From assembly GCF_000417505.1 (NCBI RefSeq), contig NZ_APHY01000013.1:1-64000 (forward strand): a stretch of DNA of 64,000 nucleotides, written 5' to 3'. The notes below the pieces were generated by a model, which was not told the DNA's origin, did not search any database, and saw only the letters and a program-made list of their open reading frames with translations. Position numbers and translations under genes: made by a program. Source of the DNA: Megasphaera sp. NM10. Lineage in GTDB: Bacteria; Bacillota; Negativicutes; Veillonellales; Megasphaeraceae. Positions 1-64,000 of this stretch are shown here, piece by piece. The number at the start of each line of letters is the position of its first letter. Position 1 is the stretch's first letter.

Positions 1-205
1 TGGGGACTTCTTCCTTTTTAGTTTCCGGCGCCTGTGCCGGTGCGAAACGAATACGGAGTTTATGTTGCCAGTAGTAATACTGCTTGATAGGGATATCCTG
101 CTGCGCACAGAATTCCTTCACCGTTAAGCCACTCTGCTGGCGCTGCGCGATGATCTGCATCCAGTGTTTCATTCTTATTTCGTGTGTAATTTTTTGAGTA
201 TCCAA
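1..205 (-). CDS. tnpA: IS66 family accessory protein TnpA (partial, runs off left edge)
   Basis: The reading frame covers the N-terminal helix-turn-helix region of an IS66-type TnpA, with the recognisable stretch KEFCAQQDIPIKQYYYWQHK and a W..I...R..SGL motif before it. IS66 elements carry tnpA, tnpB and tnpC; TnpA is a small DNA-binding accessory protein. The C-terminus lies outside the window. An AAGGAGG sits at 212-218. It touches the ATG at 209-211, so the in-frame TTG at 203-205, seven bases away, is the more plausible start. The element probably continues leftwards with tnpB and tnpC. Confidence 0.8.
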   Translation of the reverse strand, partial: MDTQKITHEIRMKHWMQIIAQRQQSGLTVKEFCAQQDIPIKQYYYWQHKLRIRFAPAQAPETKKEEVP

Positions 206-231
206 AAACATCCTCCTTACTGAATAGGATA

Positions 232-269
232 AATTAGAGTTTTTAGACAAAATGGGAGAAACTCTAATT
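232..269. repeat. 11-bp inverted repeat upstream of IS66 tnpA
   Basis: AATTAGAGTTT at 232-242 is mirrored by AAACTCTAATT at 259-269, with 16 bases between. It lies between tnpA and the XRE gene to its right. It could be an operator or lie near the end of the insertion sequence. No T-run or target duplication shows which. Confidence 0.4.
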
Positions 270-321
270 GGTCTAATTCATCCTGTTTGATGAGCCTATT
301 GTCTCACAAACAGCCAGGAGA

Positions 322-555
322 TTAAATCCACCGATTTATTTTCCGCTTACAATCAATCGTAACACCAAAGAAATTAGCCAGGTTAATCAGAGTCGCAAAG
401 GAAGGCGTATTTTTCCCTCTTTCAAACTCACTGATTGTACTGTTATACTTAAACCCTAATGCATGGGCTAACTCAGTAGTTGATAAACAATATGTTTCGC
501 GCAGCAACTTTAGATTATTAGAAAAATTGAAGCCATATCGTTGGTCATTAGTCAT
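322..555 (-). CDS. XRE-family HTH transcriptional regulator
   Basis: This 77-residue protein is essentially one Cro/CI-type helix-turn-helix: LKLLRETYCLSTTELAHALG, then a recognition region with STISEFERGKNTPS, then LINLANFFGVTID. It is a DNA-binding regulator of unknown target. A GGAGA precedes the ATG at suitable spacing. It is the last gene of the leftward-reading train before the IS66 sequence, and has no partner gene suggesting a toxin-antitoxin pair. Confidence 0.8.
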   Translation of the reverse strand: MTNDQRYGFNFSNNLKLLRETYCLSTTELAHALGFKYNSTISEFERGKNTPSFATLINLANFFGVTIDCKRKINRWI

Positions 556-561
556 CCTAAA

Positions 562-1074
562 TCATCTCCATATCACGACATATAGAATCATCATGGCCAT
601 ACTATAAAGGCAGACGCCGGTATGCTCTTTTGCGGAATTGACTCGGAAAAATCGTTTTCCCCATCGCTTCCCTCTCATCTTGTAGTTCGGTACGGTCCCA
701 CATAACCCGTCTTCGACGATATGGAATAGCCCGCCGGCTGCAATCAAGGCGATGATGACGGCGATATTGGGAAGCAGCTGGGCTTTGACCGGATTGTATA
801 ACAGCGTCGATGTCAGATAATGAAGGTTCCAGGATATGGGCCGACCATACATGACAGCCCCGGCCAGGATCAGGACGACCAGCCAGGGGACGAACCAATG
901 GCTCCATTGCCGATGCTGCCGCTTATATTCATAGTCCTTATTGAACTTCCACGGCGGCGTTTCCATCAGGTCGGGCAAGGTAGCCGCCGCAGCGGCTACG
1001 ATACCATAGACCGGGTTCCCGGTGATGACCATGACTGTAAGGCCCGTAACAATCTTATGATTAATCCATTTCAT
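562..1074 (-). CDS. DUF457/YdjM-like membrane-bound metal-dependent hydrolase
   Basis: The chosen start (MKWINHK, ATG 1072-1074) has AAGGGG seven bases upstream and overlaps the stop of the preceding gene by 14 bases, which suggests translational coupling. The protein is about 170 residues. It has an N-terminal hydrophobic segment with a TLPDL motif, an RQHRQWSHW motif typical of the HRxxSH signature of DUF457/YdjM proteins, and further membrane segments. The family is annotated as membrane-bound metal-dependent hydrolases of unknown substrate and is common on mobile elements. The membrane location is seen; the catalytic role is inferred from the motif. Confidence 0.72.
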   Translation of the reverse strand: MKWINHKIVTGLTVMVITGNPVYGIVAAAAATLPDLMETPPWKFNKDYEYKRQHRQWSHWFVPWLVVLILAGAVMYGRPISWNLHYLTSTLLYNPVKAQLLPNIAVIIALIAAGGLFHIVEDGLCGTVPNYKMRGKRWGKRFFRVNSAKEHTGVCLYSMAMMILYVVIWR

Positions 1075-1381
1075 CGGTATCCCCTTCTTGTACGATGTCC
1101 AGTAAAATCCGATGTACTTTTTTCGGATTGGTTGGGTCCGTATCGACCAGATACGGAACGACACAGTCTTTCTGCCAGTCCGTGAAGAGATGCGTGCAGA
1201 GATGTCCATTGGCCAATTTAACGGCATGGCTGCCGAATTCTGTCTTGACTAGTTCAGCCCCTTCCGGAAGCTGTACCGTGATTTCATCCCAGTTATACGG
1301 ATGCGTCTTCAAAGGCTGCCAGAAAAAGGCTTCCTTATATCCGTATACCTGGTAACATTTATAAATCTTCATCGTGTTCAT
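1061..1381 (-). CDS. hypothetical protein (mobile-element cargo)
   Basis: This 106-residue soluble protein is not one I recognise. It is rich in aromatic and acidic residues and has no membrane segment or signal peptide. An AGGG lies about nine bases before the ATG. Its 3' end overlaps the start of the DUF457-like gene, so the two are probably co-translated. No function is proposed. Confidence 0.6.
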   Translation of the reverse strand: MNTMKIYKCYQVYGYKEAFFWQPLKTHPYNWDEITVQLPEGAELVKTEFGSHAVKLANGHLCTHLFTDWQKDCVVPYLVDTDPTNPKKVHRILLDIVQEGDTDEMD

Positions 1382-1417
1382 CTATATCTACCCTTTCTTC
1401 TTTGTTTTGCTTATCTT

Positions 1418-1834
1418 TTACTTATCCCAGGACTTCCGTTCCAGTCGGCAGGTCGCCTTTGGGTGTTCGTCCCGATGGTCGATCCACCAGGCAGCCTGAG
1501 TCTGTCCTGTATACCAGGCATAGAACTTTCGAGCCTTTTCCCGTACTTCCGGCGGAAGATTCGTAGCCAGGAAGATTTTTGCTTCTTCAATCCGTTTGGC
1601 GCGGATGACTACAGCCCAATCAATCTGTTTCTGACTGCCGGTGAGCGTCGGCAGGTTCAGACCTGCCGTTTCCTTGATGGCTATTTCGGTTCTCTTTTTG
1701 TTTTCATTGGCTTGACAGTTCGGACACAGGCAATTCGTTTCCATCCACTTGATTTTCCGGTCCCGGTCTGCGCTTTTGCCGTATACTTGAATAACCCCTG
1801 CGTGACCACATGCATAAACAATGTCATATTTCAT
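1418..1834 (-). CDS. hypothetical protein with N-terminal zinc-ribbon-like Cys/His pattern
   Basis: The protein has 138 residues. Its first 45 residues carry CGHAG near the start and CLCPNCQ about 27 residues later, with an R-K-I-W segment between. This resembles a small zinc-binding knuckle. The remainder is helical, with a Trp/Tyr-rich segment (KFYAWYTGQTQAAWW). Similar proteins occur on Firmicutes plasmids and integrative elements, but I know no characterised role. It lies upstream of two small genes in the same direction. Confidence 0.6.
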   Translation of the reverse strand: MKYDIVYACGHAGVIQVYGKSADRDRKIKWMETNCLCPNCQANENKKRTEIAIKETAGLNLPTLTGSQKQIDWAVVIRAKRIEEAKIFLATNLPPEVREKARKFYAWYTGQTQAAWWIDHRDEHPKATCRLERKSWDK

Positions 1835-1870
1835 AGATTATTCCCCCTGTATCATTACACATATGCGGGC

Positions 1871-1920
1871 TTAATAGTTCCTAATAGTGTCTAATAGGTC
1901 TTAATAATGCTTAATAGTGC
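1871..1920. repeat. helically phased 10-bp repeats (YTAATAG type), array 1
   Basis: Five consecutive 10-base blocks begin with TTAATAG, CTAATAG, CTAATAG, TTAATAA and TTAATAG. The period is exactly one helical turn. The array sits at the 3' end of the 124-residue gene and upstream of the zinc-ribbon-like gene. It could bind a protein cooperatively on one face of the DNA. A related array is at 2313-2378. Confidence 0.65.
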
Positions 1921-2285
1921 TTATGATTTTCTCTATATCTTGTAGACGCTTCTAATGCCTTGACGTGGACCTTAGTATAATCGTCGATGATATTCCTGGC
2001 ATCTTCTAGGTCATCGTCTGTGAAATAATCACGGGGATCAAAACTGCCGTTCTTGTCTACACAGTGAAAGAACTTCAAAACGGTGGACATGACCTGGGCT
2101 TGATCTTTGACCATGGCTTCACTCTGTCCTAAAGCCGTCAGGGCCACTTTCCAGTTATCGTCCAGCTTATACTTCATCCGATGGTGCTGCTTTACATCAT
2201 AGGCGTAGATATAGCGGTTCCCGATATAGAAAGTGCGGTTATCTGTGCACACATTGAGTAAAATCTTCCAAGGAGCTTTCATCAT
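1911..2285 (-). CDS. hypothetical protein flanked by phased repeats
   Basis: This 124-residue protein is not recognised. The N-terminal half looks beta-rich (ILLNVCTDNRTFYIGNRYIY) and the C-terminal half is acidic and helical. A GAGG precedes the tandem ATG codons. It has no signal peptide. Arrays of 10-bp phased TAATAG repeats lie immediately on both sides, so it may encode or be controlled by the repeat-binding protein. That link is speculation from position only. Confidence 0.55.
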   Translation of the reverse strand: MMKAPWKILLNVCTDNRTFYIGNRYIYAYDVKQHHRMKYKLDDNWKVALTALGQSEAMVKDQAQVMSTVLKFFHCVDKNGSFDPRDYFTDDDLEDARNIIDDYTKVHVKALEASTRYRENHKHY

Positions 2286-2312
2286 TGCATACCTCTTCTC
2301 ATAGAAATCTAT

Positions 2313-2378
2313 AGGGTCTAATAGTTCTTAATAGGAACGAATAAGTCTTAATAAGTCCTATTAGACCCTATTAGTGTC
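2313..2378. repeat. helically phased 10-bp repeats, array 2, with an 11-bp inverted repeat
   Basis: The blocks TCTAATAGTT, CTTAATAGGA, ACGAATAAGT, CTTAATAAGT and CCTATTAGAC follow at ten-base steps. The outer copies form a perfect inverted repeat, GGGTCTAATAG against CTATTAGACCC. The array lies directly upstream of the 124-residue gene and downstream of the 137-residue gene, so it may include that gene's promoter or an operator. Confidence 0.65.
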
Positions 2379-2384
2379 TTTTAA

Positions 2385-2798
2385 TCATTTTTTCAGTTCC
2401 CAAATTTGAGCAGCCTTTTTTCTGGCTTTAGCTTCTTCCCGGATAGTGGCTCGTTGAGTCTCTGTACAAGCGTCCAGCGGGTCATCCACGTTCATACGCA
2501 CTACTCTCTGAGGAAGACCCGTGCGCTTTAGGCCTGTGCCTTCAAATGGAACAAAATCTTTAAAACTGCCATCATCGTAATAAAGCCTACGGTAATGGTG
2601 TAACCTACCATCCAAAGTACACACGAGCTCTCTGGTAGGCTTTCCCGATGCAAACTTATCGTCCCGAGAATCCTTAAAGAGCCAGTCCAGGCCATCGAGG
2701 AAGTCTTTCTCCGTAACACCCGTATATGCGGCCCATTCTTCAAATAGGCTGCATTTTCCTGTTTTCACATATTTTTCCCATGTTTTCAGCATTGCCAT
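2385..2798 (-). CDS. hypothetical protein
   Basis: This 137-residue soluble protein is not recognised. It has a helical N-terminus with acidic and aromatic residues, a central YYDDGSFKDF segment, and a Lys/Arg/Ala-rich C-terminal helix. Two start codons six bases apart are possible; a GGAGG lies six bases before the second and an AAGGAG lies nine before the first. It follows the lytic transglycosylase gene in the same direction. Confidence 0.6.
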   Translation of the reverse strand: MAMLKTWEKYVKTGKCSLFEEWAAYTGVTEKDFLDGLDWLFKDSRDDKFASGKPTRELVCTLDGRLHHYRRLYYDDGSFKDFVPFEGTGLKRTGLPQRVVRMNVDDPLDACTETQRATIREEAKARKKAAQIWELKK

Positions 2799-2819
2799 CC
2801 TCCAATTCTCCTTTCTTTA

Positions 2820-3518
2820 TTACTTAGCCTTGTTGGCTGTTATTGGCGGCCAGACACGGATTGTATCCGGCACTTCGGCCTGCTTCGGCTGCTTTTTGGC
2901 TTTGGCAGGCGTTGCCTGTGCGTTCACATTCTGAGGAACTTCAGCATCTTCGCTTCCGGTGTCATACACACCATCATCAGCGTCATAACCGGCATAGCTG
3001 CCGTCGCCGAACTTATCCCAGATGTCCTGGCGTATCCCTTCGACGGTGTCGACGTAGTTGATGGTTTCCGCATAGTTCGGGATACCGCCGGCTTCATCGA
3101 CTGCCCCAGGGCCTGCGTTGTATGCGGCTTCCGCGTAGATATAGGGATCATCCCAGTTCCGGTAGCGCGACAGCATCTGTCCCAGATAGGCGACGCCGCC
3201 ATAGATATTATCCTCCTCGTTGTACGGATTGACACCAAGACTGGCTGCCGTGTCCGGCATGAGCTGGGCAATGCCGATAGCTCCGGCACCGGATACAGCT
3301 GAGTTGTCGAAATGGCTTTCTGCCGTAAAGACAGCCGCCGCCAGGATGGGGTCGACATCGTATTCATAGGAGGCATCACAGATGTCCTGGGCAATGATGC
3401 CGGCTTCCGGTTCACTGACATACTGGCTGACCTGTTCATAGACCATTTCATCAGGCGAAGCCGCCTGTACGGTCGTCACGGCCATGGCCAGCATCAGCAA
3501 TATTCCTCGTTTCAACAA
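2820..3518 (-). CDS. secreted lytic transglycosylase (VirB1/SLT-like)
   Basis: The protein cleaves peptidoglycan glycan strands, usually to make space for a conjugation or transport apparatus. A hydrophobic signal segment (LLKRGILLMLAMAVTTVQAA) precedes the mature part. The SLT core shows catalytic Glu in TAESHFDN, then GAIGIAQLMPDTA, then YNAGPGAVD. A Pro/Lys-rich tail follows. The likely start is TTG at 3516-3518, eight bases after GGAAG; upstream in-frame codons run into the hairpin region and lack a ribosome binding site. It is transcribed with the plasmid-like gene train, which suggests a role in DNA transfer, but no secretion-system genes are visible. Confidence 0.8.
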   Translation of the reverse strand: MLKRGILLMLAMAVTTVQAASPDEMVYEQVSQYVSEPEAGIIAQDICDASYEYDVDPILAAAVFTAESHFDNSAVSGAGAIGIAQLMPDTAASLGVNPYNEEDNIYGGVAYLGQMLSRYRNWDDPYIYAEAAYNAGPGAVDEAGGIPNYAETINYVDTVEGIRQDIWDKFGDGSYAGYDADDGVYDTGSEDAEVPQNVNAQATPAKAKKQPKQAEVPDTIRVWPPITANKAK

Positions 3519-3589
3519 AGTATCATCTTCCTTTACATGAATATGGGGCCTTTCCTGTTCCCCCCTGCGCTTTCCGCTGCGTATAAAAA

Positions 3590-3664
3590 GCATAGTGCCG
3601 GTTGCGGGCAAGGGCCAGCCGCAGGCGCAGCACCGTTTACCCTTGCCCGCGGCCGGCACTATGC
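3590..3664 (-). terminator. very long hairpin, probable intrinsic terminator
   Basis: The arms at 3590-3614 and 3640-3664 pair over 25 bases with two mismatches, around a 25-base GC-rich loop. On the minus strand the stem is followed by CTTTTTA, as expected for a Rho-independent terminator after the large gene at 3716. The stem is far longer than usual, so another role such as a recombination or transfer site cannot be excluded. Confidence 0.6.
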
Positions 3665-3715
3665 TAAACTAACAAGGCGGAAGGCCTCGTTTTTCTGCAT
3701 TTTATTAAGGCTTTT

Positions 3716-6502
3716 TTAGGCCCGCCGCTCTGTGCTTTGGGATTTTTCCTGTACCCGGGTTCGTTTCGGCTGGTTTTCGATAGTTTTCTTGATGTCCGGC
3801 CGTTCCAGGCTTTCCTTGACGTATTTCTTATACTTCGGCAGGTAATTCCCAATCCAGCGTTCAATCGTATCAGCTTTGTATTTCTTTGCCAGTTCGGCCA
3901 CCATGTAGTCCGCCTTTTCCTTGTCTGTATGGCAGTAATTGACGATGGCCTTAGCTTCATACCACGGCATGACCTGGGCCACCTTCCGGCCAATCTTGGG
4001 CCGATGTTCTTCCATGTTCTCCGGCTCGAAGCCGCGCTGGATGACAGCCTCGATTTCTTCCGGCTTCGGCCGCTCGAATTCGACAGCCGATTCCAGCTGC
4101 ACCTGATTATCCGTATATTTTTCAAGGACCCGTAAGCCTTTGTTCAAATCATTCAAGGCAGCTCGCCCACGGTCGTCCAGGCCATCTTTTTCACTGTTGA
4201 TGAGGTCTTTCGCGAACCGGGCATTGCCGATCTTCATCTGGCCGTCATAGTATTCCCGGCTGAGGACAGGGACCTCATCATAAGATACGGTGAGCTTGCG
4301 CCAGCCGGAGTATTCCACTGGCTTCATGCCGCTCTGTTCATGCGTGAACATGTCCCGGTCGTCCTGCATCAGGGCATAGACGAACTGGCGGGCTTCATCG
4401 CCCTTGTAGGATTCCTTCCCTGCGTCTGTTTCCAGGGATACAGCGAACTTATCCTCGAATTCCTGTACATGGTGCTGCTCGATTTCCTTGATGAAGGGTT
4501 TCACCGGCAATGGTTCTTCTTCCATGCCAGGCGCCATGAAATGGCCGTCATAGTCGGGAACAAGGGAATGTTTCAGCTCGATGACCAGGCCGTCTTCCTT
4601 TCGTCCATAGAATTCCGGTGTCTTCACATCGAGGGCCATTTCGCTGTATTTCCGGCGCACGTCGATTTCATCCGTGATATTTTCATTGGCTGGTATCCGG
4701 TAGAGATACGTGTCGACCCGGTCTTCGATTTTTTTGTACGCCGGGTGTGATGACAGATAGCGGCTTTCGCTCTGCAGCAGTGGTTCCATGGCCTGTGATA
4801 GTTTCAAGTCTGCTTTCTGGTATTCCTGTACCATAAGCCGGGCTTCGGCAGCTTTCAGCGTTTCCGGGCTGGCTTCCCAGGCTTCCTTGAATTCATCGCT
4901 GCCATTGAACAGTTTCAGCTTCATCCGTTCCACAATGGCTTCCTCCCGTCGTACCTCATCGAAAGCCTGTTCCCGCAGCGGACGGAGGGCTGCATATTTC
5001 AGGCTTTCTGTGAGCGTCCCCTTGTTTCCCGTCTGGAGCAGGCCCTGTTCCAGGGAAATGTCCTGCTGCCAGTCCTTGAACTGTATCTTGAAGGAGACGC
5101 TTTTCCGGTAGTCGGGATTGTCGATGTCCTCGAAGAGATGCCGGTCTTCCTGTACGATATGGAACAGGACTTTATAAGCGTCATCGCCCTTGAGCTGTGC
5201 CCCTTTAGGGATGAGCGTATCCTTCATCTGGTAGTCCTGGTTCATCGTGACTTCCAGCTGCTGCAAAGGGTCTTTCATCATGGCTTCCAGTTCACGGGCC
5301 TGCTGGGCGACCCGTTTCAATTCGGCTTTTTCAAAGGCCCCATTGATTTTCTGGGACGCCGTATCGCCTCGATAGGCACTCTTGTACAGTATCTTCGTCG
5401 TGGCATCGTGTTCGAGATATTCCGTGATCAGGGCGCCATCCTTTATCTTGTACGGCTTCGTCGCCCCGGCGTGCTGGAGCAGCTTGGTCATGGCATATTC
5501 CCGTTCCAGCGCCCGCTGGGCCGGCAGCCGGGCTTCATGCCAGGTGTTCTCCCCGGCCAGCTTGCGCAGGGCCTTGATGCCTTCCAGCGGGTCCTTGAAC
5601 AAGGCTTCATCCTTCATTTCGACGCCATTGTCTTTGAGCATTGTCTTTATCCGGTCCGTGATTTCTTCCGGTGACAGATTCTGTCCTTTTTCATAGGGTG
5701 GGATGCCTTCAATGTCCTTGGCGTTATACAGCCTCCACGTGACCAGATGGTACTTCTTGTCCTTATTGACCAGGTATTCAAAGGTTTCCGGCTTGGCCCC
5801 TTCCCGGAGTTTCCAGCCTGCCTTGTCAATATCTGTCTTGCACATGTACCGTGGGTCCGGCTCATCGAGGATCATGGCCTTGAGGTAATTGGCACAGGTC
5901 ATCTCTTTCTGCACAGACTTGCCATCCTGGTCAATCTTTATCTGGCAGGGAATCTTATCCATGCTTTTGAAGAAGGCCCCTGTCTCATGCAGGTTGCTTA
6001 TCAGCTGGTTCTCAATGGTACGGCGCCGGCTCAGGCAGGTCGCTTCTTCATTATCGAAGAATTCCTTCGTCCGCTTGAAGCCGCCTTCCTTCCGGGCCTG
6101 ACGGGCCGTCTTGTTCCGGTAGCGGACGGCCTTGGTACGGCTCTGTTCCTTCTCCGGGGCCTTCCCCATCAGGTCTTCGATACGGTCATAGGCTTCATAG
6201 CGTGTCTGGATGCCTTCGTTCCACATGACCAGCATGTAGATGTCGCCGGACTTGCCTGTTTCCCAGTCCTTGAACATGTTGTAGTTCGTGCCGGACGCCG
6301 GGTTCTCCGAATCGAAGATGGAGAGCTTCCCACGGCCCTTCATGCTGCCGAACCGGCACTGGTCCGGCGAAAAGAAGCGCCGTCCGTAATAGCGGGAACC
6401 TGCCGGGGCCTTGCTGTCCTGGGGCAGGTTGCCCATGCAGTATTCCTGGATACGGTCTTTATAGTACGCATAATTGCGCTGCTTGTACTTCCTTTTCTTC
6501 AT
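3716..6502 (-). CDS. large plasmid/ICE-type protein with degenerate primase-zinc-finger-like N-terminus
   Basis: The 928-residue cytoplasmic protein has no family I can name with certainty. Residues about 45-120 resemble the fold of a CHC2 primase zinc finger: KGRGKLSIFDSENPASG, then MFKDWETGKSGDIYMLVMW, then EAYDRIEDLMG. The metal-binding cysteines are missing. The rest is highly charged and helical with repeated EYAMTK- and DEARQFVYALMQDDRDMF-like segments. The C-terminus is very basic. It sits between the prim-pol region and the lytic transglycosylase, so a role in element replication or transfer is plausible. The N-terminal resemblance is my reading, not a database result. Confidence 0.6.
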   Translation of the reverse strand: MKKRKYKQRNYAYYKDRIQEYCMGNLPQDSKAPAGSRYYGRRFFSPDQCRFGSMKGRGKLSIFDSENPASGTNYNMFKDWETGKSGDIYMLVMWNEGIQTRYEAYDRIEDLMGKAPEKEQSRTKAVRYRNKTARQARKEGGFKRTKEFFDNEEATCLSRRRTIENQLISNLHETGAFFKSMDKIPCQIKIDQDGKSVQKEMTCANYLKAMILDEPDPRYMCKTDIDKAGWKLREGAKPETFEYLVNKDKKYHLVTWRLYNAKDIEGIPPYEKGQNLSPEEITDRIKTMLKDNGVEMKDEALFKDPLEGIKALRKLAGENTWHEARLPAQRALEREYAMTKLLQHAGATKPYKIKDGALITEYLEHDATTKILYKSAYRGDTASQKINGAFEKAELKRVAQQARELEAMMKDPLQQLEVTMNQDYQMKDTLIPKGAQLKGDDAYKVLFHIVQEDRHLFEDIDNPDYRKSVSFKIQFKDWQQDISLEQGLLQTGNKGTLTESLKYAALRPLREQAFDEVRREEAIVERMKLKLFNGSDEFKEAWEASPETLKAAEARLMVQEYQKADLKLSQAMEPLLQSESRYLSSHPAYKKIEDRVDTYLYRIPANENITDEIDVRRKYSEMALDVKTPEFYGRKEDGLVIELKHSLVPDYDGHFMAPGMEEEPLPVKPFIKEIEQHHVQEFEDKFAVSLETDAGKESYKGDEARQFVYALMQDDRDMFTHEQSGMKPVEYSGWRKLTVSYDEVPVLSREYYDGQMKIGNARFAKDLINSEKDGLDDRGRAALNDLNKGLRVLEKYTDNQVQLESAVEFERPKPEEIEAVIQRGFEPENMEEHRPKIGRKVAQVMPWYEAKAIVNYCHTDKEKADYMVAELAKKYKADTIERWIGNYLPKYKKYVKESLERPDIKKTIENQPKRTRVQEKSQSTERRA

Positions 6503-6510
6503 GGTCCTCG

Positions 6511-6717
6511 CTACCCTTCATAATCAAAACCACTGTTCTTGTCATCATCGAGCATCTGCCGGATAGCTGACGGATTGTCCAGTTCCAGTTCCCACGTATC
6601 CCGGAAGCTGACGCCGTATTCTTCTTCGGCTGTCATGATTTCCTTGGCTTCATCCTGGCTGATGCCCATAGCCAGCAGTTCCTTTTCATGTAATTTCTGT
6701 ACTTCTTCATAACCCAT
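6511..6717 (-). CDS. small acidic hypothetical protein
   Basis: This 68-residue acidic helical protein has LHEKELLAMGISQDEAKEI followed by a DNPSAIRQML segment. I do not recognise it. A GGAG lies before the ATG and it ends nine bases upstream of the large 928-residue gene, so the two are probably co-transcribed. Confidence 0.6.
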   Translation of the reverse strand: MGYEEVQKLHEKELLAMGISQDEAKEIMTAEEEYGVSFRDTWELELDNPSAIRQMLDDDKNSGFDYEG

Positions 6718-6739
6718 AAGTCATTTCTCCTTTCCAGTT

Positions 6740-6838
6740 TCAGTGTCTGAGCGGATCCTGGCCCTGGCATCCTGCTGCCAGCAGCAGGATGACCAGGATC
6801 AGGAACAGCGTCGTCATAATCAGGAAAAACAAATCCAA
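6740..6838 (-). CDS. very small membrane or lipoprotein-like peptide
   Basis: A short frame of about 32 residues starts at TTG 6836-6838 behind AAGAGG, or at the GTG overlapping the stop of the prim-pol gene. It encodes a strongly hydrophobic segment ending in LLLAAGC, which resembles a lipobox, then a short polar tail. The position and translational coupling support a real gene, but the length makes this uncertain. Confidence 0.4.
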   Translation of the reverse strand: MDLFFLIMTTLFLILVILLLAAGCQGQDPLRH

Positions 6839-6843
6839 AACGT

Positions 6844-7695
6844 TCACCTCTTGTTATAGCTGCGGGCCAGTGTCCGCTGGCCGTATGTCGTACCGTCGCT
6901 CCAATGGACTTCATCCCATTTATCGCGCATCCGGCCCGATGCCCGGAAGATACGGTCAGTCTGGTCCAGGTCGTTGCCATTGCGGAAATTGACGTTCCAG
7001 CAGAAATAGAGGTCATCCCGGCTCCGGTCGCCTGTCCAGGCGTCTTCGCCGTTGTACAGGGCCTGCAGGATACGGCCGTTCTTCTGCTTGAACAGGGCTT
7101 CCAGCAGCTTTTCATCACTGCCTTTCAATACCGCTGGTTCTGCCTTCTTCCGGGCGGCCGGCTTCTTCTCTTCCTTTACGGCAGGGGCAATACGGGATAC
7201 CAGTTCATCCAGCGCAGCCTGACCGTTCCGTATCGGCGCATCGAGGATGGCGTTGCCGGTCACAGTGAAGTATCGGTCCTGTGCATAGACCTCGATGGCA
7301 TCCTTGCGGATGCCCCGCTGCCCGTTTTTGAAGCGTCCGGCAATGATGATGTGCAGTCCCGTCCCGGACGGGCTCTTTTCACAGTATGAATCGAACCGGT
7401 CCACCAGTTCCTGTGCATCTTTCTGGATATGGCCGCCTTCATCGATGCAGTGGTCGATGTCGATGCCCACAAAGGGGTCATCGGCTGTAAAGACAAAGCC
7501 CAGCCCGTCATAGCGATAGGCAGCCCGGCAGGCTTCCGAATACGTCCCCCACGTAAGGGGATTGTTGACCTGGGCCGGTTTCCCTGTCTTCGGGTCGTAG
7601 GGCATCTTCACTTTCTTCACCTTTTTGCCCTGACGTTTGATGAATGTCTTCCAGACGACCCACTGTGCACATTCCCTCAATGCTCTTGGTATCAT
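6844..7695 (-). CDS. NrS-1-like primase-polymerase (AEP superfamily)
   Basis: This 283-residue protein has the order of motifs of a plasmid/phage prim-pol. The metal-binding pair lies in VGIDIDHCID (D79, D81), the nucleotide-binding motif in KSPSGTGLH (H115), and the third acidic motif near EVYAQDRYFTVTG (E135-D140). The C-terminal QTDRIFRASGRMRDKW resembles the helix-bundle domain of NrS-1 polymerase. Such enzymes synthesise primers and extend them. No helicase domain follows in the same chain. It would support replication of the plasmid-like element from the iteron region at 12.1-12.4 kb. Confidence 0.82.
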   Translation of the reverse strand: MIPRALRECAQWVVWKTFIKRQGKKVKKVKMPYDPKTGKPAQVNNPLTWGTYSEACRAAYRYDGLGFVFTADDPFVGIDIDHCIDEGGHIQKDAQELVDRFDSYCEKSPSGTGLHIIIAGRFKNGQRGIRKDAIEVYAQDRYFTVTGNAILDAPIRNGQAALDELVSRIAPAVKEEKKPAARKKAEPAVLKGSDEKLLEALFKQKNGRILQALYNGEDAWTGDRSRDDLYFCWNVNFRNGNDLDQTDRIFRASGRMRDKWDEVHWSDGTTYGQRTLARSYNKR

Positions 7696-7713
7696 CGTAC
7701 TGCCTCCTTTACG

Positions 7714-8667
7714 CTAGCGTTCCATGCCGCGTGACTTCGCGTTTTCCTGTGGTCTGCGGACGGTGACACGGCGTTTGGCCGGTGCCTTTTCGATGGTCTT
7801 TTCTTCTGCCTTTTCAACCGTCTTTTCGGTTTCCTGGCGGCGCCATTTAGCCGGTGTCGCCTTGGACCGGGCGATGGCCTGCTTTTCCTGGGCTTCGGCC
7901 CGCTGGCGGCTCTGTTCGATTTGGCGGCTCGCTTCGTTCAGCCGGGCTGTCGTCCTCGACAGGACGCTTTCAACGGCATGATAGGCCTTAGCTTTGATGG
8001 CGTTCCGGACCCGGCGCGGCGCTTCGGAAATCGCATGGTACGTGTCCTGTACCGTGTGGGATACAGTATCACGGATTTCCTTGAGAGGGTGCTTCTGGTT
8101 CTGTTTGACCGTTTCCTGGAAGATACGGAAGGCTTCTGCCGTGACCATGAGCTGTTCCGGTGTCAGCGTCGTCCGTGAGGCTTCCCGCAGTTCCTTGATG
8201 GTTTCCTGCATCTGGACCATCTGGGCCTGCATCCGGCGGTTCGCTTCGCGCTGCGCTTCCAGCTCCTTTGCATACATCTGGTTCAGCTTCTGGATCTGTT
8301 CCTTGAAGGCCTTGCCAGCTTCATCAAAGGAATCCCGCGCCTTTTGGATAGCCGTCTGCTTGACAGCCTGCGGCTTTTCCTGTTCATAGGCTTCCCGGCA
8401 GTCCGACAGGTTCTGGTTGATGGTTTTCTGCTTCTTGGCATGTTCCTTCCAGACTTCCGGCTGGGAGTGGCCGCAGTCCTGTTCCATCTGCCGGTAACCT
8501 TTCATCTGTGTCGTCATGTTCTTGGCGGCTTCCTTGACTGGCTTCAAGTCCTTTTCCGGCACGACCTTTTCCGTCTTTGCCATTTCCTGTGTTGATTCCT
8601 GATAGAACTGGGCTTCCCAGGCATCGAGTTCTTCCTGAGAGATTTCTTCATACATATCCTGGCTCAT
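7714..8667 (-). CDS. coiled-coil hypothetical protein
   Basis: The start MSQDMYEE (ATG 8665-8667) follows GGAGGAG with good spacing. The roughly 317-residue protein is almost wholly charged and helical, with long Gln/Glu/Arg/Ala stretches (about residues 100-160 and 215-290) predicted to form coiled coils and a basic C-terminus. No enzymatic motif is visible. Proteins like this accompany relaxases or partition functions on plasmids, but nothing here proves either role. Confidence 0.6.
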   Translation of the reverse strand: MSQDMYEEISQEELDAWEAQFYQESTQEMAKTEKVVPEKDLKPVKEAAKNMTTQMKGYRQMEQDCGHSQPEVWKEHAKKQKTINQNLSDCREAYEQEKPQAVKQTAIQKARDSFDEAGKAFKEQIQKLNQMYAKELEAQREANRRMQAQMVQMQETIKELREASRTTLTPEQLMVTAEAFRIFQETVKQNQKHPLKEIRDTVSHTVQDTYHAISEAPRRVRNAIKAKAYHAVESVLSRTTARLNEASRQIEQSRQRAEAQEKQAIARSKATPAKWRRQETEKTVEKAEEKTIEKAPAKRRVTVRRPQENAKSRGMER

Positions 8668-8682
8668 AATATTCTCCTCCAA

Positions 8683-9114
8683 TTACTGACTAATCTGTGC
8701 TTTCAAAACGCTGGTCATCTGTACGGTTATCGCATTGATGCAGTCCAGGGCTTCCACCATGCCGCCGGCATGGACGAGGTATCCGCCCCGACTGGCGTCT
8801 CCTGCCAGGGAGAAACAAATCATCATTTCCGATACCAGCAAGTCCACCTGTTCCATCAGGCCCTTGGCCATAGCCTTCATCAGTTCCAGGCTGTGCGTAT
8901 CCCACGGCAGGCCCGGCCATTCCGGATGGAACAGCAGTGGCATAGCGTTCCCTAATGTGCACATGGCTTCTTCCGGCGCCACATTGGCTGCCATTAAGAA
9001 TCGCTCCGGCCCCTGCTTTGGCCTGGCACAGATGATGCAGTTCAGGTTCATCGAATCAATATCGTTCAGGAAGTCACTGAACCGTTTCCTTAATTTCATG
9101 TCGATTTCATTCAT
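8683..9114 (-). CDS. hypothetical protein
   Basis: This 143-residue protein has a helical N-terminus, a CIICARPK motif, a central WPGLPWDTHSLELMKAMAKG segment and a Gly-rich region (GGYLVHAGGMVEALD). AGGAG lies nine bases before the ATG. It is packed between the ArdC-like and coiled-coil genes, 15 bases from the latter. No family is recognised. Confidence 0.6.
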   Translation of the reverse strand: MNEIDMKLRKRFSDFLNDIDSMNLNCIICARPKQGPERFLMAANVAPEEAMCTLGNAMPLLFHPEWPGLPWDTHSLELMKAMAKGLMEQVDLLVSEMMICFSLAGDASRGGYLVHAGGMVEALDCINAITVQMTSVLKAQISQ

Positions 9115-9131
9115 TCAAATCAGCTCCTTTC

Positions 9132-10331
9132 TTATCGGCTCATGCCCTTTGTCTTGTCCGTCGTCGTGCGCCGGACAGCGACGCGGCGTTTCCGTTTCGG
9201 CTTGTCCGGGATGGTGATGGACCGGTGGATGGGCTTGAAATCCCGTTTCTTCGCCTTTTCCGGCTCTGGCTGAGGCGCCGGTTCTACAGTCCTTGCAGCC
9301 ATTTCGGCAACGTGCTCATCGTTCTTCGTCTGCACCTTCTGCATGTCACGCTCGATCATGTGTTCCTTGATGTAGTCCGTTATCTTCTGTGCTTCAGCAG
9401 CCGCCCGGAAAAGCTCGTCCGGATCCTTTTCGATGACCTCAGCCCAGCTCTGCAGATAGGCCACATGATTCTCATAGTGTTCCTTGCCTGGGGCTACGCC
9501 ATATTCCTGCCCCAGGAACATGGACGTCATTTCAGCCCGCAGTTCCTCCTTGGCATAAATCGGGCCGCCGAACCCATCAGAATTGGTGATGCCTTCCCGG
9601 TTCATCCGGCTTTCAGCTCCCGTAGAGTGGGCGATTTCATGGGCTACGGTCCCATAAAAGGCCCCTAGGGACTTGAATTCTTCCCTTGGCATGACATGTA
9701 CACAGTCTTCATTGACTCGGTAGAAATTCTGGTCTGTCTGGTCGAACCGGACCTTGGCTTCACTGTTGGCAATCATGGCTTCCATGGCCGCGTTCCGGTC
9801 CTTTTCATCAATGGTGATGTCATGAGGCCTTTCCGGCGGGATGTTGGCAATCTGGTCGCCGTTGAAGACGATGTAGCGCCGGACCAGCGGCGGATTCAGC
9901 CGTCTTACAGCGGGTCTCATCCGGCCTGTTTCCGGGTCGGGTTCTATCTTCGGCACCAGCTTCCCCGTCTTCGGGTCTTTTTCCATGAGGGTCTTCGTGT
10001 ACTGCCAGTATTCGATTGGGATACCCTTGGCCCCCTTCTTGATATGAGGCTGCTTTTCAAAGGGAAGCCCTGCTTTCTGCAAAGACTTCACCTGGTTGAA
10101 GGTAGCCCAGCGGGTGTCCTTGAAATCAAATTGGTCGGCAGCGACAGTGAGCATCATGTTGTTGATGCCGTGGTACTTCATATCCTTGCCCTGCAGGTCG
10201 GCTACAAGGTTGCGGTGAGGATGGCCATAATGGCCGCTGTCCCAGAAAAAGGGCTTGCCCAAACGGATGTCCTCTACGACACGCTTTGCCAGGGCTTCCC
10301 GTTCTTCTTGGATTTTCGGTGGTAATGGCAT
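9132..10331 (-). CDS. ardC: ArdC-like antirestriction protein (zincin metallopeptidase)
   Basis: The 399-residue protein has the two-domain plan of ArdC: an N-terminal ssDNA-binding region (about 1-160, with YHGINNMML and WATFNQVKSLQKAG) and a zincin-like domain with HEIAHSTG at 231-238. Downstream Glu residues (YAKEELRAEM) could complete the metal site. ArdC proteins protect incoming plasmid DNA from restriction during conjugative transfer. A basic tail follows. Its presence argues that this left element is, or was, transferred as DNA between cells rather than in a virion. Confidence 0.88.
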   Translation of the reverse strand: MPLPPKIQEEREALAKRVVEDIRLGKPFFWDSGHYGHPHRNLVADLQGKDMKYHGINNMMLTVAADQFDFKDTRWATFNQVKSLQKAGLPFEKQPHIKKGAKGIPIEYWQYTKTLMEKDPKTGKLVPKIEPDPETGRMRPAVRRLNPPLVRRYIVFNGDQIANIPPERPHDITIDEKDRNAAMEAMIANSEAKVRFDQTDQNFYRVNEDCVHVMPREEFKSLGAFYGTVAHEIAHSTGAESRMNREGITNSDGFGGPIYAKEELRAEMTSMFLGQEYGVAPGKEHYENHVAYLQSWAEVIEKDPDELFRAAAEAQKITDYIKEHMIERDMQKVQTKNDEHVAEMAARTVEPAPQPEPEKAKKRDFKPIHRSITIPDKPKRKRRVAVRRTTTDKTKGMSR

Positions 10332-10346
10332 ATGATCAGCTCCTTC

Positions 10347-10481
10347 CTATTTCGTGCGCTTGGCATTGTCTTCTTCCGATTCATTTTCCAGTTCCTGCTT
10401 TTCTTCATCTGTGAGCAGGTCAGCATCGCGCGGATCCATGCCGCCGTACTTTTCTTCAAAACGCTTATCTGCTTTTTCCAT
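10347..10481 (-). CDS. small acidic hypothetical protein (44 aa)
   Basis: The frame begins at ATG 10479-10481 behind AAGGAGAATCCAT and encodes MEKADKRFEEKYGGMDPRD followed by a Glu-rich helix. The stop is followed by AAGGAGCTGATC, the ribosome binding site of ardC. The strong ribosome binding site and tight packing support a real gene. It may be a small accessory or inhibitory protein; no family is recognised. Confidence 0.55.
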   Translation of the reverse strand: MEKADKRFEEKYGGMDPRDADLLTDEEKQELENESEEDNAKRTK

Positions 10482-10495
10482 ATGGATTCTCCTTC

Positions 10496-10795
10496 CTACA
10501 ACTTGAAACGGTTCTCGATATTATACGGATAGAGCCTGTTTATCATCTCCTCCCGACGTTTCTGGTATTCCGGCTGATGACTGACTTCCCGGACCAGCTT
10601 CTTGCCATAGTGGCTGATGACCCGGTTCGGACTGTACTTCTGCAATACCTGGGCCAGCTTCAACGGTGAATATTGCATCCCCGGCATGGTCATGCGCAGG
10701 AAACGTATATCTGCCTCGCGCTGTGCTTCCATCCCAGTGATGTCCTGCCCCTTCATGAAGCGCTTGTACAGCGCTGCCAAAGATGGCTGTGCCAT
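10496..10795 (-). CDS. hypothetical protein
   Basis: The start MAQPSLAAL (ATG 10793-10795) follows AAAGGAGGG with six bases between. The 99-residue product is basic and helical, with a KLVREVSHQPEYQKRREEM segment. It has no membrane segment. It precedes the 44-residue gene and ardC in the same direction and is not recognised. Confidence 0.55.
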   Translation of the reverse strand: MAQPSLAALYKRFMKGQDITGMEAQREADIRFLRMTMPGMQYSPLKLAQVLQKYSPNRVISHYGKKLVREVSHQPEYQKRREEMINRLYPYNIENRFKL

Positions 10796-10817
10796 CACAA
10801 TCCCTCCTTTCCTCAAA

Positions 10818-10946
10818 TCACAAAATGTAATCTTTGTAGTAATCATCGGGCTTATGGAACAATCGCCTCATTATGCGATACCGCCAAAGCGGATTTTGCT
10901 CACGCATAACGGCTCCCCAATAATCAATGAAATCAAGTTGGCTCAT
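10818..10946 (-). CDS. small hypothetical protein (42 aa)
   Basis: A frame from ATG 10944-10946 encodes MSQLDFIDYWGAVMREQNPL and a basic tail ending DYYKDYIL. The same frame is open upstream but lacks a start with a ribosome binding site, and that part overlaps the better-supported 57-residue gene. It may be translated by coupling. Confidence is limited by its length. Confidence 0.4.
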   Translation of the reverse strand: MSQLDFIDYWGAVMREQNPLWRYRIMRRLFHKPDDYYKDYIL

Positions 10947-10980
10947 AATCCAAAAACAGAACTGCACAGGGAAATATCGT

Positions 10981-11154
10981 TCATTTTGTTTTTTTTCGTT
11001 CGGCTTCAATATGGATTTTTTTGAGTTCTTCCTGCGTGCAGTGATTTTGGAATACCTTGGGCAGCACTTCTTCATAAAAAGCCTTTTCTAAGATTGGCTC
11101 CATCCCTTTCTGAAGCCAATGTGAAAAATAATCTTCATGGGAACGTGGCTGCAT
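10981..11154 (-). CDS. small hypothetical protein (57 aa)
   Basis: The frame starts at ATG 11152-11154 (MQPRSHEDYFSHWLQKGMEP) behind a GGTGAG sequence. It contains a helix FYEEVLPKVFQNHCTQEELK and a Lys-rich tail. The amphipathic pattern looks like a genuine small phage or plasmid protein. No family is recognised. Confidence 0.5.
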   Translation of the reverse strand: MQPRSHEDYFSHWLQKGMEPILEKAFYEEVLPKVFQNHCTQEELKKIHIEAERKKTK

Positions 11155-11195
11155 GGACTCACCTCGATTCTGTTATACCTGTTTTGCCTACTCAC

Positions 11196-11217
11196 AAGCC
11201 GTTTACACGGCTTTTTG
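11196..11217 (+). terminator. plus-oriented intrinsic terminator
   Basis: A perfect 7-bp stem, AAGCCGT against ACGGCTT with a 4-base loop, is followed on the plus strand by TTT and a further T-rich stretch. It points against the direction of all neighbouring genes, so it may end an antisense or small plus-strand transcript. Confidence 0.45.
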
Positions 11218-11282
11218 TTTTATCTGCGATAAATGAATCATTCGCAGGAAGAAAACGTTTTACAAACGATTCTGTGACGATT

Positions 11283-12032
11283 TCAGGGCATTTCCCGCTG
11301 GCGCTCCCTGCTTCTGTCCTGGCCTTTGCTCCGCATGACGGTCACGTGGCGTTTCTGGCACAGGGTGCATTTCTTTTCGTGGTTCTCATGGGTGATGGCC
11401 TTTTCTTCGGTCATGTCTTTCTTCTTATCCAGGGAATAGGTGATTCCTTTCTTGTCCATGTACCAGCGCAGCGATTCCAGACGGCCCCGGTACTGCTGCT
11501 GCCAGAAGTCCACATCATCCTGGTTGCCGGCGCTCATGTCGTCCTTGATTTGGGCATCGATATAGCGGAGTTCCCGGCTTTCATCGAGGATGTACTGCTT
11601 CTCGTTCTTCGTGAGGCCCGACGCCAGCAGCATTTCCTGGTCATCCGTATCATCGTCATCGAAGCCGATTTCCACAGACAGGTCTTCCTTTCTGCCGTCT
11701 TCCTGGATCAAAGGCTGATTCCTGCGGGCTGGTTCCCGTTCGATGTGGTGTTCCTTCAAGTAAGCATCGAGCTTTTCCAGGCGGTTCCACCATTGCGCGG
11801 CCGCTCTCGTAGCCCCGTAACGGTTCCCTTTCTCTGTTTCTTCCACAACCCGGCGGTCCAGGTAACGGAGTTTGGCAGCTTCCCGTTCCACATCCTTTTC
11901 GATTCTCCGAAGCTTTGCCAAGGGAGCTACTAAAATGGATTCGGCTTCCCGGCAGTTGTCGTGGATACAGAATGGATAAATCGTCTTTTCCTTTTTCTGG
12001 TCTTCCTTCACTGTTCTTCCTTTTGATTGCAT
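11283..12032 (-). CDS. charged helical hypothetical protein
   Basis: The ATG is preceded by AAGGAG with good spacing. This 249-residue protein is very charged. It has two similar helical sections (about 45-95 and 140-195), each with a leucine/arginine pattern followed by a W-rich element (AAAQWWNRLEKLDAYLKE and FWQQQYRGRLESLRWYM), suggesting an internal duplication. A possible knuckle CTLCQKRH lies near the C-terminus. It is the first gene left of the iteron region. Confidence 0.6.
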   Translation of the reverse strand: MQSKGRTVKEDQKKEKTIYPFCIHDNCREAESILVAPLAKLRRIEKDVEREAAKLRYLDRRVVEETEKGNRYGATRAAAQWWNRLEKLDAYLKEHHIEREPARRNQPLIQEDGRKEDLSVEIGFDDDDTDDQEMLLASGLTKNEKQYILDESRELRYIDAQIKDDMSAGNQDDVDFWQQQYRGRLESLRWYMDKKGITYSLDKKKDMTEEKAITHENHEKKCTLCQKRHVTVMRSKGQDRSRERQREMP

Positions 12033-12114
12033 GACTGGCTCCTTCCCTACACATACATACTGTGTATATACTCTAATCTCTTAATCTCTAGCGTCACATT
12101 GTGCGCACAGTCGC

Positions 12115-12441
12115 GTCACATTTGGCGCACAATGTGACGCCCTTATAAATGGCTTAGTATTGCTATAATTTCCTGTTTTTGAAACACTTTATCGTACCGA
12201 TGTTGACACCCCTGTTGATTTCACTAGGCATGACCTGTTGACAGGCTGTTGTCACATTTTTGCACATTTGGCGCACATCGGTGTCACATCTGGCGCACAA
12301 TGTGACGCCCCTATAAATGGCTTAACATTGCCACTTCCCGCTGTTTTTGAAATATTTTATCGTGCCGATGTTGACAGGTATGTTGATTGCATGTTGATTG
12401 CATGTTGACAGGCTGTTGATTTCCTATTCACAAATGTTGAC
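12115..12441. other. iteron-rich putative replication origin
   Basis: No gene is visible here. A block of about 108 bases at 12115-12222 recurs at 12283-12390, each copy holding GTCACAT, GGCGCACAATGTGACGCC and a TGTTGAC/TGTTGAT pair. TGTTGAY recurs at 12201, 12213, 12236, 12369, 12381, 12392, 12403, 12414 and 12435, mostly 11-12 bases apart, so on one face of the helix. Such arrays are typical iterons for a replication initiator. The Phage_rep_org_N-type gene lies immediately upstream in transcription. Confidence 0.72.
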
Positions 12442-12506
12442 TTTTCTGTATTTTTAATCAAAATAAGCCGCTTTTAGCGAATTTTATTTCATATCAATGA
12501 ATGAAA

Positions 12507-12953
12507 TTATTTCTGTCCTGGCGGTAATGATTTCCGCTGTTGGGCACGCAGCTTTCTCATGCTAGCCCGGCTGGAAGCATTATGGCGTTGTTTTCGCATC
12601 CGCCTGGCACTGTCCGTTTCACTGCCTACGAGCATTTCAAAGTGAGTGATGTACAGGATTTGCGGCTCAATCCAGGACAGCAGCCCTGCTTTCAGCAATG
12701 TATCAACGCCAACTTTAACGGTTGAACTGGACATCCTTACCTTGTGGGAAAGGTCTTCCGGCGTATAAGGGACTTCTACATCTCCCAACAGCCGAACCAG
12801 CCTTCCTTCTGTATTCAGTGCGATTTTGCACAGTAGGATATACATGGAAAAGTAATTACCACCTTCGTCCTGAGTCAGCAGCCATTCGATGGGATCGCTT
12901 TCCAGGAAATCCTCTGGCAGCTTAATGAAATACCAACGCTTGTTCTTACTCAT
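12507..12953 (-). CDS. replication initiator / phage replisome organiser N-terminal domain protein
   Basis: The 148-residue protein begins KNKRWYFIKLPEDFLESDPI, the characteristic opening of Phage_rep_org_N proteins. A winged-helix-like region follows (YTPEDLSHKVRMSSSTVKVGVDTLLKAGLL). The C-terminus is very basic (RRMRKQRHNASSRASMRKLR). The length equals that domain alone; full replisome organisers are longer and carry a DnaD-like part. It probably binds the adjacent iterons to start replication of the left element. Confidence 0.78.
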   Translation of the reverse strand: MSKNKRWYFIKLPEDFLESDPIEWLLTQDEGGNYFSMYILLCKIALNTEGRLVRLLGDVEVPYTPEDLSHKVRMSSSTVKVGVDTLLKAGLLSWIEPQILYITHFEMLVGSETDSARRMRKQRHNASSRASMRKLRAQQRKSLPPGQK

Positions 12954-12971
12954 AAATACCTTCTTTCACCA

Positions 12972-13184
12972 TTACGCCTGTTCCGTATATGGCGGAATTG
13001 CCTGGTTCGTCGTAATGGAAATATCGTAGTGTTTGGGATGAATCCCACAGGTGACAATATTTTCGGCATCCGAATCGTAGCCGATGTACTGGCCGGTCTT
13101 GTTGTTCCATACCACATTCGTAAGGACAATCTTCCGGCCGTTGATTTCAAGGTTGATCGTAAACTTATCAGTCTTTGTTTTCAT
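12972..13184 (-). CDS. hypothetical protein
   Basis: This 70-residue protein looks entirely beta-stranded (KFTINLEINGRKIVLTNVVW, then NIVTCGIHPKHYDISITTNQ). It overlaps the end of the excisionase-like gene by 17 bases and precedes the replication gene, so it belongs to the early operon of the left element. It is not recognised. Confidence 0.55.
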   Translation of the reverse strand: MKTKTDKFTINLEINGRKIVLTNVVWNNKTGQYIGYDSDAENIVTCGIHPKHYDISITTNQAIPPYTEQA

Positions 13185-13440
13185 TGTCTGTATTCCTTTC
13201 TGCGGCCTTTACAAGTGCGACAAGATCCTTTCCTTCGTAGTACTCTAAAAATTCATTTAGCTTGAATTTGCTCACTCTGGGATAGCGCCCAAAATTAATA
13301 GCTGGCAACATTTTCAGCTGAATCAACTTGTGAACAAATCCCTGAGATGTTTTCAGCTTCTTTGCGAGTTCGGGAACCGTAATCAGTTCAGGCATACTGT
13401 CATAAACGATTTTGACTTTGATGTCCGGAATGTTTGCCAT
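13168..13440 (-). CDS. excisionase-like helix-turn-helix protein
   Basis: The chosen start is MANIPDIKV (ATG 13438-13440), behind GAAGG. Residues about 18-65 form a MerR/Xis-type winged helix: ITVPELAKKLKTSQGFVHKLIQLKMLPAINFGRYPRVSKFKLNEFL. Small proteins of this type direct integrase towards excision or act as regulators. A TACGG-TTTT-CCGTA operator lies just upstream at 13486-13499, so it is likely under CI/Cro control. Its role as Xis for the integrase at 15861 is an inference. Confidence 0.65.
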   Translation of the reverse strand: MANIPDIKVKIVYDSMPELITVPELAKKLKTSQGFVHKLIQLKMLPAINFGRYPRVSKFKLNEFLEYYEGKDLVALVKAAERNTDNENKD

Positions 13441-13482
13441 ATTAATCACATCCTTCTTTATTGTTGCTTCTTTGAAAAATTT

Positions 13483-13731
13483 TTATACGGTTTTCCGTAC
13501 TTTATGGGTAAAAAAAAGAGCAGATACTTCGTCAGCTGTTAAAGGTCGATCGATAGCTTGATTAGCTACCTTATCAATTTCTCGTTGCGTAAAAGGAACC
13601 TTATTCCCTAAACGTTCATATACGGCAGTTGTCCCAATGCCTAAAAATTTAGAAAAGTTGCGAATGTTGCCAAAGTGTTCAATAATAAACCCCCTCAGCT
13701 GCGCATAATTAAATTCCATATCTTGAACCAT
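13483..13731 (-). CDS. Cro-like phage regulator (DUF739-type)
   Basis: The 82-residue protein has a compact helix-turn-helix: YAQLRGFIIEHFGNIRNFSK, then LGIGTTAVYERLGNKVPFTQ. This is the pattern of Cro/DUF739 regulators. It is transcribed divergently from the CI-like gene by the consensus promoter at 13775-13803. GGGAGG precedes the ATG. It should oppose the repressor at the shared operators. Confidence 0.75.
   Translation of the reverse strand: MVQDMEFNYAQLRGFIIEHFGNIRNFSKFLGIGTTAVYERLGNKVPFTQREIDKVANQAIDRPLTADEVSALFFTHKVRKTV
13486..13499. promoter_or_regulatory. operator O1 (TACGG-TTTT-CCGTA)
   Basis: A perfect 5-bp inverted repeat around TTTT lies within the 3' end of the Cro-like gene and 46 bases before the excisionase-like start. 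It would let the repressor control the downstream operon separately. Confidence 0.65.
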
Positions 13732-13755
13732 ATTTTTTCCTCCCTTCTACTTTTA

Positions 13756-13769
13756 TACGGTTTTCCGTA
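13756..13769. promoter_or_regulatory. operator O2 (TACGG-TTTT-CCGTA)
   Basis: This second perfect copy lies just downstream of the -10 element of the minus-strand promoter, around the expected transcription start of the Cro-like gene. Occupancy would block that promoter. Confidence 0.7.
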
Positions 13770-13774
13770 ATTAA

Positions 13775-13803
13775 ATTATAAGGCCGATATCCCATCTTGT
13801 CAA
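13775..13803 (-). promoter_or_regulatory. consensus sigma-70 promoter for the Cro-like operon
   Basis: On the minus strand TTGACA (13798-13803) and TATAAT (13775-13780) are separated by exactly 17 bases. Both hexamers are perfect. Operators O2 and O3 flank it, so it should be strong but tightly repressed. Confidence 0.85.
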
Positions 13804-13815
13804 CGGTTTTCCGTA
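13802..13815. promoter_or_regulatory. operator O3 (AACGG-TTTT-CCGTA)
   Basis: This copy differs from the consensus at the first base. It overlaps the -35 hexamer of the leftward promoter by two bases. Confidence 0.65.
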
Positions 13816-13833
13816 AAGGTGAATTATTTACAG

Positions 13834-13862
13834 TTGTAATTGTTCGTTTTTCCGTATATAAT
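13834..13862 (+). promoter_or_regulatory. promoter for the CI-like repressor, with degenerate operator O4
   Basis: TTGTAA (13834-13839) and TATAAT (13857-13862) are 17 bases apart on the plus strand. A weaker operator (TTCGT-TTTT-CCGTA) fills the spacer at 13843-13856, consistent with autoregulation. Confidence 0.7.
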
Positions 13863-13893
13863 GTAGGTAAAGTAATCGATTGGAGGTCGCTAT

Positions 13894-14388
13894 ATGGAGC
13901 CAATTTTGATTCAACGGATTAAGCAAATGATGCAAATTCGTAATATAACACAAGCTGATCTTGCTAGAATTACAGGAATCAGGGCATCATCTATTTCGGA
14001 CTATTTATCTGGGAAATATCAACCTAAACAAGATAAAATTGCATTGATCGCAGATGCATTATCTGTAAATCCTGGATGGCTAATGGGATATGATGAGCCA
14101 AAAAAGCCTGTTTCTTCAAGCATAGTTGAGAAAAAAGGAAATTGGGATTTATTGGCGCATTATCAAAAGTTATCTGAGAATGAACAAAAAATAATTGCGA
14201 CTATGATAAAAAATGGGATTCAAGATTTTACTGTAAAACATGATACAGATAACTTAAAGATGACCAGAGAGTTACTATCTTTATTCAATCAATTAGATAT
14301 TGAAGATCAAATCGAGATAAAAGGTGAAATCAAGGGAATGTTAAAAGCCGATAAGTATAAAGTGAAGTCGAACGACGAGGCAATCTAA
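13894..14388 (+). CDS. CI-like XRE-family repressor
   Basis: This 164-residue protein has an N-terminal XRE domain (IKQMMQIRNITQADLARITG, ASSISDYLSGKYQPKQDKIA, ADALSVNPGWLMGYDE). A helical C-terminal half rich in acidic and lysine residues follows and is probably for dimerisation. There is no visible LexA-type Ala-Gly cleavage site or Ser/Lys protease domain, so induction may need another factor. GGAGG precedes the ATG. It is divergent from the Cro-like gene and shares its operators. The region is AT-rich compared with its neighbours. Confidence 0.82.
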   Translation: MEPILIQRIKQMMQIRNITQADLARITGIRASSISDYLSGKYQPKQDKIALIADALSVNPGWLMGYDEPKKPVSSSIVEKKGNWDLLAHYQKLSENEQKIIATMIKNGIQDFTVKHDTDNLKMTRELLSLFNQLDIEDQIEIKGEIKGMLKADKYKVKSNDEAI

Positions 14389-14435
14389 TATTGGTTGATT
14401 TCAAAGATAAGAAATAACTTAGGAGGCGGCTCATC

Positions 14436-14960
14436 ATGAAATTGAAAAAGATGTTCCTCGGTCTGTCAGCAACCTGTCTTTTCGCAATCCCATCGGTATT
14501 TGCACAGAATTATCTGATGGCAAATCAATTCAAGCTGGGTGGACTTGCTCTCGGAGCTTCTAAAGGGTATGTCCATACTATATATGGACAGCCAGATAGT
14601 ACACGGACTCAATATACGGATACACCTTACAGGACAACACGGATTGATTATATCGAAAACTATGGCAATTCAGTTTCTATTGATTATGCTGGTCTGGTAG
14701 GTCGTTTCCCTATTACAGATGCTAGTGGTGTCTTCATGATCACTGTCACAGCCAATAACGGCTGGGCTACGGAACAAGGGGCTACCGTCGGTATGGATGA
14801 ATCCAAATTACGTGAAATATATGGTGATAACTTCGATACCTTCGTAAATGAGGACGGCATCACCTGCTACCAGTATTCGGGGTATCATTCCCCGTACTGC
14901 TATGTTTTCGGTATCAAGAATCATAAAGTAGTTTCCATTCTGATGACTAATGGTGAATAG
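14436..14960 (+). CDS. secreted hypothetical protein
   Basis: This 174-residue protein has a clear signal peptide (KKMFLGLSATCLFAIPSVFA, cleavage likely after VFAQ). The mature domain contains GGLALGASKGYVHTIYGQPD, a pattern seen in SmpA/OmlA-like or similar periplasmic folds, and a repeated MDESKLREIYGD element. AGGAGG precedes the ATG. It lies between repressor and integrase on the plus strand, the usual place for genes expressed in the lysogenic or integrated state. A lysogenic-conversion or exclusion role is possible but unproven. Confidence 0.65.
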   Translation: MKLKKMFLGLSATCLFAIPSVFAQNYLMANQFKLGGLALGASKGYVHTIYGQPDSTRTQYTDTPYRTTRIDYIENYGNSVSIDYAGLVGRFPITDASGVFMITVTANNGWATEQGATVGMDESKLREIYGDNFDTFVNEDGITCYQYSGYHSPYCYVFGIKNHKVVSILMTNGE

Positions 14961-14971
14961 AGGGGTTAATT

Positions 14972-15805
14972 ATGGACACATTCAAAACAATCGTTGAAAT
15001 CATCATCGCAATTTTGGTCATTCGCTATATCATCCAAAAATATAACGTCCTGGGCTGCTACCGGGAGCCAGTCCGGAAAACACGGGCCGACATTGACACG
15101 TATAAAGATCAGGAACAGGCTACGCTCCAGCGGCTGTACGAAATCGCAGAGCACTTCAGCCAGCAGGAACGGAACATCCATATGCAGACTACCCTGGCCA
15201 ATATGTCCCGCAACGGCTCTAATTTCCAGGCTTTGGCAGCTGCTTATCCGGAGCTGAAATCGAACCAGACGTACCTGTCACTTATGCACAGTGTCGAAAA
15301 CTTGGAAGGAAGCATCCAAAGCAGCCGTCAGGAATACAATAATGCCGTCGGTCAATATCAGATGATCCGCAGCCAAATCCCCTATTGCATCCTGGCTCCG
15401 CTGTTCGGCTTCAAAGCGGCTGAATATAACATGGGGAAAAATCAGGAAGAAGCCTCCCAGACAGCCCCGGTTTCCTTCTCTCAGCCAGCTCCGGAACTGA
15501 CAGCCCCCAGCGAAGTGCTTCCGGAAGCTGAATATCAGTGTCCGAAATGCCATTCCAAACTGCAACAGAAAACGGGTAAGTTCGGAACCTACTGGCGCTG
15601 TGAAAATCCACAGTGCAAAGCCGACTTCACCGATAAAGACGGCGAACCGGTCATCATCACCTGCCCCGATTGCCATAACGGCTATCTCCATAAACGCACC
15701 CTGGGGCACCAGGAATACTGGACCTGCAGTAACTATCCGTCTTGCAAGGCCAAGTATCCGGCAGATGCATCCTTCATCTTGACGTCACCGACGAAAAAAT
15801 TATAA
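14972..15805 (+). CDS. membrane-anchored LemA-like protein with two topoisomerase-type zinc ribbons
   Basis: A transmembrane helix (IVEIIIAILVIRYIIQKYNV) opens the 277-residue protein. A helical region of about 130 residues resembles LemA (NAVGQYQMIRSQIPYCILAP). Two C-terminal zinc ribbons follow: CPKCHSKLQQKTGKFGTYWRC with CKADF, and CPDCHNGYLHKR with CSNYPSCKAKY. The ribbons match the zf-C4 topoisomerase type. The function is unknown; expression from the integrated element is likely. It starts 11 bases after the secreted-protein gene. Confidence 0.7.
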   Translation: MDTFKTIVEIIIAILVIRYIIQKYNVLGCYREPVRKTRADIDTYKDQEQATLQRLYEIAEHFSQQERNIHMQTTLANMSRNGSNFQALAAAYPELKSNQTYLSLMHSVENLEGSIQSSRQEYNNAVGQYQMIRSQIPYCILAPLFGFKAAEYNMGKNQEEASQTAPVSFSQPAPELTAPSEVLPEAEYQCPKCHSKLQQKTGKFGTYWRCENPQCKADFTDKDGEPVIITCPDCHNGYLHKRTLGHQEYWTCSNYPSCKAKYPADASFILTSPTKKL

Positions 15806-15860
15806 TGAGCCAGGTAATATACGACTGACATTTTAAATTATTCGGAAAGGGGAAAGATAT

Positions 15861-16979
15861 ATGACACATTGCCGAAAAAAAGGGAATCGCTGGTACTATC
15901 GTGTTACCTGGACCGATGAAGAAGGCACTCATCATGTTGAACGGGCCGGCGGCAAGACTAAAACAGAATGTCTTCAGGCATGGCGTGAAGCCATGGTTGA
16001 AATCCAGCGTCGTGGAGAACTGAGGAAAACAGCATCACTTCAATTCGGGGATGCCCTTAACGAGTGGTTGGAAAAGGAAGTGTCTATCAACAGCAAAGAA
16101 TCCACTTATGACACATACAGTTCCATCATCCGGAATCATCTTCCTAATACAATACAGTCGATTCCACTGAAGAAAATTACTACAAGTGTACTGCAAGACT
16201 GGCTGAATAATCAGCGCGTCCATTATAGCCGCTCTACGGTTCATTCCTGTTATGCAGTCCTGCGTGCCGCTTTCAATTGGCTTGTTAAAAACAGGAAGTA
16301 CCTAGCAGAAAATCCAATGATTGATGTAACAATGCCTAAAATGGATGAAATCCCTAAGTCGATCCGTGTTTTCACAGCAGATGAAATGTCAGCTATATTC
16401 GCTAAATGGCCATCCGGCCATCGCTATCACTTGCCAATTGCCCTTGCATACTATGCTGGTCTACGTCTCGGCGAATGTCTAGCACTGACTTGGGATAATG
16501 TAGACCTGACAGCTGGTACATTGACCATTACCTCAACGTTATATGACCACCAAGGCCTCCCCATCCTCTCCAAAACTCCAAAAAGCCGTCATTCTATTAG
16601 GACAATTACGTTCGGCAATAAGTTAAAAAAAGAGCTGCTTATGAAACGTTGGCAGCAGAAGCAGGCTCAATGCCAAGCTGGCCAATTTTATATAGCAGGT
16701 CCAAACGGTGGATTTGTATGTGATCGCGGCGACGGAGGGGTCATGACATCCAACAGTATGAAATGGTTTGGAATGTGGTGCAAAAAAGAATTTGGCAGTG
16801 GTTCTTTCCACTGTCTGCGTCACACTCACGCCACCATGTTGCGCGAACAAGGCGTCGGCCTCGATTACATCGCCGCTCGCCTCGGGCACTCCAGCATGTA
16901 CACTACGGCAAAATTCTACGACGCCATCACCGATAAAAGAGAAAAAGAAGTCGTCGAACTCATCGACAAAGTCTTCTAA
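15861..16979 (+). CDS. int: tyrosine recombinase / phage-type integrase
   Basis: The 372-residue protein has an N-terminal arm-binding region (to about 55), a SAM-like core-binding domain (about 60-155) and a catalytic domain. Catalytic residues are Arg202 in AGLRLGE, His317 and Arg320 in HCLRHTH, His343 in LGHS and the probable nucleophile Tyr353 in KFYDAI. It mediates site-specific integration and excision. GGAAAGGGG precedes the ATG. A strong terminator follows at 16984. It most likely belongs to the left element, whose repressor, Cro and Xis-like genes are adjacent. Confidence 0.92.
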   Translation: MTHCRKKGNRWYYRVTWTDEEGTHHVERAGGKTKTECLQAWREAMVEIQRRGELRKTASLQFGDALNEWLEKEVSINSKESTYDTYSSIIRNHLPNTIQSIPLKKITTSVLQDWLNNQRVHYSRSTVHSCYAVLRAAFNWLVKNRKYLAENPMIDVTMPKMDEIPKSIRVFTADEMSAIFAKWPSGHRYHLPIALAYYAGLRLGECLALTWDNVDLTAGTLTITSTLYDHQGLPILSKTPKSRHSIRTITFGNKLKKELLMKRWQQKQAQCQAGQFYIAGPNGGFVCDRGDGGVMTSNSMKWFGMWCKKEFGSGSFHCLRHTHATMLREQGVGLDYIAARLGHSSMYTTAKFYDAITDKREKEVVELIDKVF

Positions 16980-16983
16980 TTTA

Positions 16984-17023
16984 AAAACTTCCCACTTTCA
17001 CGCCGAAAGTGGGAAGTTTTTTG
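16984..17023 (+). terminator. intrinsic terminator after integrase
   Basis: A perfect 17-bp stem (AAAAACTTCCCACTTTC and its complement) around a 5-base loop ends in a run of six T. It starts five bases after the integrase stop. Confidence 0.88.
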
Positions 17024-17352
17024 GGAAGAATGCCGATAAACGGCATGGTTAAGCCGAACTGAGTTTAACGTTAAATTATCGTAAGTAATATAATATGCGT
17101 CTTTATGTGTCTCTATGTTTCTCTAGTTATCCGCTAAATTATGCGGTTTATCGAGTAACCACACTTTTATTTTTATCTATGCTTCTCTATGCTTTTATGC
17201 GTCGTGAAAGCACCGAAGACGGAAAAAATGACGGAAACGGTAACTGAGAAAACGTAGATGCCAACTGGACTGCCCGAGTTGATGCGGTATGAATTCATGA
17301 CTGACGGACGGAAAAACCAAAACTTTTTGTATTGACCTCACATCTGAGTGCT
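17024..17352. other. intergenic junction between the two elements, candidate attachment region
   Basis: No convincing gene is present. The sequence is AT-rich and repeats TCTCTATG or TTTATG words (for example 17107-17125 and 17181-17205), which could be integrase arm sites. A small stem CCGC..GCGG lies near 17132. This is where the end of the left element should be, because it directly follows the integrase. The core site cannot be defined without the other end. Confidence 0.4.
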
Positions 17353-17354
17353 GT

Positions 17355-17386
17355 GAAAAGCAGCTGTCGTAGGACGGCTGCTTTTC
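17355..17386. terminator. strong hairpin with tetraloop, likely terminator
   Basis: Fourteen bases (GAAAAGCAGCTGTC and GACGGCTGCTTTTC) pair with one G-T wobble around GTAG. A-rich and T-rich flanks let it act in either direction. Confidence 0.6.
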
Positions 17387-17438
17387 TATTTCTTTGTGAA
17401 ATTCGAACGACGAAAACTTAAATTTACCTCTTTTTTAA

Positions 17439-17551
17439 GACGATTTCGTAATTTCGTCTTACGATTCTGATGATTATCTTGTGATTTCTGACGATTTCGT
17501 AATTTCGTCTTACGATTCTGATGATTATCTTGTGATTTCTGACGATTTCGT
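17439..17551. repeat. 51-bp tandem repeat, two full copies and a partial third
   Basis: The unit at 17439-17489 is repeated exactly at 17490-17540, and the first eleven bases recur at 17541-17551. The unit is built from ACGATT/CGTAAT-type words. It lies between the late-operon terminator and the element junction. Confidence 0.85.
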
Positions 17552-17607
17552 TAGTTTTGCGGCCGAAATGAATTTCGGGAACAAAGTGTTATAAATACTG
17601 AAAAAGT

Positions 17608-17639
17608 AAAAAAGCCCCTCAAATTTTTGAGAGGCTTTT
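17608..17639. terminator. bidirectional terminator at the end of the prophage late operon
   Basis: AAAAGCCCCTCAAA and TTTGAGAGGCTTTT pair around a short loop, with A- and T-runs on either side. It begins five bases beyond the stop of the last lysis-module gene and would end the long minus-strand transcript. Confidence 0.8.
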
Positions 17640-17643
17640 CGTG

Positions 17644-18249
17644 TCACCACTGTTTAATTGTATACGTTAAGCTGGCGGCATCGACGGTCCGGCCGGTGCG
17701 GGTGTAGAGCATCCCTTCCACCCGGCCGGCCTGGTAGCCTATGCCGAAATACGGCTTGCCATCAGCACTCATCATGCCTGCTTTGATTTTGTGATTGTCC
17801 TTCAGGTTGATTTTGTAGACGTCGACTTTTTGCTTGACCGGGTTCGGTGTCACGACCGTGCGGTCCGATTTCGCAACGGCTGCCACCGGCAGGTCCGGGT
17901 CCTTTTTCTCGATGGCCGTCGCCGTTTCTTCGGCCGCTTTTTCAATCGTCGGCGCTTCAATGTAGTATGAGGCGCTCGGAGCGACATTTCCGTCGTGGAT
18001 CCGTTCGATTTCGTGCGTGATTTCCTTCGCGGCCGTCGGAGAGACGTGAATTTCTTTTGAAATTTTGTCAGAATCGGTCGAATCGTCATATTTCACGATG
18101 ACGGGCCGTGTATCGCGTTTTTCTTCTTTGTGTATATAAACTGTCATAGCGATGACGAAAAACACGACACAGAGGCATACAGAAAGGCAAAATTTCCAGT
18201 TTTCTTGAACAAATGTTTTGATTCTCGCTTTACGGTCTTCGTCGGGCAT
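17644..18249 (-). CDS. membrane-anchored lysis-module protein, spanin candidate
   Basis: This 201-residue protein has one N-terminal transmembrane helix (about 17-38, WKFCLSVCLCVVFFVIAMTV) with a short basic cytoplasmic tail. A long extracytoplasmic part is rich in charged helix and ends in a beta-type domain (KAGMMSADGKPYFGIGYQAG). It is the last gene of the lysis cassette, directly after the lysozyme. If the host has an outer membrane, as Negativicutes do, a spanin-like envelope-disrupting role would fit. No lipobox partner was found, so that is inference. Confidence 0.55.
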   Translation of the reverse strand: MPDEDRKARIKTFVQENWKFCLSVCLCVVFFVIAMTVYIHKEEKRDTRPVIVKYDDSTDSDKISKEIHVSPTAAKEITHEIERIHDGNVAPSASYYIEAPTIEKAAEETATAIEKKDPDLPVAAVAKSDRTVVTPNPVKQKVDVYKINLKDNHKIKAGMMSADGKPYFGIGYQAGRVEGMLYTRTGRTVDAASLTYTIKQW

Positions 18250-18261
18250 CAGACCACCCTC

Positions 18262-18864
18262 TTAGTACCAAACGTCTAGGTCGACGTCGACACCGCCGAC
18301 AAATCCCTTGTCCGAGTACTGCCAGCACGGGATGTTGAGACTTGGCTGTTCCGCTTTGAGATAATTTACACTCGAATAGTTTGCAACCCAAATCGGCACG
18401 TAGGCCGGGATGTTGTCGAGGATGAAGTTGTTCGTCAGCATCGAGTAATACGAGTAGATGCCGCAGTACACGCCCGCAGCGTTCATCGTGTTCACCCAGG
18501 CCATGACGACTGATGTCAATACTTCCGGAGAAAGGTCGTTCATCTGAACCGCGTCTTCGACGTCGTACCAGATGCCCGCTTCGAGGTCGACGCCGTCCAG
18601 GTATTCGTGCATCGTGTCGAGAAGCCACTGTGCCTCCTGCTGCGCTTCGGCTTCGGTTGTTGCCTTGGAATAAAAATAAATACCCAGCTTCATTCTCGCG
18701 GCTTTCGCGCCGTTGATGTTATCAACAAAAAAGTCGTCGAGCTCCTGCTGCCCGTCGCCGCGGGTGCGGCCGATGCGGACGATGCAGAATTCTTTCCCCG
18801 CTGCCGCAGCGGCGTCAAAATCCATTCCTGCCTGACAATACGAAACATCAATTCCTTCCATCAT
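18262..18864 (-). CDS. GH25 endolysin (lysozyme)
   Basis: The 200-residue protein starts with the GH25 signature GIDVSYCQ and has the catalytic acidic pair in IWYDVEDAV near residue 100. YCGIYSYYSML and a terminal GGVDVDLDVW match the family's later strands. GH25 enzymes cleave the glycan between MurNAc and GlcNAc. It covers only the catalytic domain, with no cell-wall binding module. No signal peptide is present, so release depends on the holin. Its start overlaps the preceding membrane-protein gene by 17 bases. Confidence 0.9.
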   Translation of the reverse strand: MMEGIDVSYCQAGMDFDAAAAAGKEFCIVRIGRTRGDGQQELDDFFVDNINGAKAARMKLGIYFYSKATTEAEAQQEAQWLLDTMHEYLDGVDLEAGIWYDVEDAVQMNDLSPEVLTSVVMAWVNTMNAAGVYCGIYSYYSMLTNNFILDNIPAYVPIWVANYSSVNYLKAEQPSLNIPCWQYSDKGFVGGVDVDLDVWY

Positions 18865-19183
18865 TTGCGTTCCCTCCTCTATTGTTTTTCAGAATCGGCG
18901 GCAGTCCCGCCGGCGTATTGAATTTAGAATCAGTGTGATATTTTGTCCAGCACGCCCCGGCAAGCGACGCCACGCCGGCCATGCCGGTCACGACGACGCT
19001 GATGCCACTCCAGCAGCTGGCCAGTTCAAAGTGCGTGCCACGAAGCGCGTTGCACCAGTAGCCGATGAGCCAGCTGACCATGACGGCCACCAAGAAGACC
19101 ATCATGATACAGCTGAGGATGATGATAAGTGGCAACCAGTTCTGCTGCCCCCAGGTGCCCAATGCGATGATCTTATCCTTCAT
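18848..19183 (-). CDS. two-helix membrane protein, holin or lysis accessory candidate
   Basis: The 111-residue protein has two hydrophobic helices (about 16-40, PLIIILSCIMMVFLVAVMVS, and 58-78, CWSGISVVVTGMAGVASLAG) and a polar C-terminus. It sits between the holin-like and endolysin genes and overlaps the latter. Its size and place fit a holin or antiholin. Confidence 0.6.
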   Translation of the reverse strand: MKDKIIALGTWGQQNWLPLIIILSCIMMVFLVAVMVSWLIGYWCNALRGTHFELASCWSGISVVVTGMAGVASLAGACWTKYHTDSKFNTPAGLPPILKNNRGGNANDGRN

Positions 19184-19192
19184 AGACGCCTC

Positions 19193-19525
19193 CTAATGCG
19201 CATCGGCAGTGACGGGCGCATCCGTATATTCTTTCGCGATACGCTCAATATAGCCGTTACTGCCCTTTAGAGCTAAGTAACTTTTAATCATGTCCTGCAT
19301 ACTGTTGTACTCCTCGTGCGTTACCGCCTGGCCTTCGATGATGTGCCGCCGGTGTGCGGCGATGATGCGGTCACGGAGTAAGCACTTAAGCCCCTCCTCA
19401 AACGCCTCCTGCCTTGCCCGGTCGGCTTTTATCGACTTTACCAGCCAGCCAAGCGCGGTGACGGTCGCGGCCGGCAGGGCGTAATTGATAAAAGCGTTCG
19501 CAAGCAGGCTGATGATGTTGTCCAA
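19193..19525 (-). CDS. phage holin, LLH-like
   Basis: This 110-residue protein has a single N-terminal hydrophobic helix (FINYALPAATVTALGWLVKS) followed by a charged helical region. This layout is typical of the LLH holin family and other one-helix holins. It would form membrane lesions that free the lysozyme. It follows the XkdX-like gene closely. Confidence 0.7.
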   Translation of the reverse strand: MDNIISLLANAFINYALPAATVTALGWLVKSIKADRARQEAFEEGLKCLLRDRIIAAHRRHIIEGQAVTHEEYNSMQDMIKSYLALKGSNGYIERIAKEYTDAPVTADAH

Positions 19526-19544
19526 TGCTATGTGCCTCCTAATG

Positions 19545-19652
19545 TCAATCCCAGGCCTCTAAGTATTTCCGTACCTCATCGCGGTACTTTTCCGGGACAT
19601 CTTTAATGTCGATTTTCTTCATCCTTACTCGATACACATAGTACGTAATCAT
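19545..19652 (-). CDS. xkdX: XkdX-like short phage protein
   Basis: The 35-residue frame starts at ATG 19650-19652 behind AAGGAGGCGG. It contains KKIDIKDVPEKYRDEVRKYL, which is the XkdX pattern. XkdX genes are found between tail-fibre genes and holins in many Firmicutes phages; the function is unknown. The next gene starts 20 bases further on. Confidence 0.72.
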   Translation of the reverse strand: MITYYVYRVRMKKIDIKDVPEKYRDEVRKYLEAWD

Positions 19653-19664
19653 ATCTCCGCCTCC

Positions 19665-19985
19665 TTACGTTTCCGTGGACGTCAGCATGTCGGCAAGTGC
19701 CGAGATGGCATCCTCAAGTGCTGCGACACGCTGGGTCAGCGTCGGTGTGCTGTCGCCGTCGAGGATAAGCGTGTCAAACTGCGCCTCCACCTGCACTTCC
19801 GTTAGTGTTGTCTGGATATTTTTTTCGTCAGCAGTCCAGACTTTCGCGGTTGTCTCTGCGCCATCGGTGCCGATCTGCGTGTGGTCTACCTGCTTGATAT
19901 TCTGCCTGAGATAGACATTGGCCGTGCCGTCTGGCAGGGCTTCGTATTTAATCTTTTCGGGTTCGCTGTCGTAGTAAACTAACAT
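19665..19985 (-). CDS. tail-associated protein with C-terminal coiled coil
   Basis: The start MLVYYDSEP (ATG 19983-19985) follows AGGAG. The 106-residue product has a beta-rich N-terminal half and a heptad-patterned end (TQRVAALEDAISALADMLTS). Proteins of this shape precede XkdX in many phages. The gene overlaps the 3' end of the reverse transcriptase by 38 bases. It does not have the four-helix pattern of an Avd protein. Confidence 0.62.
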   Translation of the reverse strand: MLVYYDSEPEKIKYEALPDGTANVYLRQNIKQVDHTQIGTDGAETTAKVWTADEKNIQTTLTEVQVEAQFDTLILDGDSTPTLTQRVAALEDAISALADMLTSTET

Positions 19986-21138
19986 GTGTCTTGCTCCTTT
20001 CATGGTTCGAGACAACGTTTTGAGCTGATGCGAAGGCCTTTTCGAGGTTGTATTTCTGCCATGCTTTGTGGCAGTCTGAGTGTAAAAAACACCCTTTATA
20101 TGACACAAGCCTTTGTGCCTGCGTCAGTGTAGCAAAGGCGGTCCGCTTTATACGGAGTGCCATGCGCCGCGCATGGATGAATGTCTTGGCGCGGATACGT
20201 ATTTTACCGTTCCGGTGAATGACGTACCCCATCATGTCTATAGGTTCGACATCGTACCGCTTGATGTGCCAGTTCGGCTTAACGGTGAGATGCAGCTCGT
20301 TTTTTGCGTATTCGCACAGCGAAAGAACGGCTTTTTTGAGTTTGCTTTTGCTGTGCGAGAAAAGCAGCATGTCATCCATATACATAATCATGTACGACAC
20401 GCCGCCGCCGGCCATCGCCTGACGATACAAAGACGATAACATATACTGGCTTATCCACTGGCTAGGCAGTGCGCCTATCAAAATGCCGTCAGTTACCGGT
20501 GCATAAGAATCGAGCAGCACTCCCCATAAATAGAGCAAGTCGTTATTTCCTACGTCGTGCGACAGACGCTGTTTTATAAGCTCTCTATCCATGCTTGGAA
20601 AGCAGTGGTAAATATCAAGCTTTACAAAATAGCGCATCTTGTCGGTATATTTTATGCCGTGTCGTTTGCAATAATCGATGTGGCAATTGTTTTTGCGCGT
20701 GTACCGCTGAATCATGCGTACGCCGTAAAGTTGACCGCGGCCAACCATTGATGAGCACTGTTGGTCCACCATTTTCCTTTCCCACAGCTCCATGCAAGAA
20801 TACACAGCTACATAGTCGTACAAACGCTGTAAGCAGCTTTCGTTTCCGATGAGCCGCGTCTTTTCTGATACAGCATCATATTTTTCGGATGCACGTACTT
20901 TGAATTTCGGTATGTTGTGCGTTTTTATAGCATGCGCAATCTGTTTTGCAAATAGCATGGCCACATCGTCGATTGATGCACCCTCTAAAAGCTTCTCATA
21001 CTCTTCTGTTGTTGTCCCGTTTTGTAAAATTTCACGTTTGAAATCCCGGCGCCGTTTATGACGTCGCAAGCAGTCTGCGATGAACGGCGCAATAGTTTCG
21101 GGATTTGTTATGTTTATGCTTTTACAACACTTTTTCAT
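19948..21138 (-). CDS. DGR-type reverse transcriptase
   Basis: The 396-residue protein carries the RT motifs in order: YFVKLDIYHCFPSMD (about 170-184), the DGR-specific IGALPSQW at 221-228 (SQ where retroviral and group II enzymes differ), the catalytic YMDD at 253-256 and DMMGYVIHR. The N-terminus is basic and helical. DGR enzymes copy an RNA from the template repeat with adenine-specific errors, and the cDNA replaces the variable repeat. The template repeat lies 110 bases upstream. The ATG has only a weak GAAAGAG ribosome binding site. No Avd gene is adjacent. Confidence 0.95.
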   Translation of the reverse strand: MKKCCKSINITNPETIAPFIADCLRRHKRRRDFKREILQNGTTTEEYEKLLEGASIDDVAMLFAKQIAHAIKTHNIPKFKVRASEKYDAVSEKTRLIGNESCLQRLYDYVAVYSCMELWERKMVDQQCSSMVGRGQLYGVRMIQRYTRKNNCHIDYCKRHGIKYTDKMRYFVKLDIYHCFPSMDRELIKQRLSHDVGNNDLLYLWGVLLDSYAPVTDGILIGALPSQWISQYMLSSLYRQAMAGGGVSYMIMYMDDMLLFSHSKSKLKKAVLSLCEYAKNELHLTVKPNWHIKRYDVEPIDMMGYVIHRNGKIRIRAKTFIHARRMALRIKRTAFATLTQAQRLVSYKGCFLHSDCHKAWQKYNLEKAFASAQNVVSNHERSKTHVSLLRQRTRKD

Positions 21139-21247
21139 ATTGGTTTTCTCTTTCTTGATAATCCCCGGCTTTCATATCTTACTAGCCGAGCGGTGACTTT
21201 ATCAATTTTCGCCGCAGCGGGGATAATACAACCATAAAAATGAATCA

Positions 21248-21367
21248 AGAAAAGCGCGAACCGTTGTTCCACCACGAGTTGCCCAGGCCGTTGTCGCAAT
21301 TGGCGTAGGACAAGCCACAAATCGGCAGCCCGTTGTTGAGATTGCCGGACCGGAACAAGGCACGAAG
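21248..21367 (-). repeat. DGR template repeat (TR)
   Basis: This 120-bp sequence matches the variable repeat at a fixed offset of 194 bases. Read on the minus strand in the target gene's frame it has nine AAC/AAT codons and TAC, ATT and GAC at positions that vary in the VR. All 19 adenines lie in such codons. A stop codon follows immediately (RFS then TGA), so the TR is not itself coding. It lies between the target gene and the RT, in the same direction. Confidence 0.95.
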
Positions 21368-21384
21368 TTTGATTGCATCACCCT

Positions 21385-21399
21385 AGGGGCAAAGCCCCT
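21385..21399 (-). promoter_or_regulatory. DGR hairpin downstream of the variable repeat
   Basis: AGGGGC and GCCCCT pair around AAA, ten bases beyond the stop codon of the target gene. Studied DGRs need a hairpin or cruciform just downstream of the VR for efficient retargeting. The position between VR and TR fits. There is no T-run, so it is not a typical terminator. Confidence 0.65.
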
Positions 21400-21408
21400 C
21401 TGGCCGGC

Positions 21409-23238
21409 TTACGCCGTCCATTCACCCCTACAGCCCGCAGCAGAAAGGCGCGAACCGTCGCGCCACCACGAGGCGCCCAGGCCGTAGGCGCAATAGGCGG
21501 AGGACAAGCCACAAAGCGGCAGCCCGTCGCCGAGACCGCCGGACCGGAACAAGGCGCGAAGATCCGTTGCTTTGTTCGTATAAACGGCGTCACATGTGAA
21601 CGTGGAGGATGAAGCGCCGACACTGTCCGGATAGTAAATACCATCACTGTACTTATTCGCTTTGATGTACTGCCATGATTCTGTGCCGAGATATTTAATA
21701 TCTGTGGCTTTGTAATCAGATGTGATAGCCGTCGAGTATTTCGTCGCGTTCTTACAAATATAAGGTGTCCAATAATAATTCGTTGTGTCGCCACTGTCTT
21801 GGAAGCCGTTCAGAATCGTGTCCGCAACAACCTGCCATTGCCCCCACCCGAATTCAATGCCCTGCAATTTGCACGGGTGCTTTGCATCCGTAGGGTTCAA
21901 GGACCCCGTATTTCCGAGCACGTTATCGCAGGACCCGGTCCGCCAAAAATACGTATACCCTACCGTCGCGCCTTTTTGAGCGCCGGATGCCGCGCGTACC
22001 GCAGTATTAAAAGTTTCATCAAAATAAATGGCGGTGTACTCGGTGCCGCTGATGGTAACTTTTTCCACGTTTTTGATGACGTAGCCATCTTTGCCGCTGA
22101 TGCTGCTCGTCCCCTGACAAACGCCGTCGTGATTATCGCTGCCGGTCTGATTATGCAACTTCAGCACTGACCCGACCACGAAAATATCGTAGTCAGACGC
22201 TTTTGTAAGTAAGCGGTGCGTATTAGTTTCAGCCACGAGATTTTCGCATTCTGTATAGTACGAGTAGCAGCCGTTCAAGATGCCATCCAGCGTCAGCGAC
22301 CCCAGGATGACGTGAGTCATAAGCTGCAAAAACGAGTTATCCGTAGAACATTCACCTGCATACCCTTTGCCATTCAATGCTGCCGACGTGTGTGCCGAGT
22401 TATGCGATACATCATGGGCCGGCACGGCGCCCGAGCAGCACGAATAGCCCCCTGCTGTATTGACACCGGCCGCATATTTGCCGTGTACGACCCACGGGCG
22501 CACCGTGCCGTCAAGCCGGACGGACTCCGGCAGAGGCTGGCAATGCGGCTTTGACGCGTCGTAGCCGATGCGATAACCTTCAGTGTATTCCTGGCTTGAA
22601 TTTTCGCAGGGGTTTGTGTAGTAGTGATACCCCGTCATTTGCAAGACGCCGACATACACGTCCTTATCATAGCGCTTGAAATTGCCGGTAACACCCTCGA
22701 TTGCAGTGATTTGTACATCGAGCGTGTCTTGATTGATAATCCAGTTGCAGTCGATGCAAGCAAAAAGCGGCAGCCCCGCGTAGTCATCCTGCCCGGCAAC
22801 GTCCGCGGTGCTCGGCGTGCATGTCAGCTTGGTGTTATCGCCGAATTTTGTGCCGGTACTGACGCTCGATACGGCCGGATCGCTAAATTTTGTACCGCCG
22901 TCCCACGAAAAGCTGCTTTGCAGTAAGTTATAAAAATTCGTTGCGCATGCTGTAATTGCCGCCGCCGTTGGGTAGGTCACTGTGCCGTCATCGGCCGCCG
23001 TATTCACGACTTTGTGCAGTTGAAAATACAGTTTCATAGCCCGTTTGAAACCGGTTGCCGTGCCGTCGATGCAGGCGAGTACGTACGGGTCGAGTGTCTC
23101 GCTATTTGCAATGGCCTGCGACTTGGCGATGTCTTCGAGAGCTGTCTGGATGCCTTTAAGGTGTTCGTTCGTCTCTGTCTGTCCTTTGAGGGACGGCAGG
23201 ACGCCCTGGGCGACTACCGTGTCTGTTGTATCGCTCAT
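21409..23238 (-). CDS. DGR-diversified tail-tip/receptor-binding protein
   Basis: The 609-residue protein ends in a C-type-lectin-like or formylglycine-enzyme-like fold typical of DGR targets: LRALFRSGG, then a variable surface, then SWWRDGSRL. The variable repeat encodes about residues 560-600. The N-terminal part (SLKGQTETNEHLKGIQTALE) is helical and probably attaches it to the tail. The middle is beta-rich with many Cys residues (for example CIDCNW, YSCCSG, CYSYYTEC). It should sit at the virion tail tip and bind the host receptor. It follows tail-fibre genes and precedes the DGR template and RT. Confidence 0.9.
   Translation of the reverse strand: MSDTTDTVVAQGVLPSLKGQTETNEHLKGIQTALEDIAKSQAIANSETLDPYVLACIDGTATGFKRAMKLYFQLHKVVNTAADDGTVTYPTAAAITACATNFYNLLQSSFSWDGGTKFSDPAVSSVSTGTKFGDNTKLTCTPSTADVAGQDDYAGLPLFACIDCNWIINQDTLDVQITAIEGVTGNFKRYDKDVYVGVLQMTGYHYYTNPCENSSQEYTEGYRIGYDASKPHCQPLPESVRLDGTVRPWVVHGKYAAGVNTAGGYSCCSGAVPAHDVSHNSAHTSAALNGKGYAGECSTDNSFLQLMTHVILGSLTLDGILNGCYSYYTECENLVAETNTHRLLTKASDYDIFVVGSVLKLHNQTGSDNHDGVCQGTSSISGKDGYVIKNVEKVTISGTEYTAIYFDETFNTAVRAASGAQKGATVGYTYFWRTGSCDNVLGNTGSLNPTDAKHPCKLQGIEFGWGQWQVVADTILNGFQDSGDTTNYYWTPYICKNATKYSTAITSDYKATDIKYLGTESWQYIKANKYSDGIYYPDSVGASSSTFTCDAVYTNKATDLRALFRSGGLGDGLPLCGLSSAYCAYGLGASWWRDGSRLSAAGCRGEWTA
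21442..21561 (-). repeat. DGR variable repeat (VR)
   Basis: This copy lies at the 3' end of the target gene. Compared with the TR there are 17 differences; 15 are at TR adenines (minus strand) and give substitutions such as N to G, D, Y, A and R, I to L, Y to S and D to A. The other two are single T-to-C changes near the two ends. The end nearest the stop codon (GGTTCGCGCCTTTCT) corresponds to the initiation-of-mutagenic-homology site. Confidence 0.95.
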
Positions 23239-23252
23239 GCTGATTCCTCCTT

Positions 23253-23891
23253 TTATGCTGTTGCGATGATTCTGTAGCAGAGGTGGCCATCGCTGTCTAC
23301 GTAGACGGAGAGGCCGCCGTTTGCTGTCGTTAATTTTTGCGCCTGCGCCAGCGTATCGGTCGCGATCTTTGATGCGCTGTTCACGGCGTCAAGCTTTGCC
23401 GACGCTGTCGACGCTGAGGATGCGGCGCTGGTGGCCGATGTACCGGCCGAGGCGCTGGCGTTGGCCGCATCGGTTGCTGACTTGCTGGCGTTTGTCTCGG
23501 ACGTGGCCGCTGCTTTCTGCGAGGCGGCTGCCGCCGTCTCTGAGGCTTTGGCTGCTGTCTCGCTGGCCTTTGCCTCGTCGGCCGCGGTCCGGGGGTCGCT
23601 GTAGGCGACATAAGCTTTTTTTACAGCGTCCCAGCCGTACCAGATACCGGTGTCTGATGCGACGTAGATGGTGCCCGCATCGCCCGTCGCCGGCAGGTCG
23701 GTTTTGCTAGCGACGTAGTTTTTGTGGGCGTTTATCATATCGTAGAGCGCCTCTAAATTGTTATTGATGTAGTCAAGGACGCCGGTATTGTCCGCGTTGG
23801 CCAGGGGTGTATAGCGCCCGTACGTGCCGGCCTGCACGATATTATTGCTGGCATCTCTGAGCTCCGGCGGTTGATAGGTTTGCTTTTTCAT
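23253..23891 (-). CDS. tail fibre protein with Ala/Ser/Thr coiled-coil repeats
   Basis: The 212-residue protein has a short N-terminal attachment region. About 70 residues of repeated A-S-E-T-A-A and A-S-K-S-A heptad-like units follow (about 105-175), typical of lambda Stf-like trimeric fibres. The end is GGLSVYVDSDGHLCYRIIA. It overlaps the following small gene by one base. It lies just upstream of the DGR target and may carry or extend that receptor-binding protein. Confidence 0.75.
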   Translation of the reverse strand: MKKQTYQPPELRDASNNIVQAGTYGRYTPLANADNTGVLDYINNNLEALYDMINAHKNYVASKTDLPATGDAGTIYVASDTGIWYGWDAVKKAYVAYSDPRTAADEAKASETAAKASETAAAASQKAAATSETNASKSATDAANASASAGTSATSAASSASTASAKLDAVNSASKIATDTLAQAQKLTTANGGLSVYVDSDGHLCYRIIATA

Positions 23892-24139
23892 CAGTCAGCC
23901 TCTTTCGTAGTATCCGTGTCGGTTGTTGTAGTCGTCGTGTCTGTGGTTGTTTCTGCGGCGGTCAAAGTGTTTTTCTTTTCAAGGTCCATGACGACAGCGT
24001 CGCCATAGTCGAAATCTGTGTCCGTGTCAGCGTTCAGCGTGATCATATTACCTGCATCATCGATGAACGTGTACGTCGTACGCGACGTAATCCCCTGCGG
24101 ATATGTAACCTTACCATTTACCTTGAATTCTTTTTTCAT
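23891..24139 (-). CDS. small tail-associated protein with Thr/Asp-rich end
   Basis: This 82-residue protein has a beta-rich start (KEFKVNGKVTYPQGITSRTT) and a low-complexity tail of repeated TDT units. It is packed between tail-fibre genes and shares one base with the next. The family is not recognised. Confidence 0.55.
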   Translation of the reverse strand: MKKEFKVNGKVTYPQGITSRTTYTFIDDAGNMITLNADTDTDFDYGDAVVMDLEKKNTLTAAETTTDTTTTTTDTDTTKEAD

Positions 24140-24151
24140 GATTCATTCCTC

Positions 24152-24775
24152 CTAAAAATTTGTAACGTCGATAATTAAAAGATCACAATCGCCAAAATCT
24201 CCTGCTGGGTAGTGCATGTCTTCCTCATCAATGGTTCCACCTAAATCAATGCATTTGACGGTATAAACATTATCCATTTTGTACCCCCATCGGTCAAAAA
24301 CCTCACCATTTGTATCTTCCTCCCATGGTGCACCGCAAACAATCGCGATAGGCACGCCATATACCTTTTTATCACCTTGCGATAAGCCCACGCAGTCAAC
24401 AGGTTTCAGATATTTTAAAGCACTCGAAAAAATTTGTTCTCCAGCGTCATTATAAATTTCTAAACCACAGTTCGATGTGCCTTTATTTTCGCCAAAGATA
24501 TAAACAGTACATGTAAGGGACGTTGCGGGATTACGGATTTCGCTTGACAGGGGATTTCCATCCATCAAAATATATGCATAATTAGGGTCTCTATCTACGT
24601 AAGCCCACATATTACTGCCGTTAATTTGTATTGCAATTAATTCGTTTGGTGATACCGGGACTGTATAAGATTTTCTGCCGTTGAGAGTGTATTTTCTCGA
24701 AAGTGAAAGGTTATGCCACGCACTATTTACTAACACTTTCCCATTATCATTTGTAATTTCAATAAAATTGTCCAT
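24152..24775 (-). CDS. tail-tip-associated hypothetical protein (DUF6453-like)
   Basis: The 207-residue beta-rich protein contains GLEIYNDAGEQIFSSALKYL, a pattern also present at the start of the next protein upstream (GFEIYDNSGVKIFDNQQL). Such G-EIYN-G-I-F motifs occur in small proteins beside the tip protein of lambda-like phages. An acidic segment with several Trp residues lies in the C-terminal half. The AT content is higher than in the rest of the tail module. Confidence 0.6.
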   Translation of the reverse strand: MDNFIEITNDNGKVLVNSAWHNLSLSRKYTLNGRKSYTVPVSPNELIAIQINGSNMWAYVDRDPNYAYILMDGNPLSSEIRNPATSLTCTVYIFGENKGTSNCGLEIYNDAGEQIFSSALKYLKPVDCVGLSQGDKKVYGVPIAIVCGAPWEEDTNGEVFDRWGYKMDNVYTVKCIDLGGTIDEEDMHYPAGDFGDCDLLIIDVTNF

Positions 24776-24777
24776 GT

Positions 24778-25068
24778 TTAATATTCTCCATAAACTACTG
24801 TGGTGTTATAGTGGCTTTTTGCACTTGAATCGGTGCTGTTATCCCAGTTTATGGTGTTTCCATTTGTAATCCAGACATTCCGGCGATAAGCATTAGTACC
24901 CGGGTTCTCATATGTATAAATAAATAATCGGCACCCAGTATCAACATTGACTTTTTTGCTTCCAGCACCACTTGTTATTTTAAAAGACCCGATAATTCTC
25001 GCAGTTAATTGCTGGTTATCAAAAATCTTCACGCCACTATTGTCGTAAATCTCAAAACCAACAGGCAC
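24778..25068 (-). CDS. small tail-tip-associated protein (DUF6453-like)
   Basis: This 96-residue beta-rich protein shares the GFEIYDNSGVKIFDN motif with its downstream neighbour. Its ATG directly abuts the stop of the large tip protein. It may be an ejection or tip accessory protein. Confidence 0.6.
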   Translation of the reverse strand: MPVGFEIYDNSGVKIFDNQQLTARIIGSFKITSGAGSKKVNVDTGCRLFIYTYENPGTNAYRRNVWITNGNTINWDNSTDSSAKSHYNTTVVYGEY

Positions 25069-28000
25069 CTACCATACCCCCCATCTCATAACCAAAACGT
25101 TTTTATCGTTGTATACTTCCGTAACACTGTCTTTAATTACTACACGACGTCCGGAAGTTGCCGACTGAAACGTACCAATCGTCGCGGTAATTGCCGATAG
25201 CGATTCGACGTCCATTTTCTCTGCGGTCACGGCCTTAGATTGAATCATGTCCTTTGTGATGACGTTATCGCCGATTTTGGTCGTGCCATCGATGTTGATG
25301 AGACTGCCCTTGATGTAGAAGCCGGTATGGTCCTGCTGGAGGTAGCTCGTCATGTCGCCCTGCGAGATTTTCGTAGCGATGCTGTCAGCCATTTGCGCAA
25401 TGGCCGAATATGTCTTCGCTTTTGTCGCATCGTTAAGGTTCGTGACGACGGATGTGACCGCCGACGACGTCTGTGTAATCTGTGACGTCAGCGATGCGTT
25501 CGTCTCGTTCTGAGCGGCATTGATTTTGTCCTGCGCCGCTTTATTCGACGACACCGTGGAGGAGATGCTGTCCGACTGCTGTTTCAGCGCTGAGATGGCC
25601 TTGTAGCCGGTTTTACTGGCATCTGTGTTGTTGAGGTTCGCGACGACGGTATTGATTCCCGAAGTGTTGGCCTCGATTTTTGTCAGCAGATTTTGGTTGG
25701 TCGTATCCTGCGCCGACTTGTTACTGTTGACGGTGACGGTAAGGCTGTCTGCCGTCTGCTGGAGCGTCGTAAAAGCGGTGTAGCCCGTTTGCCCCGGCGC
25801 TTTATTCAGGTTAGCCACGACCGTGCTGATGCCGGAGGCGTTCGTTTCGATTTTACTGAGCATCGTCGAGTTAGTGCCGTCCTGCGCCGTTTTATTGCTG
25901 GCGACGGTTGCAGAGATGCTGTCTGTCGTCGTCTTCAAGCTTGAGATGGACTTATAGCTGCTGTCGCCCGGCGATTTGTTGAGCTCATCGATGACGCCGT
26001 TGATGGCCGTTGTCGCTTCGGACCGTGCTTTATTGACGTCCTCCTGTGTGGATTGAATCAAACTCGGCAGCGTCGTCTGCGTATCCTGCACAGCCTTGTC
26101 AATGATGGCGTCGACCTTCTGCCGGGTCACTGCCTGATCGGCGAGAAGCGACGTATCGACGAGCTCTTTGACGGTGCATCGAGTGGTCGCCGAACGTTCA
26201 CCTTCGCCGAAGTAATCAACATACGCGACACTAACATCATAAATACCCGCCGCGCAGGTGTAGGTCACGACGTTATTGACGGAATAGACGCAAAGGTCAT
26301 TGATGTAGATGTTCATGCCAACACAATCATCCGGAAGTGCCACGGCGACGATACTCATACCACCCAGTTTATCTGTAACCGTAGGCGGAGACGGCGCTTT
26401 CGGCGCTGCCTTCGAGTAAATGACAGATGCAGCGGCGCTATACTTGCCGTCCGTGCCGCAGGCATAGACGTACACGTTACCGGTACGTTCCGTCAGTTTG
26501 ACGTCGGCCTGGAGACTATTCGTGCGGAGTAAAAGCGCATCGTCTTTCGTCCCCGCGTGTAAATCCGTACGTACTTCGTAGTACGCGATATCTGCGTTCG
26601 TGACCGCGCTCCAAGAGACGGTACACCGGCTCTTGTTAAAAACAATAGACAGGTTGCTCGGTGTGTTCGGGATAGTCGTTCTTGGCGCGCAGAGCTGGTC
26701 GACGTGTGGCGCGTTGTCTGGCAGTACGTATTCTCCGAGCGCGTTGGCCGTGCAAATTGCAATACGATATGTATCACCGGATACACACTGCGGAATCATG
26801 AGTTTGTTGACGCCTTCGCCAGCGTAAATCCACGAGCTGTAATAGCCGAGCTCGTCGGCAGATACGCCGTCTTTGATAGTAAGATTTTCAATCGGTGCAT
26901 GATTTGGCTTGTAATAAACACGCCCGGAAAGGCCACTCGGCCCCCAGGTTACGCGCAGATCATAGCAATCTGTCCCGTCGAGGAGTTTCCGGTATACAGG
27001 ATTTACAACGATTTCCGTCGGCGTCGTCGCCGATTGAACGGCACCAGGAGCGACAGTAATCATCGTCCCCGACGACTTCTGGAACTGGTTGACTGTAAAG
27101 ACTTTAACGTAGTACGTCGTATCGACGTTGACTTCAACTTCAAAGTACTTGCTGATGGCCGTCCCGAGAGATACAAAGTTCTTGTTGTCCGTCGAAACAA
27201 ATACGGAGAAGTACTGATATACCCGGTCCGCAGGATATTGCCAGGAAAGATACATCTTCGAGTGTACCTGACCGGCGCTGTCCTTCCAGAGCGACTGCCG
27301 ACCTACGAGATTGGTTACGTTCTGGACAGTGCTGACGTCGGATTCGCTGTTGTTCGGTGTCGGGATTGTATAGTTTTCAAGGAAGCAGTTTTCGTTATAC
27401 TCAAGCGCTTCGATTTCGCGGACAAGGTCTTCGGTACGGCTGATAGACCGCACGACGAATTTCTTCGTTCCTTTGCTGACTTCGGCAATATCAAAGATGT
27501 CACCCGCAGCGGGAGCTGTCGCCGGCGTACTGGCAAGAACAACTGTCGTTGTCGAGTCGCCGACCGCAATCGACTTACAGCCGACTTCATAGCGCGTATC
27601 ATCGGCAGAGGACCGATAGGCAAACGTATAGGTCTTCGTACTGTCATAGGACTTCATGACCTCGTTGACGACGACCGTTGTGCCGTTTACGGAGGCGATA
27701 CGGCCGCTGGTCTGCCACATCGGCACATCGTGCGCGACGTAGATGACGTCCCCGACTGTACAGGCTATGGCGTCAATAGACGCCTGGAAAGAGACGGTCC
27801 GGACCATGTAGGCGTTACAGTAGAGCTGGAATTTCGCTTCCCGGTACGCCTGTTCGTAATCAGTAATGCCGTCATACGTCAGCTGACTTGTGGTATCATA
27901 TTCGTCGGTATCAAATGTGGGTCCAAAGACTTTGACTGTATCCCGTTCGTAGTCTTTCTGGGCATTTGTGAAGGTCAGCTCAACGGCATTGGCACGGTCT

Positions 28001-29649
28001 GACGTCTGGAGGAATGTTTCCGAGAAAGTGCCGGAGATGATATTCCCCATACCAAACATTTGGACCGCTTCCTTTGGCCCATCCCAGACGCAACCGTATT
28101 TTGTGCCGAAAAGCTCGACAATGCCGCGGCCGACCGGGGCGATGTAACGGTTTACGACGTCCAGCATTTCACCAGACGTGTTGATTTCGATATTGATTTT
28201 GAGGTTGAACTGGTCGCAGTATGCAGCCCATTCCGAAAACTGGTTGTACATCATCAACGACGCGTCGGCGCCGTGGTGGACGAAGACGGTGCTGCCGTTA
28301 CGGGCGTCGGTAATCTTGTTGGCCCGATGTACCATATCATAAGCCGCCCAGGCAGGATTCGTCGCCGCCTTTTCTTCATAGGCGTTGGTATTCGGGTTCC
28401 AGACGTAGACAGTCGAACGCTGTTTCATGAATTTCAGGGTTGGCGACCCAGACAGCTGGTCCGTCGCCATCGCCCGGATGCCGATAAGAGCCATACCGGG
28501 ATAACTAAAATCGTCGTAAACGATGCCGCTGACACCAGTCCACCAGATGCGGGTACAGGCACGAGTCGAGGTGGTCGGATAGCCGCGGGAAACGACTTTA
28601 ACGCGGACGTAGTACTGACCCGCTTCAAGATTATCGACACGGTACTGTTTCCGGATAGCCGAAGACTTACTGCCGGTAATCTTCGCATTTGTCGCAAGCT
28701 CTTTCCAATCTCCGGTACCTTCTTTGGCATACTGCGCCTCAATAGTGACATACGTTTCGTCGAGACCGCCTTTATCGTTCGCGTAGTACAAGCCGTTCGA
28801 GCACTCCACGTAGATGATGAGGCCCTGGGTCGCAGATCCCGTGACAAGGTCGGTACGCCATTCATTGTCGAGGATTTCGTAACTAAGCGTCTTCGTGCTG
28901 ATGGTGTCATTAAAGTTCGGGATGATGTCCTGGACGTTGAGGCCTTCTCGCGTATCCAGTTTGACGTCCTTATAGTTTTCAATCGGGTTGTCATTCAGCT
29001 GCACGTCATAGATTTTCAAAGGGCCGTAGCCGGCGCAGACGAGCCAATTGAGATACTGCTTATCCGAGTCGCTGTTAATGTACTTCCCGATGGTCTGACC
29101 GCCGCTGCGGACCGTGCCATAGGTAATTGGAATCGGGTTGTTCTGGCCGTTCGTGGTCGTAATCCCTGTCCAAGAGTAGGTCGGGTTTTCAGACGTATCC
29201 TTAAAGCCGCTGGTGTTCGCGGTACCGAACGCACGCTGAATAAGCGAACCGCCGATAAACATGACGGCTGCAGCGGCGAGATACCCGCCAATCGCGGCAA
29301 AACCCGTAGCACTTGCCAGGGCGGCACCGCTGAAACTACCGGCGGCAACAAGACCACCGACGCTCATGGCGGTAACGGACAGAGCGACGGTCGCGATGAT
29401 CAGCAGCGGATTCTTGCCATGCCCTTTACCGACGACCGGCGAAAAGACGATAAAGTCTTTATCCTGTACCGCCTGGGTGCCGTTGATGGTGTAACTGTTG
29501 CGGGAAATCACCATATCCGGCAGCGTCAGGTCCTTTGTACACTGCTGCACATAGTAGCTGACATCTTTCCCTTTTACGTAAGGCAGCGTGCGTACTTCTC
29601 TGTTCTTTTGTGGTTCAAATGGGTTTTTTACGAAAACGACGGTAATCAT
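25069..29649 (-). CDS. J: tail tip attachment protein J-like (central fibre)
   Basis: The 1526-residue protein is the lambda gpJ counterpart by order and length (gpJ is about 1130). An N-terminal membrane-like Ala/Gly segment (about 80-140) is followed by the conserved baseplate-hub region with NPIPITYGTVRSGG, then fibronectin-type domains (about 800-1130). A long coiled-coil region with four near-repeats of a SDSISATVASNK/AQDGTNSTMLSKIE unit follows (about 1220-1420), then a short tip domain (TKIGDNVITKDMIQ). It contacts the host surface and holds the tail tip. It overlaps the K-like gene by four bases. Confidence 0.88.
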   Translation of the reverse strand: MITVVFVKNPFEPQKNREVRTLPYVKGKDVSYYVQQCTKDLTLPDMVISRNSYTINGTQAVQDKDFIVFSPVVGKGHGKNPLLIIATVALSVTAMSVGGLVAAGSFSGAALASATGFAAIGGYLAAAAVMFIGGSLIQRAFGTANTSGFKDTSENPTYSWTGITTTNGQNNPIPITYGTVRSGGQTIGKYINSDSDKQYLNWLVCAGYGPLKIYDVQLNDNPIENYKDVKLDTREGLNVQDIIPNFNDTISTKTLSYEILDNEWRTDLVTGSATQGLIIYVECSNGLYYANDKGGLDETYVTIEAQYAKEGTGDWKELATNAKITGSKSSAIRKQYRVDNLEAGQYYVRVKVVSRGYPTTSTRACTRIWWTGVSGIVYDDFSYPGMALIGIRAMATDQLSGSPTLKFMKQRSTVYVWNPNTNAYEEKAATNPAWAAYDMVHRANKITDARNGSTVFVHHGADASLMMYNQFSEWAAYCDQFNLKINIEINTSGEMLDVVNRYIAPVGRGIVELFGTKYGCVWDGPKEAVQMFGMGNIISGTFSETFLQTSDRANAVELTFTNAQKDYERDTVKVFGPTFDTDEYDTTSQLTYDGITDYEQAYREAKFQLYCNAYMVRTVSFQASIDAIACTVGDVIYVAHDVPMWQTSGRIASVNGTTVVVNEVMKSYDSTKTYTFAYRSSADDTRYEVGCKSIAVGDSTTTVVLASTPATAPAAGDIFDIAEVSKGTKKFVVRSISRTEDLVREIEALEYNENCFLENYTIPTPNNSESDVSTVQNVTNLVGRQSLWKDSAGQVHSKMYLSWQYPADRVYQYFSVFVSTDNKNFVSLGTAISKYFEVEVNVDTTYYVKVFTVNQFQKSSGTMITVAPGAVQSATTPTEIVVNPVYRKLLDGTDCYDLRVTWGPSGLSGRVYYKPNHAPIENLTIKDGVSADELGYYSSWIYAGEGVNKLMIPQCVSGDTYRIAICTANALGEYVLPDNAPHVDQLCAPRTTIPNTPSNLSIVFNKSRCTVSWSAVTNADIAYYEVRTDLHAGTKDDALLLRTNSLQADVKLTERTGNVYVYACGTDGKYSAAASVIYSKAAPKAPSPPTVTDKLGGMSIVAVALPDDCVGMNIYINDLCVYSVNNVVTYTCAAGIYDVSVAYVDYFGEGERSATTRCTVKELVDTSLLADQAVTRQKVDAIIDKAVQDTQTTLPSLIQSTQEDVNKARSEATTAINGVIDELNKSPGDSSYKSISSLKTTTDSISATVASNKTAQDGTNSTMLSKIETNASGISTVVANLNKAPGQTGYTAFTTLQQTADSLTVTVNSNKSAQDTTNQNLLTKIEANTSGINTVVANLNNTDASKTGYKAISALKQQSDSISSTVSSNKAAQDKINAAQNETNASLTSQITQTSSAVTSVVTNLNDATKAKTYSAIAQMADSIATKISQGDMTSYLQQDHTGFYIKGSLINIDGTTKIGDNVITKDMIQSKAVTAEKMDVESLSAITATIGTFQSATSGRRVVIKDSVTEVYNDKNVLVMRWGVW

Positions 29650-30056
29650 TTCTTGCCCCCTACGTACTCATAAAAGCCTTCAATAACGCCACGCCAGGCA
29701 GGTGAGTCGATGCGGCTGATACAGACGCCTATTTTGGCCCGTGTGTGGATGAATTTGCCGTTTCCAAGGTACACGCCCGTATGATTCACAATGCCGGGAG
29801 GCGTACCCATGCGTAGCGCCACTAAGCACGGGACCGGAAGCGGCGCTGTTACCCGTCTCCAGGCAGAAGAACCGGCTTCCCGCTGCACGATACGGTTTAT
29901 CTTATCTTCGTCATCCCAGTCGGCCGTAAACTCCGGAAGTTCGATGCCAAAGCGCCGATACACTTCCATGACAAGGCCGTAACAGTCAAAACCGACATTA
30001 CGGTCGCGGCCGTGGTTAATGAAAGGGATGCCGATAAGGTCTTCGTAGTCAATCAT
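29646..30056 (-). CDS. NlpC/P60 family tail protein (K-like)
   Basis: The 136-residue protein has the NlpC/P60 signature: catalytic Cys in VGFDCYGLVMEVYRRFG and His in NHTGVYLGNGKFIHT. Lambda gpK has this fold and acts in tail tip assembly, possibly cutting peptide cross-links at entry. The N-terminal JAB-type domain of lambda gpK is absent. It overlaps the L-like gene by four bases. Confidence 0.82.
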   Translation of the reverse strand: MIDYEDLIGIPFINHGRDRNVGFDCYGLVMEVYRRFGIELPEFTADWDDEDKINRIVQREAGSSAWRRVTAPLPVPCLVALRMGTPPGIVNHTGVYLGNGKFIHTRAKIGVCISRIDSPAWRGVIEGFYEYVGGKK

Positions 30057-30673
30057 ACGTAAATACCTCCCTGGTCAACACCCGGGAAACCGCCGAAGCG
30101 CTTACTGCATCCGCGAGCGCGGCAGTCTGAGAGTGTCCGGTTGCATGATGTATACGCGGTACCGGTGTAGCCGCACTCAGGCCCTGCGAACTCTTTGTAG
30201 CGGCAGCTGTTCTTGACGTACTTCCCTTCCGGACGGCGGGAATGCGGATTGTAGGACGTGCCGACCGTTGCCGTTACCCAATGTTCCGTTACCGTGAGCT
30301 TCGTGATGCGGTAATGCTCTTCGACTTCCGCTGTCGTTTCCGTCAGGGCCTTCGTGTTGACGATGTAAAAGACGACTTCCCCGTTATTGGCCCCGTTTGA
30401 CGCTTCGACATAGTATGTCAGCGCCTGGCTGGTGTTGTCGATACGGATTTCAAATGACGGGATGCTTCCGCTCTTATCCTCAGAGACTTTCCCAAGTTCA
30501 AAAGGAAACGCCTGCCAGGTGTGGCCGTTCCAGCTGATATCCTCAGTGTTCCGGCACACCCGGATAGGATCTACATCCTTCATTGGAAGGTTCAGCTCTA
30601 AGAGAAGGACAAAAACGCCATCTGTGTCGAGCTTATTCTTTTCTGACTTTGCAATCGCCGATAATGACAGCAT
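30053..30673 (-). CDS. minor tail protein L-like
   Basis: The 206-residue protein matches lambda gpL in place and pattern. It has a beta-rich N-terminal domain and a Cys-rich C-terminus (SCRYKEFAGPECGY, SCNRTLSDCRARGCSKRF) with GGFPG near the end. The cysteines of lambda gpL bind an iron-sulphur cluster; the conserved pattern suggests the same here. It is a tail tip component. Confidence 0.82.
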   Translation of the reverse strand: MLSLSAIAKSEKNKLDTDGVFVLLLELNLPMKDVDPIRVCRNTEDISWNGHTWQAFPFELGKVSEDKSGSIPSFEIRIDNTSQALTYYVEASNGANNGEVVFYIVNTKALTETTAEVEEHYRITKLTVTEHWVTATVGTSYNPHSRRPEGKYVKNSCRYKEFAGPECGYTGTAYTSCNRTLSDCRARGCSKRFGGFPGVDQGGIYV

Positions 30674-30683
30674 CCTATCACCC

Positions 30684-31034
30684 CTAATCTTCCCGAATCG
30701 TTACACTGCCGCTCATCATGTTCACGGCAACCGTTTCAAACGCCTCTTTTTCAACGAAGCGGCAGGTATACGTCTTCTCATCAATCGGGGATTTGAAAAT
30801 AAAAGGTTTCGCCGAAAAATAGGTCTTATTCTGCAAAAAGTCCATCAGCGTGTTGTACTCTTTGTAAGGAAGACTATCCCACTTTAGCACCCACGTTTTC
30901 CGTGACTTCGTAAATTTCCGTCTGGCCTGCGTCGTACCGTCTTCAAAGGTAGAGCGGAGGGACGTATCCTCTACGTCCTCCGTCGTACCGTAAGCCGGTG
31001 CTGTAATGCTTGGCCAGGTAAGCGTATCTGCCAT
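30684..31034 (-). CDS. minor tail protein M-like
   Basis: The 116-residue protein has WKLKWDSLPY-type content (KTWVLKWDSLPYKEYN) and a CRFVEKEAFETVAVN segment, consistent with lambda gpM, a tail tip protein. Its start abuts the stop of the tape measure gene. Confidence 0.75.
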   Translation of the reverse strand: MADTLTWPSITAPAYGTTEDVEDTSLRSTFEDGTTQARRKFTKSRKTWVLKWDSLPYKEYNTLMDFLQNKTYFSAKPFIFKSPIDEKTYTCRFVEKEAFETVAVNMMSGSVTIRED

Positions 31035-34000
31035 TTATCCCAGCGCTCCTTTCAGCATCGTACGACTTCCCATATAGTCCGTGGCGACGGCTTCCAGCAT
31101 CGTCGTGACGATGAGCTTTTTGCCGTCAATCTGCGCGTTTGCCTGCGTCGACTTCACCGGCTGGCCGGACTGATTGACGATACGGACTTCGACGTTTTCG
31201 ATGCCGCTGCCGGTCGACTCATTATTATTGCCGAGAATTTCCGCCGTTTCGCGGGCGTTATGAACGTAACCATTGCCGCTCATTTCGACGAGCTCCTTGC
31301 CCTCTTCGCCAGCAATAAAGTACCCCGGCGAAACGACGCCGCCGCTGGCAAAGCCCGTAAGCGAGTGATGATACGAATAAGCGCTGGCAAGGCCGGTGCC
31401 GCCGACGTTCAGCGAGCCAAGAAGACTGCCTGTGGTGCCGCTAATGAGGTCCGTCGACATCGCACCGGTACCAAAGCCGAAGGCTTTCATGACCGTGTTC
31501 ATGATGAGGCCCTGCATGATGATCTTCATCATCGTGTTCAAGATGGTGTTGGCCACCGAGACGTACATGTCGCGCATCCGTTCCGCGAAAGATTCGTTTT
31601 TCGTCAACATATTATCGAACGTACCTTCGATAGTATCCGTAATCGAGCTCCAGCCACTGGCCATGGCCGAGCCGATATCCTGCGTGTACTCCTTCATGCT
31701 CTGACCGAGCTTGACGAGACCGCCGCCCCAATCAGTTTTCGCTTCTAGGTCACGCAGCTCTTTGATGTTGTTGGCCAGCTCCTGTTCCAGCTTAATGCGC
31801 TGCTCGTTGGTAAGCTTTGCTTCCTGGAGCTGCTTTTGCTGGTACTCGACAAAGCTTTCAAGCTCTGCCTGCTGATCTTTATTGATGTTGACGGTAAATT
31901 CGTCCTGCAAGTACTCAAGGCCCTTGTAGTGCGTCAGACGTTCGTCGTGTTCCGTCTTCATCAAATCCCGCAAGCTGGCCAGTTCTTCGAGCTTTGCCTT
32001 CTGCATCATGACCGACGTGTACTGACTAGCGAGCGACCGGGAGCCGGTCTGCTTATAGATATCCGTTTCCTTATCGGACAGTTCGTCATAGCTCTTTAAA
32101 TACTTCCGCTTAATTGCCCAGGCGCGGTCATCCCCATCATCGGCAATTCCCGCTTCATCGGCGGTAATGCCCATTTCCCACTGGACTTTCGCGTATCTGT
32201 CCGCTTCATCCTTACGGATTTTCGCGATTTTCAGTTTTTGGTACTCGCTGAGCTTTTTGTAAGCATCCGGCAGGAACGGCGACTTATAAATCGTACTGCC
32301 GACCGATGCCGTCGACGTCGGTGCAAGGTTTGTTCCGTCGCCGCCGATGGAATCATAAATCGCACGTACGCCGGCTACATATTCATCTGTGCCTTCGCCG
32401 TAGTGCTTAACGGTAGCCCAAATATCACCATTATTTTCACGGAGTTTACCCATGAACATGTCAATCGCGGCGATGGTGTTCTGCCGAACACTGCTGGCAT
32501 AGTCATCGGGGATTGCGTGACGTTCGCCGTCTTCCCCGAGATAATCCTGGCCCGGGATAATCTGGAAAGGACCAGCGGCACCAGACGACGGATTATAGTT
32601 GTTCGAACCGATGGTGGCGACGTTATGTTGGTCGCCGGACTCATAGGTACCAAGAGCGAGAAGAAGTTTCAGGTACGGAAAATTCATTTCCTGCGCGACT
32701 TCTTCGATGGTTTGAATGACATCGGTCTGTGGGATAGTAACCGAATCCTGTGTGATAGTTGGCTGTACCGGCGCGGCCGGCTGTGCCGTCTGCTGCGGCG
32801 CAAAGCCGCCGGGAATTGCGCCCCCGTGGTCGCTGAAATGGACGTTATAGGAGCCGTAATACTCGCCGTTCGGCCCGTATTGCGTTTCATATTCGTCGAG
32901 CGGTACCAAGCCGATTTGACGGCCGTACGCTTCGAGTTGGTGGCGCAAGTCCGGATTATTTTCAAGATTGTCATCCGAAAGGTCAAAAGCTTGGCCGCTG
33001 TCGTGCCACGAATTACCGTTGCCGTAGCGGTGCATACTAGTGACCGTCGGCTGTTCACCGGTCAGTTCATAATACTTTTCTGCAAGCAGGTGGAGCTTTT
33101 GTGCTGTCAGCGTCGTAATCGCATCATCACCGGAAAGAAGTTGTTCTTTCCAGTTCTTTTCGATGCTAAAGGTACCGTCCGTCGTCGTGGCAGCCCCTGC
33201 TTTTGGCGTAAAGGTTTTCAGCGTGACGATAGAGGATGCGAGTTCTTTATTCGTCTGCTGAATTTCACGGTGAAGCTTTTCAAACTCGACTTCGGCCTGA
33301 GTACCCGTCATTTCGAGCATCTTTTCGTTCAGGTTCGAGATGATGTTTTCGACGCGCTCGTTGGCCTGGGCAATCTTCCGGGAGTTTTCCTGGATGATCT
33401 GCGCGTATTCCTTATTGGCGTTCGCCTGGTCACGCGCCGCCTGGGCGGCCTCACGCTGAGCTTTCGCCGCATCCTGCGTCGCCTTCGTCGCTCCGCTGGC
33501 TGCAGAACCACCACCGCCTCCGACACCACCTTCACCGCCACCTGCGTATTTCCCGGTAACACCAGCGAAGAGGTCCGGCCGCTTCTTCTGGAGATTGGCC
33601 ATGATCTGCTGCTGTTTTTCCATGTCGGCGGCCATCTTGGCTTCTTCTTCTTCCCGCTGCTGCTGTTCGAGCTCCTTCTGGTGCTCTTCATTCATCTTGC
33701 GGACTTCTTCAACATCGTTCGGGTCTTCTTCGCCCCAATCGGCGCCGACACCGGTCCAGTCCATAACGGTCGGGGCACCGGAGTCGCGGCGCGTGACTTT
33801 ACCGTTGCGGTCAACAACCCAGGTAGCACCCTTATACCAATAGCTGTGGTTTTCTTCCCAGTCACGTTCTGCACTGGCGTACTCATACAGCTTGTATAAG
33901 GCCATCCCGATAGCGGCGGCAACGCCGAGCCAGCCGCCAACAAGGCCCCAGGCAAGGCTTGTCAGGTTCTTAATAGCGGAGCCTGCAACGGCGCCCATAC

Positions 34001-35753
34001 GGACGACTTTTTCACCGCTGGCCGCGGCGGCGGCACCAGTGGCTGCTGTTGCGACGTTGGTTTCTACCGTACGGGCTCTCAATGCAGTCTGCGCTTCACT
34101 GGCCATAGCTGCGCCTTCGACGCCCTGGGTGCCAGCGGTAAGGCTCGTTTCACCCTGGAGTTCATTGGCAAGCGTTGTCGAGACAATTTGTTCGGCAAGG
34201 TCCGCTTCCCCGGCTCGCACGAGGTCGATGGCGGCGTTAGCTCTCGCGGCCATAATTTCGGCAGCGGAACCCTGACCTTCGAGGGCAGTCGTCGTTTCAA
34301 GGATTTGTGCGGCGAGGTCCATTTCACCGGCCTGCATCGCGGCCAGGGCACCTTCAAACGATGTCCGGGCAATCGTCATCGCAGAGGCGCGTTCTGCTTC
34401 CAGCGCGATATTCTGACGAATCTGGTTGCCGAGGGCAGCCTCAAGCTCTACCTGACGAGCGATAGCGGCAGTTTCCGCGTTATTCGACACACCTGCCGAC
34501 GCGCTGGCCAGAGCAGACATACTGCTCTGCGCTTTCGAGAGAGCCGCTCTGCGCTGTGCCGCCGTCTGTGCTTCGATAGCTTCGTTTTCAGCAACGATCT
34601 GCGTCCGGGCCGCTTCGGCCGCTCTGCCGAGAGTCGTCTGGGCGGTTGCAGCGCCGGTAATCGCATTCCGGAAATCGGTAATGTAGTAGCTAAGCTTGCG
34701 CCCGACCCAGAGCGTCAAAAGCGTTTCCGTAAGTGCTGCCGTATGCTGCGCCGCGACTTCAATGAGTGACACCGCCGCAGACAGTGCCGGCGAAAGAATA
34801 GTCGAGATGTCACGACCGACCTCAACGATACCGCTGCCGAAGTGTTCCACGACAATCGTGGCGTTCTGAAGCGCTTCAATGGCGTCGCCATTGATACCGA
34901 CGACTTCCCCTTTACCGACATCGACGCGGACAAGCTTATCGGCGATAGTGCTCAGTTCCTGCGTGGCGCTTTCGAGCGCCGGCGTCAGCGCGGTGCCAGT
35001 GATACGGGAAATGGCTTCTTTAAAGTGATTCCAGCGGCCTTCCAGTGTATCAAGATAGTGGCCGTTCGCTTCAATTTCGCCGCGAAGACGTTCATTCAGG
35101 AAATTAAAAAGTCCGTCAGCAGAAGACTTAGCTTGATTGATGTCTTCGCTAGTAAGACCTAACTGCTGGCCTAAGATAGTACGCTCAACGTTCTTACCGT
35201 TGATGACGTCACGGATATCGCGCGAGAGGTTATCTCCGCTGATACCCATAGCTTTACCGGCTGTCGTCAAAGCGCCGGCCAATTTTAGCGTCTGCTCGAT
35301 AGTCATGTTGGCGTTTAACGCCGACGGGAGCATCGCACGGAAGACTTCACTGATTTCCTTCGTGCTGGCCCCTGTGACTAAGGCCTGGTCCGACAATTCC
35401 TGCATGAGGGCACGAGACATCGTGAGCGCCTGATTCCACTCGATGTTTTTCCCGTTAATCTGAGCCATGGACATCAGGGTACCCGACATGCTGATAGCCC
35501 CGGTCTGCATCGTCGTGTAAAACTCGACGGCCGAGTCGACAGCGGAGTGCATCGCGTCAGCGATACCGTTAACGCCGGCGATGGCCGACGCATACGCGGC
35601 GGTATTCCGGATAACACTTTGCATCGACAACATGCTGTTGCCGAACGCTTCTACCTGTTTCCGGGTTGTTTCCGCTTCACGGGCGACGTTTTGAAACGCG
35701 GTCGTAGCGTCGTCTTTCCCTACAATTCTGATTTGTACATCAGTGTTCGCCAT
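31035..35753 (-). CDS. tape measure protein with two embedded peptidoglycan hydrolase domains
   Basis: The 1572-residue protein sets tail length. The N-terminal third has the TMP fold (SMSGTLMSMAQINGKN, GASTKEISEVFRAMLPSALN) and a long Ala/Glu-rich helix. A membrane-like segment lies near residue 590 (AWGLVGGWLGVAAAIGMALY). About residues 885-970 form an M15-type D,D-peptidase domain (MHRYGNGNSWHDSGQAFDLS and YNVHFSDHG). About 1010-1130 form a lysozyme/SLT-like domain (LLALGTYESGDQHN, AAGPFQIIPG). The C-terminus has TMP-type motifs and an EEGKELVEM segment. Both domains would open the cell wall on infection. It overlaps the T frame by 14 bases. Confidence 0.88.
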   Translation of the reverse strand: MANTDVQIRIVGKDDATTAFQNVAREAETTRKQVEAFGNSMLSMQSVIRNTAAYASAIAGVNGIADAMHSAVDSAVEFYTTMQTGAISMSGTLMSMAQINGKNIEWNQALTMSRALMQELSDQALVTGASTKEISEVFRAMLPSALNANMTIEQTLKLAGALTTAGKAMGISGDNLSRDIRDVINGKNVERTILGQQLGLTSEDINQAKSSADGLFNFLNERLRGEIEANGHYLDTLEGRWNHFKEAISRITGTALTPALESATQELSTIADKLVRVDVGKGEVVGINGDAIEALQNATIVVEHFGSGIVEVGRDISTILSPALSAAVSLIEVAAQHTAALTETLLTLWVGRKLSYYITDFRNAITGAATAQTTLGRAAEAARTQIVAENEAIEAQTAAQRRAALSKAQSSMSALASASAGVSNNAETAAIARQVELEAALGNQIRQNIALEAERASAMTIARTSFEGALAAMQAGEMDLAAQILETTTALEGQGSAAEIMAARANAAIDLVRAGEADLAEQIVSTTLANELQGETSLTAGTQGVEGAAMASEAQTALRARTVETNVATAATGAAAAASGEKVVRMGAVAGSAIKNLTSLAWGLVGGWLGVAAAIGMALYKLYEYASAERDWEENHSYWYKGATWVVDRNGKVTRRDSGAPTVMDWTGVGADWGEEDPNDVEEVRKMNEEHQKELEQQQREEEEAKMAADMEKQQQIMANLQKKRPDLFAGVTGKYAGGGEGGVGGGGGSAASGATKATQDAAKAQREAAQAARDQANANKEYAQIIQENSRKIAQANERVENIISNLNEKMLEMTGTQAEVEFEKLHREIQQTNKELASSIVTLKTFTPKAGAATTTDGTFSIEKNWKEQLLSGDDAITTLTAQKLHLLAEKYYELTGEQPTVTSMHRYGNGNSWHDSGQAFDLSDDNLENNPDLRHQLEAYGRQIGLVPLDEYETQYGPNGEYYGSYNVHFSDHGGAIPGGFAPQQTAQPAAPVQPTITQDSVTIPQTDVIQTIEEVAQEMNFPYLKLLLALGTYESGDQHNVATIGSNNYNPSSGAAGPFQIIPGQDYLGEDGERHAIPDDYASSVRQNTIAAIDMFMGKLRENNGDIWATVKHYGEGTDEYVAGVRAIYDSIGGDGTNLAPTSTASVGSTIYKSPFLPDAYKKLSEYQKLKIAKIRKDEADRYAKVQWEMGITADEAGIADDGDDRAWAIKRKYLKSYDELSDKETDIYKQTGSRSLASQYTSVMMQKAKLEELASLRDLMKTEHDERLTHYKGLEYLQDEFTVNINKDQQAELESFVEYQQKQLQEAKLTNEQRIKLEQELANNIKELRDLEAKTDWGGGLVKLGQSMKEYTQDIGSAMASGWSSITDTIEGTFDNMLTKNESFAERMRDMYVSVANTILNTMMKIIMQGLIMNTVMKAFGFGTGAMSTDLISGTTGSLLGSLNVGGTGLASAYSYHHSLTGFASGGVVSPGYFIAGEEGKELVEMSGNGYVHNARETAEILGNNNESTGSGIENVEVRIVNQSGQPVKSTQANAQIDGKKLIVTTMLEAVATDYMGSRTMLKGALG

Positions 35754-36443
35754 TTCTCATCATCTCCCTCATGCGGTTTAACTCAAAGCGTTCCAGCTTC
35801 TGGATCTTCACAAAATCTCCTGGCGATGGGTCGATATCAAGCATATCTGCCGCCACTTTCACAGCACTGTAATCGAGGCCCATCGGCATCGGTACACTGC
35901 CGCCCATGCCGCCTACGCTGCCGTAGCGCCACTGTGTGTAGACATGAGCCCATAACGTATAAGCGACGACGTTGAGAGGCGACAGCTCGGGCATCCGATA
36001 GTCGCACGACTCGCAGTCGTCGTCTTTCTTCAGATCTTTACACGTCTGGCAGTACTCAGCTTTATTGACTGCCCAGTCCCAGACGTCAATCAGTTTTTTT
36101 CGCTGAATTCATCCGAATACGTTGCGTTATAAACCGCTTCCCCGAAGAAAAAGCAGATGTTATTCGGAAGTTCATCGAAGTCAAAGTCCGGATACACGTT
36201 GTCGAGGATCCAGTCATAGCATTTTTCCTGCATCCCGATAGCGGTTTCCTTCGTCTGAAAGACCGTTTTCAAATAGTTCAATTTCTGTTTATCCAATTCC
36301 CGGCGCTGTTTTCGCGTCAGGCAGCGGATTTCCGGAAGCTTGCCTTCTTTGACCATCTTCATGATGTCCGCTACGATGCGGTCATGGCGAGCCTGCGCTT
36401 CCTTCTGGATTTCTTCTTTGGTCATTACTTTCTTATCTGCCAT
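35740..36443 (-). CDS. tail assembly chaperone G-T fusion made by -1 frameshift
   Basis: The upstream frame (36090-36443, 117 residues, G-like) ends GAA AAA AAC TGA. The heptamer A-AAA-AAC at 36093-36099 is a canonical -1 slippery site. After slipping, the frame continues without a stop through LIDVWDWAVNKAEYC into the T-like part ending at 35740. The fusion is about 235 residues. In lambda the ratio of gpG to gpG-T controls tail assembly on the tape measure. The T part has a CQTCK..CESCD zinc-like motif. The heptamer differs from lambda's GGGAAAG. Confidence 0.82.
36090..36443 (-). CDS. tail assembly chaperone G-like protein
   Basis: This 117-residue product ends at TGA directly after the slippery heptamer. 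The N-terminus is charged and helical, then LTRKQRRELDKQKLNYLKTV. It lies between the major tail protein and tape measure genes, the fixed position of G. Most ribosomes should make this form. Confidence 0.82.
   Translation of the reverse strand: MADKKVMTKEEIQKEAQARHDRIVADIMKMVKEGKLPEIRCLTRKQRRELDKQKLNYLKTVFQTKETAIGMQEKCYDWILDNVYPDFDFDELPNNICFFFGEAVYNATYSDEFSEKN
36093..36099 (-). promoter_or_regulatory. slippery heptamer A-AAA-AAC
   Basis: In the G frame the codons read GAA AAA AAC TGA, so the heptamer has the X-XXY-YYZ phase needed for -1 slippage and is followed directly by the stop codon. Confidence 0.8.
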
Positions 36444-36457
36444 CTACATCAGTCTCC

Positions 36458-37414
36458 TTAGTACGAAGCCACATCGTTGATAAGTGTGACCGTGATGATG
36501 CTGTTTCCCTTGTCATCCGCATAATAACCGCGATAGTTAAGCGTCTGCGTAATACCTTTCGGACCGCTGATGCTCGGTGTAGCACGTTCGAGAATGACTT
36601 CCGGGATTGTGAACGTCAGACTGAAATCATCACGAGTAAAAGCAAGTTCCAGGGAGGTTTCCGTGCTGGCCATCGCTTTTTTCAGCTGTGCATCATCTTC
36701 AAAAAGCGTTTCGATATTCCCTGTGATTTCGCACTGACCTTCATTGATGGACGGACGGATACTGGAACCGTTGAGGCAGTACGTGTCGCCGTCCAAGTTG
36801 TTGTTGATATCCAACTGCATTTTACGGCAGGTAGCAAGCGCAGTACCGCCCTCTTTGACGGAGGCATTGACGTTATTAAAGCGCGTCAAGTTCAGCGTTG
36901 TAGGTGCGGATGCGGCCGTTTTCGTGGCTTCCACTTCATTGCTGGCCATCGTATCTACCGTATAAGTCGTTTCGTTGTTGCCGACCTGGGCCGTCAGCGA
37001 GAATTTATTGAATTTCGTACCGACGTACTGGAAGAAAAGGCCAATATCCGGAAAACCTTTTTCGACGGTAAGCGACGGGATTTCATCGCCGACCTTAAAG
37101 ACGTGCTGATACGTACCTTCTTTCGTGCCAGCCGTTGTTGTCGGAGCGCCGAAGAGGCCTTTTAAGATGTTGCCGATGTTACGGACGTCAAGCGGCAGCT
37201 CCAGCTGACCAGATGCATCCATTTCACCGATGCCCGGCTCCGTCATATCGCGGCGGCCAGTAATCGTATTTGTGGTGATGAGGTTCTGCTTGCTAGTCAG
37301 TGCGTTTTTATTAATCGGCTGACGGTACCAGGTACCTGTAGACGGCATCGTACCATACGTTGTTTCAAAGATGAGGTTCGTTACGGACTTCATCCCTTTA
37401 GCCTGTTTTGCCAT
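36458..37414 (-). CDS. major tail protein (V-like tail tube)
   Basis: The 318-residue protein forms the tail tube. It contains a TEPGIGEMDASGQLELPLDVRNIG-type segment, repeated beta elements and FTIPEVILERATPSI near the C-terminus, typical of siphovirus tube proteins of the DUF-type tail_3 class. Its position between U/Z-like genes and G fits lambda gene V. AGGAGG precedes the ATG. Confidence 0.82.
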   Translation of the reverse strand: MAKQAKGMKSVTNLIFETTYGTMPSTGTWYRQPINKNALTSKQNLITTNTITGRRDMTEPGIGEMDASGQLELPLDVRNIGNILKGLFGAPTTTAGTKEGTYQHVFKVGDEIPSLTVEKGFPDIGLFFQYVGTKFNKFSLTAQVGNNETTYTVDTMASNEVEATKTAASAPTTLNLTRFNNVNASVKEGGTALATCRKMQLDINNNLDGDTYCLNGSSIRPSINEGQCEITGNIETLFEDDAQLKKAMASTETSLELAFTRDDFSLTFTIPEVILERATPSISGPKGITQTLNYRGYYADDKGNSIITVTLINDVASY

Positions 37415-37425
37415 TTTGTAACCTC

Positions 37426-37941
37426 CTAATAAGTTAATGTTTCACCCATCGAGGGCGTAATTTCAGTGATACAAACCATCGTCCCCATAAACTGAGGATA
37501 GGTGGCGGATGGTGTAACGTCATAATCGACACGGGAAATCGGCCAGTCTCTGTCGGACGCAAATGTCTGCAAGGTTTCATAGATGAGCTGGCCTAATTCG
37601 TCGCACTCGACAGCCCCTGTCAGCTGGATTTCTTTAGCGTCCGGATAGTAAGCGTTCTGCACGACTTTACCATCAACAGTGAGGTTGTTGTTCTTCACGA
37701 CCCAGCCGACACCTATTGTATAGGACAGTGTACTCTGGTCTGCTCCTTCGATTTTCGAGCCGTTCATGACGACGATATACGGGCAATAATCTCCGTCTGG
37801 AGCTTCCCGAGGATTACCGCCGTTGATGAGGACCGGTGCCTTACCGTAATGATCTTTGCAGTACTGCTGGATGCTGTCGCTGTCTTTCAGGGCCTTCATC
37901 CAGGCGTCGGTTATCGTCTGCAAAGGCAATGTGTATTCCAT
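37426..37941 (-). CDS. tail terminator/U-like minor tail protein
   Basis: The 171-residue protein occupies the position of lambda gpU, between Z and V. It has a helical N-terminus, PVLINGGNPREAPDGDYCPY and a beta-rich end with YPQFMGTMVCITEITPS. It probably caps the tail tube. Sequence resemblance to gpU itself is not evident. Confidence 0.65.
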   Translation of the reverse strand: MEYTLPLQTITDAWMKALKDSDSIQQYCKDHYGKAPVLINGGNPREAPDGDYCPYIVVMNGSKIEGADQSTLSYTIGVGWVVKNNNLTVDGKVVQNAYYPDAKEIQLTGAVECDELGQLIYETLQTFASDRDWPISRVDYDVTPSATYPQFMGTMVCITEITPSMGETLTY

Positions 37942-37950
37942 GACAGCCTC

Positions 37951-38553
37951 CTATTTAAAGACACGATAAACTCGGCCGGAGGATGCGGCCGAACGAGCGC
38001 CGTTACCGTTAAGGTACGACAGGATTTTCTGCTGCATCGTTGCCGATGCGATTTCATGGACGCGCGGCACCATCGGTGCCATAGTCTGACGAGACCTTGT
38101 GTCCAGCATCAGCTTATTCTTTGACGGGTGCATCCCGGCAGCGAAAAACGCTTTTCGCATCCGTTCCGTCATCGGCGTCTCATACCCTTCTTGCTGCTTA
38201 CCGCCTAAGCGCGCAGCGGACTGACTGAGCCAGCCAACCGTAACAACGCCAGCGTCAGCCTGGCTCTTATCGTATCCGACCGCCTGCCGCAGTTTACCCA
38301 TAATAGGATAACTGCTCTTATTTGAGCCGTTTAGAGCGCGTTCCAGCTTAGCATAATGCCAATCGTCCAGCACGTGCTTAGCGTAAGCCTGGCCGCCAGG
38401 AGCCTGAGACCGGATACCCTCTTTAATGGCTTTCTGGGACTGATATGCCGCAGATTTCAGCGCCGAAGACACCCATTTCGGATGATTCTCGGCAACATAT
38501 TTCAAAAACGGCGTCGCCATATCGTCATATTCAATCCGGATATCCAAGGTCAT
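37951..38553 (-). CDS. minor tail protein Z-like
   Basis: The start MTLDIRIEYD (ATG 38551-38553) overlaps the preceding stop in TGATG. The roughly 200-residue protein is basic, with KYVAENHPKWVSSALKSAAY and a SGRVYRVFK end, as in the prophage minor tail Z / HK97 gp10-type family. It acts in head-tail joining or tail completion. Confidence 0.75.
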   Translation of the reverse strand: MTLDIRIEYDDMATPFLKYVAENHPKWVSSALKSAAYQSQKAIKEGIRSQAPGGQAYAKHVLDDWHYAKLERALNGSNKSSYPIMGKLRQAVGYDKSQADAGVVTVGWLSQSAARLGGKQQEGYETPMTERMRKAFFAAGMHPSKNKLMLDTRSRQTMAPMVPRVHEIASATMQQKILSYLNGNGARSAASSGRVYRVFK

Positions 38554-38909
38554 CACCCCCACATATTTCCGTAGTCAATTGCCGATTCGTGCATCAGGAA
38601 CCGCAGACGCCAGACAGCGCCAGGATTATGCTGCTCGATGCTCATAAACGTATACGTTGTACCGTGATATACGATTTCATCACCCGCGTGCGGATCCGTG
38701 ACGCCTTTTTCCGCATCGTCAAGGACGGTAAAGGACGCATCGCCGTAACTGCGGCTTTTGTCATGCGCGTTACGGGATGTATCGTTCGTACCGATTTCAG
38801 CGATAACCTGTATATTCAGCTGCCTGCCTTGCGTCTTATACACGGCCGCTTCACTGACATCATCGAATAAATCACCGATATCGTCCTTCATCCAATCTTC
38901 AAGGCTCAT
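38553..38909 (-). CDS. head-tail connector protein
   Basis: The 118-residue acidic protein has a helical start (LEDWMKDDIGDLFDDVSEAA) and beta strands, with HAGDEIVYHGTTYTFMSIEQ near the C-terminus. Location after the capsid genes and before Z suggests the FII-like head-tail adaptor. It overlaps its neighbour by one base. Confidence 0.65.
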   Translation of the reverse strand: MSLEDWMKDDIGDLFDDVSEAAVYKTQGRQLNIQVIAEIGTNDTSRNAHDKSRSYGDASFTVLDDAEKGVTDPHAGDEIVYHGTTYTFMSIEQHNPGAVWRLRFLMHESAIDYGNMWG

Positions 38910-39175
38910 TACTTACGACGGCCGACCGTCGCTTTCGGGTCGACCGGAGGCAGGCCCTTTTTCGCAGCGGTAGCATGTTTTGCACCGCCTGCTTCCACTT
39001 CCGTGTCAAGGCGGACAACGTCGCCGTCTGCTACCGTGTCAAGGCGGACAACGTCGCCGTCTGCTACGCGAAGAATTTCTTCGCCTTCCGCAGCCGATAC
39101 GCCTTTGACGAGTGTGCCTGGACCGTAATCCGTGCCGTTATAGCGAAGTGTAAATTTTTTAACGAGTAAATCCAT
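38909..39175 (-). CDS. small head-tail region protein with an 11-residue tandem duplication
   Basis: The start MDLLVKKFTL (ATG 39173-39175) follows GGGAGG. The 88-residue product contains two identical copies of VADGDVVRLDT from an exact 33-bp repeat at 39002-39067. The C-terminus is basic. Proteins of similar size with an EEILRVADGDV pattern lie in this position in related phages. Confidence 0.65.
   Translation of the reverse strand: MDLLVKKFTLRYNGTDYGPGTLVKGVSAAEGEEILRVADGDVVRLDTVADGDVVRLDTEVEAGGAKHATAAKKGLPPVDPKATVGRRK
39002..39067. repeat. exact 33-bp tandem duplication within a gene
   Basis: The units at 39002-39034 and 39035-39067 are identical and in frame. This suggests a recent slippage or recombination event. 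Confidence 0.85.
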
Positions 39176-39228
39176 AATGTCCTCCCAAAAAGGAAATGGC
39201 ATCGCGATTCACGACACCCTCACTGTAC

Positions 39229-40284
39229 TTAGTATGCTTTCAGCGTGTACCAGTCGTCGACGCAGTCCGGTTTCACGACGCAGCGAGTAGCGAGACGGAT
39301 TTTCTTCGTGTCGCTGTTGACGTCGTCCCAGACCTTCGGTACATAAGCGCCTTCATAGGTGTGGAAAGCCCCGTCCGTTTCGAGCTGTGTAACAGCACCA
39401 AAGAGCTGAGAACCGATGTTTTTACGGGCCATGATAACGTAACCATCCGGAATGTACTTCTGGAGTTTACCGGATTCATCTTCATACACGCCGTCATATG
39501 CGTATACCTGGAGGCCATTCATATCGAGAAAAGCGCCGACGTTCGTGACCGCTTCGCTTTCGATGCGCGGTGCAAACGTTGCGACTTTCAGCTGATCAGA
39601 CGGACGAAGCAGGTATTTCAGGAGATCTTCGTTTTTCAGCATGTAGCTGATAGTCTTAGACGTCGTGATAAGGACAGAAGGCGCATAGCCGCTGTCGGTT
39701 GCTACGGTTTCATACATGTCTTTCAGGCAGCCGTAAATATCTGCGGCCGTGTTGCTCCACATATCGGTACCGGACAGCGTCTTTTTGTGCGTGAATTCGC
39801 CAAAAGAAACGTTGTCGATGATGCTGGTAGCGCCGTCGGCAGTCGTGCCGGAAACGGTAAAGCCCGCGTTCAGCATGGTCTGCACGGCCATCCATTCGAT
39901 ACGACGTACGTTCATATCCATCAATTCGGAAATATCGCGTGCGGCCAGTTCCTGTTCACGGTCTGCCGGAGTACGGGACGAGATGACGGATTCGCCAAAA
40001 CCGCGTTTTTCGATATCGCCAATCGTGGTGACACGGGCCGGCGCCATCATCGGCGGAGTGTACTGTTTCGTAATAAAGCCGTCACGAGCGACATTAGCGG
40101 CGCCGCCATTACGAGATACGAACGGAGCCATCTTACGAGAGCCTTTCCGGTAATCCATCAAGACGGATTCGCTGGCAAATGTCTGTTCACTGCCAAAGAA
40201 CGTATCGCGAAAAAGCGTAGTCGGGCGATACATACGGTCAATAGCCTGGAGAAGCTCAAAGGTATTGGTGTAGTCGAGTGCCAT
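39229..40284 (-). CDS. E: major capsid protein (lambda gpE-like)
   Basis: The 351-residue protein has the gpE pattern: TTLFRDTFFGSEQTFASESV near the N-terminus, MDYRKGSRKMAPFVSRNGG, PADREQELAARDISELMD and a PGYTGYVMA-type loop (YIPDGYVIMARKNIGSQLFG). It forms the icosahedral shell. It directly follows the decoration protein, as in lambda-like phages. Confidence 0.9.
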   Translation of the reverse strand: MALDYTNTFELLQAIDRMYRPTTLFRDTFFGSEQTFASESVLMDYRKGSRKMAPFVSRNGGAANVARDGFITKQYTPPMMAPARVTTIGDIEKRGFGESVISSRTPADREQELAARDISELMDMNVRRIEWMAVQTMLNAGFTVSGTTADGATSIIDNVSFGEFTHKKTLSGTDMWSNTAADIYGCLKDMYETVATDSGYAPSVLITTSKTISYMLKNEDLLKYLLRPSDQLKVATFAPRIESEAVTNVGAFLDMNGLQVYAYDGVYEDESGKLQKYIPDGYVIMARKNIGSQLFGAVTQLETDGAFHTYEGAYVPKVWDDVNSDTKKIRLATRCVVKPDCVDDWYTLKAY

Positions 40285-40297
40285 TTTCTATAACCTC

Positions 40298-40672
40298 CTA
40301 GTGATTTGCAGTAAGGTAAATGTTGTGGAGGACAAGGTTGTCTTCCTGTTTTGCGCGAGTATCGGAGCTGCCAAAGATAAGTTTGTCGGCGTTGAACATA
40401 CCGGCGACATAAGCTTCGGTGACGACGTCATCTTCGCCGGAAGCGTCGACGTCATTAATCAAAATAGCACAGCCGGTCTGCGAACCGTCTGTCTTAGAGC
40501 TGTCTGCCGTGGTGTATTTGCCGCTGGCCGATACTTTGCCGAGGACTGTACCGCGCTTAAGAGCACCAGCACCGGCAACAATGGTTACACCTGCCGTCAG
40601 AAGATGAGGATAGGTGCCGCCGATAAGGCCGTCAAAATTCTGCGAGCTTACGTTCTGTACCAATTCAGCCAT
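40298..40672 (-). CDS. head decoration protein D-like
   Basis: The 124-residue protein begins with a flexible N-terminus and has LTAGVTIVAGAGALKRGTVL and CAILINDVDASGEDDVVTEA, typical of gpD/HDPD. It stabilises the capsid. One base overlaps the protease gene. Confidence 0.85.
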   Translation of the reverse strand: MAELVQNVSSQNFDGLIGGTYPHLLTAGVTIVAGAGALKRGTVLGKVSASGKYTTADSSKTDGSQTGCAILINDVDASGEDDVVTEAYVAGMFNADKLIFGSSDTRAKQEDNLVLHNIYLTANH

Positions 40673-41772
40673 TATTTTCTACCTCCTACCTGAGCATTAA
40701 GCTTGTCAAGAAACGCTTTGCGTTCTGCCTCGTCCTGGGCGCCGTTATCGGTGACCGCGCCGCTTTTTACATCATTGACGCCGCTGTTGACGTTGTCGTC
40801 AATGAGATTCTGCATAAACTGCTGGCCGGCATTAACAGGATCCTTAGCGGGGATTGCTTCTTTCGCCGTATCGACGAAGAACTGAATGTCTTCCGCCGTC
40901 TGGCCAACTTCTTTGGCGTGCATTACGATTTTATGCACCTGTTCAGAGCCGTCGTCCAGGGCATCGAGGGCGCTCATGCGAGCACGTTCGCCAGCGATGG
41001 CTGCGTTACGGATTTCTGCTACCTGATCGCCGTGATTCGCTTCCAAATCGGCGACTGTTACTTTCTTATCGTCCATTTTCGTATCTCCTTTGTTGTATTT
41101 TACTAAAATACGTTTCATTTCACTTACGTCGTTTACCGCAAAGTTCACAAAGCGCTGATGATTGAAGTCAACGCAGTGCGGTGCGCTGTTTTGTACGTCG
41201 GTATAGAGCATACCCGTCGCAAAACCTTTATCGATGGCCGTCTGTACGCTCATGTACGTTTCTGCGTCCATCAGGTCCGACAGCTCTTTACGGTCTTTAC
41301 CGGTACTGAGTTCATAAGCGTTCAAAATAGAGTTTTTGATTTCGTCAAGAACGTCGGCGGTGTGCCGCAGGTCCGAGGCATAGCCACTAACGCCGGTAAG
41401 CGGATTATGGACCATAAAAACGCATCCCGGAGCCAGCTTGCGTTCCTCGCCGGCCATAAAAATAACGGTTGCAGCACTCATGACTTTCGTATCGCCGACG
41501 GTTGTGACGTGACCACCGTTCGCGCGGTGTTCCATCAGCGCGTTATAGATGCCGGTACCGGCATAAACGCTGCCGCCGTAGCTGTCGATGGTGACCGTCA
41601 GGTTCTTACCCTCATAGTCAGCCAACTCCTGGCGGAACGCATTCGGCGACGCACACGGCAGGTCGAGCCATTCATACAGCCAGGCCTGTTCATCGTCGAC
41701 GATGTCGCCGCTGATGCGGAGCGCTACGTTATCCGGCTCGGTTTCGCTCGACGCAAAATTCCAGAATTTCAC
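40672..41772 (-). CDS. head maturation protease (ClpP-type) fused to scaffold-like C-terminus
   Basis: The 366-residue protein has a ClpP-like serine protease fold in the first 200 residues: TIDSYGGSVYAGTGIYNAL, catalytic Ser in VMSAATVIFMAG and His in FMVHNPLTG. The C-terminal 150 residues are acidic and helical (VTVADLEANHGDQVAEIRNA), as in internal scaffold domains. It processes capsid components during assembly. It overlaps the portal gene by four bases. Confidence 0.88.
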   Translation of the reverse strand: MKFWNFASSETEPDNVALRISGDIVDDEQAWLYEWLDLPCASPNAFRQELADYEGKNLTVTIDSYGGSVYAGTGIYNALMEHRANGGHVTTVGDTKVMSAATVIFMAGEERKLAPGCVFMVHNPLTGVSGYASDLRHTADVLDEIKNSILNAYELSTGKDRKELSDLMDAETYMSVQTAIDKGFATGMLYTDVQNSAPHCVDFNHQRFVNFAVNDVSEMKRILVKYNKGDTKMDDKKVTVADLEANHGDQVAEIRNAAIAGERARMSALDALDDGSEQVHKIVMHAKEVGQTAEDIQFFVDTAKEAIPAKDPVNAGQQFMQNLIDDNVNSGVNDVKSGAVTDNGAQDEAERKAFLDKLNAQVGGRK

Positions 41773-43445
41773 TGTTCATTTCCTCCTTCTGCCGGATTCG
41801 CCGGCCCTGTATTCGGTGCGGCGGGACCTGTATCCGCTGCCGTCTGTCCGTTGCCATTAATCGACGGATACGTCGGCAGTTTGTGCGCCGACAAGCGGCT
41901 GTTTTCAATCGCCAGACGCTCAATATTTTCATCCCAGCTGGTCCCCGTCATTTCAGCCGCTTCTTTTTCACGGGTGCTGAGTCCAAAGAGGATACGAAGC
42001 TGTGCGCTCTGCGCTTCTTTGACCGGGTCGAGGACACCCATGACCGGGCCGAACCATTCCGAATTACACCACGCGGCGCGCTTAACGGGATCGCTGAAAA
42101 AGCCCGGCGCCTGAACGCGGCCGCGGACAATCGCTTCCGTCAGCCATGCCTCATAGACAGGCTGGCAAAAATCGCGGGAGAACCACGTCCGCCGCATCTT
42201 GAACTCGCTCCAAGCCTGGAGCAGTGCGGCACGGCTTGCGGTGTAGCTGGAATTGAAGCTCTTCATTAAGACTTCGTACGGAATGCCCAGGGACGCGCCG
42301 ATTTGCTTCGTCAGCTCTTTCACGAAGGGCTCGAAGGTCGACAGCGACCGTTGTGGATCCACAGCGGCGACGTCATAGCCCTGCGGCAGCATATTGACCG
42401 TCCCTGGACCAATGGCGATACTGTTTGGGTCCAGCGCCGGCAGGTGCTTATTCGTACCGTTCATCAAATCCGAAATCGGAACGTCGCTCGACTCGTGGTC
42501 CGCCGTTTCCTTGATAAACATGGTGAAGTAGGCCTTGATGATGGCCGCTGTCAATTCGGCATTCGTGTAGCGCCCGGTCTGCTTAATCGTTTCGATGACC
42601 GGGGCAAGTTTCGGTACACCGCGATACTGTTCAGCACGCTCATCGTGGCAAATCTGAAGGATATTGGGCATCCCCGACAGTTTGCCGCGTGCTTCGACGC
42701 GCGCCCAGGTCTGCAACTTATACATGTTGGCCGGGTCGTAATTGTAACGGTTCGACACGTAGTAGGCAACGACCTTGCCGTCATCATCGATTTCGACACC
42801 GTTGATGATGCGGTTCCCGTTATCATTGTTATGCATCACGATAGAGCCGGGAAGCGTAATACCGTCGGTACTAATTGCCCACGGGTTGCTCACCCTGGCT
42901 GCTTCTACCAGCTGGATGCGAAGGGAATATGGCATCAGCGGCCCAGAGGGCCGATACTTGAACAGTGCGAAGGCATCGCCATCTATGGCATAATCCATAT
43001 AGGCGATATCCTGCATGTCGTAAAAATTATTACGGCCGAAGATATCACACTCTGTACTGGAGGCCCACAGGTCAAACTCGGCTTTTACGTTACGGCTCCA
43101 TTCTTCCGCCTGCTCGGCGCTGAGGCCGAGAAGTCGATAGTTTGGCCTGGGTGCCACCTTAAGGCCGGCACCGACGATGTTGGTGCGGGAGGTGTTAATG
43201 GCCGCCGACGCAACCGGAGTGCCGAGAGCTAGGTCCGACGAGCGGCCCCGTAGAACGCCAAGATTTGCGTCGATATCGCTCTGCGGCGATGATTTACGAG
43301 GACTCCAGGCGGCGAGGCTGCCTTTGCGGAAAGAGGCACCGGCTTCCGAGTATCCGGAATTGCGTACGGCCTGCCGCGTGATATTTAGTTTCTTTTCCGT
43401 CGGCATCCGCGCCATTTTGCTGTGCTTACGTTTCTTCTTTCCCAT
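41769..43445 (-). CDS. phage portal protein, lambda family
   Basis: The 558-residue protein has the lambda portal pattern: TPVASAAINTSRTNIVGAGL, CDIFGRNNFYDMQDIAYMDY, GASLGIPYEVLMKSFNSSYT and AWLTEAIVRGRVQAPGFFSD. It forms the dodecameric entrance for DNA. A disordered Pro/Asn/Ala tail ends it. The gene order terminase, W-like, portal, protease is that of lambda. Confidence 0.9.
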   Translation of the reverse strand: MGKKKRKHSKMARMPTEKKLNITRQAVRNSGYSEAGASFRKGSLAAWSPRKSSPQSDIDANLGVLRGRSSDLALGTPVASAAINTSRTNIVGAGLKVAPRPNYRLLGLSAEQAEEWSRNVKAEFDLWASSTECDIFGRNNFYDMQDIAYMDYAIDGDAFALFKYRPSGPLMPYSLRIQLVEAARVSNPWAISTDGITLPGSIVMHNNDNGNRIINGVEIDDDGKVVAYYVSNRYNYDPANMYKLQTWARVEARGKLSGMPNILQICHDERAEQYRGVPKLAPVIETIKQTGRYTNAELTAAIIKAYFTMFIKETADHESSDVPISDLMNGTNKHLPALDPNSIAIGPGTVNMLPQGYDVAAVDPQRSLSTFEPFVKELTKQIGASLGIPYEVLMKSFNSSYTASRAALLQAWSEFKMRRTWFSRDFCQPVYEAWLTEAIVRGRVQAPGFFSDPVKRAAWCNSEWFGPVMGVLDPVKEAQSAQLRILFGLSTREKEAAEMTGTSWDENIERLAIENSRLSAHKLPTYPSINGNGQTAADTGPAAPNTGPANPAEGGNEQ

Positions 43446-43455
43446 TTCACACCTC

Positions 43456-43695
43456 TCAATCTAGTAGGACGAACCGTTTCGTTCGGGAGCCGGCCACGTT
43501 ACCTGCGGTTCCCGCAGCCGTTTCTTCCGGGAGCGTCACACCGGATGCCCTCAGCTCGTCAATCGACTTGCGGATCTGCTGATAGTCAGCCCGACGGTTC
43601 TTAATCGTCCCGTTCTGCCACTCCTGGGCGGTGAGTACTTTCTTTTCCGCTTCCAGGAGCGACCGCAGGCGGGCCTGCTGTACCGTGTCGCTCAT
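43456..43695 (-). CDS. gpW-like head-tail joining protein
   Basis: The 79-residue protein has a helix-turn pattern (QQARLRSLLEAEKKVLTAQE) and position between TerL and portal as for lambda gpW. It overlaps the terminase gene by four bases. Confidence 0.75.
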   Translation of the reverse strand: MSDTVQQARLRSLLEAEKKVLTAQEWQNGTIKNRRADYQQIRKSIDELRASGVTLPEETAAGTAGNVAGSRTKRFVLLD

Positions 43696-45554
43696 ACGAC
43701 CACTCCTTTCCGAATACAGCCATACTGTTTTCGTGTTACTTTATGGGGCGCCGCAACGGGTACCCCGTTAATTGCTTCTTCATAGGCATTCCAATCGGGC
43801 CGAATCGAGCGCATACAAGCCAGGTTGTAGACCTGAAGGTCAATCGGTTCATTACGGCCGTCCGGCGCGACGTTCTTCCACTTTTTGACGACGCGGCCGC
43901 GACTCTTTTCTAGGACTAGCTTTTCAGCTAAAAGACCACGGAAATAGCGCCTGTCATAGCCTCGTTCGTCGTCATCCGGAAAATGCATGTACTGCGGTCC
44001 CGCAGCGGTGACGTTTTTCAGCCGTTGGAGGATATACTCCTTGCCATCGTTGACGCCGAGGAGCGTCAGCAGGAGGCCTGGGAAGTTCGTAGCCTTTGCC
44101 GGCTTATAGAGAAGCGGCACCCCGAATTCGTGAGCGCCTCGAATGGCGAAACGCTGCAAATACTGACGGTCCTGACAGTATCGATAAACTTCTTCGGTGT
44201 AGTGACCGCCGCTATCGATGAAGGTCCGGGCCACTTTAAGCGTCCTGCCGTCGGCGAACGTCCATTCTCTTGCAAGAAGCCGGTCCAAATCGGCCCAGAC
44301 GTTCGAGTTGGCATCCGGAACGCCAAGCAAGATGCCTTTTTCGATGCCCCAGCGCTCTTCTCCACGTCCCCATCCGGCTATTTCGTATTCCAGACGGTCA
44401 TCCTGCGTATCGACGGCAGCCGTAAGGAGCAAAACACCGTCCGGGAGCTCGGCTTTATAGGTTTCACGCCGTGCCAGGAGCGGTTCCATGTCTTTGATGC
44501 CGCTGTCGGGATTGTAGATTTCCGCCAAACGCGTGTTCACGAAGGTTTTCATCGACTCTTCGTCGTCTTTGGCTTCGAGATACTCGCGGACGATGTCGTT
44601 CCAATGCACCCAAGGCGACGTAAAGGCGTTCACATGGAAGGATCGAACCGTTTTAACGCCTGGATTTAAACAAATGTACCCTTGCTTGAACGATTTGACC
44701 TGCGCTTCGTTGTATTTGAAGCCGCAGTCAGGGCAAATCCACCACACATCGTGGACTTCGTAACTCTTCTGACCGTCTTTTTCGTACTCATCGTACTCAA
44801 ATTTCATGTCAGAGATAGTTACCCAGTGCCACTCACCGCAGTTTGGACACTGATAGCGCCATTCTTCCTGACTTCCCAGCATATACTCGCGCATGATGCG
44901 GCTGGTGACGTCGGTTGGCGTCGAAAACAGGCCGATAATGCGGTTCCAGAAGTTTGACGTACGCTTTTCAGCCAGGTTGACTGGGTCGCCCTCTGTGCCA
45001 GCTGACGGTGCAAAACGGTCCACTTCATCGCAAACTAGGACACGAATCGAGCGCTTCGCAAGGCCTGATGGGGCGTTAGAGCCGACAAGTGACAAATACC
45101 CGCCTGGAAAGAGCTTTTTCAGGATGGTATTGTCGCCATTCCGAGACTTTTGTTCGTGGATGCGGTCGGCCAGGACCGGCGTCATCGCGACCGTCGGCGT
45201 AAGACGTTCCTTCGAAAAGTCCTTTGAGTCTTCAACAGTCGGCTGGACCATCAACATCGGACAGGGGTCCAAATGGATGAAGCGGCCGAGGAGGTTGAAG
45301 AGGATTTCAGACTTCCCGAGCTGCGCACCCAGCATCGCCACGACTTTCGTGACGCCTTTCGCCGTGAAGGCGTCCATGATGGGGATCTGGTAGTTTTTCG
45401 ATACCCATTTGCCTGGATCTGCGCCATATTCTGCCGGAATCTGACGGAATTCGTCAGCCCACTGGGATACCGTCATCAGCGGCGGCGGGGCGACTTCGGC
45501 GAGAATATTCTGCATGAGGTGTATCGTCTTCGGCGGAATGACTGGTTTAACCAT
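43692..45554 (-). CDS. terminase large subunit, GpA family
   Basis: The start MVKPVIPPKT (ATG 45552-45554) has GGGG nine bases upstream and overlaps the small subunit by eight bases. The 620-residue protein has the GpA pattern: MTVSQWADEFRQIPAEYGAD, Walker A in VAMLGAQLGKSEI, Walker B in RVLVCDEVDRF, a Cys4 zinc knuckle (CPNCGEWH and CPDCGF) and nuclease motif LTAAVDTQDDRLEYEIAGW. It packages DNA and cuts at cos. Confidence 0.92.
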   Translation of the reverse strand: MVKPVIPPKTIHLMQNILAEVAPPPLMTVSQWADEFRQIPAEYGADPGKWVSKNYQIPIMDAFTAKGVTKVVAMLGAQLGKSEILFNLLGRFIHLDPCPMLMVQPTVEDSKDFSKERLTPTVAMTPVLADRIHEQKSRNGDNTILKKLFPGGYLSLVGSNAPSGLAKRSIRVLVCDEVDRFAPSAGTEGDPVNLAEKRTSNFWNRIIGLFSTPTDVTSRIMREYMLGSQEEWRYQCPNCGEWHWVTISDMKFEYDEYEKDGQKSYEVHDVWWICPDCGFKYNEAQVKSFKQGYICLNPGVKTVRSFHVNAFTSPWVHWNDIVREYLEAKDDEESMKTFVNTRLAEIYNPDSGIKDMEPLLARRETYKAELPDGVLLLTAAVDTQDDRLEYEIAGWGRGEERWGIEKGILLGVPDANSNVWADLDRLLAREWTFADGRTLKVARTFIDSGGHYTEEVYRYCQDRQYLQRFAIRGAHEFGVPLLYKPAKATNFPGLLLTLLGVNDGKEYILQRLKNVTAAGPQYMHFPDDDERGYDRRYFRGLLAEKLVLEKSRGRVVKKWKNVAPDGRNEPIDLQVYNLACMRSIRPDWNAYEEAINGVPVAAPHKVTRKQYGCIRKGVVV

Positions 45555-46059
45555 CGTCATCATCCCCGCTGTCGATATCCTCAAGTTTAGCCGCGTCGAA
45601 TTCGGAGAGGTCCTTTAACGCTCGGTTGATTTCTTTTGTCAACATCTCATTGATGTCTTCCGGCGTTTTGCCGGCAAGGGAGGTTGCCATTTTGGAAGGC
45701 AGTGCCAAAAGCGTTCGGCGAAACACAACAACCATGTTGCCGACGAGATACGTGATGTCTGAGGTTTTATGCAGTTCATTTTTGAGCTCCCCTAACTTCA
45801 ATTCAGCAATCTCACGTTTCGCTTTTTCGTGGAGGGCTTTTTCGTCGTCGTAGGAGACGCCTTTGCCACCGTCCACGTTCCCCGCCGATTGCCGGTGCCA
45901 GAACATCAGGCTCTGCACGAGCATGATTTTACCTTCGTCGTTGCAGACCAGCTCCTGATCACGGACCAGCTGGGAGACGCGCTGCGGCGTCAGCCCCAGG
46001 ATTTTCGCGAACTCCCGCTGCGAGATAATCAAATCCCGCCAGCACTTCGTTACATTCAC
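45547..46059 (-). CDS. terminase small subunit (Nu1-like)
   Basis: The 170-residue protein opens with a winged helix (QREFAKILGLTPQRVSQLVR) as in Nu1, then a helical linker and an acidic C-terminus for binding the large subunit. It recognises cosB. Candidate binding repeats lie just upstream at 46078-46121. Confidence 0.82.
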   Translation of the reverse strand: MNVTKCWRDLIISQREFAKILGLTPQRVSQLVRDQELVCNDEGKIMLVQSLMFWHRQSAGNVDGGKGVSYDDEKALHEKAKREIAELKLGELKNELHKTSDITYLVGNMVVVFRRTLLALPSKMATSLAGKTPEDINEMLTKEINRALKDLSEFDAAKLEDIDSGDDDDG

Positions 46060-46077
46060 CCGCCACCACCTCCTGTA

Positions 46078-46121
46078 GTGGACATATTGAACGAATGTCC
46101 ATTATTGAAAAGCAAATGTCC
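46078..46121. promoter_or_regulatory. candidate TerS-binding (cosB-like) repeats
   Basis: TGGACAT at 46078 and ATGTCCA near 46095 and 46115 are spaced about 17-20 bases apart just before the small terminase gene. Their position between a GC-rich island and terS copies the lambda cosB arrangement. Confidence 0.4.
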
Positions 46122-46148
46122 AAAAAAGTTTTTAACTAAAAAATCATC

Positions 46149-46175
46149 GGGGTGGCGCCGACCCCTGCGCGGTGC
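46149..46175. other. candidate cosN cleavage site
   Basis: A GC-rich island (GGGGTGGCGCCGACCCC, then TGCGCGGTGC) with partial twofold symmetry lies in otherwise AT-rich non-coding DNA. It looks like the lambda cosN core GGGCGGCGACCT and lies 90 bases before terS. This is a proposal from pattern and context. Confidence 0.4.
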
Positions 46176-46460
46176 TTGTTTCACAGAAGAACCTAAAATT
46201 ATTATGAAATAAACTTTTAATTTCTAATAATTTTAAACTCTCAAATAATTTATGTTTTACTAAAATTCTCTCGTGTCTCGTACTAGCGTACACGCTATTC
46301 TTGCTATCCCGGCATGAGAAAAGCCACTAGCGGCGGATGAGCTGTCTTGGCTGGTGGCTTTCCCTTATGCGGTTATACTTTTCTAAGAATAAGGAGGTGT
46401 AAACTTGACGAGTTTTCCATGTTTCCTGCGTACCTGATTCCCTTAGTTCTTACAGTTTAT
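46176..46460. other. late operon leader, no gene seen
   Basis: This AT-rich stretch holds no convincing gene. A 12-bp hairpin at 46320-46361 (AAAGCCAC and GTGGCTTT at its ends) lies between the late promoter and terS and could be an attenuator. Confidence 0.5.
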
Positions 46461-46518
46461 ATTATATCACTTAGTCGCAGTCTCGTTCGGTCGCATTGAC
46501 TCTCATTTGGTCGCATTG
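46461..46518 (-). promoter_or_regulatory. putative activator-dependent late promoter with direct repeats
   Basis: On the minus strand TATAAT is at 46461-46466, without a recognisable -35. Instead CAATGCGACCAAATGAGAGT (46499-46518) is repeated as CAATGCGACCGAACGAGAC (46480-46498), and TGCGAC occurs again at 46474-46479. The first copy overlaps the stop of the ArpU-like gene. This is what an activator-bound late promoter should look like. Confidence 0.6.
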
Positions 46519-46964
46519 AGTCCCAACTTTTGGGCCTTGTCTTTTCGATATTTGACATAGCACGGCTCAAAAGCTCTGACCGCTTTATCTTTTTCGCGAA
46601 AAAGCTGGGACCTGCTGAGACACATCGCCGCCGCAATGTCATCGATGCCGGCGTCACGGACGTAGTACAGTGTCAGTAGCTGCCGCTGTTTCTCGTCGTC
46701 CATCAAAAGCAGCATTGTCTTTGCTTCTTCTCTCCGGTCAATGAGCCGGTCCCAGTCAGCGTCGACATCGCGGATCAGCTTATCAAGCCTGGCAATCTTA
46801 TTCGAAAGGTCCGCCGGCTCTCCGCCGGATACCTTACTCTTACTGTAGTCAATTGCAGACAGTGAACAAATGTCTGCTTCAAGACGTGAGCGTTCTAGCT
46901 CTTTCATCTTCAGCAATACATTCAGCTCACGAACGCTGTTTAAATACGCTTCTGCATCCCCCAT
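46503..46964 (-). CDS. ArpU/RinA-like late gene activator
   Basis: The 153-residue protein has a coiled-coil N-terminal half and a sigma-70 region 4-like helix-turn-helix (LTLYYVRDAGIDDIAAAMCL, then SRSQLFREKDKAVRAF). Members of the DUF1492/ArpU group activate phage late operons. It lies directly before the late promoter and its repeats. Confidence 0.82.
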   Translation of the reverse strand: MGDAEAYLNSVRELNVLLKMKELERSRLEADICSLSAIDYSKSKVSGGEPADLSNKIARLDKLIRDVDADWDRLIDRREEAKTMLLLMDDEKQRQLLTLYYVRDAGIDDIAAAMCLSRSQLFREKDKAVRAFEPCYVKYRKDKAQKLGLNATK

Positions 46965-47500
46965 TACTTACCCTCCTTCGCGAGTCCTTCTTTGAGGACT
47001 TTCAAGATGTACTGATTCAACGTCAAATTATGATTGTTCGCAGCGTCGATAAGCTTTTTACGCATCCCTTCGGGAAGCGACACGGGAAGATGTTGTTTCA
47101 GTTGTTCTTCGGCTTGCGGAATCGGAATCTTACTGTCTTTCCCGAAAAGCTTTTCGTAGCGGTCTTCGTCGAAGTTGCAGCCGACGAAATGCGTGAGGTC
47201 CGTCAGCGTGATGGTGCCGGCCTGCATGCACGATGCGATGCCGCAGATCTTATCGTAAGCGCGCTGGAGACGAACGACGCCGAAGCCGAATTCATCATGA
47301 AGCGCCATCAGCGTACAGGTCATCCAGTAATCGACGGACCTGGCTAACGTTCTGTTAATCAGCTCTTTATCATGAAGCGTCGGCCGATGTGGTGCAATTA
47401 TTGCACTTCTTGACTGTAACATGTAGCCGCTGCTGGGTTCATGGCTTAGTGGGATACGCGGCGCCCTGGCCGCGCGCTTCATCTTTCTTGCAAGGCTCAA
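46964..47500 (-). CDS. hypothetical protein with C-terminal ribbon-helix-helix-like domain
   Basis: This 178-residue protein has a basic N-terminal region, a central helical part (DEFGFGVVRLQRAYDKICGI) and a C-terminal SLPEGMRKKLIDAANNHNLT-type element like Arc/HicB-type ribbon-helix-helix domains. The end overlaps the activator gene by one base. The function is unknown; a DNA-binding role is possible. Confidence 0.6.
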   Translation of the reverse strand: MSLARKMKRAARAPRIPLSHEPSSGYMLQSRSAIIAPHRPTLHDKELINRTLARSVDYWMTCTLMALHDEFGFGVVRLQRAYDKICGIASCMQAGTITLTDLTHFVGCNFDEDRYEKLFGKDSKIPIPQAEEQLKQHLPVSLPEGMRKKLIDAANNHNLTLNQYILKVLKEGLAKEGK

Positions 47501-47517
47501 ATCAATCAGCTCCTTTT

Positions 47518-48075
47518 CTACTTACGGTCTTTTAATTCTGTCCACAGCTTACGATCCTGTAACTCCGTCCACAACTGGCTTACCTGGACGCCGTGGTTGT
47601 GCTGGTACTTACTCGAATGATATTCATCGGCGCCCGGGTCGATGTCGTGATAGTAGATTTGGCAAACCTCGACGTCCGGATAAATCACCAGCGGCTGCAC
47701 CACAAAGATCTCCAGAGTCCAGTAGCCACAAAAGCCGACGTCACCAAAGCCTGCTGTGACGTGGATGATCATGCCGAGGCGACCGACGGAAGACCTGCCT
47801 TCAATCATCGGAACGAAGCCATGCGTTTCCGTGTATTCGTTCGTACGGCCAAGATACAATTTGTCTGGCCGAAGCAAATAGCCTTCTTTCGGAATGACAA
47901 CCTTATGTGATGGTTCTTTTGTGGCCATGTCCAGTACTTGGTCGTCGTAGACTACCAGCTCGTTATGCAGCGTGAGGTTCACGCTGTTCGGATTGATATG
48001 CCTGTCCTCAAAAGGCGTAATTACGATACTGCCCTTTGCCATTTCCCGCTTGATGCGGTTGCCGCTCAGTAACAT
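47518..48075 (-). CDS. dcd: dCTP deaminase
   Basis: The 185-residue enzyme converts dCTP to dUTP, feeding dTTP synthesis. It has the family core: INPNSVNLTLHNEL, EGRSSVGRLGMIIHVTAGFG and a Gln/Tyr-rich end. The C-terminus carries a near-exact repeat, LWTELQDRK then LWTELKDRK, beyond the usual end. The start overlaps the stop of the small gene before it in TAATG. Confidence 0.9.
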   Translation of the reverse strand: MLLSGNRIKREMAKGSIVITPFEDRHINPNSVNLTLHNELVVYDDQVLDMATKEPSHKVVIPKEGYLLRPDKLYLGRTNEYTETHGFVPMIEGRSSVGRLGMIIHVTAGFGDVGFCGYWTLEIFVVQPLVIYPDVEVCQIYYHDIDPGADEYHSSKYQHNHGVQVSQLWTELQDRKLWTELKDRK

Positions 48076-48281
48076 TAGTCATCCCTCTTTCTTTGTTGAT
48101 AGATACAGCCAATAGTAAACGAGTCCGCGTCGGACTTTGCTTTCTTCGACTGCCGCCACGGGAAGCGGTTGCGGCGCCGCTTCCGGGCTTCTTCGAATTC
48201 CTTCTTTTCTTCTTCTGTCATCTTGTGTGTCTTTACGACGCCCGGCGTGTAGTAGCCCGGAAAGTCCTTTGGTTTTGTTAT
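48075..48281 (-). CDS. small basic protein with possible AUA start
   Basis: The frame encodes TKPKDFPGYYTPGVVKTHK, then a Lys/Arg-rich helix and SDADSFTIGCIYQQRKRDD. An AAGGAGGAG lies five bases before an ATA codon (48279-48281), with no ATG nearby; the first ATG in frame is at 48219-48221 with no ribosome binding site. The stop overlaps the dcd start. Either AUA is used, which is rare, or the true start is the internal ATG (48 residues). Confidence 0.5.
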   Translation of the reverse strand: MTKPKDFPGYYTPGVVKTHKMTEEEKKEFEEARKRRRNRFPWRQSKKAKSDADSFTIGCIYQQRKRDD

Positions 48282-48292
48282 GGGTCTCCTCC

Positions 48293-48532
48293 TTAGATAA
48301 GTCCGGCTTTCTTTTTTGCCATATAGATGCCGTAGTCGATACGGAGACGCCGCGCTTCACGGATAGCGTCATCAAGTTCGACGCGGTGATAATCAGTGTG
48401 CTCTTTTTCAAAGCGTGCACCGCGGGCTTTTCCTGCATCACAGCGACTGGCGCGGCGTTTGATAAGATTGCCGGACGGACTCAGCTTTACGCGGCAGGGC
48501 CGTTCCGGCAGTAGTTCTTTATGTCGTTTCAT
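48293..48532 (-). CDS. small basic hypothetical protein
   Basis: The 79-residue basic protein has LSPSGNLIKRRASRC and a helix VELDDAIREARRLRIDYGIY. It overlaps the SNF2 gene end by four bases. Its stop codon lies inside the ribosome binding site of the next gene. It is not recognised. Confidence 0.6.
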   Translation of the reverse strand: MKRHKELLPERPCRVKLSPSGNLIKRRASRCDAGKARGARFEKEHTDYHRVELDDAIREARRLRIDYGIYMAKKKAGLI

Positions 48533-49878
48533 TGTAATTCCTCCACAGTCTTACGAATCGCAAGCAGCATGGCCTGCTGGCCAGCTTCCTTACGTTTCAG
48601 CGCTTGGGCGACGGCCTCATCGACGGTCCCTTTAGCAATCAGCTGATGGATGACGACGGTCTCCGTCTGGCCCTGTCGGCAAAGACGGGCGTTGGCCTGG
48701 AGATACTGTTCAAGACTCCAGGTGAGGCTGTACCAGACGATGATATGACCGCCCTGCTGGAGGTTCAGGCCATAGCCGGCACTGGCAGGATGCGCCAGCA
48801 GTACGGGGATTTCGCCGCGGTTCCAGGCCCGAAGGTCGTCTGAGGTCTTTAGCTCTCTTGCGCCCTTGATAGCTTTCTTGAGTCTTGCCAGTTCATGCTT
48901 ATACTGGTAAAAGACCAGGACCGGATGCCCGGCGTTGTCCTCGATGATTTCAAGGAGCCGCTGGATCTTTGCGTCATGAATGACGATGGTGTTGCCATCG
49001 TCATCGTAGATAGCACCGCCGGAAAGCTGCAAGAGCTTATTCGAGAGTGCTGCCGCGTTCGGCGCGGTAATTTCTTCATCGCCCATCTTTAAAACCTGCT
49101 CTTTCGAAAATTTCTTATAGAGTGCCATTTCCGCCGGCGACAGCGGGATGCGAATCGGGTTGATGATCTTCGGCACGTTGACGGAACCCTTAAGCGACAT
49201 ACAGATGTCACTGATGCGCCGATAGATCTCTTGTTCGGCGTTCGGGCCAAGGATTTTGTAGCTATAGACGATAAGGCCGTTCGTTTTATCCGGCCGAAAA
49301 TAGTTATGCCGGTATGCCGTTAACGTCCGGCCCAGGCGCTCGCCGCCATCGAGGAGATACAGCTGCGCCCAGAGGTCCATCAGGTTATTCGGCGACGGCG
49401 TCCCAGTCAGGAGAATCATCCGGTCGAAACAGCTGCGGCACTTCCGGAGAGCCCGGAAGCGTTTGGCCTGGGAGTTCTTAAAGCTCGACGATTCGTCGAT
49501 GACGAGTAAGTCAAACGGCGGCCGATAATTAAAGAACTCCATCAGCCAAACCGTGTTCTCGCGATTCGTGATGTAGATATCAACGTTCCGGAGAAGCGCT
49601 TTAACGCGCTGCGTCTTACTGCCCAGGACCGTTGAGTAGGTCAGGCTTTTAAAGTCATCCCACTTCTCGATTTCGTCCTGCCAGGTAGACTCTGCGACCT
49701 TCTTTGGCGCGATGATCAGCACCTTCGAGACTTCCAGGCGGTCATAGATTAAGTTACTTATGACGCTTAGTGTTACCGCAGTCTTACCAAGGCCCATCGG
49801 CAGGAACAAACCACAGCGAGGCGTTGCCAGTGCCGTTTCAATCGCTTTACGCTGATACGCGTGTGGCTTAAACCGCAT
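48529..49878 (-). CDS. SNF2-family helicase
   Basis: The start MRFKPHAYQ (ATG 49876-49878) is behind GGGGTGG. The 449-residue protein has Walker A (LPMGLGKTAVTLSVISNLIY), DEAH-like box (LLVIDESSSFKNS), motif III (MILLTGTPSPNNL) and a helicase C domain (YSLTWSLEQYLQANARLCRQ). Phage SNF2 proteins probably remodel or repair replication intermediates. It overlaps the VRR-NUC gene by 11 bases, the usual pair in Firmicutes phages. Confidence 0.92.
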   Translation of the reverse strand: MRFKPHAYQRKAIETALATPRCGLFLPMGLGKTAVTLSVISNLIYDRLEVSKVLIIAPKKVAESTWQDEIEKWDDFKSLTYSTVLGSKTQRVKALLRNVDIYITNRENTVWLMEFFNYRPPFDLLVIDESSSFKNSQAKRFRALRKCRSCFDRMILLTGTPSPNNLMDLWAQLYLLDGGERLGRTLTAYRHNYFRPDKTNGLIVYSYKILGPNAEQEIYRRISDICMSLKGSVNVPKIINPIRIPLSPAEMALYKKFSKEQVLKMGDEEITAPNAAALSNKLLQLSGGAIYDDDGNTIVIHDAKIQRLLEIIEDNAGHPVLVFYQYKHELARLKKAIKGARELKTSDDLRAWNRGEIPVLLAHPASAGYGLNLQQGGHIIVWYSLTWSLEQYLQANARLCRQGQTETVVIHQLIAKGTVDEAVAQALKRKEAGQQAMLLAIRKTVEELQ

Positions 49879-50167
49879 CGTCGCCACCCCGGAATTGGTC
49901 GATGAAAAGCTGTGCGTCCCCTTTTGTGTCGATGATAAGGACCGGCTGATTATGGTTTGCAAGCTTTGCAAACACGCTCTGCTGAAGCGGCCGCGGTTTC
50001 TTTCCAGGCGCTTTTACTTCAACGAAGCGGACCGTGCCGTCGCGATTCACAAAAATACGGTCCGGCACCCCGGAATTTCCAGGACTTACCAATTTATACG
50101 TTAAAATGTTATTTTTATGTGCATACTGTACGAGGTACTTTTCGACCTCTTTTTCTAAAATGTCCAT
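49868..50167 (-). CDS. VRR-NUC domain nuclease
   Basis: This 99-residue protein is one VRR-NUC domain: SPGNSGVPDRIFVNRDGTVR, the catalytic VRFVEVKAPGKKPRPLQ and an F-rich end. Such single-domain nucleases cut branched DNA and accompany SNF2 helicases in phage genomes. Confidence 0.9.
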   Translation of the reverse strand: MDILEKEVEKYLVQYAHKNNILTYKLVSPGNSGVPDRIFVNRDGTVRFVEVKAPGKKPRPLQQSVFAKLANHNQPVLIIDTKGDAQLFIDQFRGGDDAV

Positions 50168-50204
50168 TCAAAAAAACACACTCCTCGTATTACGAACCAA
50201 GACC

Positions 50205-50529
50205 TTGGTAGGCAAAGTAGGCAATTTTTCCCTTACATTTTATAAAATGGCATTTAGGCTTTTACTTTCTCATACCATTCTCAAAGAAGATTTTACTAAA
50301 ATCGGCCTTATAAGCCTAATTCCCCTTTTCTAATTAATTAAATAAAAAATTGCCTACCTTACCTACCTTTAGGGGATAAATGGCTTAGGTAAGCGGATGG
50401 TGGCGGTAGGCAATTCATAAAAAACTGCCTACCTTTTCCAATAATTGCCTACCTTTTTTATAATCAGTAATGAGAGTATTTTTCATACGTTTTTTTCCCA
50501 TTTTTGGTTTTTGGTAGGCAATTGCCTAC
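50205..50529. other. iteron-like GTAGGCA repeats between VRR-NUC and primase, putative phage origin
   Basis: This largely non-coding AT-rich gap holds eight copies of GTAGGCA or its complement, at 50208, 50217, 50351, 50406, 50426, 50446, 50514 and 50523, plus partial copies. The last two form the palindrome GGTAGGCAATTGCCTACC across the primase stop. Copies 50406, 50426 and 50446 are 20 bases apart. It lies beside the primase-helicase gene and may be the replication origin or a repressor-binding cluster. Confidence 0.6.
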
Positions 50530-52262
50530 CTTTTTTGGGGCGCCTTATTATCGTCTTTTTTGATGCGTACGTACGCCCGCTGTGCACCATAAGCTTTGAA
50601 TTTTAATACACCTCTTTTGTTACCTTTATAACGTTCCCAACCATCAAGGTTGGCCAGTATCGTGTTGATTTCCCGCGCTTTCGCGTTGTTGAAGTTCAAC
50701 CGGTTGCCGCCCAGGCATTCGCACCAGATGGCCAATGCACAGGTTTTTACAATTAGGAACCGTTCCTGCGTCTCTTCTTCGCCGTCGGTTTCGCCGTTTT
50801 CGACGAAGTAATGGCGTTCAGCAATGGTCATCTTGTTCCAGTTTGCCGGTACCGGTGTGTTCAGGTAGCTCTTGATGATGCCCACAAGCTCTGATCCTTC
50901 TGTTTTCGCCTCCTGGATTTCGCGGGCCTTGGCTTCGGATTCCGGCGATAACCGTAAGCTGGCATCCTGCTGATACAGTGCCATGGCCTCCGCCCAAATC
51001 TGGTCCCGTGTATAACCATCGATGTCAAAAACGGATTTGGCAGCCGTGCCGGTGCAGTCGATGATCCAAAAGCGACGACCCCCGGTGCGGTCTTTCAGGC
51101 AGATGTCTTCGTTCGTCGTTGCAAAGAACACGCACTGCCTCTTGTACTCCTCAGTGCGTCGTCCGTAAGCGACACGGAATTTATCACTGCTCTTCGACAG
51201 GAAGGACTTGATTTGGTCGTTTCCCGCGCGGTTTGTGGCCTGCATCTCCTGAAGCTCGATGAGCCAGGAGCCTTGCAGCTGTTCCAGGGAGTCTTTATTT
51301 TGGATCGATGCGATGGAGTCGTTGAACCACCTGCCGCCAAGCTTAGCCAAAAGCGTCGACTTGCCGATGCCCTGCCGGCCGTAAAGGACCGTGCAGTTAT
51401 CGAACTTGATGCCAGGATGCAGGATGCGGGCGACAGCCGCTTTGAGTGATGTGCACGTCACTTCCTGTTCGTATGTCGTGTTTGCCGCCCCGAGATAGTC
51501 CGTAAAGAGCGTTCTGACGCGCGGCGTCCCGTCCCACACGAGGCTTTCAAGGTAATCGCGGACAGGATGAAAGGCGTTGTGCACGACCGTTTCCGTGAGC
51601 GCATCGTCAATCATCTGCTTTCCGGAGATGCTGTAATAGCGGAACAAATAGTTCCGCAGGCACGCGTCATCCGCATCCGTCCAAATCGTATCCTTCGCAT
51701 CCTTTCGCCAGGGAAGTGCGCCGCGTGAAACGACACGGTGACTGAATTCGTCGTAGGCCGGAAGACCTTTGATGTTGATGTCGTGGCCGAGGATGGTCAG
51801 CACGTTTTCAGGAGACGATTCAAAACCGCCTTTTTTCGCGCGCGTGAGTTCTGCCAGCCATGACTTATCGACTTCTACCGGCGTCCCTTCTGGCGTGATC
51901 GCGCTGTCATCCCAGGATTCCTGGAGCGCTTTCGTGTCGGCGTCGTCCCATTCCTGACGGACTTTTTCATCGTTTTTGGCAAGCTCGGTCATGCTCTTGA
52001 AGGACGGCAGCTTATTGACCGGCGTGTCTGCTTTCGCCTCTTCGTCCTCAAGGCCAAATAGGTGGATGCGGACGAGGTCGAACGCGTTGACGTCCAGGCC
52101 GCTCACCGGGTCCGTGCCGTGATGGCTGTATGCGAACTTATCGTCGTAGATGACAAGACCGCCCGTCGTCGTCCCGGCCGCGTAGGTGTAGCGGTCGGGG
52201 TCGTCCGTCGGTTCATACACGTCAGAGAGATATCTCTCGATGGCTCCCTGGATGGTGTACAC
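50526..52262 (-). CDS. primase-helicase (VapE-type), C-terminal part
   Basis: This frame holds the helicase part of a phage primase-helicase: YTIQGAIERYLSDVYEP, TTTGGLVIYDDKFAYSHHGT, Walker A GRQGIGKST, Walker B-like WLIELQEMQ, and ATTNEDICLKDRTGGRRFW. Relatives are one chain of about 800 residues that primes and unwinds DNA. Here the N-terminal part is in another frame and joins near 52268-52272 (five A/T). With one extra base the two parts form an 819-residue protein. A GTG at 52260-52262 could start the helicase alone. Confidence 0.85.
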   Translation of the reverse strand: MYTIQGAIERYLSDVYEPTDDPDRYTYAAGTTTGGLVIYDDKFAYSHHGTDPVSGLDVNAFDLVRIHLFGLEDEEAKADTPVNKLPSFKSMTELAKNDEKVRQEWDDADTKALQESWDDSAITPEGTPVEVDKSWLAELTRAKKGGFESSPENVLTILGHDINIKGLPAYDEFSHRVVSRGALPWRKDAKDTIWTDADDACLRNYLFRYYSISGKQMIDDALTETVVHNAFHPVRDYLESLVWDGTPRVRTLFTDYLGAANTTYEQEVTCTSLKAAVARILHPGIKFDNCTVLYGRQGIGKSTLLAKLGGRWFNDSIASIQNKDSLEQLQGSWLIELQEMQATNRAGNDQIKSFLSKSSDKFRVAYGRRTEEYKRQCVFFATTNEDICLKDRTGGRRFWIIDCTGTAAKSVFDIDGYTRDQIWAEAMALYQQDASLRLSPESEAKAREIQEAKTEGSELVGIIKSYLNTPVPANWNKMTIAERHYFVENGETDGEEETQERFLIVKTCALAIWCECLGGNRLNFNNAKAREINTILANLDGWERYKGNKRGVLKFKAYGAQRAYVRIKKDDNKAPQKR

Positions 52263-52984
52263 CCGGCAAAAAGCCCGATGAGGCCCGGCTTTTCTGTCGG
52301 TTCTCCGAGCTTCTTAAAATCCGTCTTCCGGATAGCCGTTTCGTTGGCACTGGTTGGCCAGGACGTACAGTCCCTCCAATCCACATACGCCGCCAGGACG
52401 CGTTTTGGTTCGAGGAGCGGCTTATCATTCACCGCACACTCGAAATCGCCTCCTGTGGGCGCTGAAGGCCAGTAAAACAGCCGTGCCGTGTCGAAGGTCG
52501 TCGGGTCGAAGTGATGCATCCCGATATCGTCCGCAACTTTCCGCGCGACGGCCTGGTAGGCATCCGGCTCAACGTCTTCTGATAGCGGTACGACGACGCG
52601 GTACCGCGGCTTTTCCTTCGTGTATGAGTGCGTCGAGTACAGTGCATAGGCGTTTTCCCCGAGGACACGCGTCAGATCATCCTTAAACGAGGCCGACGGA
52701 CTGTCGGCGTCAAGCGTCAACATACTGCGGAGCTTGACCTTCTGCGTGAGCCTGCGGCCGTCCTCCAGGTAGCCGCCGACGAAGCCGCCGACGTCTTTCC
52801 TTTCGTCTTTTTCGCGCTTTCCCATATCGTGGTACTGCGCGACGGTTTCGCCGGTGTAGCTTACGCGCTGGAGACTCTTGACGATGTCGCGCCACTCCGA
52901 TTCCCGGTTCTGCCAAACTTTCGTCGTGCGCTTACTGCCGGTTGCGATGCGGAGTTTTCGTGAATAAACTAAAGTATCTGTCAT
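52103..52984 (-). CDS. primase-helicase, N-terminal prim-pol part (frameshifted)
   Basis: The first about 238 residues form an archaeo-eukaryotic primase-type domain: LTLDADSPSASFKDDL, the RYRVVVPLSEDVEPDAY strand, FDPTTFDTARLFYWPSAPTG and a TDFKKLGEPTEKPGLIGLF end. After the T5 tract at 52268-52272 the frame continues with unrelated basic residues to 52103, which are translation of the wrong frame. The homologous continuation GLIGLF-CRVYTIQG is in the neighbouring frame. It could be a real mutation, programmed slippage or a sequencing error. Confidence 0.8.
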   Translation of the reverse strand: MTDTLVYSRKLRIATGSKRTTKVWQNRESEWRDIVKSLQRVSYTGETVAQYHDMGKREKDERKDVGGFVGGYLEDGRRLTQKVKLRSMLTLDADSPSASFKDDLTRVLGENAYALYSTHSYTKEKPRYRVVVPLSEDVEPDAYQAVARKVADDIGMHHFDPTTFDTARLFYWPSAPTGGDFECAVNDKPLLEPKRVLAAYVDWRDCTSWPTSANETAIRKTDFKKLGEPTEKPGLIGLFAGCTPSREPSRDISLTCMNRRTTPTATPTRPGRRRAVLSSTTISSHTAITARTR

Positions 52985-52995
52985 AGATAAACTCC

Positions 52996-53274
52996 TTACG
53001 TATCGACATTTCGTTCAGACAGCTCAAACCGGATATCGTTTAAAAAGCGCGTCCAGTAACGTTCATCGACGTCCATGCCAAGACCGCCAGGCGTTTTCGC
53101 CGCATCTTCGATGTCGGTTTTCATGAGAAGCAGCGTCCTTGTCGAGAGCTTTTCACACAGTGGCGCCAGGTAACTTGTGACAACGCCGGTGATATAGGTC
53201 CTCCTGCCGATAGCGTAGCGGACCGCACAAAGAAGCATCATTTCCAGATCGTCATTAAGCGGCAGACTAGTCAT
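52996..53274 (-). CDS. small hypothetical phage protein
   Basis: This roughly 92-residue helical protein has ARYAIGRRTYITGV-like content (VRYAIGRRTYITGVVTSYLA) and an acidic-aromatic DERYWTRFLNDIRFELSERN end. The pattern matches small proteins found beside primase genes in Firmicutes phages. It overlaps the previous gene by eight bases. Confidence 0.6.
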   Translation of the reverse strand: MTSLPLNDDLEMMLLCAVRYAIGRRTYITGVVTSYLAPLCEKLSTRTLLLMKTDIEDAAKTPGGLGMDVDERYWTRFLNDIRFELSERNVDT

Positions 53275-53767
53275 CGTCATCACCCAGTTTCAATGTTTCG
53301 GCCAGGGCCGTGAGCGCCGCGAGCTTTTCTACCATCGTGTTCACGTTTTTCGTCGCCGCGGCTCTTGTCAGAAACGCGTTTCCAAGCTTTACGTTGAGCA
53401 GGTCGCCAAGACTAACGTCGGTGTACATCCGTTCCATTACAGCGCCTTTTGGCGTAACCGCGTAATAGCGCTGGCCAGGCTTCGGCGTAAACGCACTGCC
53501 AACTTCTGGATCATACGGGATAAGGTCCCTGAGTGCGTAGCAGCCGGAAACGTGTTCCGGCGAGAAGTCGACGTGGTGGATGTCGTCGACGCTGACGATG
53601 TGGTGCGTCGGGCCGGTCCATGATTCGACGACAGGGTTTACAGAGACCACTTTAATCTTGTCGTCGTAGATACGCGTCACGATGCCGTAGCCTGAACTGA
53701 AATCGTCGGCAAAAGCCACGTCATTCATGCATACCAGCATTCCAATCTTTACTTCATCGAATTTCAT
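53267..53767 (-). CDS. hypothetical protein
   Basis: The start MKFDEVKIG (ATG 53765-53767) is nine bases after AAGGAG. The 166-residue product is beta-rich in the N-terminal half (FSSGYGIVTRIYDDKIKVVS) with several His residues, then helical with an acidic end. It overlaps its upstream neighbour. No family is recognised. Confidence 0.55.
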   Translation of the reverse strand: MKFDEVKIGMLVCMNDVAFADDFSSGYGIVTRIYDDKIKVVSVNPVVESWTGPTHHIVSVDDIHHVDFSPEHVSGCYALRDLIPYDPEVGSAFTPKPGQRYYAVTPKGAVMERMYTDVSLGDLLNVKLGNAFLTRAAATKNVNTMVEKLAALTALAETLKLGDDDD

Positions 53768-54341
53768 CACCATCAGCTCCTTTGTATCGCTTGTCGTAGC
53801 ATTCTTTGCAGATAATCGTTCCGTCGTCTAAGATATGTGGTTCGCCGGCCATCGTCTGCATTTCACCGCAGAAGTAGCAGCCATATTTCCAGCCGTGCTT
53901 GAGTGCCGCATCCTTGAAAAGCGCACTGTCTGCGCCGTACAGTGACATTCGGTCCGCCCAAGGAATCTGTTCCATGTGGTACGGAACCTCTTTATCACCG
54001 CCGGTGAGTGCGTCCAGATAGCCTCTTGCGTCTTTACCGGTCTTCGCCCAGGTGACGGATGTTTCGCCGCTCTTATTCGTGTAGCAGTACACATCGAGAA
54101 GCAGGCTGTCGAGAATCTTATCATCCAGCGCATTGACGATGTCGCACGCCTGGCTGAACGTCAAATCCGGCAGAGTCGCCAAGACGCTTTTTGCCATGTT
54201 CTGTTCGGCAAAGTACCGACTGTGCAGCAGCCGCTTGCAGGAGTCGTTCTCCTCCATCGCCTTGAAATAGGCCAGGCCGTCGCAGACCAAGAAATCACAG
54301 CAAACTTTGTACAGCTCTGAGTCTTTATAGGTTGTTGTCAT
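53754..54341 (-). CDS. hypothetical protein with C-terminal zinc finger
   Basis: The start MTTTYKDSE (ATG 54339-54341) follows AAGGAG with nine bases between. The 195-residue protein is helical and Cys-containing, and ends in a clear Cys4 knuckle (CYFCGEMQTMA, then CKECYDKRY). It may bind nucleic acid. It belongs to the early operon between polymerase and primase. Confidence 0.6.
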   Translation of the reverse strand: MTTTYKDSELYKVCCDFLVCDGLAYFKAMEENDSCKRLLHSRYFAEQNMAKSVLATLPDLTFSQACDIVNALDDKILDSLLLDVYCYTNKSGETSVTWAKTGKDARGYLDALTGGDKEVPYHMEQIPWADRMSLYGADSALFKDAALKHGWKYGCYFCGEMQTMAGEPHILDDGTIICKECYDKRYKGADGDEIR

Positions 54342-54354
54342 GTAGCTCATCTCC

Positions 54355-54459
54355 TTATTTAAGCGTAAATACGACAATGATGGCCCCGACGACCGCCCAG
54401 CAGAGCAGGCAGCCGCCGAGGATGATGCGGTACGCCATCACCTTCGTCTTATCGATCAT
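54355..54459 (-). CDS. single-helix small membrane protein (34 aa)
   Basis: The frame from ATG 54457-54459 encodes a basic start (MIDKTKVMAYR) and one hydrophobic helix (IILGGCLLCWAVVGAIIVVF). It overlaps the end of the 90-residue gene by 11 bases, and its stop adjoins the ribosome binding site of the next gene. The role is unknown. Confidence 0.55.
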   Translation of the reverse strand: MIDKTKVMAYRIILGGCLLCWAVVGAIIVVFTLK

Positions 54460-54721
54460 GTGTGTCACCTTCTTCCAGCTCATCAAGTTTCCCGGATAAT
54501 ACCAGGGCGGTCGCTTCGCAGATGACCGTCATCTGGTAAATCCAAAGTTCGTCCCAGTTGACGTCGCCGTTCTTGCCCCGCTGGCCTGCGGTGTTTTGCC
54601 TGACCGCCTGGCAGAGCTTCATGACGGCGTCCTTCAGTGCCGGGATGTTCGCCTCCTGGCCTCCCATTTCGAGGAAATGCCACATCAGGCTTTTTACTTG
54701 GTTTCGTTCATCGTCTTTCAT
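54449..54721 (-). CDS. hypothetical protein
   Basis: This 90-residue helical acidic protein has SLMWHFLEMGGQEANIPALK and ELWIYQMTVICEATALVLSG. Its start shares one base with the previous stop. It is not recognised. Confidence 0.55.
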   Translation of the reverse strand: MKDDERNQVKSLMWHFLEMGGQEANIPALKDAVMKLCQAVRQNTAGQRGKNGDVNWDELWIYQMTVICEATALVLSGKLDELEEGDTHDR

Positions 54722-55287
54722 CAGCCGTCTCCATAAAAGCGTTCATAGATTTCTTCCATGAATGGCAGGTTCGCGATGATCATCGCGTCACCGCCGTTCG
54801 TAACTTCGTCGAATCGCTTTTCCAGGGCGTCATTTCGGATGCCCGTCTTTCGTAGAATTGTAAGGCTTCGAAGCAGGGCGTCCGCTTCCGCAAGGTCTGG
54901 ATGCAATTCGTTATAGCGCTTGATAATTCGGGCCCTTCGGTAATTGCTGGTGAACTCATATACCTCGTATTCGTAAATGTGCGTATCGAATACCGTGTTG
55001 TAGCGTTCCCGGAAAAGCTGTAATTCCCGGTCCAACTGACGGATGTATTCGCCCTGGAACTTCGGTTTGGCGTCCGCCGGCGCTGCGAGGTAACGGTCTA
55101 CAACGTTTTCGCATAAAGCCCGGAACAGCCATTTACCCCTCTTGAAATCCTTAGGCGGCCGTTTTAAGAGCGTCTGCGAGTCTTTCAGCTGTAGATAGGC
55201 GTTGTACTTTTCGACGAGCGTCTTTTTACTTTGTGCGATATTTCGCACTTTATCCTCTAACTGCGCCGTCTTGGTTTTCTTCTTCAA
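54721..55287 (-). CDS. charged hypothetical protein with TTG start
   Basis: The start is TTG at 55285-55287: GGAGGG precedes it and the codon overlaps the stop of the zinc-finger gene (ATTGA). The 188-residue protein is charged and helical (QLEDKVRNIAQSKKTLVEKY, DRELQLFRERYNTVFDTHIY, FTSNYRRARIIKRYNELHPD). No catalytic motif is seen. Confidence 0.6.
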   Translation of the reverse strand: MKKKTKTAQLEDKVRNIAQSKKTLVEKYNAYLQLKDSQTLLKRPPKDFKRGKWLFRALCENVVDRYLAAPADAKPKFQGEYIRQLDRELQLFRERYNTVFDTHIYEYEVYEFTSNYRRARIIKRYNELHPDLAEADALLRSLTILRKTGIRNDALEKRFDEVTNGGDAMIIANLPFMEEIYERFYGDG

Positions 55288-55649
55288 TCGAGGTCCCTCC
55301 GTTCTCGTCGGATAAGGCCGCCCAGGCTCATGCCACCGGACATTCCTCTGTTCCCGCCGCGGCCGTGGTCGTTCAGCGTGTAGCCGTGCCGCCAGTATGA
55401 CTTTTCGCACTTGTGGCGGCAGAACACGGTCCGCTTATCGGCAGGATCAGCAACCTGCACCAGATGGTGGCACCAGCGGCAGTAGAATTCCCGGATAACC
55501 GGAACCCCCGGCTCCGGCGCTCTGTGCGTCGTTTCGTGATGCTTGTAGTAGTGCCGGCTGCATTTCTTTGAGCAGAACCGCTGGTCTTTTCGGTACGGTA
55601 CGAATTCTTTCTGGCAGTCTAAGCAGATTTGCTTTTTATGGGTTGCCAT
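55284..55649 (-). CDS. double zinc-finger protein
   Basis: The start MATHKKQIC (ATG 55647-55649) follows AAGGAG. The 121-residue protein has two TRASH/MYM-like zinc knuckles: CLDCQKEF with FCSKKC, and FYCRWCHHL with VFCRHKC. A Gly-rich tail follows. It may bind DNA or protein during early infection. Confidence 0.65.
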   Translation of the reverse strand: MATHKKQICLDCQKEFVPYRKDQRFCSKKCSRHYYKHHETTHRAPEPGVPVIREFYCRWCHHLVQVADPADKRTVFCRHKCEKSYWRHGYTLNDHGRGGNRGMSGGMSLGGLIRRERRDLD

Positions 55650-55662
55650 ACGCGTCAGCTCC

Positions 55663-55833
55663 TTAGTCATCCAGCTCCCAGATACTGGTGCAGTTTACAA
55701 ACGGGCATCCGGTCCGCTTCCATAAAATCCGCTGGGCTTTCAGCTCCCGCTGGGTATAGCTGCCGTTCTTCTTTCGCTGCATCGAGATTTCGCGCAGCTC
55801 TTCGTCGGTCCTATCGACCATTTTTATATCCAT
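55663..55833 (-). CDS. small hypothetical protein
   Basis: The start MDIKMVDRTDEE (ATG 55831-55833) follows AAGGAC. The 56-residue protein has a helical TQRELKAQRILWKRTG and a CPFVNC knuckle half. It follows DNA polymerase by five bases. Confidence 0.55.
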   Translation of the reverse strand: MDIKMVDRTDEELREISMQRKKNGSYTQRELKAQRILWKRTGCPFVNCTSIWELDD

Positions 55834-55838
55834 AATCG

Positions 55839-57797
55839 TCAGTCCTTCTGATAGTACTTCGCTTCGAAGCCGTCCGCGTTCATCACGAGACCTTCGTTCC
55901 AGGGTGCGTTCTTGCACATGATCGCAATCGCTTCATCGAGGTTCCCCTTGCCTTCCGGCATTTCAAGGATGACTTCGTCATGAATGTGCGCGCATATCTT
56001 GTACCCCGCTCGTGTAAGTCTCGCCATCGCGGCGCAGAGGCAGTCACGGGCAATGGCCTGAACCGCATTTTCAACAATTTTTCCACCATATGTTTCCAGC
56101 TTCCCCCAGCGGCCTGACGTCGTCTTACTGCCGCCCAGGCCGGTGTAGATAATGGCCTCGCTGCCGAATCGGTTCTGCCCGATGTGGGCGTTGAGGTACA
56201 CCAGGTGACGTCCTGACGGCAGTTCAATGTAAAGGTCGCCGTCTTCCTGGTGGAAGTACAGGTCTTTCTGCTTGAGCTTCGTCGGGATGCCGGTGACGGC
56301 TTTCATCATGGCTGTCTCGACGTCGCCCCAAAGCTTTACGATGTGCGGCGATGCGGCACGCCACTTGTTGACGACGTTCTGTAATTCCGTGTCGGAAAGG
56401 CCCATCTTGTCGGCCCCCATCGCTTTCAGGGCTCCGATGCCGCCACCATAACCACAAGCCAGCGTAGCCACCTTGCCTTTCTGCCGAAGCTCTCCATTGA
56501 TGCCATGTTTTACAACAGGGACGCCGAACATGGCACTCGCCGTGGCGCAGTAGATGTCTTTCCCCGCCGCGAACGCTTCCATTTCCCACGTTTCCCCGGC
56601 AAGCCAGGCAATGACGCGGGCTTCGATGGCGGAAAAGTCGGCGACGATGAACCGTGTCCCTTTTGGCGCTTCAAGCGCCGTGCGGACGAGCTGGGAAAGT
56701 ACGTCCTGTACGTCGTCGTAGCACATTTTAAGCGCCTCTAAATCGCCGTCAATGACCATCTGACGCGCGGCGTCGAGGTCGGGCATAGAGTTACGCCTGA
56801 GGTTCTGAAGTTGTACGATACGGCCGGCAAAGCGGCCCGTCCTGGCGGCCCCGTAGAACTGGAACATGCCCCGGATGCGGTCGTCGCTGCATGCCGCGTT
56901 TTTCATCGCGTCGTACTTCTTGACGCTCGACTTACTGATTTTTTGCCGAATCAGCAGCATCAGGCGTACGTCGCTGGGAAGCTCCCCGGCCAGGAGGTCC
57001 TTGACGGATTCTTTCGAGAGCGATTCAATCGGACGTCCCAGCTTTTCTTCGAGCCAATCTTTCACCTGAAGTGGCGAGTTCGGATTGTCAAGGCCCGTGA
57101 TTTCTCGGGCTTCGTCAAGAAGCCGCTGCCGGTATTCACCGGAGAGGCGAATCGCGTTTTCGACGAGTCGCCGGTTGATCATGATGCCGTTGCGGTTGAT
57201 TTCCTGGTCTACCAGCCAGTTGTCGTGCTCAAATTTCGGCGGCCGGAGGGCTACCAGCTTTTTTCGGATAGCCATTTCAACGACAACGTCCTGCCGATTA
57301 TATTCTTTAAAGATTTTCCATTTTTCGGGTGCGTCCGCCGGCAGGTTCCGCGTGCGTCCACCATTGGCTTTCGTCGGTTTGCACGGCAGGCAGAAGAAGC
57401 GGATCAGCGCTTTGCCGCGCGTGTCTTTCTGCTTGTCTTCCGGAAATCCCATCGCCTTTGCAACCGCTGCAAGGTGCGGCGGGTATGAATTGTAAAGCGC
57501 CAGGATTCGGGTGCATTCCCACTGTTCCTCGGGAAGGTCCGGGAAATATTTCTTTAAACAATTGATTTCAAAGTTGGCGTTAAACGCCGTTTTCAGCACG
57601 TTTTTGTCGTACAGCGCATTGCGTACATCATCGGGAAGTGTTTCTCCCTGCGCCAGGTCGACGACCCGGACGGGGTCGTCATCGAAGGCGTAGGCGAAAA
57701 GAAGGATTTCAAAGTCAGGCGCTTCCATGTATTTGTACACGCTGTACCGGATATCGTTTGAACTATAGGTTTCCAGGTCAATGCTTAAGGTTCTCAT
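55839..57797 (-). CDS. polA: family A DNA polymerase
   Basis: The 652-residue enzyme replicates phage DNA. The N-terminal 3'-5' exonuclease has SIDLETYS (metal-binding D/E), FNANFEINCLKKYF and RQDVVVEMAI. The polymerase domain has motif A (FIVADFSAIEARVIAWLAGE), motif B (QKGKVATLACGYGGGIGALK) and motif C (ICAHIHDEVILEMP). It lacks a 5'-3' exonuclease. It lies next to the DUF2815 and DUF2800 genes, as in many Firmicutes phages. Confidence 0.95.
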   Translation of the reverse strand: MRTLSIDLETYSSNDIRYSVYKYMEAPDFEILLFAYAFDDDPVRVVDLAQGETLPDDVRNALYDKNVLKTAFNANFEINCLKKYFPDLPEEQWECTRILALYNSYPPHLAAVAKAMGFPEDKQKDTRGKALIRFFCLPCKPTKANGGRTRNLPADAPEKWKIFKEYNRQDVVVEMAIRKKLVALRPPKFEHDNWLVDQEINRNGIMINRRLVENAIRLSGEYRQRLLDEAREITGLDNPNSPLQVKDWLEEKLGRPIESLSKESVKDLLAGELPSDVRLMLLIRQKISKSSVKKYDAMKNAACSDDRIRGMFQFYGAARTGRFAGRIVQLQNLRRNSMPDLDAARQMVIDGDLEALKMCYDDVQDVLSQLVRTALEAPKGTRFIVADFSAIEARVIAWLAGETWEMEAFAAGKDIYCATASAMFGVPVVKHGINGELRQKGKVATLACGYGGGIGALKAMGADKMGLSDTELQNVVNKWRAASPHIVKLWGDVETAMMKAVTGIPTKLKQKDLYFHQEDGDLYIELPSGRHLVYLNAHIGQNRFGSEAIIYTGLGGSKTTSGRWGKLETYGGKIVENAVQAIARDCLCAAMARLTRAGYKICAHIHDEVILEMPEGKGNLDEAIAIMCKNAPWNEGLVMNADGFEAKYYQKD

Positions 57798-57820
57798 CAG
57801 TACAGCTCCTTACTTAGCGT

Positions 57821-58387
57821 TTAGAAAAACTGGTCGGCGTCCTGAAGGTCGGCTTCATCGAGCATATTGTCGTCCCAGGAATCGGCACTGACGACGACGC
57901 CGCCAAGCGGTTCTCCGTCTTTAATCTTCCGGATAGCGGTCAGGCCGACGCCGATGCCCTTTTTGCCGGAGTGACTGTAGGCAAAGAGGTTCAGCATGAA
58001 CTGGCACCAGCAGCCGGAATACAGGTCGTCCGGGTCGATGATTTCCGAGCGGTCTTTGCTAAAAAGTTTCGGCTTCTTCGTCGAGCTTGCGTTCATGAAG
58101 TAGCAGCCCTTGTAGTTCGGGTCTTCGCACTTCAGTTCATCGGTGTCTGCGTCGCGCAGCGGTTCATGAATGCCGCGGTCACTGCCGCCCCAGGTGCTGA
58201 TGTTCTTCGGGTCTTTGCGCATCTGCGCGATTTTTTCCTTGATAGCAGCAATCGTGCGCTTTTCCGATTTCGGAATGATGATGGACGCCGTATATTTCGG
58301 TTTCTGCGTCGGATCATCGTTCGGCCGAGGGCTAAACACGTACGCATAAGAGAGTCTGCAAAGTCCTGTCTGAATAGTATTAGCCAT
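57821..58387 (-). CDS. DUF2815 family, ssDNA-binding-protein-like
   Basis: The 188-residue protein has a beta-rich N-terminus (RLSYAYVFSPRPNDDPTQKP), KYTASIIIPKSEKRT and an acidic C-terminal tail ending DADQFF. DUF2815 proteins are found with polymerase and DUF2800 and resemble the T7 gp2.5 class with its acidic tail. A ssDNA-binding role is inferred from this context. Confidence 0.85.
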   Translation of the reverse strand: MANTIQTGLCRLSYAYVFSPRPNDDPTQKPKYTASIIIPKSEKRTIAAIKEKIAQMRKDPKNISTWGGSDRGIHEPLRDADTDELKCEDPNYKGCYFMNASSTKKPKLFSKDRSEIIDPDDLYSGCWCQFMLNLFAYSHSGKKGIGVGLTAIRKIKDGEPLGGVVVSADSWDDNMLDEADLQDADQFF

Positions 58388-58400
58388 AATTTTTTTCCTC

Positions 58401-59531
58401 CTAAATTAAACTGTCGTCAAATTCATCGGCCATTTCTTTTGTGAGGTTGAGCGCCGGCCGTTTGTCGCTCATCTCAACCAGTGTCGGTTTTCCTTTTGGC
58501 TTTTCAATTAAAGCGCCCAGGACAGCCGCCAGCTTCTTCTTTCCAACGCCCTTTTCAAGCGCTGTCAGCGTTTGAAGCTCCTGTGGTTTGAAGATGAGGT
58601 CGTCGGCAATCCCCTCGGCCTGCATCGCTTTGGCGGCAGCGTCTGTATCTGTGATGACGCGGCGGCTTCGCCCTTCGACGAGCTTCAGGCCCGGCCACTT
58701 CTTGCCGTCAAGCGCTTCGGTCAGGGCCGCTTCTTCGACGTCGGTCAGCCAGCGTTTGATATCTTTCGCGGCCAGCAGGATTTCCGCCGTTTCCGCATCC
58801 GTGAGTGTTGCTTCCTCGCGGAGCTTCGTCTTGGCTTTGATGTACTCGGCCAGGGCCTTGCACTTTGTGCGGAATTTGCAGAAGCGGCAGTGATCGCCGG
58901 CTTTGAAATCGCCTTCGCCTTTGTAGGCTTTTTGGGCAATTGGTACGATACTGCGGCCCCAGTCAAGAAGCTCCGAGAGGCTCATCGTATCGGTTGATAC
59001 GCTGTCAAGCCTGGGTTGAATAATGGTCATGTGGACCGTATCAAAACCATAGAGCATGCCGAAGGCTTCGACAGCGCCCAGGGCGTACAGCCTCATCTGT
59101 GTGTTGCCGACGGCATCGACGGGCACGCCCTTGCCGTATTTCAGGTCACAAATTTCCAGTGACTTGTCGGAGACGGTAATCATGTCGCCGGTGCCAAAGC
59201 CTTTCGGTACATAGGCGCTAAAGTCGAGCTTGTACTCAACATGTGCGACCGCATCCGGTGAGGCTTTTCGTGCGGCGTTGATTTTCTCGATGCAGACATC
59301 GACGTAGCGCTGCACCGCTTCTTTCATTTCCTCATTATCGGTCATGACGTCCGCCGTCTTCCCGTCGAGCCAGCCGCGCAGCGTCTTTTCCGCCAGGGCG
59401 TGGGCCTTCGTACCTTCTTCGGCATAAACCGACGTGGATTCGGGTATTTCCGCGTTGATGCGTGCCGACGGCGGGCATGCCAGCCAGCGCGAGGACGACG
59501 ACGCGGAAAGTATTGCGTGGACTCCGGGCAT
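58401..59531 (-). CDS. DUF2800 family PD-(D/E)XK nuclease
   Basis: The 376-residue protein opens MPGVHAILSASSSSRWLACP, the standard DUF2800 start. It has EGTKAHALAE, EVYKLDFS-like VEYKLDFSAYVPKGFGTGD, the ICDLKYGKGVPVD catalytic core and a FRTKCKAL Cys cluster (CRFCKFRTKC). It is a RecB/Cas4-like nuclease probably acting in phage recombination together with DUF2815. Confidence 0.9.
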   Translation of the reverse strand: MPGVHAILSASSSSRWLACPPSARINAEIPESTSVYAEEGTKAHALAEKTLRGWLDGKTADVMTDNEEMKEAVQRYVDVCIEKINAARKASPDAVAHVEYKLDFSAYVPKGFGTGDMITVSDKSLEICDLKYGKGVPVDAVGNTQMRLYALGAVEAFGMLYGFDTVHMTIIQPRLDSVSTDTMSLSELLDWGRSIVPIAQKAYKGEGDFKAGDHCRFCKFRTKCKALAEYIKAKTKLREEATLTDAETAEILLAAKDIKRWLTDVEEAALTEALDGKKWPGLKLVEGRSRRVITDTDAAAKAMQAEGIADDLIFKPQELQTLTALEKGVGKKKLAAVLGALIEKPKGKPTLVEMSDKRPALNLTKEMADEFDDSLI

Positions 59532-59532
59532 G

Positions 59533-59985
59533 CTACTTCACCTCCCACATCTGGCGGACGTCATCCGGGAAGAGCTTCAGAAGGTCCGGCAGCTGGTCGC
59601 GCTTGATGTTTTTCACACTGCATGCGGGTACGTGATTGTCCATGAGCCACTTTTTCATGGTCTTCATGTTCGTCTTGTCCGGCGTTTTGTGGAAGAACGC
59701 CGCTGTACAGGTTCGGAGCTTTACCAGCTCATCTTCGGTGAGCTTATCGCTCTTTGGCGTTTCCGGTTTCGGCGCCGCCGCAGGCGCTACGACTTTCGGT
59801 GCAGGTTCCGCTTCTGGCTGAGGCGTTTCAGTCTTTGCTGTGGGCACGCTGACGGCCTTTTCCGGTTCAGCTGGAGTAACTACCTGCGGCTTGCCGATAG
59901 CGGCCCGTAGGACTTCACATAAGCAGTCTAACGACGTCATCAGTGCCGGCGTTTCATCCAGCGTAATCTTGATGTTGATATCCAT
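59533..59985 (-). CDS. hypothetical protein with Pro/Ala/Glu linker
   Basis: The 150-residue protein has a helical N-terminus, a flexible Pro/Ala/Lys linker (about 38-80) and a C-terminal helical domain (KLTEDELVKLRTCTAAFFHK). It starts one base after the next gene's stop region. It may link two partners in the recombination module. Confidence 0.55.
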   Translation of the reverse strand: MDINIKITLDETPALMTSLDCLCEVLRAAIGKPQVVTPAEPEKAVSVPTAKTETPQPEAEPAPKVVAPAAAPKPETPKSDKLTEDELVKLRTCTAAFFHKTPDKTNMKTMKKWLMDNHVPACSVKNIKRDQLPDLLKLFPDDVRQMWEVK

Positions 59986-60339
59986 CTATTTCAGCTCCTC
60001 TCTGTCAAGCGAATTCAGGATGGCAAGCAGTTCCGGGTACGATTCCGCAACAGGAATGCCGTTTCTTTTCGCGAATTCATATTCCGTCTGGCAGCCGAGG
60101 CTGCTTTCCCAGTCTTCTGTCATATAGACGACGTCACAGCGCGATTCGAGCTCTAAGAGCAGAGACAGGTCGTCGGCGTAATGACGGCGCGAGTAGCGCC
60201 GGCAGGTCACGGAGAGCGCCGGAATGAAAAGTACTTCAGGCAGCTGTTCGGCTAGGTCGCAGCAGATCTTGCGGGCTTTTTCGACGTTGTAGTCGCGGCC
60301 ACCGTACTTATGCGAGACATAAACAAGGTAATGATGCAT
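59986..60339 (-). CDS. DUF4406/nucleoside 2-deoxyribosyltransferase-like protein
   Basis: The 117-residue protein has the Rossmann-like pattern of DUF4406: YLVYVSHKYGGRDYNVEKAR, a CDVVYMTEDWESSLGCQTEY segment and FAKRNGIPVAESYPE. The family is related to nucleoside 2-deoxyribosyltransferases and TIR-like enzymes, and may act on nucleotides. The substrate is unknown. Confidence 0.78.
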   Translation of the reverse strand: MHHYLVYVSHKYGGRDYNVEKARKICCDLAEQLPEVLFIPALSVTCRRYSRRHYADDLSLLLELESRCDVVYMTEDWESSLGCQTEYEFAKRNGIPVAESYPELLAILNSLDREELK

Positions 60340-60431
60340 TGTGCAGCTCCTTTCTTTGCGATATAATAGAAATCGGGTAATCTAACAAAAGCACTAGGGA
60401 AGAGTCGTCTTTTTCGGACGGCTCTTTTTTA
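60339..60431 (+). ncRNA. candidate plus-strand small RNA
   Basis: On the plus strand TTGTGC (60339-60344) and a perfect TATAAT (60362-60367) are 17 bases apart. A 9-bp stem (60401-60425) around TTTTTC and a run of six T follow. The transcript would be about 57 nt and coding-free. All genes around it are on the opposite strand, and its 5' part is antisense to the DUF4406 leader. The -35 is weak. Confidence 0.45.
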
Positions 60432-60445
60432 GTTGTCCAAGGGAA

Positions 60446-61261
60446 TCACTTCCTTTCCTGGCGGCTTTTCCGCCAATACAACTGGCTTTCTTTATGCTGC
60501 TTGTATTTACGCCTTTTGTAGCGGGCCGCGAGGACTTTCGCCGTCGCAATGCCGAGCTTTGTAAGCTCAGGATCCTTCGTGTATAAATGGCGTTGGCAGG
60601 CTCTGGCGTGGGTGCCGCGGTCGATGCATGCCAGATTTTCGAGATTACAGTTTAGTTTGTTTCCGTCGAGAAAGACGATGCAGTGCCCTTTCGGGAGTGG
60701 TCCGTGAGCTTTTTCCCAGACGTAGTGGTGCTTATACACCATCTTTCGTTTCCCCGGTACTTTGATATGGACGTAACCGTCCTGGTCGACGCTTTCGTAG
60801 CCGACTGGTTTTGACGTCGCCGGGATATCACCCTTTTTAAACTGTGTCCGCTCCACTCCCGGGGCGCAGTAGTGCGTGCCCTTGTTCCAAGGGATAAGGC
60901 CCTTCTCGAAACGGCCAGTCAATCCACTGTTCATCTTGTACCGGGCCCGCAGTCCTTTAATCTTGGCGATGCTGAGACGGACGCCAAACTTCTCTTCAAT
61001 CTGTTTTTGCTGGGCTTCATAGCCGAGGCCTTCGCAGTGATTCTTCAGCCATTGGTACTGTTCCCTTGTTAGCAGCTGTTCGGAGATTCCGGATTTCAGT
61101 TTGTGCGCATAGGCGTACTGCCGGACGCGCTTGGCTTCGATGGGATATCCGAAGACTTTGGTCATCTCTTCGGCCAGGTCTTTCATGTACCGGCCTTTGA
61201 TGTGCTTTTTGAGCCAGATGACTTCCGGAGAGTCCGGCATCCACCAGTCAGTCTTCTTCAT
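60446..61261 (-). CDS. HNH homing-endonuclease-like protein
   Basis: The start MKKTDWW (ATG 61259-61261) overlaps the previous gene. The roughly 271-residue protein has DNA-binding helical repeats in its first 110 residues. A free-standing HNH domain of the phage type follows: VYKHHYVWEKAHGPLPKG, HCIVFLDGNKLNCNLENLAC. The C-terminus is very basic. Such genes are mobile or help packaging in some phages. Confidence 0.8.
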   Translation of the reverse strand: MKKTDWWMPDSPEVIWLKKHIKGRYMKDLAEEMTKVFGYPIEAKRVRQYAYAHKLKSGISEQLLTREQYQWLKNHCEGLGYEAQQKQIEEKFGVRLSIAKIKGLRARYKMNSGLTGRFEKGLIPWNKGTHYCAPGVERTQFKKGDIPATSKPVGYESVDQDGYVHIKVPGKRKMVYKHHYVWEKAHGPLPKGHCIVFLDGNKLNCNLENLACIDRGTHARACQRHLYTKDPELTKLGIATAKVLAARYKRRKYKQHKESQLYWRKSRQERK

Positions 61262-61508
61262 CGTCGTCACCACTCATGAGCATTTTCGGCGCTTCTTTGT
61301 CGTCCCGGTACATGCCGTCGGACCGTGCCAGGGCGGCTTTCAGAACGAGATTCCCTGCCGCGACGATGGACTGACTGACGTCGATGATGGCGTCGGTCTT
61401 CCGAATCTCCTCATCAAGCTCGTCTCCGGTGAGCGCTGGATCATTCAGCCGGCGAAGACGTTCGAAGAGGATGTCGTTCATCTCACCGAGGTTGTTTTTC
61501 TTGCTCAT
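61248..61508 (-). CDS. hypothetical phage protein
   Basis: This 86-residue protein is helical: NDILFERLRRLNDPALTGDE, then VSQSIVAAGNLVLKAALARS. The acidic tail ends DDDEED. Similar small proteins lie in early operons of many phages. The function is unknown. Confidence 0.65.
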   Translation of the reverse strand: MSKKNNLGEMNDILFERLRRLNDPALTGDELDEEIRKTDAIIDVSQSIVAAGNLVLKAALARSDGMYRDDKEAPKMLMSGDDDEED

Positions 61509-61786
61509 TTCGTCGCCCTCCCGTCTTTGATGAGGAGGCGCTGGCCCGGCGTCAGGCCAGCGTTCTTGTTGAGCTTGTTCGTCTGGCAGATGTCGTAGAC
61601 CGTCTGCCGGATGTCTTCACTCTTCGGACGGTATTTCTTGGCAATGTCCCAGACCGTGTCGCCTTTTTCCACCGTGTAATAGGTCAGCTTCACGTCCGGC
61701 GAAGCCATCGCCTGGAATCCGGCATAGCCGACACCGATGGCCAGCGCTGCGGCAAACGTTAGTCCTAAAATCGTTTTCTTTGTCAT
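61505..61786 (-). CDS. exported LysM protein, YneA-like
   Basis: This 93-residue protein has an N-terminal hydrophobic segment (ILGLTFAAALAIGVGYAG) that anchors or exports it. One LysM domain follows (YYTVEKGDTVWDIAKKY, then NKNAGLTPGQRLLIK). Its size and plan resemble YneA, the SOS-induced division inhibitor. Located in the early region, it may modify host division or block superinfection. That is an inference. Confidence 0.72.
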   Translation of the reverse strand: MTKKTILGLTFAAALAIGVGYAGFQAMASPDVKLTYYTVEKGDTVWDIAKKYRPKSEDIRQTVYDICQTNKLNKNAGLTPGQRLLIKDGRATK

Positions 61787-62016
61787 GGTTTTTCAGCTCC
61801 TTCTAAGATTTCGGTAAGGTTTTGTCCGTCGTACTGACGGAGAAAGGCATTAAACGTCGTCTTTCGTACCCGCTTGTACGGGCCGAGCTTCAACGTTGTC
61901 AGCAGGCCCGCTTTGATGATTCGGGAGACAACCGTCGACGATGTTTTCAGCCTGGCCGCGACTTCATCAAGGCTCATCAGCCGGTCGCAGTCGTCGTGGA
62001 TCATGCGGTCTTTCAA
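61783..62016 (-). CDS. excisionase-like/MerR-type helix-turn-helix protein
   Basis: The 77-residue protein has MSLDEVAARLKTSSTVVSRI followed by KLGPYKRVRKTTFNAFLRQY, the winged-helix pattern of Xis-type proteins. It resembles the excisionase-like protein of the left element (13.2 kb). TTG at 62014-62016 follows AAGGAG and overlaps the previous stop. It may be the prophage's own Xis or a regulator. Confidence 0.65.
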   Translation of the reverse strand: MKDRMIHDDCDRLMSLDEVAARLKTSSTVVSRIIKAGLLTTLKLGPYKRVRKTTFNAFLRQYDGQNLTEILEGAEKP

Positions 62017-62297
62017 TTCTCTTCAGCTCCTTCGTGGTCCGCTCTGTACTTTTTCAGCGCTTTTGTCTCGTGGCAGCGGGGCTTTTTCGGCTTTCTTTTG
62101 GCCCGGCCTTTCGCTGTCGTCCCGGGGCGGCAGTCCCGGTGCGCCGGCAGGTACTTCCCGTCTTTGTATACGTGGACATACAAACCTACGATTTCGCGCT
62201 TACAGAGGCAGCACTTAATTTTTTGGCTCGCCATCGCGGCGTGATACCATTGGCTGATAAAGCCGTTCTTTAGGGCTTCCTTTTCTGCTTTCGTCAT
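62013..62297 (-). CDS. small zinc-finger-like protein
   Basis: This 94-residue basic protein has a CCLCKREIVGLYVH knuckle followed by HRDCRPG, so a CxxC..HxxC pattern, and a very basic C-terminal region. Its start overlaps the stop of the upstream broken XRE gene (ATGA). A nucleic-acid-binding role is likely but unproven. Confidence 0.6.
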   Translation of the reverse strand: MTKAEKEALKNGFISQWYHAAMASQKIKCCLCKREIVGLYVHVYKDGKYLPAHRDCRPGTTAKGRAKRKPKKPRCHETKALKKYRADHEGAEEN

Positions 62298-62518
62298 GGC
62301 TTGTCACTTCCTTTCAGGACTAAATCGCGCGGGTTGACGTCGAGCGCCTTGGCCAGCTTTGTCAGCGTTCTGTAGCTGACGGCCCGCCCTTTCTTGGCTT
62401 TAAACAGGGTTGCTGCCGATAGGTCGGCGTACATTGCAAGCACGGTGTAACTCCAGCCCCGCGCCTTTCATTCCGAGTCGAGGACATCAAAGTCGATTTT
62501 TGCGTCACCTGAGGGCAT
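62294..62518 (-). pseudogene. XRE-family regulator interrupted by an in-frame TGA
   Basis: From ATG 62516-62518, behind AAGGAG, the frame reads MPSGDAKIDFDVLDSE, then TGA (62468-62470), then KARGWSYTVLAMYADLSAAT and LTKLAKALDVNPRDL to a stop at 62294. The second part is a good helix-turn-helix. One nonsense change has broken it. The junction with the next gene (ATGA) is intact, which suggests recent loss. Confidence 0.65.
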
Positions 62519-62739
62519 CGATATTTCATCTCCTTCTCTTAACAGCGTTTCCGGCGGAACGCCCAAGCTCTTTGCAATCGTCAGTACGGTCTGGAGGCTG
62601 ACGCTGAGTCCAGCCTGATGCGGGAAAGTGTTGGTGCGGAAATGTTCAGCCGTTCCGCCGCTTCACACATCTTCAACCCCGCCTGACGGCGTTTTTCGTC
62701 GAGCACATAGAAATTGATATGCAAGTCAACGGGTTTCAT
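62468..62739 (-). pseudogene. XRE-family regulator with frameshift
   Basis: From ATG 62737-62739 the frame reads MKPVDLHINFYVLDEKRRQA, then AAERLNISAPTLSR, and stops at 62581. A one-base shift around 62618-62625 restores the expected continuation: QAGLSVSLQTVLTIAKSLGV and PPETLLREG. The restored frame then runs into the next broken XRE gene. It was probably once a working regulator, or part of a two-domain one. Confidence 0.65.
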
Positions 62740-62987
62740 TGGTCGTCACCCCCGAACTTTGCCCCGTCGATGAAGTATTCCTTTAAGTCGAGGTCGTAAT
62801 TTTCGCATAATGTCCTGACTTCTGCGAGCGTGAAATCCAATTTATTGAGATTCAGCTTTTGGTTAAACTTCGGTCGGCTGGTGCCTATTGTTTTAGCGGC
62901 GATATCTTGCCGGATGCCGTGCTCTGCGAAAAAGGCTTTCAGCTTCGGGTAGCAGATTTTCTTTCTTACCAGCATTTCGAAGCGCAT
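62736..62987 (-). CDS. Cro/XRE-like regulator
   Basis: The start MRFEMLVRKK (ATG 62985-62987) overlaps the Rha stop in TGATG. The 83-residue protein has a Cro/DUF739-like helix-turn-helix: KAFFAEHGIRQDIAAKTIGT, then RPKFNQKLNLNKLDFTLAEV. It belongs to the early regulatory region. Confidence 0.7.
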   Translation of the reverse strand: MRFEMLVRKKICYPKLKAFFAEHGIRQDIAAKTIGTSRPKFNQKLNLNKLDFTLAEVRTLCENYDLDLKEYFIDGAKFGGDDQ

Positions 62988-63778
62988 CACTTCTTCTTGA
63001 GAATTTCGAGCACTTTCGGACTCCACTTGATTTGATAACCGCTGTGGCCGGAGCTTGCGGTAAACGGTATCGATTCACCGAATTTAGCACCCTTTTCCGT
63101 TAGTACCCAGGGGCCGCTGACGCTTTCCTGCAAGCCTGCGTCTTTCAGCAAAGAATTGGCAAGTTGCGGGTTCGGATTCCCTTTACTCGTTTTCAGGCCA
63201 AGTTCATTGGCGATTTTTGTCGGCGTCAAATAGCCGGGATTCGTTTCAGGCGGGATGAACTGTTTCAAGGGTTCCATATCGACGCCGTACGCTTCCCCGA
63301 CCATCTGCATTGCCGCTGTCATGGCCATTGGCTTTTTCACACCAAATACGTCTGCGATGACCGTTGCGGTATCTGCGGTGTCCTTGACGGCCGTCTTGAT
63401 CATCCGCGTCCGGTAATGCGGGTTCGGTGCAATTTTCGGCACAGCCTGCTGTTTGCGGATTTCTTTTTCCATGGTATTGAAGGCTTCGAGGAATTTCAGC
63501 TTCCATTCCAAGGCCGTCTTGCCGGTAAAACCCATGACCAGCAGAGAAAAGCCGTCGTGGTTCATCAGGTACATCTTGTAGTGTTTTCCGGTACCGGCTG
63601 TGTAGCTGGTTTCATAGAAGTAGTCAGAACCCAATTTTGGGTTTTGACTAATAAGCTCTTCAATATCTCTAATAACGTGGTCGTGGCGTTTGCCAAAGTG
63701 CTCAGCCACTTTCCGGCTGTCTGTAACAAGCTGATTCTTATAAAGCGTTACAAGTTCAGTTTTCTTTTTGTCGGACAA
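62987..63778 (-). CDS. Rha family phage regulatory protein
   Basis: The 263-residue protein has the Rha domain at the N-terminus (VTDSRKVAEHFGKRHDHVIR, then YLMNHDGFSLLVMGFTGKTA and KLKFLEAFNTME). The C-terminal part is AntA/KilA-type helical (TPTKIANELGLKTSKGNPNP, LLKDAGLQE). Rha proteins act as regulators that affect infection in strains lacking integration host factor. The family is certain; the role here is inferred. Confidence 0.88.
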   Translation of the reverse strand: MSDKKKTELVTLYKNQLVTDSRKVAEHFGKRHDHVIRDIEELISQNPKLGSDYFYETSYTAGTGKHYKMYLMNHDGFSLLVMGFTGKTALEWKLKFLEAFNTMEKEIRKQQAVPKIAPNPHYRTRMIKTAVKDTADTATVIADVFGVKKPMAMTAAMQMVGEAYGVDMEPLKQFIPPETNPGYLTPTKIANELGLKTSKGNPNPQLANSLLKDAGLQESVSGPWVLTEKGAKFGESIPFTASSGHSGYQIKWSPKVLEILKKK

Positions 63779-63809
63779 TTTGATTCAACTCTTTTCTAAA
63801 ATCTTGCGT

Positions 63810-63998
63810 TTACGTAAGTTTTTCGGCAAAAAAAACCTTAAGGCTTTCATCGTTTGACATATCCAAGATGTTTTTGAGATTCTGAATTTCGGCGCGTGTG
63901 AAATCACTTTTCCCTTTCATCTTCCGGTATAAAGTGGCTTCATTGACGCCCATACGGTCCGCAACGTCTGCTAATGATAACTGTCGACGGTTCACCAT
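63810..63998 (-). CDS. XRE-family regulator (probably 5'-truncated by window edge)
   Basis: This 62-residue helix-turn-helix has LSLADVADRMGVNEATLYRK and FTRAEIQNLKNIL. The ATG at 63996-63998 lies two bases from the window edge with no ribosome binding site in view, so the gene may begin further right. It resembles a Cro-like protein. Confidence 0.65.
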   Translation of the reverse strand: MVNRRQLSLADVADRMGVNEATLYRKMKGKSDFTRAEIQNLKNILDMSNDESLKVFFAEKLT

Positions 63999-64000
63999 AT

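Follow-up and report, generated by a model that had tools for sequence, protein, structure and literature searches.

Diversity-generating retroelements (DGRs) are a known phage system in which a fixed template is copied, its A letters are scrambled and the product is pasted into a target protein. In a DGR, the VR lies within a coding gene, in frame and mostly at the 3′ end, and the TR lies outside the gene. We analysed the first 64,000 bp of a contig of Megasphaera sp. NM10 (NZ_APHY01000013.1; hereafter, the window), in which a first-pass annotation had proposed a DGR with the order target, TR and RT, all on the minus strand. The positions of the ORFs and of the repeats bore out this arrangement. 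The target gene (21409–23238) encodes a tail protein of 609 residues, the length originally given, whose C-terminal, C-type-lectin-type variable domain was assigned from phrog matches, an AlphaFold2 (AF2) model and homologous targets in relatives. The VR (21442–21561) corresponds to codons 560–599 of this gene, in frame, and the TR (21248–21367) is placed after its stop codon. The RT gene (19948–21138) is separated from the TR by a spacer (21139–21247) that, by analogy with the Sp region of BPP-1, presumably contains the 3′ portion of the template RNA as well as the cDNA priming site. A small phage gene (19665–19985, minus strand), outside the DGR proper, starts within the 3′ end of the RT gene, overlapping it by 38 nt (19948–19985). 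The RT gene likewise overlaps its neighbour in LBR48, FP_Epona, Perkons, vir215 and cr50_1, which suggests a conserved insertion context.

The surrounding prophage carries genes for a J fibre, tape measure, minor tail protein, portal, terminase, head protease, DNA polymerase and integrase. The central tail fibre gene J (25069–29649, minus strand; phrog_31, 7.7e-170) lies upstream of the DGR module, which is thus just downstream of J, in the tail-tip setting originally proposed. No tRNA that could indicate an att site was found within the window, and no direct repeats longer than 13 nt flanked the prophage. Beyond the integrase, on the side away from the prophage, is a separate phage- or plasmid-like replication block (2385–14000), including a gene for a 928-residue protein (3716–6502; phrog_31742). 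This block may represent a second mobile element.

On the minus strand, the TR and VR aligned without gaps over the full 120 nt assigned to them in the first-pass annotation. They differed at 17 of the 120 positions, and 15 of these differences fell at the 19 TR adenines, as previously counted (hypergeometric P = 1.0e-13). From TR to VR, the adenine changes comprised eight A to G, five A to C and two A to T. The two non-adenine changes were both T to C, one close to either end. All 11 A-containing TR codons were altered in the VR, and the alignment reproduced the reported conversion of AAY codons to those for G, D, Y, A and R. No TR codon can be converted to a stop codon by adenine mutation, and ∼1.6e11 protein variants are possible from the TR. 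When the entire window was scanned blind for adenine-biased repeats at offsets of up to 12 kb, this pair alone was returned; as a control, the scan recovered the annotated TR and VR of BPP-1 exactly. In the 2.6 Mb draft genome, the TR was present once and matched one VR. No further VR for this TR was found elsewhere in that draft, all of which was searched, and additional VRs were therefore rejected.

The identity of the two repeats ends near a C/T mismatch in GCGC(C/T)TTTC, the C occurring in the VR and the T in the TR. Similar mismatches of one to two bases occupied the same place in most relatives. The mismatch is as expected for an IMH/IMH* pair, and we annotated the 3′ end of the VR (GGTTCGCGCCTTTCT; 21442–21462, minus strand) as a putative IMH, the exact bounds of which we infer. 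Downstream of the target stop codon, between the VR and the TR, is an inverted repeat, AGGGGC-TTT-GCCCCT (21385–21399, minus strand), that is likely a retrohoming hairpin or cruciform. A hairpin followed the VR in 55 of 68 relatives, versus 9.2 expected by shuffling, and was often GAGGGGGC-GAAA-GCCCCCTC-like. In BPP-1, a role of the post-VR hairpin has been shown, and phage DGRs have a GRNA loop consensus (Guo et al. 2011, PMC3240598); by contrast with this reported tetraloop, the loop in the window is TTT. The folding energy of the TR–RT spacer was no better than that of shuffled sequences in the window (z −0.9) and was marginal in relatives (mean z of −1.3 versus −0.9 for an RT-internal control). 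By energy alone, an unusual spacer fold was therefore rejected.

The reverse transcriptase and the search for Avd

The RT ORF is full length, encoding 396 residues with the YMDD and IGALPSQW motifs on which the first-pass annotation had based its DGR-type assignment. The protein matched RVT_1 (PF00078; 7.8e-9) and the phage RT family phrog_1423 (6e-77). It matched models of group II, retron and DRT enzymes only weakly, and its matches to the NCBIfam group II, retron and Drt3a models were far below the curated cut-offs. The window RT has the IG..SQ of DGR RTs, whereas group II RTs have QG..SP. In a maximum-likelihood tree, a split with support of 99/98 separated DGR RTs from those of group II introns and retrons. 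The comparison of RT families recommended in that annotation thus placed the window RT with the DGR enzymes and not with those of group II introns or retrons. In the same tree, the window RT and five human-gut phage RTs formed a subclade (100/100) on a long stem, the nearest named phage RTs being those of Arawn, FP_Epona and LBR48. BPP-1 Brt (8ub7) was the sole RT found by sequence in the PDB. The AF2 model of the window RT (pLDDT 92) likewise had 8ub7, the BPP-1 DGR RT, as its best structural match in the PDB, and motifs, tree and structure concur on a DGR-type enzyme. The RT differs from its own clade at a few conserved columns (A223, Q231).

The cassette has no room for avd between the VR, TR and RT. 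In searches for bAvd (PF22296), neither the whole genome nor any of 35 clade contigs (0/35) gave a match over the cut-off; the BPP-1 control was found. An avd encoded elsewhere in the genome was rejected, nothing having exceeded the cut-off. Fusion of Avd to the RT was also rejected: the N-terminus before the first RT motif is ∼20 residues longer than that of Brt and models as RT. The avd-position ORF of a second DGR in this genome, described below, was missed by PF22296, so a very divergent Avd may escape the profile. As judged from profile searches only, then, Avd appears to be absent.

Avd is essential in BPP-1 (PMC12875486), and about one quarter of DGRs are without an accessory homologue (PMC7290462). 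As cited in the latter source, lineage 3 of Wu et al. (2018) has the order target–TR–RT and no avd. Most Faecalibacterium phage DGRs are also without avd (PMC5883640). The DGR in the window has this target–TR–RT order without avd and does not have the avd of a BPP-1-type DGR. We tentatively propose, as a possibility on the doubtful side of even, that the gut-phage RT clade to which the window RT belongs (∼90 loci) retrohomes with no Avd-like partner, the slightly longer N- and C-termini of the RTs holding the template RNA. That the termini might replace Avd in its template-RNA role is speculation. If true, such Avd-free retrohoming would constitute a mechanistically distinct type of DGR.

Adenine specificity in relatives

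Neither nucleotide relatives of the locus in phage records nor, using single-sequence peptide patterns, relatives in IMG/VR and GTDB were found. A profile built from six RTs identified 88 loci, 80 in IMG/VR and eight in GTDB. An adenine-biased TR/VR pair in the order VR–TR–RT was present at 68 of the 88, and many of the others end before the VR. Over these 68 loci, changes were present at 1002 of 1624 adenines but at only 50 of 5471 sites with another base. In 48 locus pairs whose TRs were at least 90% identical, the VRs differed at 530/986 TR adenines versus 27/3815 other sites; the pairs share members, so these counts are a description and not a test statistic. In one pair (L068 and L070), the TRs were identical and the VRs differed at 13 adenines and at no other site. 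The alignment of related VRs that the first-pass annotation had suggested as a check therefore places the variation at TR adenines. The closest RT is only ∼37% identical to that of the window, so this result holds for the clade and not for the window phage itself.

Several members of the clade have further features. Pairs of DGR copies with similar or identical TRs occur twice within a single genome or contig: L059 and L060 are in one genome (2841770359), and L065 and L083 are on one 83.7-kb contig (2877182016). The VRs of L059 and L060 differ at four adenines only, which records recent diversification. On a 141-kb phage contig (L061:2383–6185), the target and RT are open only if TAG encodes Q (table 15), which marks this locus, by its reading frames, as a DGR in a stop-recoded phage. 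The RT of another member (L019:4130–5497; MT836575) has YMDN at the catalytic YxDD, and 14 of 15 TR/VR differences at this locus are at adenines. The YMDN may be a sequencing error, a recent inactivation or a tolerated change.

The target protein and comparison with known DGRs

The target matched phrog_17147 over its full length and phrog_5302, annotated "tail protein", at 5.8e-11. Of 66 clade targets, 55 were homologous to it. An AF2 model based on 37 sequences had a pLDDT of 87, rising to at least ∼88 across the VR blocks. The only PDB matches to this model at E < 0.001 were chains of TaqVP (5vf4; prob 1.00), and its matches in a viral structure library were mostly phage tail collar and fibre proteins. 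Across the family, columns corresponding to A-containing codons of the window TR had a variability of 3.2 bits versus 1.5 bits for other VR columns. The model supports a predicted C-type-lectin fold around the VR, in line with the lectin-like end initially described. The description of the protein as Cys-rich was only mildly true: it contains 20 Cys (3.3%). The presence of the J fibre, tape measure and other phage genes in the prophage makes a receptor-binding role plausible, and this is the most likely function of the target as a tail protein.

The window DGR resembles that of BPP-1 (mtd-avd-TR-brt) in having a tail protein with a lectin-fold VR at its C-terminus, an adjacent TR, an RT that has IG..SQ and YMDD and whose model fits 8ub7, a post-VR hairpin and adenine-specific change. 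Unlike BPP-1, it has no avd between target and TR, its RT is ∼70 residues longer and only ∼20% identical, its target is unrelated beyond the fold and the loop of its hairpin is other than GRNA. In gene order, lack of avd and tail target, it is like the Avd-less lineage 3 DGRs (target–TR–RT, CLec3), such as that of crAssphage LMMB, as these are summarized in PMC7290462. It is also like Faecalibacterium phage Epona, which has an Avd-less DGR (PMC5883640) and an RT gene that overlaps the next gene. The window RT nevertheless belongs to its own well-supported subclade with a long stem, and the likeness to lineage 3, as outlined in that summary, and to Epona is one of architecture. Three DGR clades are primarily phage-encoded and seemingly diversify attachment proteins (Roux et al. 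2021, PMC8144416). By description, the window DGR is like gut phage clades 1, 4 and 6 of that study, being phage-encoded, from the gut and equipped with an attachment-type C-type-lectin target. The target also resembles Thermus aquaticus TaqVP (5vf4), a DGR variable protein with a C-type-lectin fold. The two differ in that their identity is 13–15% and TaqVP is shorter and is not annotated as a phage tail-tip protein.

The same genome contains a second, unrelated DGR in another tail module (G000:C4; L041:7416–10445). It consists of an RT gene (7416–8462), a TR (8600–8704), a 151-residue ORF in the avd position that is unrecognized by Pfam bAvd (8714–9169) and a DUF6273 target (9219–10445) with a VR (9233–9337), 12 of whose 13 differences are at adenines. 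Different DGRs occur in two other genomes of the genus (G011, L021:5158–6575; G006, L022:5568–7503), and that of G006 carries a bAvd gene.

Proposed function and alternative explanations

The window locus is a true phage DGR, and an ordinary one, of the Avd-less, target–TR–RT type already published. We are highly confident that it is a complete, probably functional element and that the prophage, a lambda-like siphovirus, carries it among its tail-tip genes. The adenine bias of the TR/VR pair, the identity of the RT, the predicted fold of the target, the conserved hairpin and the occurrence of the same process in relatives were all computed here. By analogy with the cDNA mechanism of BPP-1, a TR-containing transcript would be reverse transcribed by the RT, which would misincorporate opposite template adenines. 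This would randomize as many as 11 residues of the target's lectin-like face, with no stop codon possible, and the phage would vary what the target binds.

That no DGR is present, the repeats being two diverged gene-end copies beside an unrelated RT of a group II intron or defence system, is scarcely credible. In favour of this reading, group II and DRT HMMs weakly match the RT, but the NCBIfam group II, retron and Drt3a matches are far under the family cut-offs. The reading is further opposed by the adenine bias (P = 1e-13), the tree and structure of the RT, and the adenine bias in 68 relatives. The element could instead be a former DGR, its VR the record of past diversification and since frozen by lack of avd or other damage. 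The lack of avd here, the lack of any bAvd over the cut-off in the genome, the single VR and the departure of the RT from the clade consensus at A223 and Q231 would all fit. Against this stand a full-length RT with YMDD and a good model, and a clade that is wholly without bAvd (0/35 contigs) and yet has near-identical members with fresh, adenine-only VR divergence. We therefore consider inactivation quite improbable, and the window strain probably retains an active DGR.

A further alternative concerns the target of a real DGR: the protein might be an adhesin on the virion surface that attaches to mucus or other particles, and not the primary binder of the host receptor. Mucus binding has been proposed for some gut-phage DGR targets (PMC5883640), and the J fibre offers another candidate for binding the receptor. 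The target gene sits among the tail-tip genes, directly downstream of J, and its product is homologous to tail proteins (phrog_5302). Both points argue against an adhesin, which we regard as unlikely but worth entertaining. With receptor binding as the most likely function of the target, the phage could vary its binding and may thereby switch receptors.

To the first-pass annotation, this analysis adds the lack of avd, the test of adenine specificity across the clade, the fold predicted for the target, the hairpin and the second DGR in the genome. The DGR of this gut-type siphophage prophage is a clean one that lends itself to testing, and the second, unrelated DGR allows tests of cross-talk within one genome. 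An apparently Avd-less clade with strong, adenine-only divergence provides a test bed for DGR function without the Avd that BPP-1 needs.
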